From Acidobacteriaceae bacterium (GTDB lineage Bacteria > Acidobacteriota > Terriglobia > Terriglobales > Acidobacteriaceae), in the NCBI GenBank assembly GCA_003165795.1, contig PMWW01000093.1:1-38370 (forward strand): a stretch of DNA of 38,370 nt, read 5' to 3'. Below are positions 1 to 38,370 of the stretch, in pieces. The position numbers were made by a program, and so were the translations under genes. The stretch's first letter is position 1, and each line of letters opens with the position of its first letter. The notes under the pieces are model-generated. The model searched no databases. It was not told the DNA's origin and worked only from the letters and a program-made list of their open reading frames with translations.

Positions 1-43
1 CTCCAAACCAACACTTCTCCATCGCGCCGACGGAAAACCTGCG

Positions 44-1540
44 ATGACGGACGGCTTATATTCGCCAGAGGCTGAACGCGCCTGCCTGGGCGCGGCACTG
101 CTGGACAACAGCTTCGTGCGCAGTGCCTTGGACTGCCTTTCGGTCACCGATTTCGGACTATCGGCGCATCGGGAGCTGTTTGCCCTAATGCTCCAATCCG
201 AACACGAGGGACAACCGTTCGACATCCTCACTCTGGTGGAGTCTTTGCAACAACAGAAAAAGCTGGAGTCTATAGGCGACGTTGCGTACCTCAGCACTTT
301 AATTGATGGCGTTGTGCCACACCCCGGCCTAATCAAGCGTCATGCCGAAACGGTCATCCGTCTTTCGCGACTGCGCCAGATACAGAAGCTTACTGACTGC
401 ATTGGACGCTATGCTGAGGAACCTAGGGCGGACCCCGAGCAGTTGTTGGAACAGCTCGCGGGGAAGGTTGACGCTTTGCAGGCAGGATGCGACTTAGACG
501 GTAATCTCTTGCCTTACGAGCCACCCCTGTTGTCGCGACGCGCTGAGATTCTCACGCTTTCTCAAGTAGAAGCGAAGGAAGTCGATTGGCTCTGGAAGCC
601 CTACTTGGCTAACGGCATGTTGGCTATGCTTTCGGGTGATCCGGGGGCAGGTAAGACGTACATCACTCTCGCGATTTCTGCGGCGATAACGACGGGACGA
701 GTGCCGTACACAGGCGAACGGTGCGATCCGGCGGATGTGCTCTATCTCAGTGTTGAAAACAGTCCAGAGCACGTGGTGCGACCGAGATTCGATTCCCTTG
801 GAGGTGATGCGAGCCGATTTCATATTCTTCGGGGTTCGGTCGTCGGCAATGGTGAGAAAGCCGAAAGGGGCAGCGTTCGGCTCTCCGATATCCGGCTCCT
901 GCGGGACGCGTTGCAACAGAGCAAGGCGCGACTCGTGATCGTCGATCCGATACAGTCCTACCTGGGCGCCGAGGTGGATGCGCACCGCTCCAATGAAACG
1001 CGCCCCGTCATGGATGGATTGTCTCGCCTTGCCGAAGAGTTCGGTTGCTGCATCCTGCTCGTCCGGCACTTGAGCAAAGCACCAACCGGAAAGGCAATTC
1101 ACCGCGGGCTCGGGAGCATTGACCTTACCGGGGCCGTGAGAACCGAATTGCTCGCAGGCTGCTCGCCGGATGACGCAGCGCAACGTGCGCTAGTGCAGGT
1201 GAAATCGAATCTCGGCCAGTTCGGTCCGTCACTGGGGTACACCATCGAAGCCGATGGCACGTTTAGATGGACGGGCGAATCAGAACTCACGTCGGCTGCA
1301 CTTCTTGCGCCAGAATCGAACGACGGCGGAGCCGGAGCAATGGCAGAGGCCAAGAACTTCCTTTCGAGTGCGCTCGCCCAGGGCGCACGGCTGGCAAAGG
1401 ATGTTGAGGCCGAAGCTCGGCAGGAAGATATCAGCGAACGGACTCTGAAGCGGGCCAAGAAAGAGCTAAGAGTGCAGTCTCGCAAATGCGGCATGACCGG
1501 CGCATGGGAGTGGGCGCTTCCCGAAGGTTGCCAAACATGA
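44..1540 (+). CDS. DnaB-N-domain / RepA-like AAA ATPase (mobile-element replication protein)
   Basis: A 498-residue protein. Residues about 7-105 resemble the N-terminal domain of replicative helicase DnaB (PEAERACLGAALLD start). Residues about 180-400 form a RecA/RepA-type ATPase: Walker A GDPGAGKT at 198-205, Walker B RLVIVDP at about 296-302, and a sensor-like LVRHLSK near 342. The tail (about 430-498) reads like the winged-helix end found in many phage and island ATPases (ISERTLKRAKKEL). Such proteins probably load or act as helicase in replication of plasmids, phages or integrative elements. No primase or integrase is visible beside it, but the window begins just upstream. The position inside the putative tRNA-Ala island fits a mobile-element role. 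The family call is firm; the exact function is inferred. Confidence 0.8.
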   Translation: MTDGLYSPEAERACLGAALLDNSFVRSALDCLSVTDFGLSAHRELFALMLQSEHEGQPFDILTLVESLQQQKKLESIGDVAYLSTLIDGVVPHPGLIKRHAETVIRLSRLRQIQKLTDCIGRYAEEPRADPEQLLEQLAGKVDALQAGCDLDGNLLPYEPPLLSRRAEILTLSQVEAKEVDWLWKPYLANGMLAMLSGDPGAGKTYITLAISAAITTGRVPYTGERCDPADVLYLSVENSPEHVVRPRFDSLGGDASRFHILRGSVVGNGEKAERGSVRLSDIRLLRDALQQSKARLVIVDPIQSYLGAEVDAHRSNETRPVMDGLSRLAEEFGCCILLVRHLSKAPTGKAIHRGLGSIDLTGAVRTELLAGCSPDDAAQRALVQVKSNLGQFGPSLGYTIEADGTFRWTGESELTSAALLAPESNDGGAGAMAEAKNFLSSALAQGARLAKDVEAEARQEDISERTLKRAKKELRVQSRKCGMTGAWEWALPEGCQT

Positions 1541-1959
1541 CCGAAGAGTGCCAACAAATAGTCTTGGCATTCTTCGCGGAACTTGGCCCTCTTCCCGCGT
1601 GAGAATCCTAGTCAGACAAGGCGGAGCACTTCGGGCAGGGGATGCCGATTCGGTTCGGCGAGAGGCTCACGGCATCTGGTTTTAGGCGGATGATTCGATG
1701 CGGGGAAAGAAGTATGCACACTGTTCTCCTGTGCGATAATTCGCGCAGGAGTGCGCGCCCCGAAGAGCGCCGGTGCTGTCTAATCCATCTTTCGCCTATT
1801 TGGTCCCGCTGATCTCTTGGCGGGGATTCGGGACACACAACGCATCGTTCCAGATCGGAGCGTATGCCGATGTGTGTCCGAAGTCAAGAAGCACGTTCTG
1901 CGATTCGTTCGTTGCTGGCGGGAGTCCCATCTCGTGTCAGGTCTCGGAGGTTGATTGCA
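1541..1959. other. Intergenic region with an inverted repeat
   Basis: No convincing gene is seen here. The one clear structure is an inverted repeat at 1726-1751. The following gene probably starts at 1960 rather than at the upstream ATG 1864, so this stretch is its 5' region. Confidence 0.5.
1726..1751. repeat. 10-bp inverted repeat (hairpin or operator)
   Basis: Arms CTCCTGTGCG (1726-1735) and CGCGCAGGAG (1742-1751) are complementary except at one position and enclose the loop ATAATT. No T-tract follows, so it is not an obvious terminator. It could be an operator or an RNA hairpin upstream of the DUF3800 gene. Confidence 0.5.
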
Positions 1960-2715
1960 GTGCTCCAGTGTTTTGTTGATGACAGTGGGAGCGACCCGCA
2001 ACCCGACAGCGTCTTCGTCCTCGCCGGATATGTGATGGAAGAGGCGAGCTGGGAAGACTTTGCGGACAAGTGGGATGCAGAGCTAGACAGGCGACCAGCG
2101 ATTCCTTATTGCCGCATGTCGGCTGCAGAGGAGGGATCCGGCCCGTTTCTGGGAATTGATGAGCCCTTCCGGAAGATGAAGGTAAGAGATTTAGCGAACG
2201 TCGTGCGGCAGAGTTGCCCAACTCCACTTGCTATTCGCATGATGTGGAGAGACTATGCGGAGGTAGTAAAAGGCAATGTTGACCCTCGTCTCGACAATCC
2301 CTATGCATTTCTCTTTTTCAAAATCCTCGCCATGAACCTACACCTACAAAAGCTAGGTAATCAAGTGACTGATTTTGGTTTTAAGCCCGTCAACTTCGTT
2401 TTTGATGATCAGGGGCCCGCCGGACTCAAATGTCTAGACTGGTACGGTGCGCTCAAAGAGCGTGTGGCCGAACCAGAGCGCACTGTTATCGCTAACACTC
2501 CAGACTTCCGAGATGATCGGGACGTGACTCCGCTTCAGGCGGCGGACATGCTTGCTTGGCACATCCGACGTGGGCACTCGTTTCCGAATGAAGACCGGGC
2601 CGAGGTGTTCGGGTTACTGAATCCCCTTGGAATATTGGTGTATACCTACGAGCCAGAAGAACTCCACCGAGTCGTTGAAGCTTGGAATACGCGCTTAGAC
2701 CCAAATACCATCTGA
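1960..2715 (+). CDS. DUF3800 domain protein
   Basis: The N-terminus VLQCFVDDSGSDP, followed by FVLAGYVM, matches the start of DUF3800 proteins, where an acidic pair opens a presumed RNase H-like fold. The C-terminal part contains LQAADMLAWHIRR, another typical DUF3800 motif with conserved Asp. I chose GTG at 1960 because GGAGG (1946-1950) lies nine bases upstream and the family normally begins at this motif. The open frame extends upstream to ATG 1864, but those residues look non-coding. The molecular function of the family is not established; members are frequent on mobile elements and in defence islands. Its place between a RepA-like ATPase and the att remnant agrees with island cargo. Codon use is more AT-rich than in the chromosomal genes to the right. 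Confidence 0.75.
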   Translation: MLQCFVDDSGSDPQPDSVFVLAGYVMEEASWEDFADKWDAELDRRPAIPYCRMSAAEEGSGPFLGIDEPFRKMKVRDLANVVRQSCPTPLAIRMMWRDYAEVVKGNVDPRLDNPYAFLFFKILAMNLHLQKLGNQVTDFGFKPVNFVFDDQGPAGLKCLDWYGALKERVAEPERTVIANTPDFRDDRDVTPLQAADMLAWHIRRGHSFPNEDRAEVFGLLNPLGILVYTYEPEELHRVVEAWNTRLDPNTI

Positions 2716-2778
2716 GGCGTGTTTACTGTTCGTCTTTTGAGGCTTGATTTCTCTTTTCGAACTAGTAGTCCAGCCAAG

Positions 2779-2804
2779 AAAAATCCGCGCCGCCAGAAGG
2801 CGGC
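2779..2804 (-). terminator. Possible terminator of the leftward exported-protein cluster
   Basis: A perfect GCCGCC/GGCGGC hairpin with an AGAA loop (2789-2804). On the minus strand it is followed, after a few bases, by a run of five T. It lies just beyond the stop codon at 2835. The gap between stem and T-run makes it imperfect. Confidence 0.4.
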
Positions 2805-2834
2805 TTGGGTCCGGGGGACGCGCAGGGCCCAAAA

Positions 2835-3599
2835 CTATTCCCATGGGTCGTCTGACGATTTGAAGTCTTTGAGCAAGCCCGCCTTCAATACCATTGCCGC
2901 GCCGACTTGAATACTTCTGTCCTTTTCATCCTCATCAAACTTTGATGCGAAGTCGCTATTGATTTCACTGAGCAACTGCGCACGTTGTGCCCTTGTGATG
3001 ATTAGGTGACTAGCGTGATTCTGTGAGTCCGCCTTGCTGTCTACAAGAATCCCGAAAATCAATGGAGTAGCCTCAAGCAGAGCATTATCAATATGATCGA
3101 GTTGGGCGGACAATTGAGGTACCTCGGCGGCTAGTTTGCCGTAGTCAACACCCCGCTTTGGATCACCAATAAAGGCATCGCTGATGTCGATTAGTCTCTG
3201 ATATATCTCGATCTTTCGCTTGTAGAGTCCAACTATTGATGGAACGAGTTTCTCGAACGGAGGGTATAGGCGCATTCCTTTCAGAATGTTGACATCTAGT
3301 CTTAGTTCCAGTTGCATTCGCGTACTGCCATAGATCATGTTCCAGAATTTATCAGAGGGCGAACCTTGCATTAGGCTTTGCTCTGAGGAATCACGGATAG
3401 TCTCGATTGCAGATAGTTCACGAACGTATTCGGTTACAAAGGCAACGCTGGCTTGGGCCTTCGCCTCCTGGCTCTCCACTTGTTTCTTGGGTGTGGCGAT
3501 GCTCCGGGAAGACTTGCTATCGGTTGACTGTGCCGGTGCTCCCACCGCCCCCGCCAGCAGCGCCAAGGCCACGCATAGGCCAAGGAATCGTGCTCTCAT
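2835..3599 (-). CDS. Exported protein of unknown function
   Basis: A 254-residue protein that I do not recognise. It begins with a signal peptide (MRARFLGLCVALALLAGAVG, then APAQS), predicting Sec export. The mature part is charged and helical with no Cys pairs or known catalytic motif. ATG at 3599 is preferred over the one at 3620 because a purine-rich GGAAAGGGAAAG lies directly before it and the signal peptide then starts cleanly. It is the last gene of a four-gene leftward cluster of exported proteins, 33 bases after the preceding gene, and likely shares its transcript. Function unknown; periplasmic or extracellular location inferred. Confidence 0.7.
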   Translation of the reverse strand: MRARFLGLCVALALLAGAVGAPAQSTDSKSSRSIATPKKQVESQEAKAQASVAFVTEYVRELSAIETIRDSSEQSLMQGSPSDKFWNMIYGSTRMQLELRLDVNILKGMRLYPPFEKLVPSIVGLYKRKIEIYQRLIDISDAFIGDPKRGVDYGKLAAEVPQLSAQLDHIDNALLEATPLIFGILVDSKADSQNHASHLIITRAQRAQLLSEINSDFASKFDEDEKDRSIQVGAAMVLKAGLLKDFKSSDDPWE

Positions 3600-3632
3600 G
3601 CTCTTTCCCTTTCCACACAAGTTTCAGCAGGA

Positions 3633-4121
3633 TCACTTCGGCTTTTCGATGAACTCTTTCAGGTGCTTGGCACACGCCTCAGCCGCGCTCTGACTCTGGT
3701 GAGTAGTTCCATGCTTATCAACAGAGTAGGCAAACACGACTTGGGAAATTTTGGCATCTATCACGGAAATGCTCGCATTGGTTGATCCGAGAGCAGCACG
3801 AGCGGCCTTACGCGCCTCAGCCCGCTCTTTCGATTGTTCCCAGGTATCATTGCCGCCATTATTGACGTTGGAGTTATTGACGACTACTGCTGGTTGGCTC
3901 GGCGTCTGATGGCTTACGGTGCTTGTGATGATGTATTCCGCCTTGCTCTTGTCGGCGACCACAATCAAAGCGACTTTCTTTTTTGCGATGGCTGCGGCGA
4001 GATACGTCTCATATCCCCCCATCGGCTCAATGTAGACGGTAGCTCCGCTTTTGATTTGCTGCGCCTGAGCAAAGCCGATAGCACAGCACGCGAACAGCAG
4101 AAACGCCGAAATGCGGTTCAT
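3633..4121 (-). CDS. Exported protein of unknown function
   Basis: A 162-residue protein with signal peptide MNRISAFLLFACCAIGFAQA. The mature part starts with a predicted alpha/beta segment (GATVYIEPMGGYETYLAAAI, then KVALIVVADKSKAEYIITSTV), as in small periplasmic proteins that resemble CsgG/LpoB-type folds; this resemblance is only by eye. A Asn/Ser-rich linker and a charged helix follow. The start at 4121 is supported by AAAGGGA a few bases upstream; the open frame continues to 4223 without a plausible start signal. It is the third gene of the exported cluster. Confidence 0.65.
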   Translation of the reverse strand: MNRISAFLLFACCAIGFAQAQQIKSGATVYIEPMGGYETYLAAAIAKKKVALIVVADKSKAEYIITSTVSHQTPSQPAVVVNNSNVNNGGNDTWEQSKERAEARKAARAALGSTNASISVIDAKISQVVFAYSVDKHGTTHQSQSAAEACAKHLKEFIEKPK

Positions 4122-4156
4122 AGGGTTCCCTTTCGCGTCAGAGAGTGTATGCGCTT

Positions 4157-4444
4157 TCATCGGCAGACCGATTTCCATTCGTACTTCTTCGTGTTTTCGT
4201 TGTAAACCTGCTTCATTACGCAATTAGAAGTTCCTACTGGCGGAACTCGTGGGGGTGCAATAGGTTTGATCGAGGGCGGCACGATTGGACAGATCCTCGG
4301 AGCACAAATGGGAGGAAGGTCTATCGACGATGAACAAAGGGCTTTTACTTGTCCGTTCACGCAAGCGCAGTGGCAGGAACTTGTGTTTTGCGCCCCGGCG
4401 AAACCTGCTGTGAAAACAAGTAAGAAGAACACAAAGCGTCTCAT
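4157..4444 (-). CDS. Small Cys- and Pro-rich exported protein
   Basis: A 95-residue protein with signal peptide MRRFVFFLLVFTAGFAGAQ. The mature part is short and has Cys in CHCAC, at VKALC, in ICAPRIC, SNCV and at the end SVCR, around a Pro/Ile-rich middle (PIVPPSIKPIAPPRVPP). The spacing suggests disulfides or metal binding after export. An AAGGGGGA sequence precedes ATG 4444. It lies 18 bases after the PEGA gene and is probably co-transcribed with it. No family recognised. Confidence 0.6.
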   Translation of the reverse strand: MRRFVFFLLVFTAGFAGAQNTSSCHCACVNGQVKALCSSSIDLPPICAPRICPIVPPSIKPIAPPRVPPVGTSNCVMKQVYNENTKKYEWKSVCR

Positions 4445-4462
4445 ATTCGTCTTGGTCCCCCT

Positions 4463-5308
4463 TCACTGCTCCAGTTCGGCGGCTACCGTGACCTTTCCAG
4501 TGGAAACCGTGAGCTTCCGTTCCCAGGGCTTGTAGCCACGCTTCGAAATCGTGACCGTGTGCACTCCGGCGGCAACCGCGAGTTCTGAGGGAGTGTCTCC
4601 GACGAAATTACCATCAACGGAAATCTCGGCTCCCGCTGGGTTTGAGGTGATCTCAAGTTGCGCGCCAGTCGGATTGCTCTGCGAGGATACTGCGGAGACC
4701 CCGGCAACGTTGGGGGCTGGGGGTGGTATAGGTGCAAACCTGGCGGCATCAAGTGGCATCACGCCGTTCACATACGCGGTAATTTCAGTGCCTTTCGGAA
4801 TTGTGATGTCTTTGCCGTGCATGAAGAGAAAGAATGGAGCGGCAGGCCAGACTATTAAGCTCGTCGCTACGATTCCAGCCGTCATCGCCCCGGTATGCTC
4901 ACCGCCCTTCGTTTCCTTCACTCCCCTGAGTGTCGCTTTTTCGCTATCGGCGAGCTTGACGTAATCAATTTCTATATCGAGCTTCCCACCCCGCGCCATG
5001 CGCTTTTTGTGCTCGGCATCAGTGATCGTGCCGATAGCAGTGCTGCCCTTCGGTATGACAACAACGTCGCCGACCTTCACTTCTTCCAATACCTCGAAGT
5101 CGATGTTGTCTCCCGTCTTCGCATCGGCTGAGCTGAGATTCCGGTTCAATCGAAGCTTTACGGGAGTGCCATCATCGAGGACAAGCTTATTGGAGCCCGA
5201 AGAGGTCGCGGGCGGTTGAGGAGTAAGTTGTTGGGCTCCTGAAAGAGAGGTATGCGCGAGAAGCGCAGAGAGCAGAACAGCACAGATCGGCCGGCCAGTG
5301 GAATGCAC
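4463..5308 (-). CDS. PEGA-domain exported protein
   Basis: Probably 281 residues from GTG 5308, which has GGAGGG just upstream and gives a clean signal peptide (MHSTGRPICAVLLSALLAHT). An alternative GTG at 5353 would add 15 residues. Residues about 43-130 (DDGTPVKLRLNRNLSSADAK, then VVVIPKGS) form a beta-rich domain often seen in acidobacterial exported proteins. A hydrophobic segment (TAGIVATSLIVWPAAPFFLF) follows. The last about 65 residues are a PEGA domain (LEITSNPAGAEISVDGNFVG, then GVHTVTISKRGYKPWERKL), a surface or envelope adhesion-type fold found with S-layer proteins. It heads the leftward cluster of exported proteins. Partner unknown. Confidence 0.75.
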   Translation of the reverse strand: MHSTGRPICAVLLSALLAHTSLSGAQQLTPQPPATSSGSNKLVLDDGTPVKLRLNRNLSSADAKTGDNIDFEVLEEVKVGDVVVIPKGSTAIGTITDAEHKKRMARGGKLDIEIDYVKLADSEKATLRGVKETKGGEHTGAMTAGIVATSLIVWPAAPFFLFMHGKDITIPKGTEITAYVNGVMPLDAARFAPIPPPAPNVAGVSAVSSQSNPTGAQLEITSNPAGAEISVDGNFVGDTPSELAVAAGVHTVTISKRGYKPWERKLTVSTGKVTVAAELEQ

Positions 5309-5649
5309 GATCCCTCCGATAGGGCGGCAGGCACGGAGACCCGCGGCACCCACCAGAATTACACTCCTGCGGGCTGCGGTTTGTCAGTGACCGCTGACGC
5401 CGGGGCGACTGATGAAGGCAAGACCAGAAAAGACCGACACCGCGCATGATACCCGTCGCCTGTCGTTACGACAATCCATGACGAACGCAAGGCAAGGATT
5501 ACCGAGGCTGTCACGGAGTAAACTCCCGCGATGGAAGCTAGTGTGTCAGATCATGTTCTGATTCCACCACCATGACAAGGAAATCTGCCCAGCCCGGCGA
5601 GAGCGGGCAAAGTACGTCACAGCCTCCGCGCCGGACAAGCTAGCGACAA
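5309..5649. other. Intergenic stretch without a recognised gene
   Basis: About 340 bases upstream of the PEGA gene. It holds only a short perfect hairpin (TGTCG TTA CGACA near 5461-5475). A promoter for the leftward exported cluster presumably lies here, but I cannot pin it. Confidence 0.4.
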
Positions 5650-5892
5650 CTAATGGCGGTCGGGGCCAGCGGGAGGGGGAGCGGGCGCGCCAGGGAGCCA
5701 GCCACTAGGCAGCGAAGCCTCATCATCGGCACCTCCAAGATGCGCCTCAACCAAGCGCAGACCATAGAGCACGGTCGCGACATAACTTGCACGGCCCACT
5801 TGGGCAGCCAGGCGCGCCTGGGCTCGACGCAACAGCTCCACGTCGGCAGCGTTTAGCGCCAGACCAAGACGAGTGATCTTCTGTGTAGCCAT
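5650..5892 (-). CDS. Small possible ribbon-helix-helix protein
   Basis: An 80-residue protein. The start ITRLGLALN resembles a single DNA-binding beta strand, followed by two predicted helices (AADVELLRRAQARLAAQV and SYVATVLYGLRLVEAHLG), the layout of ribbon-helix-helix regulators or mobilisation accessory proteins. The tail is Pro/Gly-rich. GGTGGGG lies just before ATG 5892. It sits close to the att remnant, where excision and mobilisation regulators are often encoded. No specific family motif confirms this, so the call is tentative. Confidence 0.5.
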   Translation of the reverse strand: MATQKITRLGLALNAADVELLRRAQARLAAQVGRASYVATVLYGLRLVEAHLGGADDEASLPSGWLPGAPAPPPAGPDRH

Positions 5893-5954
5893 AGCCCCAC
5901 CAGTGCAGCATAACCGCTATGTCGGATTTTCGCACGGGTGAGCACGGGGATTTT

Positions 5955-6082
5955 GTGTCACGGTTTGTGTCGTAACCCTTCCATCCCTGCTCGTGTCGGA
6001 GTGTCTCTCGTGCTATCGCTCAGGGATATAAGAAAGGCAGCGAACATGCCTGAAACCCGCATGAACACTGCCTGTCTGTGTC
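5955..6082. repeat. Cluster of GTGTC repeats near the att remnant
   Basis: GTGTC occurs at 5955, 5967, 5993, 6001 and 6078 on the plus strand, within 130 bases and 46 bases from the att core. They could be arm-type recombinase sites; this is an inference from position and repetition only. Confidence 0.3.
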
Positions 6083-6127
6083 GTTCTGTTTCGCTCTATG
6101 TCTGGCCGTCTCAATTCGCCCTTGGAA

Positions 6128-6172
6128 ATGGCATGGAAGAGGTCGCCGGTTCGATCCCGGCCAGGTCCACCA
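6128..6172 (+). repeat. att site: displaced 3' half of tRNA-Ala(GGC)
   Basis: The sequence reads as the 3' half of a tRNA: anticodon loop ATGGCAT (6128-6134, anticodon GGC), stem GGAAG, variable loop AGGTC, T-stem GCCGG, T-loop TTCGATC, T-stem CCGGC, acceptor strand CAGGTCC, discriminator A and encoded CCA (6170-6172). The loop is identical to E. coli tRNA-Ala(GGC), and T at position 70 fits the G3-U70 alanine identity pair. The sequence 5' of the loop does not pair with GGAAG and no D-arm is present, so it is not a functional tRNA. A break at the anticodon loop is a known crossover position for tyrosine recombinases, marking this as the distal end of an island. Confidence 0.75.
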
Positions 6173-6440
6173 AATCTAACCGATTATTTAGTGACCGTTT
6201 TGAACTCCCTTTCAAGACTACCTCACGCAAGATTCACCCTCAACGATGGGTGGTGTGACTTTTGTCGCCTCGGGGAACGTCGACCTACCCATTTTGCCAG
6301 GCTTGCTCACCGCTTCCGGAAGCTTACCGCGAAAGACCAGGACGTGAGCGGAGGCGGGTAGGAAGAATCGATGCTGGGGATGCACTCAGTGCTGTCCGGC
6401 GCAAACGCATTGCCGCCCTGAGTAGAATTGACCTGCCACC

Positions 6441-7241
6441 ATGCTCGAAAACATCAACTTGAAGAAGAGGCTGTCCCGGGAAGAATACAAACGCATCGTC
6501 CCCGGCTTGCAGTTGCGTCTGTACGACCTGGAGAAGGCGTGCTGGGACAATGCCGTACCTACGCTCATTATTTTCGAGGGCTGGGACGCGTCGGGCAAGG
6601 GAACCACGATAGCGGCGTTGACCCAGCGCCTGGATCCGCGCGGCTTCAAACTGTACCCGATCACCGCTCCTCGGACCTACGAGCAGCAGCGTCCGTGGCT
6701 GTGGAGGTTTTGGTTGAAGGTGCCGAACCGCGGCGAGATGGTCATCTTCGACCACAGCTGGTACGGTCGCGTACTCGAGGAGCGGGTGGAAGGAACGATT
6801 CCGGAGAAGTCGTGGCGGCAGGCGTTCCGCGACATCGTGGAGTTTGAACGCATGCTGGCCGATGACGGTACGGTGATCCTGAAGTTCTTTCTGCACATCC
6901 GCAAAAAGGAGCAGAGCCGACGCTTCGAGATGATCGAAGCAGACCCGCTGGAAGCATGGCGGGTGACTAAGGCCGACTGGGCCCGTCATAAGAAATACGG
7001 CGAGTATCTAGCGGCAACCGAGGAAATGCTGGAGCTGACCGAGTCAGAATATGCGCCCTGGACCATCGTCGAAGCCACCTCCAAGTCGCATACCCGGAGG
7101 AAGGTGTTTGAGGCCCTCATCAGCGCCGTCGAAAAGAACCTGGGCCCCAAAGCGCCGCCGCGTATCGAGGTTTCCGCCGAAGCCTCCAAAGACGCCGAAT
7201 TACGTGCCGCCATGGAATCCTTGGCCGGAGGCGGGCGCTGA
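6441..7241 (+). CDS. ppk2: Polyphosphate kinase 2 family protein (first of a tandem pair)
   Basis: A 266-residue PPK2-type phosphotransferase, moving phosphate between polyphosphate and nucleotides in the cytoplasm. Walker A is GWDASGKG (47-54), and the second motif is FDHSWYGR (103-110), where the usual Arg after Asp is His (H105). The lid region (RKKEQSRRFEMIEADP) is present. Its stop TGA overlaps the ATG of the next gene by one base, so the two are co-translated. No strong ribosome binding site precedes ATG 6441. The class (AMP, ADP or both as acceptor) cannot be decided here. Two-domain PPK2 enzymes such as the polyphosphate:AMP phosphotransferase of Pseudomonas have comparable units fused. 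Confidence 0.88.
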   Translation: MLENINLKKRLSREEYKRIVPGLQLRLYDLEKACWDNAVPTLIIFEGWDASGKGTTIAALTQRLDPRGFKLYPITAPRTYEQQRPWLWRFWLKVPNRGEMVIFDHSWYGRVLEERVEGTIPEKSWRQAFRDIVEFERMLADDGTVILKFFLHIRKKEQSRRFEMIEADPLEAWRVTKADWARHKKYGEYLAATEEMLELTESEYAPWTIVEATSKSHTRRKVFEALISAVEKNLGPKAPPRIEVSAEASKDAELRAAMESLAGGGR

Positions 7242-8017
7242 TGCTGGAGACGGTGGACCTTAGCCACACTCTGGACCGTCAGTCGTATGTGCGCGAAGTG
7301 ACGCGCCGCCAGATTCAACTGCGGCAGCTGGGATACCAGGTTTACTTGCAGAAGCGCCCGGTCATTATCGTGTTCGAAGGTTGGGATGCGGCGGGCAAGG
7401 GCGGTGCGATTAAGCGCATCACCGAAAAGCTCGATCCGCGCGGTTACGTGGTTTATCCCATCAGCTCACCGCACGGCGAAGATCGGAGCCGGCATTATCT
7501 GTACCGTTTCTGGAGACGGCTGCCGGAACGCGGACAGATCGCCATCTTTGATCGCTCCTGGTACGGCCGCGTGCTGGTGGAGCGAGTGGAAGGGTTCGCC
7601 GGCGAGGCGGAATGGAAGCGCGCCTACAAGGAGATCAACTCCTTCGAACGGCAACTGCGCGACTTTGGAGTGGTCCTGGTGAAGTTCTGGATCCACATCT
7701 CGCGCGAGGAACAGCTGCACCGCTTCGAGGAGCGCAAAGCTATCGGGTACAAGGCGTGGAAGCTGACCGAGGAAGACTGGCGCAATCGCGAGAAATGGGC
7801 CGCCTACGAAGAAGCAGTGGAGCAGATGTTGATCAAGACCAGCACCGGCACCGCCCCCTGGACGCTCATCGAAGGCAACGACAAGTATTGGGCGCGGACC
7901 AAGGTACTGGCCAAGCTGGTGAAAATTCTGTCAGCCCAAATGGGGTACGAGCCGACTGATCCGCTGCGCCGGGCGGAAGCAGAGAAGAGCCGTCGGAAGG
8001 GTAAACGCACCAGCTGA
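7241..8017 (+). CDS. ppk2: Polyphosphate kinase 2 family protein (second of a tandem pair)
   Basis: A 258-residue PPK2 protein with all canonical motifs: GWDAAGKG (47-54), FDRSWYGR (103-110) and lid residues SREEQLHRFEERK. The motifs sit at exactly the same residue numbers as in the upstream copy, which points to duplication. ATG 7241 overlaps the preceding stop (TGATG), with GGAGG nine bases upstream, so translation is coupled. With intact motifs it is probably the more conventional enzyme of the pair. The C-terminus is basic (SRRKGKRTS). Substrate preference cannot be read from sequence alone. Confidence 0.9.
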   Translation: MLETVDLSHTLDRQSYVREVTRRQIQLRQLGYQVYLQKRPVIIVFEGWDAAGKGGAIKRITEKLDPRGYVVYPISSPHGEDRSRHYLYRFWRRLPERGQIAIFDRSWYGRVLVERVEGFAGEAEWKRAYKEINSFERQLRDFGVVLVKFWIHISREEQLHRFEERKAIGYKAWKLTEEDWRNREKWAAYEEAVEQMLIKTSTGTAPWTLIEGNDKYWARTKVLAKLVKILSAQMGYEPTDPLRRAEAEKSRRKGKRTS

Positions 8018-8197
8018 GGGGGGAGCCCACCGCTTCCGCTGCGATTCCCCTTTAAGAATGCGGCCTGGAAGGCGGTCAGCTCGATGTGATGTCTGCTCGG
8101 GTCGAGTTCGGGTAACTTAGCCCCAATGGTCCTACGCGTAACACGAATCCACGCTCGGCAACGGAGCTGCGCGTCAACCACGAAAAGAGGCCTCCTG

Positions 8198-9712
8198 ATG
8201 AGCTCGCCATTTCCCCAGCTGACGCCGGAAGAGGCTGCCGCGCACATCGAACACGGACAAGCCGTTGGGTTCAGCGGCTTCACGCCGGCGGGAGCGCCGA
8301 AAGCAATTCCTTCCGCTATTGCAGCGCGTGCCGAGGCGGCCCATCAGCGCGGCGAGCCGTTCAAGATTGGGGTGCTTACGGGTGCGTCCACCGGCCCCTC
8401 GCTTGACGGCGCATTGGCGAAAGCCAACGCCATCAGTTTTCGCACCCCTTATCAGTCTGACGCGAACCTGCGCGCCCGCATCAACGCCGGCGACACGCGC
8501 TTCTTCGATATGCACTTGTCGATGCTGCCGCAGGCGGTGCGGTATGGATTTCTCGGGCCCATCGACTGGGCAATTCTCGAGGCCTGCGACATCACGGCAG
8601 GCGGAGGCATCGTTCTGACCTCGTCCGTCGGTGCGGCGCCAACCTTCGGCAGGCAGGCCCGCCGCGTGCTCATCGAGCTGAACCGCAAACATCCGCCGGC
8701 GTTGCTGGGTATGCATGACATCTACGAGCCCGCCGACCCTCCGCATCGCGGCGAGATCCCCATTTTTCACGTCTCCGACCGCATCGGCTCGGCCATTATG
8801 CAGGTCGATCCGTCACGCATCGTGGGCATAGTCGAAACCGACCGCGCCGATGAAACCGCGGGCTACGATGCGCCCACCCAGGAGACGGAAGCCATCGGAA
8901 ACCATGTCGCCGAATTTCTCGCCACGGAAATCGCCGCCCACCGTCTGCCCTCGTTCGTGCCTATCCAGTCCGGCGTGGGAAATCTCGGCAACTCTGTCTT
9001 GAGCGCCCTGGGATGCCACCCGCGAATCCCACGGTTCGAAATGTATACCGAGGTCCTGCAGGACTCGGTTGTCGAACTCATCTGTTCCGATCGCGTCAAG
9101 TTCGCCAGTACCTGCGCTCTCACTCTTAGCCCACCGGCACTGGAGCGGATCTACAGCGATCTGAAGTTCTTCCGGCAGCGCATTCTGATGCGCCCGCAGG
9201 AGATCAGCAACCATCCGGAAGTCATCCGCCGCCTCGGCCTCATCTCCATCAACACTGCCATCGAAGTCGACCTCTTTGGCAACGTGAATAGCACGCACAT
9301 CATGGGCCGTCAGATGATGAATGGCATAGGGGGCTCAGGTGACTTCACTCGGAATGCCTACCTCTCCATCTTCACCTGTCCGTCAACCGCTAAGGGCGGC
9401 AAGATCAGCACGGTGGTTCCGCTGGTCAGCCATGCCGACCACAGCGAGCACTCTGTTCAAGTGGTCGTCACCGAGCATGGCATCGCCGATCTTCGCGGAC
9501 GATCACCCCATGAGCGCGCCGAGTTGATCATCGAAAACTGTGCCCATCCCGAATTCCGCCATGAACTGCACGCCTATCTTCACATGGTCAAGAGTGGTCA
9601 TACGCCGCATACCTTGCGCGCCGCCTTTGCATTCCATTGCCGCTTTCTTGACACCGGAGACATGCACGGCGTCGATTGGGAGTCGCTGATCCCCGTGGCC
9701 GCAAGGCGGTAA
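8198..9712 (+). CDS. Acetyl-CoA hydrolase / acetate (succinate) CoA-transferase
   Basis: A 504-residue class I CoA-transferase of the Ach1/AarC/Cat1 family, which moves CoA between acetate and succinate or a similar acid, or hydrolyses acetyl-CoA. Seen: SGFTPAGAPKAIP near the N-terminus, the SGVGNLGNSVL segment, EMYTEVLQD with Glu285 (the position I believe holds the family's catalytic Glu), GIGGSGDF (376-383) and VTEHGIADLRGRSP. ATG 8198 is chosen over the upstream in-frame ATG 8126 because AAAAGAGG lies seven bases before it and the family starts near here. Full length for the family. Together with acetate kinase 4 kb away it suggests acetate activation or overflow. Hydrolase versus transferase is undecided. 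Confidence 0.88.
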   Translation: MSSPFPQLTPEEAAAHIEHGQAVGFSGFTPAGAPKAIPSAIAARAEAAHQRGEPFKIGVLTGASTGPSLDGALAKANAISFRTPYQSDANLRARINAGDTRFFDMHLSMLPQAVRYGFLGPIDWAILEACDITAGGGIVLTSSVGAAPTFGRQARRVLIELNRKHPPALLGMHDIYEPADPPHRGEIPIFHVSDRIGSAIMQVDPSRIVGIVETDRADETAGYDAPTQETEAIGNHVAEFLATEIAAHRLPSFVPIQSGVGNLGNSVLSALGCHPRIPRFEMYTEVLQDSVVELICSDRVKFASTCALTLSPPALERIYSDLKFFRQRILMRPQEISNHPEVIRRLGLISINTAIEVDLFGNVNSTHIMGRQMMNGIGGSGDFTRNAYLSIFTCPSTAKGGKISTVVPLVSHADHSEHSVQVVVTEHGIADLRGRSPHERAELIIENCAHPEFRHELHAYLHMVKSGHTPHTLRAAFAFHCRFLDTGDMHGVDWESLIPVAARR

Positions 9713-9820
9713 AGACAGCGGTCACGGTCCACCCATCCTACAAGAAGTTCAAAATCAATATTCAAGACCAGCTTGGAAAGTTCGTTCCGGAGCCGGTATC
9801 GGGTTCCTCGGAATAATCTT

Positions 9821-10843
9821 TCAGGATGTCGTGTCGTCCTGGCGAGCGCGGGGCAAGGTGAAGAGAATGATGAAGCTAACGAGGGCCAGGATAGCGACGA
9901 TGAAGATGCTGCCTTCGGGGCCGGTAGTTCCACCGCTCAGGATCGGTTTGCCTACGGGGTGGGTGGCGAGCAGACGGTGCTGCACCATGATTCCGCTGTC
10001 GGCGACGCCATAGAGAAAGGACTGGGCCCAGTCCCATGAGGCGTGGAAGCCGATGGCCCACCAGAGCGAGCCGGTGCGCCAGAGGCTGAAGCAGAAGACC
10101 ATAGCGGCCAGGCCGGCGGAAAGCAGTCCGATCGGTGACTCGCCTGGGTTGCCGCTGTGACCGAGGCCGAAGAGGATAGAGAAGATAACGGCTGCGGTCC
10201 AGAAGCCTAAGGCTTTGCTGCGGCGGGTTTTGAAGGCCCACTGATAAACGCCGGCAAGACCGCGGGCCAGAGTGTACTGAAGGTAGCCGCGGGTGAGGTA
10301 CTCTTCGAGCAGGCCGACCAGGAGGAAGCCGAGCAGCCAGATGGCTCCGTAACGCAGAATGGCGCTGCCAAAAATGAGGCGGCTGTCGAAAACCAGAAGT
10401 CCGGCCTTCCAGAGCGTCAGGACGAGCAGAGAGAGACAGGTAACTCCCCACCCCAATCCGGCGAAGAAGTGCAGGAGCTTGCGGCTACCGCCGAGGCCGT
10501 AGACGGAGTTGGGACGTCTCTCGATCTTCGACATGATCCAGGTGGCTAGAACGGTCAATAGGAAGGATATGGCTTCCCCGATCAACGCGGACGTGGCAGT
10601 CATCTCCGAAGTGGTCTTCGCAGTCTTTGGCGCAGGCGGGTGGATCTTGTGGCCGATGACGGTGGCACAGAAGAGCATCGTAGCCAAGAGGGCGATGAAG
10701 ATGAGCAGGCTCCAGCCGGCGCGAAGGCCGTCTTTGCCAACAAAAATTCTACGGAGAGCCGACGGCTGCTTGGGTGGCATTGGTTCGGCGGGCGTCAGCG
10801 TTGCGTCGCGATAAGGGGACAGACCGTCGGTCTCACTGTTCAA
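9821..10843 (-). CDS. CPBP (CAAX-like) intramembrane metalloprotease
   Basis: A 340-residue polytopic membrane protein. The CPBP signature is clear: EEYLTRGYLQ (the EExxxR motif), then FGLGHSGNP and GFHASWDWAQSF, whose His/Glu residues bind metal in this family. About eight hydrophobic segments flank them. Members include CAAX prenyl proteases and bacteriocin-immunity-type proteins; the substrate here is unknown. I place the start at TTG 10843, which has GCGAGGAAA seven bases upstream, rather than TTG 10858. The gene stands alone, convergent with the CoA-transferase. Confidence 0.8.
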   Translation of the reverse strand: MNSETDGLSPYRDATLTPAEPMPPKQPSALRRIFVGKDGLRAGWSLLIFIALLATMLFCATVIGHKIHPPAPKTAKTTSEMTATSALIGEAISFLLTVLATWIMSKIERRPNSVYGLGGSRKLLHFFAGLGWGVTCLSLLVLTLWKAGLLVFDSRLIFGSAILRYGAIWLLGFLLVGLLEEYLTRGYLQYTLARGLAGVYQWAFKTRRSKALGFWTAAVIFSILFGLGHSGNPGESPIGLLSAGLAAMVFCFSLWRTGSLWWAIGFHASWDWAQSFLYGVADSGIMVQHRLLATHPVGKPILSGGTTGPEGSIFIVAILALVSFIILFTLPRARQDDTTS

Positions 10844-11017
10844 GGGGTTTCCTCGCAAGAGTTTATACGCAGGGAAGGGTTCGCGGGTTCCGACGTGTAT
10901 TTAGAAAGTGGTAACCGTTGGTTTGGTGGCGATCATTGCGGAACAAGTCAAGGCCGTCCGCGTGCGTGAAGTGTTGAAATGCAGGGCCAGACATTGCGCC
11001 ACCATGCGCCAGGGCCC

Positions 11018-11046
11018 AAAAAAGGGAGCGCCGTGGCGCCCCCTTT
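11018..11046 (-). terminator. Rho-independent terminator of the S53 protease gene
   Basis: On the minus strand, AAAGGGGGCGCC and GGCGCTCCC pair around a two-base loop (one A/C mismatch), directly followed by six T (complement of 11018-11023). It lies 17-45 bases past the stop at 11063. Confidence 0.85.
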
Positions 11047-11062
11047 CTCTGCAAAGAACCGT

Positions 11063-13264
11063 CTACTTTCCGCCGTGATGACCTGGCGGCGGCCAGTTCG
11101 TCACCAGGTTGTAGGCGTTCACGGTACCGATTCCCGTGGCGAAGTCCCAACCGGTGGTGGTCCCATATGCCGGCTGATACGAGTCGTTGGAAGTGGACAG
11201 CACACCAAGCAAGCCGTCCGACATATAGCAATTGTAGGGCGTTCCGTTAAGCGGCAGACAGTCCACGTCCATGTCACCCAGCGTCACATCGTAGAAGGTG
11301 CAGGAGCTGGAAGTGCCGTTCCCCAGAGTGGAATTACAGGCGGCGTTGCCAGATCCTCCGTATTCACCGTTAGCAAGCTGGTAGTACACGGTGTTGGGAT
11401 TGCCCCAGGTGCTGTCTGTCGCCTGGTTTACCAGCAACTGTATGCCGGCCATGATTGGCGAAGAGAACGAGGTCCCACCTGCTCCAGGCCAATTCGCGGG
11501 TGAGCCGGTGCACGGAACACCTCCGCCTGCAGGATCGGAGTAGCAGAAAACATAGTAGTGGCCCCAGATGCCATTGGCTGCAAATAGCGAGACGTCTGGA
11601 ATATCGCGCACTCCGTCGGACGGATTGCCCAGCACGCTCTGCCACGAGGGTTTTGGATAACCCGCACAGGTGCCGCTAGCTACACCTTGGACGGACGGCG
11701 TACCCGTGGCACAGTTGCTCGGCCCACCGCTGCCGCCGGCGTCATCCACGAAATAGACAAAGCCCAGGGCATTCGAGAAAGATGCCGTGCAAAATCCCGA
11801 GATACCGTAGGTAATACTCGATCCCGAGTAGTATTGCGCAAGCAAAGCACTGGCGCAGGAATCGTTCCAGGGGATCTCTGGGATGTAGGATTTTGCCGAC
11901 CCATAATACTGGTTGTTGTTGGCATTCCAGTAGGTGCCATTTTCGTTCAAGTAGGTATCACCATAATCGGTCCCACCCACCGCCACATTGTAGGGAGTGG
12001 ATGCAAACCCGCTGACGGTGATGCCATGGAAGGCGACCGCCTGGTCCGCATCGGAGCTGGCCGCGCCCTCGTCACCCGAGGAGACGAAGACGGAAACACC
12101 TTCCGCGACCGACTGCTGATAAAGTCCCTCAACGTACTGGTTGAACGCTTGCCCAAGATAGGACTCGGACTCGCCGTAGCTGATGCTCACCAGGTCGGGA
12201 GGAGTGGATTCCTCCAGCAAACCCTCCAATGCGATGAAGCCGCCAAAATTCAACGCCGTGTCGACGCAGGAGGCCAGTTGGATAGCTGCGTTAGGCGCGG
12301 CCGCGCTGGACCATTCCACATCAAGTGCGGCTTCCACGTCGTCCCCATTAATGCCGGGATCGGCGCAGCTGCTGCCCGGATGCACTTGCACAAAAGTTGC
12401 GGACGGGAACTGCTCCGAAAGACCAAAAGTGCTGCGGAACGAATTCCAATCACCCGGGTAGTTGTACACATCGGTGTCTTCAATCAAGGCGATAGTCCGG
12501 CCCAAACCGGTGTAGCCGGCCGTGAACGCCGAGCTTAAATTGTAGATGGTGGCAAGATCGGAGGGCACCACCGCATAGTAACCATCGCCAAGGGTGTAAT
12601 CGGACGAGGGCCTCCGTCCAACACCCGAGCGCAAGGGTGGTTTCATGTTGGCCAGCATCGGATGGGGCATGAAGTTATTCAGTGAAACGATGCCGATGAC
12701 CGCCGGAGCGAGAGCAGCCGGAATTTTCGGATCGCTCATGTTGGCGATGTGGTGTGTTCCGTTTACATTCAGCTCATGAATTTCGGTGTGGAAAGCGGCT
12801 TCCACTTGGGCTGCATTGCCGGAGAAATCAATCACGGTTCCGGTGGAATAAATGCTGTTGACCACAAAACCGTACGACACCAACCAGCTTTTCAAAGTGT
12901 CAATGTCCGGTTGCGCCAGTCCGTAAGAAGCTCCCAGTTGCTTGGCGGAAAGCCATTGGTGGAAATTCGGCGAGGTGGGATTGTGCAACTCTGCAATATA
13001 CTGCGCCAGCGAGCTTTCCAATTCCGACGGCCGTCGCAGTTGCAGTAACATGTGGTCTAGCGCGAGGCCACCCGATACCGTCCCCCGGTCATTATTCTTG
13101 TTGGCTTCGGGGCGGGTGTTGCCGGTTAAAGTTACCAGCTTGGACTCGTCAATCTTTTGCGTGATAAGCGGACGCTTGGCCTCTGCACTGGAAGCAAGAT
13201 TGAAGGTGAAGACAAATGCGACGACGGCAAGGAGAAATGGGGTACCCCTAGCCCGGTGAATCAT
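11063..13264 (-). CDS. Secreted sedolisin-family (S53) serine-carboxyl peptidase
   Basis: A 733-residue preproprotein. Signal peptide at 1-30 (MIHRARGTPFLLAVVAFVFT), then a pro-kumamolisin activation domain to about 200 (HQWLSAKQLGASYGLAQPDI). The catalytic domain has EAALD with Glu and Asp four apart, SSGDEGA with the oxyanion Asp, and GGTSFSSP with Ser at about 599. The C-terminal DVTLGD and GWDFATGIG resemble the calcium site. These acid-active endopeptidases work outside the cell after pro-domain removal. ATG 13264 has a strong AAGGAGG just upstream; the open frame runs further to 13498, but without a signal peptide at that start. Such proteases are abundant in soil Acidobacteriota and fit protein scavenging at low pH. 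Single gene with its own terminator. Confidence 0.93.
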   Translation of the reverse strand: MIHRARGTPFLLAVVAFVFTFNLASSAEAKRPLITQKIDESKLVTLTGNTRPEANKNNDRGTVSGGLALDHMLLQLRRPSELESSLAQYIAELHNPTSPNFHQWLSAKQLGASYGLAQPDIDTLKSWLVSYGFVVNSIYSTGTVIDFSGNAAQVEAAFHTEIHELNVNGTHHIANMSDPKIPAALAPAVIGIVSLNNFMPHPMLANMKPPLRSGVGRRPSSDYTLGDGYYAVVPSDLATIYNLSSAFTAGYTGLGRTIALIEDTDVYNYPGDWNSFRSTFGLSEQFPSATFVQVHPGSSCADPGINGDDVEAALDVEWSSAAAPNAAIQLASCVDTALNFGGFIALEGLLEESTPPDLVSISYGESESYLGQAFNQYVEGLYQQSVAEGVSVFVSSGDEGAASSDADQAVAFHGITVSGFASTPYNVAVGGTDYGDTYLNENGTYWNANNNQYYGSAKSYIPEIPWNDSCASALLAQYYSGSSITYGISGFCTASFSNALGFVYFVDDAGGSGGPSNCATGTPSVQGVASGTCAGYPKPSWQSVLGNPSDGVRDIPDVSLFAANGIWGHYYVFCYSDPAGGGVPCTGSPANWPGAGGTSFSSPIMAGIQLLVNQATDSTWGNPNTVYYQLANGEYGGSGNAACNSTLGNGTSSSCTFYDVTLGDMDVDCLPLNGTPYNCYMSDGLLGVLSTSNDSYQPAYGTTTGWDFATGIGTVNAYNLVTNWPPPGHHGGK

Positions 13265-13619
13265 GAAGCCTCCTTCGAATGAGCTCTTAAAGTTATACCC
13301 AGTTTGGTCTTGAAACCAGCAAGGAAATAGAGCATACATCTTGGCGTTAGCCGGTCTCGATTGGCACCCGGAGATCCAGCCAACCCCGGCAACCCATCGC
13401 CTACAAGGGGCGCAAACAATCTCCTGGCTGCGGTTTGCCGGAAAATCCTGCTTATTTCCGATGGCACACACTATATCCCCGTCGAAGGATTCCCGCACAT
13501 CACTTTTTGGCGAAGCTCGCGGATCGGTATGCCGTTCGGCCCGTGTAGCACGGTGGCCCAGCTGTTACCATCCTCGGTATCCCGTATCCTAAGAAACCGG
13601 GACACAGGAGTTTGCCGGG
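13265..13619. other. Divergent region between S53 protease and acetate kinase
   Basis: About 350 bases without a gene, expected to hold promoters for both directions. No clear -35/-10 pair stands out. Confidence 0.4.
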
Positions 13620-13655
13620 ATGCAGGATGTCCCAGACAAAGAACTCACATCATGA
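13620..13655 (+). CDS. Putative 11-codon leader ORF overlapping ackA start
   Basis: ATG at 13620 opens [11 protein letters not shown] and stops at TGA 13653-13655, which overlaps the acetate kinase ATG (ATGA). AGGAG at 13606-13610 is nine bases upstream, a good ribosome binding site, whereas ackA itself has none. This suggests translational coupling or a leader peptide. Too short for codon-based support. Confidence 0.4.
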
Positions 13656-14896
13656 ACGTACTGATACTCAACTCGGGAAGTTCCAGCCTGAAGTTTCAGG
13701 TGATTGCCACCGACCTTGATCGCATCAAGCAACATAAAGATGACCGCTTGTGCAAGGGTGAAGTGGAACGCATCGGCGGGGAAGCGATTGTGACCTTGCA
13801 GGTGGGCAAGCAACCCAGGCAGAAGTTCACGGCCCCGCTGCGCGACATTTCTGCGGCGCTGGATTTTATAGTGCGACACATCGTCTCCGATCAGTCGGGG
13901 ATTGCGGAGATCCAGGGTGCGGCAGATATTCACGCCGTCGGTCATCGGGTGGTGCATGGCGGCGAACGGTTTACCGAATCGGCCATCATCACCGATGACG
14001 TGCTGCAGGGAATTGAGGATTGCATCGATCTGGCGCCGCTGCACAATCCCAATAACATCAAAGGCATTCAAGCGGCGCGTGAGCTGTTCGGCAAGGCGCT
14101 CCCCCAGGTGGCGGTGTTCGATACCGCCTTTCATCATTCGCTGTCCGAGATGGCTTACCTTTATGCGGTACCGTATCACCTCTACCGGCGGCATCGCATC
14201 CGGCGCTATGGTTTTCACGGAACCTCGCACCGCTATGTCGCTTATCGCTATCGCGCCCTGCGCCGGCTGAGCCGGGAGCAGACCCACGTCATCACCTTGC
14301 ATCTGGGTAACGGCTGCTCGGCGGCTGCCATCCGCGGAGGCGCCTCGGTGGACACGTCGATGGGCATGACGCCGCTGGAAGGGCTGGTGATGGGAACCCG
14401 CTCCGGTGACGTCGATCCCGCAATCGTGAATCTGATTGCGATCAAGGAAGGCCTGTCCGCGCAGGAGGTCGAAACGCTTCTGAACACGCAATCCGGTCTA
14501 CTCGGCATTTCCGGACTCAGCAACGACATGCGCATCCTGCAATCGGAGCTGAAAGAGCACGACGACCGGCGGGTGCGGCTGGCCATTGATGTCTTCTGCT
14601 ATCGCGCGCGCAAATACATTGGCGCGTTTCTGGCGTGTATGGGAGGAGCGGACGCGGTGGTCTTCACCGGCGGCATCGGCGAGAACTCACCCGCGATCCG
14701 GGCCGGCATCTGTGAGGGTCTGCAGTGGGCCGGTCTGCAACTGGACGACAAACATAACCAGGAGACCAATGCCCGCGAAGGCAAGATCAGCACCGACGAC
14801 TCGCGCCTGCAGGCGTATGTGATCCCCACCGATGAAGAGCTGCTGATCGCGCGCGACACCGTGCGCTGCATTTTGGGCGAGCCGCATCCGTCGTAA
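13652..14896 (+). CDS. ackA: Acetate kinase
   Basis: A 414-residue enzyme interconverting acetate + ATP and acetyl phosphate + ADP in the cytoplasm. All family motifs are seen: NSGSSSLKF at the start, [64 protein letters not shown] and FTGGIGENS. The length is normal. ATG 13652 matches the family N-terminus; the frame is open far upstream to 13361, but this is not coding. There is no ribosome binding site of its own; an 11-codon leader ORF ends across its start. No phosphate acetyltransferase gene lies beside it, so the partner could be elsewhere, possibly a phosphoketolase; this is inference. Confidence 0.95.
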
Positions 14897-15121
14897 GGAT
14901 GGCTTCTTGCGCTTTATTACTGGTGCTCAGCCGGTGGCCTTTCTTAGAGTATCTTCGGATGGCGGACATTAGGATCGCGGACATATTAACCCAACTTTCT
15001 CGTTGCCAAGAAGGCGCCCCGCTGAGGATGACAGAATGAGGTTGGCTTTTTCGGCGTGGCTGAAGCTGCGCCCCTTCAACGCAGCCCACTACTTGCATTT
15101 CGCGTTGGATACGAGGTGGCG
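14897..15121. other. Intergenic region with a fragment of a dispersed repeat
   Basis: Nothing coding is seen. The stretch GCTGAGGATGACAGAATGAG near 15021-15040 resembles pieces of short repeats scattered in many Acidobacteriota genomes; this is from memory and unverified. Confidence 0.3.
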
Positions 15122-15478
15122 ATGATCGGACAAATTCACCCCTGGTTGGCTGTCGGAGTAGCGGCGTCAACGGCGGCGACGGACGCCGTCTATGTCATGT
15201 TTAGTGCGGCTGTGTCATCCCGCCGGCGCGTGCCGGCTGCGACCTGGAGCAGTGCGTGGTATCTGCTGTCTGCGTTTGCGGTGATCAGCTACACCCGCAA
15301 CTGGGTTTACGTTTGCTTTGCTGCGTTGGGCTCGTGGGTTGGGGCCTATGTCTCGATGACCGTGCTCCCCCGACCGACAGTCACGCCGGAGGTCTCGACC
15401 ACGGCGAGCCCAAGCCATCGGCCTAGCAGGCTGCTGGAAAAGTGGGGTTCGGGTAAGCAGCCGCGGGCTAATGGGTGA
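15122..15478 (+). CDS. Small membrane protein of unknown function
   Basis: A 118-residue protein with three hydrophobic segments: HPWLAVGVAASTAATDAVYV, WSSAWYLLSAFAVISY and WVYVCFAALGSWVGAYVSM, then a soluble basic tail. ATG 15122 is chosen because GAGGTGG lies just upstream. It has no recognised catalytic motif; it could be a transport accessory or simply a conserved inner-membrane protein. Its last 11 bases overlap the end of the convergent TPR gene. Confidence 0.6.
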   Translation: MIGQIHPWLAVGVAASTAATDAVYVMFSAAVSSRRRVPAATWSSAWYLLSAFAVISYTRNWVYVCFAALGSWVGAYVSMTVLPRPTVTPEVSTTASPSHRPSRLLEKWGSGKQPRANG

Positions 15479-17345
15479 GGAAGCCGTCTGAGATTCGCTC
15501 CGCCTCCGGCAGATTTTTTGATAGCCGGCTGGCCTGCTGCCTTGCTGCCCGGGCTTCTTCTGTGCGACCAGATTTGTCCAGGGCCTGCGCTAGCAGCAGA
15601 TATCCGACATCTGACGGCTGTAGCCCGATGCCCTGGGAGTAGTTTCTGATTGCCGTGCTGAGGTCTCCCGATCTTTGCGCCACGATTCCCAAGCCGATCC
15701 ATGCCCGGGCGCTCTCTGAATCCAGACTCACTGCCTGGCGCCAACTTGCCGCCGCGCGTTCCAGGTCGCCCAGGCTGCGATAGACATATCCCATGTTAGT
15801 CAGGACGGTCGCCTGCATAGCCGAGTTCTGGGTCACTCGCAGGAGTGTGTTATAGCGATCAAGGGCTTGGGGAAAATTCTTCCTCTGTTGCTCGTACATC
15901 GCGATCTTGAATAAGCTGGTCGGATCGGACGGCGCAATCGCTGCCGCAGCCTGGAAATGCTCAGTGGCGGCGTCCACCTCGCCCCGCTCCAGCAACGCCT
16001 CGCCCAGATTGTCTTGTGCGATGTAGTTGTCGCTGGTAACTGCGATGGCCTGCGACCATAACGTCACATTGTCGCTCCAGTAGTTGAGCTGATGTCGAGC
16101 CGCGACCCCCAACATCAATAGCACCAACGCGCTGAGCGTGGGTAGCAGAGCGCGCGGCAGTCGCTGTTGCTTTGCCCAGTCAGCAATTCCCCAACAGATC
16201 ATGAGGAAGAGTCCCAAGCACGGCAGGTATGCGTATCGATCTGCCATCGCCTGGTTGCCTACCTGCACCAGCCCGATCATGGGAACCATTGTGCCCAGGA
16301 ACCATAACCATCCCACGGCGAGATAACGACGTTGCCGGTAGCGAAGAACAAAGAGAGTGATAACCAGCAGTATGAGCGCTGAGCCGAGAACTTCCAACGC
16401 AGCGAAAGACTTAATGGGATAGGGATACAAGGGCGCAAGCCGCGATGGCCAGAGCACCTTGCCGATGTAGCGGGCATAGGAAACGAGGGCGTTTCCCAGC
16501 CGAATGGGAAGCGGATGTTGCAGCAGGGACGCCACCGAGCCGCCGGCTTGCTGGGCGCGCAGCGTGATCACGGCGCTCGCGGCCGCCAGCACCAGCAGCG
16601 GAAACTTTTCGCGCACCAGCCGCCAGAAACTTCTCTGCGGCAAACCGGCCGTTCCGGAAGCGTCGTTGCCCGGGGCAATCATGCGGCAGAGCGGCCAGTA
16701 ATCCCAAAGCAGCAGCACAAACGGGAAGGTGACGACCTGCGGCTTCGCCATCAGGCCCAGCGCAAACAGAACTGTGACCACGGCATAGCGTCCCACCTGA
16801 GGCTTGAGCGCATACCAGCGATAGGCTCCCAACCCGAGCAGGAAGAACAACATGCTCAGCAAGTTCTTGCGCTCGGCAATCCAGGCCACGGACTCGACGT
16901 TGAGCGGATGCAGTGCAAACAGGGCCGCCACCATGAAGCTCGGCCCCACGGAGCCGGTTGCCCGCTGCAACACCAGAAACAGCAGCAGCACATTCACCAC
17001 GTGGAGCAGCAGATTAATGTCGTGATGCCCCGCGGGATCTAATCCGAAAAGCTGATAGTCCAGCGCATGAGAGAGCCACGTCAGTGGATGCCAGTTCGAT
17101 TCATGGTGAGTGGTGAACGCCCAGGAAATTGTTTTCCAATCCAGCCCCAGCTGGATGTGAGCGTTCTTGGTGACGTATCCCTGATCATCAAAGTTGACGA
17201 AGGGATGACTGTGCACCGGGTAGTAGACAGCAATGGTCGCGACTGCCAGCACGATTCCCAGGATGAGCGTCCGCTTCTCTGTCGAGCGGAATTTCATTGC
17301 CTCGGGTTGAGACTGAATTCTTCTGCTGGTCTTTGATTTCGGCAT
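15468..17345 (-). CDS. Polytopic GT-C-like membrane protein with C-terminal TPR repeats
   Basis: About 625 residues from ATG 17345 (ATG 17297 is also possible, and the frame is open to 17480). The N-terminal two thirds hold about ten to twelve membrane segments. An early loop reads FVNFDDQGYV and WHPLTWLSHALDYQLFG, like TMTC/GT-C glycosyltransferase-type proteins, where an acidic pair in the first loop is catalytic. HPLNVESVAWIAERKNLLS is another landmark of this group. The last about 170 residues form four to five TPR units (NLGEALLERGEVDAATEHFQ and similar). Such proteins are common in Acidobacteriota and probably modify proteins or lipids with sugars on the outer face; the substrate is unknown. 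Confidence 0.8.
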   Translation of the reverse strand: MPKSKTSRRIQSQPEAMKFRSTEKRTLILGIVLAVATIAVYYPVHSHPFVNFDDQGYVTKNAHIQLGLDWKTISWAFTTHHESNWHPLTWLSHALDYQLFGLDPAGHHDINLLLHVVNVLLLFLVLQRATGSVGPSFMVAALFALHPLNVESVAWIAERKNLLSMLFFLLGLGAYRWYALKPQVGRYAVVTVLFALGLMAKPQVVTFPFVLLLWDYWPLCRMIAPGNDASGTAGLPQRSFWRLVREKFPLLVLAAASAVITLRAQQAGGSVASLLQHPLPIRLGNALVSYARYIGKVLWPSRLAPLYPYPIKSFAALEVLGSALILLVITLFVLRYRQRRYLAVGWLWFLGTMVPMIGLVQVGNQAMADRYAYLPCLGLFLMICWGIADWAKQQRLPRALLPTLSALVLLMLGVAARHQLNYWSDNVTLWSQAIAVTSDNYIAQDNLGEALLERGEVDAATEHFQAAAAIAPSDPTSLFKIAMYEQQRKNFPQALDRYNTLLRVTQNSAMQATVLTNMGYVYRSLGDLERAAASWRQAVSLDSESARAWIGLGIVAQRSGDLSTAIRNYSQGIGLQPSDVGYLLLAQALDKSGRTEEARAARQQASRLSKNLPEAERISDGFLTH

Positions 17346-17513
17346 CGGGTTTTGGGCGACACTGCCGGTCTCGTTGCCGAAAAGTATATCCGCTGCAGCT
17401 TCCAGTTGAGATCGAACAGTTCCCAAGCTTGTGAAACGGGAAACGAATAGCTTTCCAGCATGGAGTTTCCCGTCGATCACATGTTGGTGTGATGTGGTAG
17501 AATCCTCGCACTC

Positions 17514-17858
17514 ATGCGGCGGTGTCTATCCGGTTTATTGCTGGCGCTGATCTGTGTTGGGGTGTTGCTGCCATTCCTCCAGGCGTCCCAATCAGATGTT
17601 CCCGCATGTTGCAAGCGTGACGGCAAGCATCATTGCGCACGTCCCACGGGCGGCGACGGATTTAAATCGGCCGCCATGCTTTGTCCGTACCGTTACCTTC
17701 GTGGCCTGACGACGAGAGTAACGGCACTCGTAACCATCCGCACGGTTGCACCTCGGTCAGTGCCGCAAGACATGGTGCAGCCATCACAGCTTTCTCGACG
17801 TGAATTTCCCGTCTCAGAAGGTTGCCGACCCCGCCCGCCACCCCTTGCCTCGACCTAA
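17514..17858 (+). CDS. Small Cys/His-rich exported peptide
   Basis: A 114-residue protein with signal peptide MRRCLSGLLLALICVGVLLP. Just after it comes ACCKRDGKHHCA, a compact cluster of three Cys and two His, and further on LCPYR. This layout suggests metal binding or disulfide formation outside the cytoplasm. It is the first gene of a rightward group with a TonB receptor (115 bases downstream) and a VKOR homologue. Not assigned to a named family; start codon ATG 17514 gives a normal signal peptide. Function inferred from neighbours only. Confidence 0.65.
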   Translation: MRRCLSGLLLALICVGVLLPFLQASQSDVPACCKRDGKHHCARPTGGDGFKSAAMLCPYRYLRGLTTRVTALVTIRTVAPRSVPQDMVQPSQLSRREFPVSEGCRPRPPPLAST

Positions 17859-17895
17859 CTCAAGACCGCAAACGCTTTAGCCGACGGGTTCCGTG

Positions 17896-17926
17896 TGCTC
17901 GCACCCTTCGGGGTGAAGACTGAGCA
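17896..17926 (+). other. Stem-loop upstream of the TonB receptor gene
   Basis: An inner stem CACCC/GGGTG around a short loop (17902-17915) is enclosed by TGCTC/GAGCA (17896-17900 with 17922-17926). No T-run follows, so it may be an untranslated-region structure rather than a terminator. It does not match a riboswitch I know. Confidence 0.4.
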
Positions 17927-17973
17927 TGAAACCCTACGTACGTTCATTTCAGAGCATTAGGATCTAAGGAACT

Positions 17974-20289
17974 GTGGGCGCGGCTATGCGCAGATTGTGT
18001 CTTGTGGCGTGTTGGTCATTGTTGGTGGCGTCGAATGCAAGTGCGACGGTTTTTGCAACGGTGCGGGGCGTTGTTCACGATCCGCAGCACCGTCCCATTC
18101 AAGGGGCACACGTTACGCTGAAGGCTCAAACCTCGGACTGGACACAGTCCCAAGAGTCCAGCGACAGCGGAGAATTTCAGTTCCGGTCGGTCCCCATCGG
18201 CACCTATACCGTCACAGTCTCGTCGCAGGGTTTCCTGCAAATGCAACAAGACGTCATCGTTCAGTCCGACACGAGCCCGGTCGTGCATTTCAAATTGGCA
18301 GTTGCGGGCACGAAGGAAAACGTCGTCGTATCGGGAACTCCGGTGGCGGCGACCATGGACAGTGTCACGCCGACGACGATGCTTAACCGCCAAGACATCC
18401 AGCAAACTCCTGGAGCGGACCGCACCAACGGCTTGGAGATGATCACCGATTACGTGCCGGCTACCTATGTGACCCACGACATGCTGCATATGAATGGAGG
18501 TCATCAGGTCGAGTGGCTGATTGACGGCGTCTCTATTCCCAACACCAACATCGCGACCAATTTGGGGCCGCAGATTGACCCGAAGGACATCGATTATCTC
18601 GAAGTTCTGCAGGGCAGCTACGACGCCACCTATGGAGACCGTACGTACGGAATGTTCAACATCGCGCCGCGAACTGGTTTTGAACGCGATAGGGAATGCG
18701 ATCTGGTTCTCAGCGTGGGGAGCTTCGATCAAACGGACGACCAAATCAGCTGCGGAGGGCACACGCAGCGATTTGCTTACTACGTCAGCTTGAATGGGAA
18801 TCGAAGCAATTACGGACTTCAGACCCCGATCCCACAAGTGGTTCACGGCGCGGAGAACGGCTACGGAGGATTCGCTTCGTTCATCTTCAATCACGACTCC
18901 AAGAACCAGTTTCGGGTGGTCACTTCCTTGCGGCAGGATTACTACCAGGTTCCCATCGACCCTGACCCCAACTCAACTGGAAATCAGATATTGGAATCGT
19001 CGGGGGAGATCCCCAGTTACGGCTTGCATGATGCCGAGCGTGAGCCCGATGGCTACGTCATCTTTTCGTGGGTCCACACCTTCAATCCCAATACGCTGCT
19101 TACAGTTTCTCCCTTTTATCACTACAACGCCGCTGACTACCAAGGTGGCGCGAACGACTATCCTGTCATTTCGACTGTAAATCAGATTGCCAATTACGGA
19201 GGGCTGCAGGCGATCATTAATAAAAGCTTCTGGAGAAACGACCTGGAAGCCGGGGTGTACGGATTTTTTCAGCACCAACATAACTATTTCGATAACCAAT
19301 ACACCGATGGCACCCCAAATTTCCCTGCTTCTTCCATCAGCGTAAATGGAGGGGTTGCCGAGGAGTTCATCAGCGACCGGTTCAATGCGACAAAGTGGTT
19401 GACCATAATTGCCGGACTTCGCCAAACGGAATTCAGATCGTCCATCGCGGAGAACGCGACCGACCCTCGCATTGGCATTGCTGTGAGGATTCCGCGCCTG
19501 AATTGGGTCTTGCGCGCCTTCTATGGTCACTACTATCAACCCCCACCACTGGTTACAGCCACCGGCGCGCTCTTTGGTTTGGCCAATAGCCAGAATTTTA
19601 CGTTCTCTCCTCTGCAAGGTGAGCGGGATAAACAGTGGGAAGCCAGCCTTATCATTCCCTATCGCGGCTGGAATCTTCAGGTCGATAATTATCAAACCAA
19701 CGCGAGGAATTGGCTGGACCACAACAATATCGGAGAATCGAATCTCTTCTGGCCGATTACGTGGTACGCGGCCCTGATTCAGGGTTGGGACCTCACATTA
19801 CGTTCTCCCATGCTCTGGCACCGCGCCCAGTTCCACCTTGTCTATGCCAATCAAATCGCGCAGGCAACCTCGCCGATCACTGGAGGCTTGATCTGCCCTA
19901 GCCCCGTGACGCCAGCATGCCCACTCGATATCCCACCGGGGTATGCGCCGGTGGACCATGATCAGAGAAATACATTGAACTGGGGCGTCAATACAAGTCT
20001 TCCCTGGCACAGCTACACTTCGGGCAATGTGTACTATGGCTCGGGGTTCGTGAATGGATTGTATGGGACGCCGCAAGCGCAATATCCCGGGTCCTATCTG
20101 CCTGGCCACACCACGGTTGATCTTGCTTTGGGAAAAAGCTTCTCCGAGGGGAAATACGCTGTTTCCGTGACCGCCCTGAACGTGGCCAACCTTCGCGTGC
20201 AGCTGGATAACAGTCTGACGTTTGGCGGATTTCACTGGAACGAGCCCCGGCAAATTTATGGGGAATTTCGTTGGCGCTTCCACTACTGA
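17974..20289 (+). CDS. TonB-dependent outer-membrane receptor with carboxypeptidase-regulatory-like domain
   Basis: About 771 residues. Signal peptide at 1-25 (RRLCLVACWSLLVASNASA). Residues about 28-115 form a CarboxypepD_reg-like beta domain (RGVVHDPQHRPIQGAHVTLK). A TonB plug follows with QVEWLIDGVSIPNTN and DIDYLEVLQGSYDATYGDRTYGMF(written in part), then a beta barrel ending in FRWRFHY, with terminal aromatic residue as in outer-membrane barrels. It is shorter than the about 1100-residue Oar-like receptors common in the phylum. GTG 17974 has AAGGA three bases upstream; ATG 17986 is the alternative start. It likely imports a metal complex or small ligand with TonB energy; the Cys/His-rich peptide upstream hints at a metal, but the ligand is unknown. 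Confidence 0.85.
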   Translation: MGAAMRRLCLVACWSLLVASNASATVFATVRGVVHDPQHRPIQGAHVTLKAQTSDWTQSQESSDSGEFQFRSVPIGTYTVTVSSQGFLQMQQDVIVQSDTSPVVHFKLAVAGTKENVVVSGTPVAATMDSVTPTTMLNRQDIQQTPGADRTNGLEMITDYVPATYVTHDMLHMNGGHQVEWLIDGVSIPNTNIATNLGPQIDPKDIDYLEVLQGSYDATYGDRTYGMFNIAPRTGFERDRECDLVLSVGSFDQTDDQISCGGHTQRFAYYVSLNGNRSNYGLQTPIPQVVHGAENGYGGFASFIFNHDSKNQFRVVTSLRQDYYQVPIDPDPNSTGNQILESSGEIPSYGLHDAEREPDGYVIFSWVHTFNPNTLLTVSPFYHYNAADYQGGANDYPVISTVNQIANYGGLQAIINKSFWRNDLEAGVYGFFQHQHNYFDNQYTDGTPNFPASSISVNGGVAEEFISDRFNATKWLTIIAGLRQTEFRSSIAENATDPRIGIAVRIPRLNWVLRAFYGHYYQPPPLVTATGALFGLANSQNFTFSPLQGERDKQWEASLIIPYRGWNLQVDNYQTNARNWLDHNNIGESNLFWPITWYAALIQGWDLTLRSPMLWHRAQFHLVYANQIAQATSPITGGLICPSPVTPACPLDIPPGYAPVDHDQRNTLNWGVNTSLPWHSYTSGNVYYGSGFVNGLYGTPQAQYPGSYLPGHTTVDLALGKSFSEGKYAVSVTALNVANLRVQLDNSLTFGGFHWNEPRQIYGEFRWRFHY

Positions 20290-20379
20290 TCAGCCGTTGC
20301 CGCACAGTACAATTGGGAAGTTGCGTCCTACTCCGCACCGCTGGCAGTGCGAATGGGAATCCCGGGTCGGAGGAACTGT

Positions 20380-20790
20380 GTGCGCTATCTGATCGTGCTG
20401 TTTGCCATCCTCGGCGTCATCGCCTCATCGCTTGCCCTCAAGGTCCATTATGACGACCCCGGCAAGGAGCCGTGCAGCATCAACGACAAGTGGGATTGCG
20501 GCGTGGTGAATCACAGCCCTTACGCGATGATCCACGGCGTGCCGGTGGCGGCCATCGGAATTGCCGGTTATGTCCTCATCGCCGTGGTGGCGTTCATGCG
20601 GCGTCGCGGTTTGCTACTGCTATTGGTTCTGATCGGACTCGGGTTCGCGTTGCACCTTAGCAATATTGAAGCCCAGGTACTGGAAGTCTGGTGCCTGTAC
20701 TGCGTAATCTCGCAAGCGATCATCGCCGTGCTTACGGTGTTGTCCTTGATTTGGCTGGCGTGGCCGAAGCTTCGTTCCCGCGCCGCGTAG
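20380..20790 (+). CDS. Vitamin K epoxide reductase (VKOR) family protein
   Basis: A 136-residue membrane protein with four hydrophobic helices. The VKOR cysteines are all present: C32 and C40 in the loop (PCSINDKWDC) and the quinone-side CLYC pair at C105/C108; the conserved Ser in VNHSPYA is also seen. Bacterial VKORs reoxidise periplasmic thiol oxidases using quinone, replacing DsbB. GTG 20380 with CGGAGG six bases upstream is the likely start; the frame is open to GTG 20347. No DsbA-like domain is fused or adjacent. Following a TonB receptor and a Cys-rich exported peptide, it may serve their disulfide formation; this is inference. Confidence 0.88.
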   Translation: MRYLIVLFAILGVIASSLALKVHYDDPGKEPCSINDKWDCGVVNHSPYAMIHGVPVAAIGIAGYVLIAVVAFMRRRGLLLLLVLIGLGFALHLSNIEAQVLEVWCLYCVISQAIIAVLTVLSLIWLAWPKLRSRAA

Positions 20791-20793
20791 CGG

Positions 20794-21801
20794 TTAGGAG
20801 ACGGCCTCGATCTCCAGATCGGGCGCCGCGGCTTCGACACGGTTGCGTCCGTTGCGCTTGGCGACATAAAGCGCCTCGTCTGCGCTCTTGATTAATCGCT
20901 CGACGGAATAATCGGAATGCAGCTGGGTAGTCACCACTCCCACACAGACCGTGACGTTGACTGCGCTTCCCGAGGTAAGGATGGGGGTAGAAGAGACCGC
21001 GGTTCGCAGCCGCTCGGCAAATTGATAGGCGCGCTCCGAGGTAAGCTCGGCGGCTACCACCACAAACTCTTCGCCGCCGTAGCGTCCCAGAACATCGTAG
21101 GGCCGGACCGAGAGGCTGAGCCGTTGAGCGATCTCGTGCAGAACAATGTCCCCAGCAGGATGTCCGAACTCATCATTAATTCGCTTGAAGTGGTCCAGGT
21201 CGATCATGAACAAAGAAACGAAACTTGATTTGCGCTGCGCCCGTTCCACCTCGGCTCGCACCAGCTCCAAGAGTGCCCCGTGGTTCCAGATACCGGTCAG
21301 CGGATCGTGGGTGGCCTGAAAGCGTAGGGCCTCCTGCGCCGCCAGCAAACTGTCCTGTAGCCTGATCATGCGAGCGCCCACGCGCACTCGTGCCAGTAGT
21401 TCGGGAGCGTCGAATGGCTTGGTCAGATAGTCATCCGCGCCCGCCTCCAGTCCGGCGACAATGTCGGCGGTGGTGTCCTTCGCGGTCAACAGCAGCACAT
21501 ACTGATAGCGCTCGGCGGGAAATTCGCGGAGCTGGCGGCACACTTCGGGGCCCTGCAGTCCCGGCATCATCCAGTCCAGCAGGAGCAGCCGTGGCGCTTG
21601 CGGCGAGCGGGCTTCCTGCAATGCCTGGAGGCCATCGCTCACCAGCTGCACTTGGTATCCGTTGCCCCGTAAGAAATGTTGCAGAGCCACCCGATACACC
21701 GGGTCGTCCTCGGCTACCAGTACTCGATCGCCGGCGGTGGCCACGTCGCCCGCATCGTCCGGAGCCGGCAGAACAGGTTTCTTACCGGGCAACAGGCCCA
21801 T
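20794..21801 (-). CDS. Response regulator with GGDEF domain (diguanylate cyclase)
   Basis: A 335-residue two-domain protein. The receiver (about 26-145) has the acidic pair EDD at 31-33, phospho-acceptor D76 in LLLLDWMMPG and K128 in YLTKPF. The GGDEF domain (about 165-325) has an intact GGEEF at 242-246 and RPYD (233-236) five residues before it, the inhibitory c-di-GMP site, so it should be an active, product-inhibited cyclase. The start overlaps the end of the Hpt gene by 20 bases, implying one transcript. It is convergent with the VKOR gene with a gap of three bases. The kinase that feeds it is not in this window. Confidence 0.92.
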   Translation of the reverse strand: MGLLPGKKPVLPAPDDAGDVATAGDRVLVAEDDPVYRVALQHFLRGNGYQVQLVSDGLQALQEARSPQAPRLLLLDWMMPGLQGPEVCRQLREFPAERYQYVLLLTAKDTTADIVAGLEAGADDYLTKPFDAPELLARVRVGARMIRLQDSLLAAQEALRFQATHDPLTGIWNHGALLELVRAEVERAQRKSSFVSLFMIDLDHFKRINDEFGHPAGDIVLHEIAQRLSLSVRPYDVLGRYGGEEFVVVAAELTSERAYQFAERLRTAVSSTPILTSGSAVNVTVCVGVVTTQLHSDYSVERLIKSADEALYVAKRNGRNRVEAAAPDLEIEAVS

Positions 21802-22144
21802 GATTCCGCCCTCCCGTCGCGACCATGGTTTTCTGGGCAGCTTCGATCTCCGTCATCAGCGCAGCGGCCAATCCCGCAGCTCCGGCAGCATCTTCCGCCC
21901 GGCTGGCCTTTTCGACTTCCAATGCCAAGTCCGCCGCATCGATGAATCCGATGTATCCCAGGCTTCCCTTCAACGAGTGCGCGGTCTGGCGCACCGCAGC
22001 GAGATCGCTCTGCGCCAGCGCGTGCCGGAGCCGGTCGGAAAGTTGGGGGTATTCCTCAAAGAAAATCGCGATGAGTTCCTGCAGCAGGGACTCGTCACCC
22101 TCTAAGCGGTCCAATGCGGTGGCGTGGTCCCAGTGGGCGGACAT
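21782..22144 (-). CDS. Histidine phosphotransfer (Hpt) domain protein
   Basis: A 120-residue single-domain protein. The phosphorylatable His is H56 in AHSLKGSLGYIG, the signature of Hpt domains, set in a predicted four-helix bundle. It passes phosphate between receiver domains in multistep phosphorelays in the cytoplasm. Its 3' end overlaps the start of the REC-GGDEF gene, so the two are probably made together and act in the same relay. No hybrid histidine kinase is encoded nearby. Confidence 0.88.
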   Translation of the reverse strand: MSAHWDHATALDRLEGDESLLQELIAIFFEEYPQLSDRLRHALAQSDLAAVRQTAHSLKGSLGYIGFIDAADLALEVEKASRAEDAAGAAGLAAALMTEIEAAQKTMVATGGRNHGPVAR

Positions 22145-22414
22145 GGCGAGTTGGGTCTGCCTCCATCGGGCGATCGTTCGCTATTCGGGCGCAAGATCGG
22201 TAACTTGCGGCACGCCATGTTCATCGGCAAAATGGCAGCGCGCCTTTATTGCGCCAATCGGATGGGGGTCGCGTTCTGCGAGGTGCGGGATCGGGTTCTG
22301 CGCTCGCTCCCTGGAAGACTATCGAGATTTGAGCCCATCCGTATATGATGTCTGCTTCCACCAACTCTGGTTGACTGGCACTCGGCCGGCGAAATCCAAG
22401 CAGCACGTTCTGTC

Positions 22415-23698
22415 ATGCAAATGGCGCACATTTTCGGTTTGCCGGCGGCTCTGCTGATACTGGCCTTCGTCGCCAATCGGCTGTCCAAGCTGACCCGTAT
22501 TCCCGACATCATTGTGCTGCTGCTGATCGGAATTACACTGGGACCGATCCTCCATTGGGTTGACCCCCAGAATTTTCAAGGCGCTATCAGTATCCTTGGC
22601 ACTCTGGCTCTCCTGCTCATTCTTTTCGAGGGTGGACTCGAACTCAGGCTTCGCCAGGCGTTGCGATATTTCCCCGCCGGCCTGGTCCTGGTGCTACTGA
22701 GTTTTGGATTGAGCTTTGGGTTGATTGCGCTCATGAGCAGAGCTCTTTTGCATTTGCAATGGAGCGATTGTTTTCTGCTGGGAGCGGCCCTGGGCTGCAC
22801 CAGTGGGACGATTGTTATTCCCGTTCTGCAGCAAATCGCCACCCCCGATCCGATCAAGGTGACGCTCACGGTCGAGGCCTCGCTGGGAGAGGTCATCGCC
22901 GTCCTGGTGGTGGGCAGCCTGCTGAACCTGCGGGGAGACCAGTCGGTCATCGCGGGAGTGACAACTGACTTTTCCCATCACATTCTGATCTCGTTGGCCA
23001 TAGGAGTGGCGGCTGGCGCCGTGTGGTCGCGCTTATGGCCGCTGCTCGCGGGCCAGCCCTATGTGCCCATCCTGAACCTCGGAGTCGTCCTGGGTGTGTA
23101 CTCTCTCGGTGACTACGCCGGAGGCAGCGGATTGCTGACCGTCTTGATTTTCGGGGTTACATTGGCCAACCTGCCGCGCACCCCCCACATGACGCGACAG
23201 GGCGCACGCCTGCTCGCCTTTCACGCCGAACTCAGCTTCCTGGTGCGTTCTTTCTTCTTTGTTCTGCTGGGAATCGTGGCCGAATTTGTCAGCCGGCATT
23301 ACATTATTCCAATCCTCGGAATCCTGGCAGCTTTGGTGCTGGCGCGATTCGTGGCCGTGCAGGGCAGTCGTTGGGTGGTCCGCGACGTAGAGCGCAAAGA
23401 CACGGAGCTGCTCTTCTGGATGCTGCCGCGCGGGTTGGTCACCGCCGTGCTTGCCTTGGAAATTGTCAACGTGCGTGGCGCCATCTTTGGTTTCCTGCCG
23501 GCCATGGCTTTCACCGTGGTGATGGTGACGAACCTGTTCATCGTCTGGGGTTCTTTGCGAGCTGGGCGCGGGGCGGTCGCCGTTCCCGACAAGCCAATGG
23601 CTTACGTGCTGGAAGAGCTGAAAGCGCCCGTTGCCGCTCCCGCTCCCAGCTCGAAAGCGCCTGCGAAGGTTTCCGATGCTGGTCCAGGTGACGAATGA
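22415..23698 (+). CDS. Cation:proton antiporter (CPA superfamily)
   Basis: A 427-residue integral membrane protein with about twelve hydrophobic segments, related to Na+/H+ and K+/H+ exchangers: RLSKLTRIPDIIVLLLIGITL near the N-terminus and LALLLILFEGGLEL at about 64-77 are typical. The transport core reads TSGT (129-132) and EASLGE (154-159); at the place where many homologues carry Asp (ND or QD) this one has Glu. The C-terminal tail is short and soluble (APAPSSKAPAKVS), with no TrkA-N domain. It overlaps the next gene by ATGA, so the two are translationally coupled. Ion specificity is undecided. Confidence 0.85.
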   Translation: MQMAHIFGLPAALLILAFVANRLSKLTRIPDIIVLLLIGITLGPILHWVDPQNFQGAISILGTLALLLILFEGGLELRLRQALRYFPAGLVLVLLSFGLSFGLIALMSRALLHLQWSDCFLLGAALGCTSGTIVIPVLQQIATPDPIKVTLTVEASLGEVIAVLVVGSLLNLRGDQSVIAGVTTDFSHHILISLAIGVAAGAVWSRLWPLLAGQPYVPILNLGVVLGVYSLGDYAGGSGLLTVLIFGVTLANLPRTPHMTRQGARLLAFHAELSFLVRSFFFVLLGIVAEFVSRHYIIPILGILAALVLARFVAVQGSRWVVRDVERKDTELLFWMLPRGLVTAVLALEIVNVRGAIFGFLPAMAFTVVMVTNLFIVWGSLRAGRGAVAVPDKPMAYVLEELKAPVAAPAPSSKAPAKVSDAGPGDE

Positions 23699-25401
23699 CA
23701 AGACACCTGGCTTCCGATCTGGCAGATCTGGAAGCAGCCAAAAGTCAGTATGGACCGGGTTGCGCCGCGCCCGTCGAAAAGCTGCTGGCCGCGATGCGGA
23801 AGGGCGCATTCGCCGACGCCGAATCGCTCATTCGCTTTCACGATGCCCTCCTGTTTCTGCGCGCGTTTCCCCAGAGCCGGAACGTTGTTGCGCTGACGGA
23901 AGAATTGCTCGGTGGCATCGAGCAACAGGTGATGCGGTTGCGCGACTCCGGCGCCGACATGGACCTCCTCGACTCGGAAGAATTTTCTGGTATCGCCGGT
24001 ACGGCGATCGAGGATACGTTGACCTACGAGGTCGCGCGCTGGCTGGCATTGAGACATCGGCGCGAGATCGGCGTCGCGTGGGAGCTGGATGAACAAAGCC
24101 GTCAAATGTCCAGCAGCCTACCGCAGTTGCTTCCGCTGCTCGGCGACGATTGTTTTGTCGAGGCGGACACGCCGTATCTCGAATGGCTGAGCCAAGCCGC
24201 CGGTGGCGAATCGCGAATCCTGCCCTGGCTGTTGCAGCGTCTCGAAAATGCTCCGCTTACGATTCTGCAGAAGGCCGCCTGGTACGATGCGTTACAGATC
24301 GACATCTCCTGGGAGCTGGGCAATTCGTCGACAGCCAGCCGAACCCATGCTCGCCGCAATCCGTCCAAGCTCTACTACCACAAAGCGCCGCTCCTTCGCC
24401 GCCAGCAGGTTTCGTTGCCGCAGGAACTCAACTCGCCGCCGTTGCCGCTTCGGAAGCTCTCGCCAAAACAAGGCGAGGACATTCTCGATTTTGTGCGTGA
24501 GGCTCTCACAGTTCGCTATCGTGAGCTCTATGGCACAACTCGCGGCGACCCCACCCAGGTGATTGAGGCTGATGCCGGCCGAGGTGTGCACCTCTTCCTT
24601 TGGGGGCTGCCGCCGGGTCGTCGTCTCCCGCTGCGTGCCTATCATGCCGGCCTTACGGTCAAGAACGGCGTGCCCATCAACTACATCGAGGGCATCTCGC
24701 TGTGCGAATGGATGGAAGTCGGATTTAACACCTTCTACGCTTTTCGCGATGGCGAAACCGCGTGGATCTACTCCAGGGTGCTCCACCTGCTTCATCAGCT
24801 CACCCACGTTACCTGCTTTTCCGTTTACCCCTACCAGCTTGGAGAAGGGAACGAAGAGGCCATCAAGTCCGGCGCCTTCTGGTTTTACCGCAAGCTGGGT
24901 TTCCGGCCGGGCAAGCCTGAGTTGCTGGCGATGACGGAAAAAGAAGAGGCAAGAATCGCAGCCAGGCCCGGCTACCGAACATCGGCGCGCGTCCTGCGCA
25001 AGCTGGCAGCGGAACATGTGTTTTACGAATTTGGCGATGAGACCCAGGGCCTCTGGGACTCCTTCGCCACGCGAAATATTGGCTTCGCCGTGCAGCGACT
25101 CATGGCGAAGAAATTTAAGGGCAATCCGGAGAAGATGCGCCGAGACACGACCGCATCCCTGGCCCGGATTCTGCGAGTTGATCCAGACAATTGGAGCCCG
25201 CTGGAGCAGTCGTCGTTCGCTAATTTTGCTCCGGTCCTATCGTTGGTTCCCGATCTTCCACGCTGGACCAAGATTGAGCAGCAGGCCGTCGTGCAAATTG
25301 TCCGCGCGAAGGTCTCTCCGATCGAAGCAGATTACCTGCGACTGCTGCAACGGCATCCCAAGTTGAAGGAGGCCCTGCTGCGGCTGGGTTGGCAAGCGTA
25401 G
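23695..25401 (+). CDS. Unrecognised 568-residue protein with GNAT-like C-terminal half
   Basis: Starts in the stop codon of the antiporter gene (ATGA overlap), so it is coupled to it. I do not recognise the full protein. The N-terminal 240 residues are helical and repeat-like. In the middle, HAGLTVKNGVPINYIEG followed by ETAWIYSRVLHLLHQL and then SGAFWFYRKLGFRPG (about 392-406) resemble strand 4, the acyl-CoA-binding helix and the YxKLGF end motif of GNAT acetyltransferases. The last 150 residues are helical and basic. It has no signal peptide or membrane segment, so it should be cytoplasmic. An acyltransferase role is only suggested, not shown. Confidence 0.7.
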   Translation: MTRHLASDLADLEAAKSQYGPGCAAPVEKLLAAMRKGAFADAESLIRFHDALLFLRAFPQSRNVVALTEELLGGIEQQVMRLRDSGADMDLLDSEEFSGIAGTAIEDTLTYEVARWLALRHRREIGVAWELDEQSRQMSSSLPQLLPLLGDDCFVEADTPYLEWLSQAAGGESRILPWLLQRLENAPLTILQKAAWYDALQIDISWELGNSSTASRTHARRNPSKLYYHKAPLLRRQQVSLPQELNSPPLPLRKLSPKQGEDILDFVREALTVRYRELYGTTRGDPTQVIEADAGRGVHLFLWGLPPGRRLPLRAYHAGLTVKNGVPINYIEGISLCEWMEVGFNTFYAFRDGETAWIYSRVLHLLHQLTHVTCFSVYPYQLGEGNEEAIKSGAFWFYRKLGFRPGKPELLAMTEKEEARIAARPGYRTSARVLRKLAAEHVFYEFGDETQGLWDSFATRNIGFAVQRLMAKKFKGNPEKMRRDTTASLARILRVDPDNWSPLEQSSFANFAPVLSLVPDLPRWTKIEQQAVVQIVRAKVSPIEADYLRLLQRHPKLKEALLRLGWQA

Positions 25402-25556
25402 GCGCGGCTCGCAGATGGCTGATGCGGGCGGTCGGATAGAGCCGCCCTTCAGGCCAGCGCAGGTTTTATTGAGGTGCGAAATTTTCTTGTATGCGAACGC
25501 GGCGCTGAAAAGCCGCTCTACCCGTTCTTCCGGCACACATGAACTCCTGAAACACT
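25402..25556. other. Convergent intergenic region with weak hairpins
   Basis: It holds GGGCGG/CCGCCC (25426-25447) and GCGGC/GCCGC near 25498-25516. Neither has a proper T-run. They may end transcripts from both sides, weakly supported. Confidence 0.3.
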
Positions 25557-26765
25557 CTACCCGAAATCACTGGTCATAATGAACAGCGGCTTCATCTCGA
25601 AGCTTTTGTAGCGAGGCCGGAGCCGTTCGGTATTGTACTGTTCCTTCACGTTTACCAGCTTCTTTGTGGAAACAACTACGTCGATCGGTACGTTGTCGTA
25701 GCGCCCGTTCCGCAAGACCACCAGCCGCCCGTGCACGTTGGTCAGCAACAGGTCCAGGGCAAGATTCCCATACGCCATGGGCACAATCGAATCGATGGCA
25801 TCGGGATCGCCGCAGCGAACCAGGTAGCCCAGGCTCTGGTTCATGACGTCGATCCCTTTGCCGGAGTTGTATTTGGCTGAAAGCTCCTTCACCTTCTCTG
25901 ACACGAAATAGCCAATCCCTCCCAGTTTCTTGTGGCCAAAAGCGTCGGCGGTGTCGTGCTCGAAGACCATGTCATCGCCTTCAAACATCGCTCCCTCCGA
26001 CACCAGAACGACCGAATATTTGCTGGGATTCTTGCGCCGATCTTTGATGAGCAGCTCGGTCAGCCGATCGATATTGAACTTGGCCTCAGGAATCACGCAG
26101 CGGTTGGCCGCGCCCACCATGGTGGGAAGCATGGCGGTGAAGCCCGCATACCGGCCAAACACTTCCAGCACCAGGATCCGTTCGTGCGAGCCGGCCGAGG
26201 TCCGCAGCCGGTTTGCCATTTCGATGATGCGGGTCACACAGGTGCTGAAGCCGATGCAGTAGTCGGTTCCCGGAACGTCGTTGTCCATGGTCTTAGGAAT
26301 GGCGACCACTTTCACCCCTTCCTGAAACAAGCGCACGCCGTAGCTAAGCGTGTCGTCGCCGCCAATCGGAATTAGGCAATTGATCTTCAGCCAGTCGAGG
26401 TTCTTCAGCACCTCGGCCGTCAGATCGTTTCTGTCGTCCCGGTAGGTCTCCTGCAGGTGGAGAGGAATGTGGCGTTTGCTGACCCGGCCAGGATTGGTCC
26501 GCGAAGTGTGCAGAAACGTGCCTCCGGTGCGGCCGGCGCGATTGACCAACTCCTCCGTAAGGTGCTGGTAGTTGTCACTGTTGTCGTAGTCCTTGTCGCG
26601 GACCATGTCGACCAGGCTGGCCCAGCCGCGGCGAAGCCCGATGACCTCATAGCCCTCGCGCAATGCCCTGATGGTCACCGCGCGAATGGCCGGGTTCAAG
26701 CCCGGCACATCGCCGCCTCCCGTCAAAATTCCGATGACACCCTTCTTGCCGTTGCTACTCGCCAT
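25557..26765 (-). CDS. pfp: 6-phosphofructokinase, probably PPi-dependent type
   Basis: A 402-residue phosphofructokinase, making fructose 1,6-bisphosphate from fructose 6-phosphate. Motifs: GILTGGGDVPGLNPAIR (nucleotide/phosphate loop), GGDDT (135-139), PKTMDND (157-163) with catalytic Asp, and a conserved GRYAGF. In ATP-type enzymes the residues after GGD and P are Gly (E. coli G104 and G124); here they are Asp138 and Lys158, the combination known for PPi-dependent enzymes. Use of PPi as donor, and so a reversible step, is therefore likely but not tested. GAGGA lies eight bases before ATG 26765. It is a single gene, transcribed toward the convergent antiporter operon. Confidence 0.9.
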   Translation of the reverse strand: MASSNGKKGVIGILTGGGDVPGLNPAIRAVTIRALREGYEVIGLRRGWASLVDMVRDKDYDNSDNYQHLTEELVNRAGRTGGTFLHTSRTNPGRVSKRHIPLHLQETYRDDRNDLTAEVLKNLDWLKINCLIPIGGDDTLSYGVRLFQEGVKVVAIPKTMDNDVPGTDYCIGFSTCVTRIIEMANRLRTSAGSHERILVLEVFGRYAGFTAMLPTMVGAANRCVIPEAKFNIDRLTELLIKDRRKNPSKYSVVLVSEGAMFEGDDMVFEHDTADAFGHKKLGGIGYFVSEKVKELSAKYNSGKGIDVMNQSLGYLVRCGDPDAIDSIVPMAYGNLALDLLLTNVHGRLVVLRNGRYDNVPIDVVVSTKKLVNVKEQYNTERLRPRYKSFEMKPLFIMTSDFG

Positions 26766-27101
26766 AATGAAGTCCTCTTTGATGTGTCGGTCGAGCGAAT
26801 GGTCCGTAAAGTAATAGTGTAGCCGGAGGGCGCTGCTCGCGTCTTACCTGCCGCGGCCGACCAGCCAGTTAGCCGATCAGGTTGCGACGGCTCGGCACCG
26901 GCGCTGAGAAAATTCCGGTGGCGATTAGACTGCGGGATTTACTCGCCCGACCTAGGAGTTTTCCTAGTAGCCAATCAGTGCCCGTTGGGGTTACAAAAAG
27001 GTGACGGGCTGTCGATGACAGACGGACGGGGCAGAGTTTGCTTGGGCCGACGCCGTTCGACATCGCGCCAGCCGCAGCCAAACCTCTTAGGAGGAGAAAC
27101 A
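26766..27101. other. Divergent upstream region of PFK and DUF3300 genes
   Basis: No gene is seen. It carries a perfect 6-bp inverted repeat at 26952-26967 and should contain both promoters. Confidence 0.4.
26952..26967. promoter_or_regulatory. Palindromic candidate operator CTAGGA-N4-TCCTAG
   Basis: A perfect inverted repeat, CTAGGA GTTT TCCTAG, lies 135 bases before the DUF3300 start. The size and symmetry suit a dimeric regulator, such as a LuxR/NarL-type response regulator. I saw no second copy elsewhere in the window. Confidence 0.4.
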
Positions 27102-28379
27102 ATGGTCAGGTCGGGTCACCAACAGGCTTTGTCGTTGGTCTTGTGTTTTCTTCTGGTGCTGGTTACCATGCCGCTCGATTCAGGCGCTATGACGCTCTAT
27201 CAGGACCAGACCGCGTCCCCAGCGTCGCCCTCCGCGCCCAGTTATTCGGGGCAGGGCGCGCCGATGACTACGGAGGAGATTCAATCTCTGGTCGCTCCCA
27301 TCGCACTCTACCCTGACTCCCTGGTAGCGCAGGTTCTTAATGCCGCGACCTTCCCGGACCAGATCGCCGTGGCCAACTATTTCCTTCAGCAGAACAAGAG
27401 CCTCACCGGCAGCGCTCTGATGACGGCGGTGAATGGCCAGTCGTGGGATCCCAGCGTCAAAGCGCTCACCCAGTTTCCCAGCGTGCTGAACAACATGTCG
27501 CAGAATCTCACCTGGACGTCGCAGCTGGGCGAGGCTTATCACAATCAGCAGGCCGACGTCATGGCCGCGATCCAGACCTTGCGCTCCCAAGCCAAGGCAG
27601 CCGGCAATCTGAAATCCACGCAACAGATGACCGTGGTGCAGCAGAGCCCGCAAGTCATCGTGATTCAGCCCGCGAATCCGCAGGTGGTCTACGTTCCGCA
27701 GTACAACCCGACCATCGTTTATGGCACGCCTTATGTCGTTCCTGGATACAGTACAGGCGACCTGGTCGCGACCGGGCTGCTCTCGTTTGGTGCGGGCATC
27801 GCCGTGGGTGCGATGATGAGCGGCGGCTGCTGCGGTTGGGGTTGGAGCAGCTGGAACTGCAACTGGTATCACGGCGGCGCGTACTATCACGGCTATCCGT
27901 ACTACGGGAACAATGCGTGGCACGGCGGCTACTATGGCGGATACAACAACTACGGCAACCATCCCTACAACGGCTACAACAATTACAACCACTCCTACAA
28001 TGGCGGATATAACAGCAACGGCTATCATGCCAACAATAACAACAGCGGTTATAACCACACCGGCAACACCAGCTACAACCACAACACCAATGTGAGCGGC
28101 AATACGGTCAATGTGAACCACGATGCTAGCGGTTCCAATACCTGGGACAAGTCAGGCGGGTGGGGAAGCTCCGACGCTGCCCGCGGTTGGGGACAGGGTG
28201 ACAGTCACAGCGGAAGCTCCACGGCGTTTAGCAGTTGGGGCAATCATTCCGGCTCGTCCAGCTTCAGCGGCGGCGGCTGGGGTGACAAGTCGGCAAGTTC
28301 GCGCGGATGGGGCAGTCGTGGCGGCGGCGGTGGCTGGAGTGGTGGCGGCGGCCATTTCGGTGGCGGCGGCCGGAGATGA
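27102..28379 (+). CDS. DUF3300 exported protein with Gly/Asn/Tyr-rich tail
   Basis: 425 residues. TAGGAGGAG lies just before ATG 27102, and the signal peptide follows (QALSLVLCFLLVLVTMPLD). Residues about 55-210 match DUF3300: EEIQSLVAPIALYPDSLVAQ, then SWDPSVKALTQFPSVL and NPQVVYVPQYNP. A hydrophobic stretch (GDLVATGLLSFGAGIAVGAM) is followed by about 170 residues of low-complexity Tyr/Asn/His/Gly/Ser sequence ending in Gly and Arg (GGGGHFGGGGRR). The family is of unknown function, located in the envelope. It is followed by a DUF2950 gene, and the two families are commonly neighbours, so they probably act together. Confidence 0.88.
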   Translation: MVRSGHQQALSLVLCFLLVLVTMPLDSGAMTLYQDQTASPASPSAPSYSGQGAPMTTEEIQSLVAPIALYPDSLVAQVLNAATFPDQIAVANYFLQQNKSLTGSALMTAVNGQSWDPSVKALTQFPSVLNNMSQNLTWTSQLGEAYHNQQADVMAAIQTLRSQAKAAGNLKSTQQMTVVQQSPQVIVIQPANPQVVYVPQYNPTIVYGTPYVVPGYSTGDLVATGLLSFGAGIAVGAMMSGGCCGWGWSSWNCNWYHGGAYYHGYPYYGNNAWHGGYYGGYNNYGNHPYNGYNNYNHSYNGGYNSNGYHANNNNSGYNHTGNTSYNHNTNVSGNTVNVNHDASGSNTWDKSGGWGSSDAARGWGQGDSHSGSSTAFSSWGNHSGSSSFSGGGWGDKSASSRGWGSRGGGGGWSGGGGHFGGGGRR

Positions 28380-28429
28380 CTCCGGGATACGGCAGGAAAA
28401 ATCACCTCGCGACTGACTGGAGGCTTGGG

Positions 28430-29404
28430 ATGACGAAGATATTGGGTGTAGGCCCTGACTGCAGTTTTGTTGTTTGCCGCTGCTTGATAGTTTCGACGAT
28501 CATGGCGCTGACGATCTCGCTTGGCTCATGCAAAAAGCAGGAAACGCCGGCCGCGACCGAGGCCGCGCAAAAGACATTTGCCTCGCCTGACGACGCGGGC
28601 AAAGCGCTAGCCGAGGCCGCCAAGGAGGACAATCGGGATGCCTTGCTGGCAATTTTTGGTCCAGGCTCGAAAGACATTATCTATTCCGGCGACGCCACCG
28701 AAGACAAGGCCTCGATTGAGGGATTTGCTACCGCCTACGCGCGGATGAATCGATGGCGCAAGCTGAACGACGGTGGCGCAATTTTGCTGGTCGGCGAAAC
28801 CAATACCGCCTTTCCCATTCCCTTGAAGAAAAACAGTTCCAGTCAGTGGTACTTCGACACGCCGGCAGGCAAGGACGAGCTCCTGGCGCAGCGCATTGGC
28901 CGCAATGAACTCGCTGCCATCGATGTTTGCGCTGCCTTGGCCGACGCTCAGGCCGAATACTTTGCGCAAAAACACGACGGTGTCAAGCAATACGCCCAGA
29001 AGTTCATTAGCGACGAAGGCAAGCAGAACGGTTTGTACTGGCAGTCGCCCGAAGGCATGCCCAAGAGTCCGCTGGGCCCGTTGGTGGCCTTCGCGACTAG
29101 TGAGGGCTACAAGGTGCAGCCCAAGACGCAAGCGCCATTCCACGGATATTTCTTCCGGATGCTGGACAAGCAAGGGCCTGACGCGAAAGATGGCGCGAAA
29201 GACTATCTCATCAACGGGAAGATGGTTGGGGGCTTTGCTTTCGTCGCCTACCCGGCGGAATACGGCAACTCGGGCGTAATGACGTTCATGGTTGGCAAGG
29301 ACCGCGTGATCTACCAACAAAACTTGGGCAAGACGACCTCCGAGACTGCCCCCGCCATGACCGATTTCAATCCCGACACAGGCTGGACCAAAGTCGGCCA
29401 ATAA
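28430..29404 (+). CDS. DUF2950 lipoprotein
   Basis: 324 residues. CTGGAGG lies just before ATG 28430. The N-terminus is hydrophobic and contains LGSC with Cys34, a lipobox, so it is probably a lipoprotein; the signal region is somewhat long. The mature part shows DUF2950 features: FASPDDAGKALAEAAKEDNR, IFGPGSKDIIYSGD, then FHGYFFRMLDKQGPDAKDGA and GGFAFVAYPAEYGNSGVMTF. The biochemical role is unknown. It lies 50 bases after the DUF3300 gene, likely the same operon, and converges on the formate dehydrogenase genes. Confidence 0.88.
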   Translation: MTKILGVGPDCSFVVCRCLIVSTIMALTISLGSCKKQETPAATEAAQKTFASPDDAGKALAEAAKEDNRDALLAIFGPGSKDIIYSGDATEDKASIEGFATAYARMNRWRKLNDGGAILLVGETNTAFPIPLKKNSSSQWYFDTPAGKDELLAQRIGRNELAAIDVCAALADAQAEYFAQKHDGVKQYAQKFISDEGKQNGLYWQSPEGMPKSPLGPLVAFATSEGYKVQPKTQAPFHGYFFRMLDKQGPDAKDGAKDYLINGKMVGGFAFVAYPAEYGNSGVMTFMVGKDRVIYQQNLGKTTSETAPAMTDFNPDTGWTKVGQ

Positions 29405-29525
29405 CATCACTTGCGCAACGCGGCAAAAGCCGGAACTATAAAGCGTCTGTGTCAGACCTAAGTTTTGTTTTTGCGACGGAGATATACCAGACGTAAATCG
29501 AGCCCGCAAGGGCGGGTCAGTTTAG

Positions 29526-29590
29526 CCCAGGACGCAGCCGTAGGCGGAGTCCTGGGTATGGCGGGAAGCGAATTTGAGTCCCGTAGGGAC
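29526..29590. repeat. Pair of short palindromes between convergent genes
   Basis: CCCAGGAC (29526-29533) pairs with GTCCTGGG (29549-29556), and GTCCC GTA GGGAC forms a second hairpin at 29578-29590. They look like small dispersed palindromic repeats and may also end transcription from either side. Confidence 0.5.
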
Positions 29591-29612
29591 GGCAGAAGTT
29601 CGAACCCAGCCT

Positions 29613-30389
29613 TTAGAGGCTTGACAACCTATCGCTATCCGGCCCCGATTCGCGTTCCCGGACGTCCATTTGCTTGCGGGCTTCGTCGATGGCTTCGTAA
29701 GGATCACGCCCCGTGACTTCCTGATACCACGCGGGATGGTGCGTCCACGCCCACGCCTCGCTCACTGTGCCGCGCGTCATGGCCTGAATTGTTCCCGGTT
29801 CGCCGAACGTGCTGAGGTAGATGTGAAAGAAGATGCCGAACAGCATAATCAGCGCGGAGATGTCGTGCACGACATACGAAATCGCCACCAGGATGCGCCC
29901 GAAGATCTCCGGAAACCACATGATCACGCCGGTAATGACGAAAGCGATGCTGCCGCAGACAATCTCCCAGAATTGCATTTTCTGTCCGGCATTGAAGAAA
30001 CCGACGTCCTTCGGCTCGACCGCCTCTTCGTTGGCTACGTAGCTCTTGATGCGCTTCATCCAGCGTGAGTCGGCCGCGGTCCAGCGCATCACTCCCAGCC
30101 AATTGATGGTCTGCAGCGCAAAGAAGAAGACAAAGGCCAGTCCGAACCAGGGGTGCAGGAAGCGCGTCATTGCTCCTCCGCCGAACAGCGGCGTAAAGAA
30201 GCGGAAGATCCACGGCAGGTAGATCCCGAATCCCGACAGCAATGCTAGAAAGAAGAAGATCCCAACCATCCAATGGAGAAAGCGCGTGTAGACAGGGTGG
30301 CGCAAGAGTTCGCCCGCGTAAACCACGGTCCGTCCCAGACGGTCGATGGCGTTGGGACGATGCACAAACCGATTGGCTGAGGTCGCCAT
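29613..30389 (-). CDS. fdoI: Formate dehydrogenase gamma subunit (cytochrome b556)
   Basis: A 258-residue membrane subunit anchoring formate dehydrogenase and passing electrons through b-type hemes to quinone. It has four hydrophobic helices (WMVGIFFFLALLSGFGIYL, FGLAFVFFFALQTINWLGV and two in the C-terminal half). Candidate heme His residues occur in VYTRFLHW, MTRFLHPWFG and YVVHDISALIMLFGIFFHIY. The length is slightly above that of E. coli FdnI/FdoI because of a charged C-terminal tail (EARKQMDVRERES). ATG 30389 immediately follows the stop codon of the beta gene, so the subunits are co-translated. Confidence 0.92.
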   Translation of the reverse strand: MATSANRFVHRPNAIDRLGRTVVYAGELLRHPVYTRFLHWMVGIFFFLALLSGFGIYLPWIFRFFTPLFGGGAMTRFLHPWFGLAFVFFFALQTINWLGVMRWTAADSRWMKRIKSYVANEEAVEPKDVGFFNAGQKMQFWEIVCGSIAFVITGVIMWFPEIFGRILVAISYVVHDISALIMLFGIFFHIYLSTFGEPGTIQAMTRGTVSEAWAWTHHPAWYQEVTGRDPYEAIDEARKQMDVRERESGPDSDRLSSL

Positions 30390-31307
30390 CTAGTTCTCCT
30401 TTCCCGACGCCGGCGGCGGCTCAATTTGCTTGATCGGCGGAGCTGGCTGCGCGAGCCGCGGACCTTCGAAGACATAGTGCATCACCACGCCGACAAAGCC
30501 CAGCATCGCGCCGAACAGCCCGATCGGTTTGAAGATGTCTTTCCACACGGTGAAGCTGAGCGGGATTCTCGGCTTGGCCGGCAGGTTGCCGTAGTGCTCG
30601 GGCTTGGTGATGTCGTGCAGTACGTAGATCACATGCGTGCCGCCGATGGTGTCCGGATCGTACACGCCTGCATCTTTGAAGCCCGACACGTCGCGCAACT
30701 GCGTGGCTCGCTTTTCAGCCAGGAACTTCATGTCGTCTTTGGTGCCGAAATGCAGGCAGCCGGTCGGACAAGCTTTGATGCAGGCTGGTTCCAAGCCAGC
30801 TCCCACTCTGTCAGAGCACAGTGTGCACTTGTAAACTTTCTTGGTGTTGGGATTGAACTTCGGAATATTGAACGGACAGCCGGAAACACAAAACTGGCAG
30901 CCGATACAGTTTTCCTGCTGAAAGTCGACAATGCCGTTCTCATATTGCACGATGGCACCGTCAGCCGGACAGGCCCGCAGACATCCGGGATCGGCGCAGT
31001 GCATGCACTGGTGCTTACGCATCAGCCAGGCAAAGCTGCCGTCGGCGTGCTCGTCTTCATTGAACTTGATGAGGTTCCAGAAGTTCCAGTCGGTGTCCGG
31101 CATCGTCTGGTAGGTGTTGTCGAAGTAGGTGGTCTGGAACGGCATGTCGTTCCACTCGACGCACGCCACCTCGCACGCCTTGCAACCGATGCAGGTGGTG
31201 GTGTCGATCAGCTTGCACACCTTGTCTTGCCGCTGCGTTCCCGCACCCGCCACCGGTCCGGGATGGGCCGAGATTTGCTGGATGCGTAATGTGCTGCGAT
31301 CACTCAT
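30390..31307 (-). CDS. fdoH: Formate dehydrogenase beta subunit (four 4Fe-4S clusters)
   Basis: A 305-residue electron-transfer subunit. Ferredoxin-type Cys groups are seen in order: CIGCKACEVAC, CMHCADPGCLRACP, CIGCQFCVSGCP and CTLCSDRVGAGLEPACIKACP, giving four 4Fe-4S clusters. A single C-terminal helix (IGLFGAMLGFVGVVMHYVF) anchors it. GGAGAG lies just before ATG 31307. It passes electrons from the alpha to the gamma subunit. It is separated from the alpha gene by 210 bases containing an inserted palindromic element, unlike the tight junction to the gamma gene. Confidence 0.94.
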   Translation of the reverse strand: MSDRSTLRIQQISAHPGPVAGAGTQRQDKVCKLIDTTTCIGCKACEVACVEWNDMPFQTTYFDNTYQTMPDTDWNFWNLIKFNEDEHADGSFAWLMRKHQCMHCADPGCLRACPADGAIVQYENGIVDFQQENCIGCQFCVSGCPFNIPKFNPNTKKVYKCTLCSDRVGAGLEPACIKACPTGCLHFGTKDDMKFLAEKRATQLRDVSGFKDAGVYDPDTIGGTHVIYVLHDITKPEHYGNLPAKPRIPLSFTVWKDIFKPIGLFGAMLGFVGVVMHYVFEGPRLAQPAPPIKQIEPPPASGKEN

Positions 31308-31349
31308 CTCGTCTCTCCGTTAATGCAATCCCACAATCGGTGGTCCGAC

Positions 31350-31489
31350 TTGAAGGGGCGCACCTTCAGGTGCGCCGACAAGACCACTCGAAAACCCGGC
31401 TCTTAGCCGCTGAGGGAATAAGCCCTCTGGGCCTAAAGGCCAATCCCTTGGTGCCTTCTGACGGCACGGCTGAAGCCGTGCCCCTTCAA
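31350..31489. mobile_element. 140-bp MITE/REPIN-like element with 10-bp terminal inverted repeats
   Basis: TTGAAGGGGC (31350-31359) and GCCCCTTCAA (31480-31489) are perfect terminal inverted repeats. Inside lie hairpins GGCGCACC TTCA GGTGCGCC (31357-31376), GGCC TAAA GGCC near 31428-31441, and GGCACGGC TGAA GCCGTGCC (31463-31482). It encodes nothing and sits between the alpha and beta genes of the formate dehydrogenase operon. Confidence 0.6.
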
Positions 31490-31517
31490 CGCCGGATACA
31501 GCGCCACTCTACCTCTC

Positions 31518-34500
31518 CTAGACCTTCTCCAGCTTCACCAGGAACCCTTTGAACTCCGGGGTGTAAGCATTCGGATCGATCACTGTAGGCGTCAGCCGAT
31601 TGGCGGGCATCTTCGAAGTTCTGCCTTCGTCTTCGGAGATCCCGCGATATCCCCAGTGGATCGGAATTCCGATTTGATAGAGCTTCTTGCCGTCGACGTT
31701 CATCGGTTTGATGCGCTTGGTCACCATCGCCTTGGCGATGTAGTCGCTGCGAATACTGCTGACTTTCACTTTTTCGCCACCACGAATTCCCATTTGGTCG
31801 GCGAGTTCGGCCGGAATCTCGACGAAGGGCTCCGGTACCAACTGCACGTTCATGGGATTGTTCTTCGTCCAGTAGTGATAGTGCTCGGTCAGACGGTAGG
31901 TGGTGCAGATGATGTTGTACCCGTCATTCGGCTTGGCATACTTGTCCATCGCCGTCTTGAACTTCTTCACCACCGGATTGTTCGACTGCTTGGGGTGTAG
32001 CGGGTTCTCGATAGGACTTTCGATGGGCTCGTAGTGCTCGGGGAACGGACCGTCGGCCAGAGCCCCGAGCGGCACGAAGATACGGCCGACGCCTTCCGGA
32101 TTCATGATGAACGGTCCCATGTGTTCTTCCGGCTTGGAGTCGGGTTTGAAGTCGGGAACGTCATTCCCTACCCACTTCTGCGCCGTTTCGTTCCACCACA
32201 CCTGTTTACGCGTAGGATCATACGGCTTTCCGGTGAGATCGCAGGACGCTCGGTTGTACAGCACGCGCCGGTTCATCGGCCATGACCATCCCCAGTTCGC
32301 ATAGACACCCATGTTCGAGGGATCGTCGGTACCTCGCCGCTGCATTAACGGGCCAGCCTCGGTCCAGGAGCCGCAGTACAGCCAATTGCCTGAAGTGGTG
32401 GTCCCGTCGTCACGCAGCGCGGCGAAGCCTGGAAGCTGCTGCCCGGCTTTCAGCGACAAGTTTGTCTTCTCGTCGCTGACGTCCGTCACCGCCTTGCCGT
32501 TGATTTCCTTGGCTATCTCCGACAGCGATGGACTGGTGGGAATCGTGTAGCTCCACGTCGCATTCAGAATGGGATCGGGGAACTTGCCGCCCTCTTTCTT
32601 GTAAAGCTCGCGGATCTTTAGATAGATCTGCGCCAGGATGTCCTGGTCCAAACGGCAGTCGCCCGGCGGCGGCAGCGCCGCATTTTTCCATTGCAGCCAG
32701 CGCGCCGAGTTGACCATCGTCCCGTCTTTCTCGGCGAAGCCGGCGCCCGGCAGCCGATAGACTGTCGTGTTGATCTGTTTCATCTCGTCGGGCGTGGTGC
32801 CCGGCGCTTCCCAGAAAGCGCTGGTCTCGTCGGGATAGATTTCGCAAACCACCAGGAAGTCGGCTTTCTTCAAAGCGTCGATGTTCTTCTGCGAGTCGGG
32901 CCCAATCATCACGCCGTTCATGCCGAAGGCAAAAAATCCCTTTACCTTGCCTTCGTACATGTCATTCCAGTTTTCCACCCAGGAGTACTTGCGGTCGATC
33001 TTGGGCAGATAGTTGAACGCGAAATCGTTGTCCTTGGTGGCCGCGTTACCGTACAACGCTTTCAGGAATGACACCGTGAACTTGGGCGTGTTCGACCAGT
33101 AATTGAACGACTCCCATTCGCCGGGCTTCGACGGCCTAGGCGTAACTCGGTCGAGATATGTCTTCAAGTCTTTGTCGGCCGGCGCCGGCATCTTGAGATA
33201 GCCCGGCAGAATATCGAAGATACCGGCCATGTCAGTCGCGCCTTGAATGTTGGAGTGTCCACGCAAAGCGTTCACGCCGCCGCCGGCGCGTCCCACATTG
33301 CCCATCAGCAACTGCAACATCGCCGCGGTGCGGATGATCTGCGTCCCAAAACTGTGCTGCGTCCAGCCGACCGCGTAGATGACGGTGCTGACCTTCTTCA
33401 TGTCGCCGTCTTTGCGGACGGAGGTGTACATGTCGGCGGCTTTCAAGAACTGATCTTTCGGAATGCCGGTGATGCGCTCCACCATTTCCGGCGTGTAACG
33501 CGAGTACTGCTGCTTCAAGAGCTGATAGACGCAGCGCGGGTTCTGCAGCGAAAGATCGTAGGAAACGTTCGGTGGCAGCGACGGAGGCGGAATGGGGCCG
33601 CCGCCCATGGCCTTCGCGCCGGCCGGCCCTGCCGCTTGATAGCCCTGTCCCTCGGAACCGTGGCCGGATACGCTGCCGTGTTCAGCGGCGGGAGCGGTAC
33701 CCTGAGTTTCGTGACCCTTGGGCGCATTCTGCGTTGCAGGGGCAGCGCCCGCCGCTACCTTTCCTGTCTCGTTCCCACCCTCTTCGTAGTTCCAGGTACT
33801 CTTGTCGTAGGTCTTGGTGGTTTCGTCGAAGCCGGAAAATAGGCCGTCTTCCGGCAGCTTGAATCCGTCCTTAATAATGAACGCCGCGTTGGTGTAGTTG
33901 ACCAGGTATTCGTGCGCGATGCGATTGTTCTGCAGAGCGTAATTGATGACGCCGCCCAGAAAGGCGATGTCGCTGCCGGCACGAATCTGGCAGAAGAGGT
34001 CGGCCTGCGAGGCGGTGCGCGTGAAGCGCGGATCGATCACGATGATCTTGGCGTCGCGGTTACGTTTGGCCTCGACCGCCCATTTGAAGCCGCAAGGATG
34101 GTTCTCGGCCGGATTGCCGCCCATGATCAACATCATGTCGGTGTTCTTGATGTCGATCCAGCCGTTGGTCATCGCCCCGCGCCCGAAAGTTGGTCCCAAA
34201 CTTGAGACCGTAGGGCCGTGTCAAACCCTCGCCTGGTTTTCCAGGCGCACAATCCCCATCGAGCGCATGGTCTTGACGACCAGATAATTGAACTCGTTCG
34301 TATCGGTGCAGCCGCCGGTGAACGCGATGGTTTCGCAGCGGTTCACTGTTTGCCCCTTCGCGTCAGTCTCGACAAAGCTCGCGTCGCGCTCCTTTTTCGT
34401 CCAGCGCGCAATCTCGTCGATCGCCTGGTTCCAGGAGATGTCGTCCCAGTGGTCCGAGCCCGGACGGCGCACTTGCGGCTTCAAGATCCGGCGATCGTTC

Positions 34501-34802
34501 TGAATGTCCTGCTGCAGCGACGAGCCCTTCGGACAAAGCGTGCCGCGATTGATGGGATGATCAGGGTCGCCTTCCACGTGGACCACTTGCGGTGTGACGT
34601 TCTTGGCTTTGTCGCCGATGGTGTGGATGATGACGCCGCAGCTCACAGCGCAGTAGGGACAGGTGCTGCGAGTCTCTGTAGTGCGCGAGATTTTCAACGA
34701 CTGCGCTTGCGCGTGCAGCGGCGTGAGGTCAAACCCGAGAAGCGAAAATCCGACAGCGCCGGCTAGGCCCGTCTTGACGAAGGTACGTCTGGAAACATCC
34801 AT
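31518..34802 (-). CDS. fdoG: Formate dehydrogenase alpha subunit, selenocysteine- and molybdopterin-containing
   Basis: A 1094-residue selenoprotein, once the TGA at 34221-34223 is read as selenocysteine 194: NQARV-Sec-HGPTVSS is the same context as Sec196 of E. coli FdnG. A twin-arginine signal (SRRTFVKTGLAG) sends it folded to the periplasm. Cys48, 51, 55 and 90 bind a 4Fe-4S cluster (CPYCAVSC and LCPKG). The molybdopterin domains follow (MLIMGGNPAENHPCGFKW, GWTQHSFGTQI). It oxidises formate to CO2. GGAGG lies eight bases before ATG 34802. Residues about 344-411 (33570-33773) are a low-complexity Ala/Gly/Pro/His insert not present in E. coli FdnG as I recall it. Naive gene callers would split it in two. 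Confidence 0.95.
34192..34223 (-). promoter_or_regulatory. Selenocysteine TGA codon and bacterial SECIS hairpin
   Basis: Reading the minus strand, TGA (34223-34221) is followed by 11 bases, then GGTCTC, loop AAGTTT and GGGACC, which pair over six positions (one G-U). E. coli fdhF has the same spacing: 11 bases, GGTTGC, AGGTCT, GCACCA. The loop holds a GU as expected for SelB binding. Confidence 0.85.
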
Positions 34803-35129
34803 TACGCAGTCCTCCATGACCGAAGAACAACGGTTGAGTGCGAACAGAGATATGACGACGCAGATAGTTGGGAACGCCGAGTTGCGACGGCGAAGGTTTG
34901 CATTGGTTCGGTTCCTGCTCTGGAACCCCACAACGTGTTCGGAAGGCCATAAGCTATCCGATTGTTAGGCAGCCTACACCTCGCCAGCCAAGGCGGTCAA
35001 TCTTGTAATGTTAGTAACCTGGGACGGCAAGTTCTGGACAGCTTAGGACCTCGTTTTGACTGACAAGGCACCTCGCTTTCGTTCCACACCTCGCCGCCAT
35101 ACAATGACGACATCCCCGGAACCCCATCC
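34803..35129. other. Divergent region between formate dehydrogenase operon and rmuC
   Basis: No gene seen. A possible promoter for the leftward operon is given separately. Confidence 0.4.
34971..35000 (-). promoter_or_regulatory. Possible sigma-70 promoter for the formate dehydrogenase operon
   Basis: On the minus strand, TTGACC (35000-34995), an 18-base spacer and TAGGCT (34976-34971) lie about 170 bases before the fdoG start. The -10 box is weak, and no regulator site was recognised. Confidence 0.35.
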
Positions 35130-36536
35130 ATGACCTTATCGGGAGTAATAGTTGTTGCCGCAGTCGCCTGTTTCCTCGGCGCTGCCTTCGCGTGGCTGGT
35201 GGCCAAATCGAAGTCTGCCACGCTTGCGGAACGTACCGCCGCCCTGCAGCGCGATCTCGCCGGTGCGCAAGCTACGGTCCAACGCCAGGCGGCGGATATC
35301 CAATCGCTGGCGGCTGCAAAGTCGGCTCTGGACGCCACTCTGGCCAGCGAGCGCCGCAATGCCGCTGAGAAACTCCGCCTGCTTTCTGAAGCCAGCGAGG
35401 AACTGAAGTCGCAGTTCAAAGCCCTGGCCGCTTCCGCCCTGGAGAACAACAATACGAACTTCCTGCAACTCGCCAACAGCGTTCTGCGGAACTACCAGAC
35501 GCAAGCCGAGGGAGACCTCGCTCAGAAAGAACAAGCGGTCAAGAACCTGGTTGATCCCATCACGCAATCGCTGGCCGGCATGAATCAGCAGATCCAATCG
35601 CTGGAGCAAGCGCGCAGCCAGGCGTACGGGACGCTCACCTCTCAGGTGGCATCGCTACTTGTTACCCAGAAAGCTCTGCAGACCGAGACCGGCAATCTGG
35701 TGAAGGCCCTGCGCGAGCCGCAGGCGCGCGGCCGTTGGGGAGAGTTGCAGCTGCATCGCGTGCTGGAACTGGCCGGCATGTTGGAGTACTGCGATTTCAA
35801 AGAGCAGCTCTCGTTCAATGACGACGAGCGCCGCTTCCGTCCCGACGTCATCGTCGATCTGCCCGGCGGCAAGCAGATTGTGGTGGACGCGAAAGTTCCG
35901 CTCGCCGCCTATTTATCGGCCTTGGAAGCGCCAGACGACGTCACCCGCAACGCCCGCTTGAGCGACCATGCTCGCCAGGTGCGGCAGCACATCGACTCGC
36001 TGGCCAGCAGAACCTATTGGGCGCGCCTGCCTTGCACGCCGGAGTTCGTCGTCCTGTTTCTGCCCGGAGAAGTCTTTTTCCGTGCCGCCATGGACAGCGA
36101 CTTTGAGCTGATCGAATACGGGGTGAGTCAGAAAGTCATCATCACCTCGCCGACTACGCTGATCGCATTGTTGAAGGCGGTGGCTTATGGCTGGAACCAG
36201 AAGAACCTTGCCGAGAGCGCGCGCAAGATTAGCGAGGCAGGGAAGCTGCTCTATGAGCGGCTTTGCACCATGACTGGCTATCTGGAAGATCTCGGCAAGA
36301 AGCTTGGAGGCGCGGTGAAGTCTTACAACGAAATGCTGGCTTCGCTGGAGAAACGCGTGCTGCCGGAGGCGCGCAAGTTCCCCGAACTCGACCGCTCACT
36401 GGCCGCCGAGTCATTGCCCAAGCCGGAACAACTGGAAAAAACGCCGCGCGAGCTGGAAGCCCAGGACTGGCAGGAAGCCGTCGAAGAGCCGGAGTTGCCA
36501 TTCGCGAACGAGCAGGCTGACAGCGCCAAGATCTGA
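35130..36536 (+). CDS. rmuC: DNA recombination protein RmuC
   Basis: A 468-residue protein. One N-terminal membrane helix (LSGVIVVAAVACFLGAAFAW), then a long coiled coil (about 30-200), then the RmuC domain with GRWGELQLHRVLELAGM, RPDVIVDLPGGKQIVVDAKVPL (the PD-(D/E)xK-like nuclease fold residues Asp and DAK) and FVVLFLPGE. In E. coli, rmuC mutations affect inversion between short inverted repeats; the precise activity remains poorly defined. The tail is acidic. No obvious ribosome binding site precedes ATG 35130. It is a single gene, divergent from the formate dehydrogenase operon. Confidence 0.93.
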   Translation: MTLSGVIVVAAVACFLGAAFAWLVAKSKSATLAERTAALQRDLAGAQATVQRQAADIQSLAAAKSALDATLASERRNAAEKLRLLSEASEELKSQFKALAASALENNNTNFLQLANSVLRNYQTQAEGDLAQKEQAVKNLVDPITQSLAGMNQQIQSLEQARSQAYGTLTSQVASLLVTQKALQTETGNLVKALREPQARGRWGELQLHRVLELAGMLEYCDFKEQLSFNDDERRFRPDVIVDLPGGKQIVVDAKVPLAAYLSALEAPDDVTRNARLSDHARQVRQHIDSLASRTYWARLPCTPEFVVLFLPGEVFFRAAMDSDFELIEYGVSQKVIITSPTTLIALLKAVAYGWNQKNLAESARKISEAGKLLYERLCTMTGYLEDLGKKLGGAVKSYNEMLASLEKRVLPEARKFPELDRSLAAESLPKPEQLEKTPRELEAQDWQEAVEEPELPFANEQADSAKI

Positions 36537-36741
36537 GTGGAACAAGAATCTCCACGCAAGTAAATCCGGCTTGAGTAGGGCAGCTGGCCAAAACACTCTT
36601 CGGTTGGCATCCTGCGAGCGGCGGCTTTCGCGGCGAGGCGAAGGACCTCTATCTCCCCGGCCACTTGTGGAGGCGCGGCAGCGCTCCCCGATTGAGTGGC
36701 TGAAGCGAACGCGGCGCTCTGAAATCTCTCCTGCGGAGTTG

Positions 36742-37530
36742 CTACTTCTGAACACTCATAGCAAACTTGCCGCTCATTTCGTTTCCCCGCAGTTCATCGT
36801 GTAATTCCACCACCCTCGCGTGCAAAATCTTGCCGAGCTCTTTGCGATCGCCACTGGCCGCTAGCGGCTCGCCAAACACGATGCAGGCCCGGACCGATTT
36901 CTTGCCCAGCAGATTCAGCACGTGCGGCAGCAGCGTCATGTCGCCCCACCAGCAGACCTCGCGGTCAACGTTGCCGTCTTCCAGTTCATAGCCGATGGCG
37001 CACGGCGTGATGACCGCGCCCGCGTCAATCGCGGGCTGCAGCATCGTCGAGTGAAAGCGTAGGACGCGCTCTCCATCCGTTGTCGTGCCTTCGGGGAAGA
37101 GAACGACGGGCACGCCACTTTTGAGAGCATTCCCAACATTGACGTTCGCCCGCGCCGCGTCCGTTCTGTCGTGCCGCCGCACAAACACGCTGCCTGACCA
37201 GCGCGTGTAGCGGCCGAAAATCGGCCAGTCCGCTACCTCCGCCTTGGAGACGAAGACACAGGGCAGGGCGGCGCTGTACGCCAGGATATCGAGATAACTT
37301 AGATGATTGCTGACGATGAGTCCGGATGCAGGAAGCTGCCCTTGGACGGATACCGCAACGTCGATGGCCCGCAGTCCCCGCGCACAGGATTCGTGCAGCC
37401 ACTGGGCACTCTCCGCGCGCGCCGGGTCAGGCGGCAGATTGCGATGGCGCCAGAGCCCATAGAAGGCCGCCGCTAGGAACGGGGTCAGGCGCCGTACTTT
37501 TCGCAGTTGTTTTGCCAGGGATTCCTTCAT
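36742..37530 (-). CDS. plsC: 1-acyl-sn-glycerol-3-phosphate acyltransferase (PlsC-like)
   Basis: A 262-residue acyltransferase of the PlsC/LPLAT family. Catalytic HX4D is H76/D81 in SNHLSYLD; the glycerophosphate-binding motif is FPEGTTTDG at 145-153; other blocks are FVSKAEVADWPIFG and GSVFVRRHDR. A weak membrane-seeking N-terminal part is present (RLTPFLAAAFYGLW). It would transfer an acyl chain to lysophosphatidic acid at the inner membrane, or to a related lysolipid such as an ornithine lipid; these cannot be told apart here. ATG 37530 has GTGGA directly upstream; an in-frame GTG at 37590 is less likely. Single gene, convergent with rmuC. Confidence 0.88.
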   Translation of the reverse strand: MKESLAKQLRKVRRLTPFLAAAFYGLWRHRNLPPDPARAESAQWLHESCARGLRAIDVAVSVQGQLPASGLIVSNHLSYLDILAYSAALPCVFVSKAEVADWPIFGRYTRWSGSVFVRRHDRTDAARANVNVGNALKSGVPVVLFPEGTTTDGERVLRFHSTMLQPAIDAGAVITPCAIGYELEDGNVDREVCWWGDMTLLPHVLNLLGKKSVRACIVFGEPLAASGDRKELGKILHARVVELHDELRGNEMSGKFAMSVQK

Positions 37531-37641
37531 TCCACGACTTACAGCGCCTGGGCGCGCGGCGGCAGGTCGCTTCCTACATCCCGCAGCCACTCTTCAAGCA
37601 TCCTACATGTATTGCAACGGAAGGGTGCGAGCTAGAGGGAA

Positions 37642-37806
37642 ATGTCCAAGACCAGCAAGCTCAAATCGCCAGACCAAATCGATCCATTCAGCACCGGACA
37701 TAAGAGTCTGCGGGTGGTGATCGAAACCCCGAAGGGCAGCCCCAACAAATTCAAGTTCGATGCGGAGATTGCCGGACCCACTATCACGCTTGCAGCAGGC
37801 GTGTAG
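37642..37806 (+). pseudogene. Short ORF resembling the N-terminus of an inorganic pyrophosphatase
   Basis: A 54-codon ORF with GAGGGA just before ATG 37642. LRVVIETPKGSPNKFKFD matches, by eye, the opening of soluble inorganic pyrophosphatases (VIIETPKGSRNKY). The frame stops at 37804-37806, and nothing recognisable as the remaining catalytic part follows. It may be a truncated remnant or a small protein of its own. Confidence 0.45.
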
Positions 37807-38189
37807 ATGCAAGCCGGGTGTCGCCTGCGATTCAGTCGGACCTTCGCACCGTGCTCACGAGAACGGAGGTGCTCGCTAATCGTGCGTAGTTCACGGCACC
37901 AAGGTTTCCGAGGGTCATGAACCGGGGTTTACGTTGAGTTGAAAAGGGCTGCAGATCGCGCCGAGCAATCAGGTTAGACACTCGGATTGACTGGGTAGGA
38001 AAAATGTCGGTGCAGCGTGAAGTCACACGGCGGGGGACGAAGTTTAAAGGGGGCTGTTGGAGAGGCAGCGATGACAGCGAATGCATGCAACATCAGCCGG
38101 TTCAAGCCACCTTGGATTGCTGCCGTGCCAAGTGGCGCGTTACGATGAAGTTAGGGCAGCCGAAGCGTACTGCCGTGCTTGCCAGCTTT
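37807..38189. other. Intergenic stretch without a recognised gene
   Basis: About 380 bases. Small open frames exist (for example from 38081) but show no start signal or recognisable family. Confidence 0.4.
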
Positions 38190-38219
38190 TTGACACCCAT
38201 TCCAAGCGGCTGCTAGTAT
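38190..38219 (+). promoter_or_regulatory. Sigma-70-type promoter of tRNA-Glu
   Basis: TTGACA (38190-38195), an 18-base spacer and TAGTAT (38214-38219), ending 32 bases before the tRNA. A near-consensus pair in the right place. Confidence 0.65.
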
Positions 38220-38251
38220 CAATTGCTGGCCCGAATTCCTCCCACGTAAGC

Positions 38252-38329
38252 GTCCCCGTCGTCTAGCCCGGCCTAGGACATCGCCCTTTCACGGCGGTAA
38301 CACGAGTTCGAGTCCCGTTGGGGACACCA
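38252..38329 (+). tRNA. tRNA-Glu (anticodon TTC)
   Basis: A complete cloverleaf: acceptor GTCCCCG pairs with TGGGGAC, anticodon loop CTTTCAC shows TTC, the T-loop is TTCGAGT, followed by discriminator A and encoded CCA (38327-38329). It has its own promoter just upstream. It reads GAA/GAG codons. Confidence 0.95.
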
Positions 38330-38370
38330 AAGAATCAATAGCTTAGAAGCTAGTTCGAGGCTGTCATCAA

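Follow-up and report, generated by a model that had tools for sequence, protein, structure and literature searches.

The islands collected in the Islander paper (PMC4383910) are the closest described counterparts of the locus analysed here, and in that paper's table 2083 of 3919 islands belong to the class with an anticodon-centred site. The usual overlap and core are matched by the 7-bp anticodon loop with its stem, as the parts consulted of a review on archaeal recombinases note, and the parts consulted of a paper on tRNA fragments give a similar case, PYG1, with 44-bp repeats. Our locus lies in the window, the whole stretch of 38,370 nucleotides that was analysed, which is the entire contig C52 of a draft Acidobacteriaceae genome (G000; 208 contigs, 99.35% estimated completeness). 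It is very probable that an element with a tyrosine integrase has inserted into the tRNA-Ala(GGC) gene of this genome, and that another contig, C207, and the window hold the two ends of that one element. Like the Islander islands, as far as the consulted parts of that paper describe them, the element has a probably remade tRNA beside the integrase, a displaced 3' fragment at the opposite end and an anticodon-centred site. Unlike them, it is split over two contigs and carries an arm-like repeat common to elements in several tRNA genes. Set beside the island definition in the same parts of the paper, the 3' fragment at 6128-6172 lies downstream in the same orientation (the order being taken from the relatives G003 and G007), a tyrosine integrase gene lies inside the island (C207:653-1689), and at one end stand the first 47 bases of the tRNA, on C207, the gene being complete in relatives that have the element. 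The length, for which the definition gives 2-200 kb, would come to about 8 kb with C207:1 next to window:1; in the assembly the two are not contiguous. The integration itself is of the ordinary, already known tRNA-targeted type; the element is new, and an arm-like architecture shared across tRNA targets is the more interesting by-product.

The segment at 6128-6172 reads ATGGCAT GGAAG AGGTC GCCGG TTCGATC CCGGC CAGGTCC A CCA. In four relatives of the same genus (G002, G004, G005 and G008) the tRNA-Ala(GGC) gene is intact, and its 3' half agrees with the segment at all 45 bases, the identity starting at the first base of ATGGCAT; the copy in a further member of the genus, G003, differs at 2 bases. 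The bases to its left (CCTTGGAA) do not continue the tRNA. Neither ARAGORN nor Rfam at gathering level called a tRNA at this place, as is expected of half a gene, and a low-threshold Rfam scan gave weak partial matches only (tmRNA and others). A 25-base part of the segment matches nothing else in the window at up to 3 mismatches, nor anything in 100 shuffled sequences. The segment is most likely a piece of the chromosomal tRNA gene that was displaced to the far end of the element. The features of the window are collected in Table 1.

Table 1. Features of the window that belong to the element, its presumed attachment site and the adjoining chromosome
Feature	Position	Strand	Basis or remark
Far-end part of integrative element (integrase end on C207)	1..6127	.	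Comparison
DnaB N-terminal domain and AAA_25, replication helicase-like	2..1540	+	Open at contig start, ATG at 44
DUF3800 protein (cargo)	1864..2715	+	Pfam
Protein without Pfam match (cargo)	2835..3620	-	N-terminus signal-peptide-like by eye
Protein with weak DUF4357 match below cut-off (cargo)	3633..4223	-	Pfam
PEGA-domain protein (cargo)	4463..5353	-	Pfam
Small ORF, 80 aa	5650..5892	-	No Pfam or PHROG match
Tandem repeat TTTGTGTC-N4-TTTGTGTC-N-TAAC, presumed integrase arm-type sites	5952..5976	+	Putative role
TGGAA, element-side half of core site	6123..6127	+	Putative role
Anticodon loop ATGGCAT, putative 7-bp crossover region (overlap)	6128..6134	+	Putative role
Orphan 3' half of tRNA-Ala(GGC), A32 to CCA	6128..6172	+	Sequence match
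Chromosomal flank downstream of original tRNA	6173..38370	.	Comparison; begins with two PPK2 genes
Two PPK2 genes	6441-7241, 7241-8017		Pfam

The other half of the tRNA is found on C207. The 5' half (GGGCCTGTGGCGCAGCTGGGAGCGCGCTTCC) occurs once in the genome, at C207:1708-1738 on the minus strand, and goes on for 16 correct bases (ATGGCATGGAAGAGGT), through the anticodon loop and 9 bases beyond it, before a scaffold gap (NN) that is followed by the coding sequence of a tyrosine integrase. The first 47 bases of this tRNA are intact and the last 29 fall in the gap, which has also taken the C-terminus of the integrase (PF00589, E 2.8e-16); the integrase gene faces the 5' half, the two being convergent. 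Joined to the window's 3' half, the C207 5' half is called as one 76-nt tRNA-Ala(GGC), with G3 opposite the T70 to which the earlier note had drawn attention. In G007 the stretch equivalent to the gap takes in 29 bases of tRNA, a spacer of 14 bases and the final 53 residues of the integrase. The gapped tRNA on C207 is probably complete. A second full 45-base copy does not occur in the assembly: a 38-base part of the 3' half has a single occurrence at up to 3 mismatches, and ARAGORN, run on the 29 loci of this genome from the tRNA search, called no Ala(GGC), the sole alanine tRNA being Ala(CGC). The missing copy is best read as an assembly effect, because the opening 16 bases of the 45-mer are present on C207 and break off only at the run of N. 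In a draft genome, a tRNA fragment and the absence of the full gene can both stem from one element that the assembly has divided.

The assembly holds no sequence that joins C207 to the window, and a search for overlap between C207:1 and window:1 gave nothing beyond the 16 tRNA bases that they share and short matches that look like chance. Positions 1-115 of C207, which include the start of a small HTH protein, are 86% identical to G007 1879-1995, where the full counterpart is an HTH_17 protein; a search of G000 for the missing HTH stretch gave matches only at C207:1-115 and on contig C61. The DnaB-AAA frame begins 2.3 kb from A32 in C61 and 2.1 kb from it in G005, both of them elements in tRNA-Ala(CGC) whose frames are 29% identical to that of the window. 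On the G007 scale C207:1 lies about 2.0 kb from A32, so the start of the window would fit, with a few hundred bases missing. C207:1 and window:1 would then be near neighbours and the element about 8 kb long in all.

The relative G003 provides what is, by its gene order, the empty site. A single intact tRNA-Ala(GGC) (G003:C520, locus L107, free of N) is preceded by homologues of C207 2291-2829 and 3116-4324 and followed by homologues of window 15112-15368 and 20379-21723, the main frames sharing 64-77% protein identity on the C207 side and 69-90% on the window side. This order indicates that C207 and C52 were once neighbours across this tRNA. Only G003, itself 71% complete, shows both flanks. 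In the stretches compared at protein level, genes of C207 but none of the window lie near the tRNA of G002 and G004, and in G005 and G008 there are no genes of either kind. The distance from the tRNA half to the first gene shared with G003 is 8.9 kb in the window as against about 1 kb in G003, so further rearrangements also took place. The PPK2 pair directly beside the element (6441-8017) is likewise adjacent in G003 and G006.

A full element with homologous ends is found in G007, where the 45-mer stands at 1-45 and 16562-16606 of contig C54 and bounds 16.6 kb. Its integrase is 82% identical to that of C207 over 345 residues, and its far end (16385-16607) is 76% identical to window 5952-6173, or about 70% outside the 45-mer by our own arithmetic. 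Both end types of one element, the integrase end on C207 and the far end in the window, are thus matched in G007. The region left of 6128 most likely represents acquired DNA and not an operon of the host; its G+C content is 55.4% as against 58.6% to the right. The earlier note had read 6128-6172 as a tRNA-Ala(GGC) from the anticodon loop to CCA without a 5' half beside it, and the region before it as an integrated element; the comparison with relatives that it proposed bears out both readings, with the flanks joined by an intact gene in G003. It had also placed the integrase and an intact tRNA outside the window. Both are on C207, and the intactness holds for all but the 29 bases in the gap. 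The single copy of the 45-mer, which the note had named as evidence against itself, is literally what the assembly contains; we do not count it against the reading, as 16 bases reach the run of N.

Complete relatives with the tandem repeat at both ends also occupy tRNA-Ala(GGC) in G052 (15.6 kb) and G069 (21.5 kb), and tRNA-Ala(CGC) in G005 (10.0 kb between 3' halves). The integrases of G007, G052 and G069 are 80-82% identical to that of C207, those of G052 and G069 are 88% identical to that of G007, and that of G005 is 46% identical to that of G007; the cargo of all four relatives differs from that of the window element. We inspected seven tRNA-Ala(GGC) cases chosen for having the 3' half twice on the same strand of a single contig (G007, G052, G069, G093, G121, G125 and G141, the last for its first 20 kb only). 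All seven have an integrase frame directly downstream and facing the tRNA, the 5' half of the tRNA in G007 lying beyond the contig end. Among 26 unselected loci with mostly intact genes (L035-L060) such a frame stands just downstream in three, one of them weak. The junction at the far end follows the type of integrase. The window, G052 and G069, like G007, have GAA before ATGGCAT, whereas G125 and G093, with another integrase type, have GGGACT, and G121 has TTTCC.

These comparisons suggest the following course of events. An element encoding a tyrosine integrase would have entered the tRNA-Ala(GGC) gene by recombination, with the crossover most likely in the seven-base anticodon loop. As its attachment site would carry a tRNA 3' half of its own, the tRNA at the integrase end, on C207, would have been remade, and the original chromosomal 3' half would have been pushed to the far end, where it survives as 6128-6172. 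The integrase would bind a core made up of the anticodon stem and loop together with tandem TTTGTGTC arm sites, one pair of which would lie about 90 bp from the core in the 3' end of the integrase gene and the other at the far end (5952-5976). The small HTH_17 protein encoded beside the integrase may act as excisionase, and the element may still be mobile today.

It is unlikely that the window's 3' half ends another element than that of the C207 integrase, whether in a tandem array or as a second element in the same tRNA. We keep this alternative separate since the join of C207 and window is unseen, and it overlaps partly with the single-element reading. Some relatives do combine three 3' halves with one 5' half (for example G045, G093 and G152), and the G007 element has a different AAA protein. 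Against it, the genome has a single orphan 3' half, the window junction and repeat match the subfamily of the C207 integrase, and the DnaB-AAA frame stands at the contig edge as the spacing of 2.1-2.3 kb in C61 and G005 predicts. A wrong join within the repeat could swap elements and would amount to the same alternative. As for an assembly chimera at the 45-base repeat more generally, the draft is in 208 contigs and does break at this repeat, but 5952-6127 is homologous to the far end of G007 right up to the repeat and G003 backs the right side as the neighbour region of the tRNA, and we consider it very improbable. Still less credit is due to a decayed or partly duplicated tRNA gene with no mobile element: old fragments do occur in the family, as in G012, which has a 34-base 3' repeat 86 bp after an intact gene, but here all 45 bases are intact with an edge exactly in the anticodon loop, the homology on the left runs into the end of another element, an integrase faces the 5' half, and the G003 and G007 comparison contradicts it. 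A split or intron-bearing tRNA, whose halves on different contigs meet in the anticodon loop and would be joined at the RNA level, can be dismissed, group I introns included, as on C207 the 5' half extends across the whole loop and 9 bases further, the gene is uninterrupted in relatives and a low-threshold Rfam scan gave no intron family match around 6128-6172. The G012 repeat (L100, G012:C42:96463-96582) begins after the anticodon stem and is perhaps a scar.

The 3' half occurs in 134 of 150 family genomes (up to 2 mismatches) and the 5' half with loop in 127 (up to 3 mismatches). In 32 of the 150 genomes a 5' half is present and is outnumbered by 3' halves, by a hand count of matches in which individual extras were looked at in some cases only and from which 7 genomes with 3' but no 5' matches were left out, G016 among them having an intact variant gene. 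The extra 3' half can lie far off, 107 kb away in G023 and 1.25 Mb in G095. In G014 it is on the strand opposite the intact tRNA-Ala(GGC), which simple integration does not give; the extra half and the intact gene there (L097 and L098; G014:C23:315582 and 334612) are 19 kb apart, and an inversion is possible.

The tandem repeats are probably arm sites of the integrase, to judge from their place and their repetition in the sequences. In the window the repeat starts 176 bp before A32, and at the far ends of G007, G052 and G069 it starts 165-177 bp before it; at the integrase end of these three it begins 90 bp beyond A32 and overlaps the 3' end of the integrase gene, where it encodes the protein tail YDT-x-HDT. 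The corresponding position on C207 falls inside the scaffold gap. In G121, whose integrase is of an unrelated type, tandem TTGTGTC likewise occurs at either end, at one of them with a slightly different spacing. Its 3-kb stretch between an intact tRNA-Ala(GGC) and a 3' half (L154, G121:C1:18900-23000) may be a minimal element or a case of arm sites common to different integrase types. A search of the own genome for the tandem TTTGTGTC/TTGTGTC pattern gave two matches, in C52 and in C61 beside tRNA-Ala(CGC), and none for the reversed pattern. Across the 150 family genomes the repeat (at most 1 mismatch) occurs at 32 sites in 18 genomes, and its reversed control at none.

The surroundings were classed for 30 of the 32 sites, by our own hand count. 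An intact tRNA lies just upstream of the repeat at 18 (8 Ala(CGC), 6 Ala(GGC), 3 Asp(GTC) and 1 Val(GAC)), with a gap of 44-46 bases in 17 of them and of 68 in the other (L165). At seven sites, the window included, an orphan alanine tRNA 3' half is near the repeat, its T-arm beginning 184-196 bases downstream; one site (L188) has a tRNA-Ala(CGC) 3' half without a good 5' half, and at four (L171, L174, L180 and L186) neither is present, although a tRNA-like stretch of a different kind follows after 239 bases at L174. On balance we favour the view that this bacterial family harbours a family of small integrative elements with one shared integration architecture and several tRNA targets. The architecture would, with similar confidence, comprise arm sites about 90 bp inside the tRNA end and 165-177 bp inside the far end, and we think it rather probable that such elements have moved among the anticodon loops of Ala(GGC), Ala(CGC), Asp(GTC) and Val(GAC), keeping their sites and exchanging replication and cargo genes. 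The repeat is an easy means of looking for related elements in a group of bacteria that has received little study, and of examining how integrases switch tRNA target yet keep their arm sites.

No relaxase or conjugation family was found by Pfam among ten proteins of G007 and the element proteins of the window, which covers part of the own element; six window proteins gave no PHROG match to packaging or capsid genes. PADLOC matched none of four cargo proteins of the window, and its match of the DnaB-AAA protein to mad8 was weak (8.9e-4). Among the cargo of G007 are AAA_25 and DnaJ-domain proteins, a protein that matches a TIR effector and an Mrr-type restriction enzyme; this type IV enzyme and the TIR-effector match (L096, G007:C54:5903-11339) are possible defence cargo. 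Apart from the element ends, 49 bases at window 5434-5481 are 92% identical to L096 8725-8773; the stretch is absent from the other element loci compared, save for a 19-base match in L150. That locus, in the Acidobacteria MAG MAS3.bin168 (JAJZME010000045.1), was the one match in a search of genome contigs for relatives of the DnaB-AAA protein (50% identical). It too has an integrase frame beside a tRNA, but the tRNA is Glu(CTC) and the integrase falls outside the C207 group and points the other way.

The hitcher elements (integrative mobilizable elements, phage satellites and tycheposons; PMC11389934) are, as described in the consulted parts of that paper, likewise small, with an integrase and here likewise no transfer genes in the scan; by the same descriptions they differ from our element, whose scanned proteins include no packaging, capsid or relaxase family. 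In the viral contigs searched, neither a relative of the G007 integrase nor an exact copy of the arm repeat was found, and the 111 phage records that match this integrase all do so below 60% identity, none covering 80% of it, with 25-27% identity in the ten listed. Of the papers listed on acidobacterial islands and on arm-type sites with tRNA and anticodon, the Solibacter genome paper (PMC3174227) among them, none describes this element group in its title or opening abstract lines.

The own genome contains a second element of the same kind, in tRNA-Ala(CGC) (L109, G000:C61:14000-21421), with a facing integrase 47% identical to that of G007, HTH proteins, a DnaB-AAA protein and the same tandem repeat 89 bp after A32. 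Seven tRNA matches besides that on C207 have a facing integrase match within about 200 bp (contigs C54, C61, C89, C94, C107, C159 and C161), and the genome therefore holds many tRNA-targeted elements. In the window itself, ARAGORN also called a tRNA-Gly(CCC) at 8233-8325, probably a false positive, which overlaps an acetyl-CoA hydrolase-like gene (8126-9712) and has no Rfam match at gathering level. An intact tRNA-Glu(TTC) at 38252-38329 closes the contig, which may be broken at a tRNA here as well.
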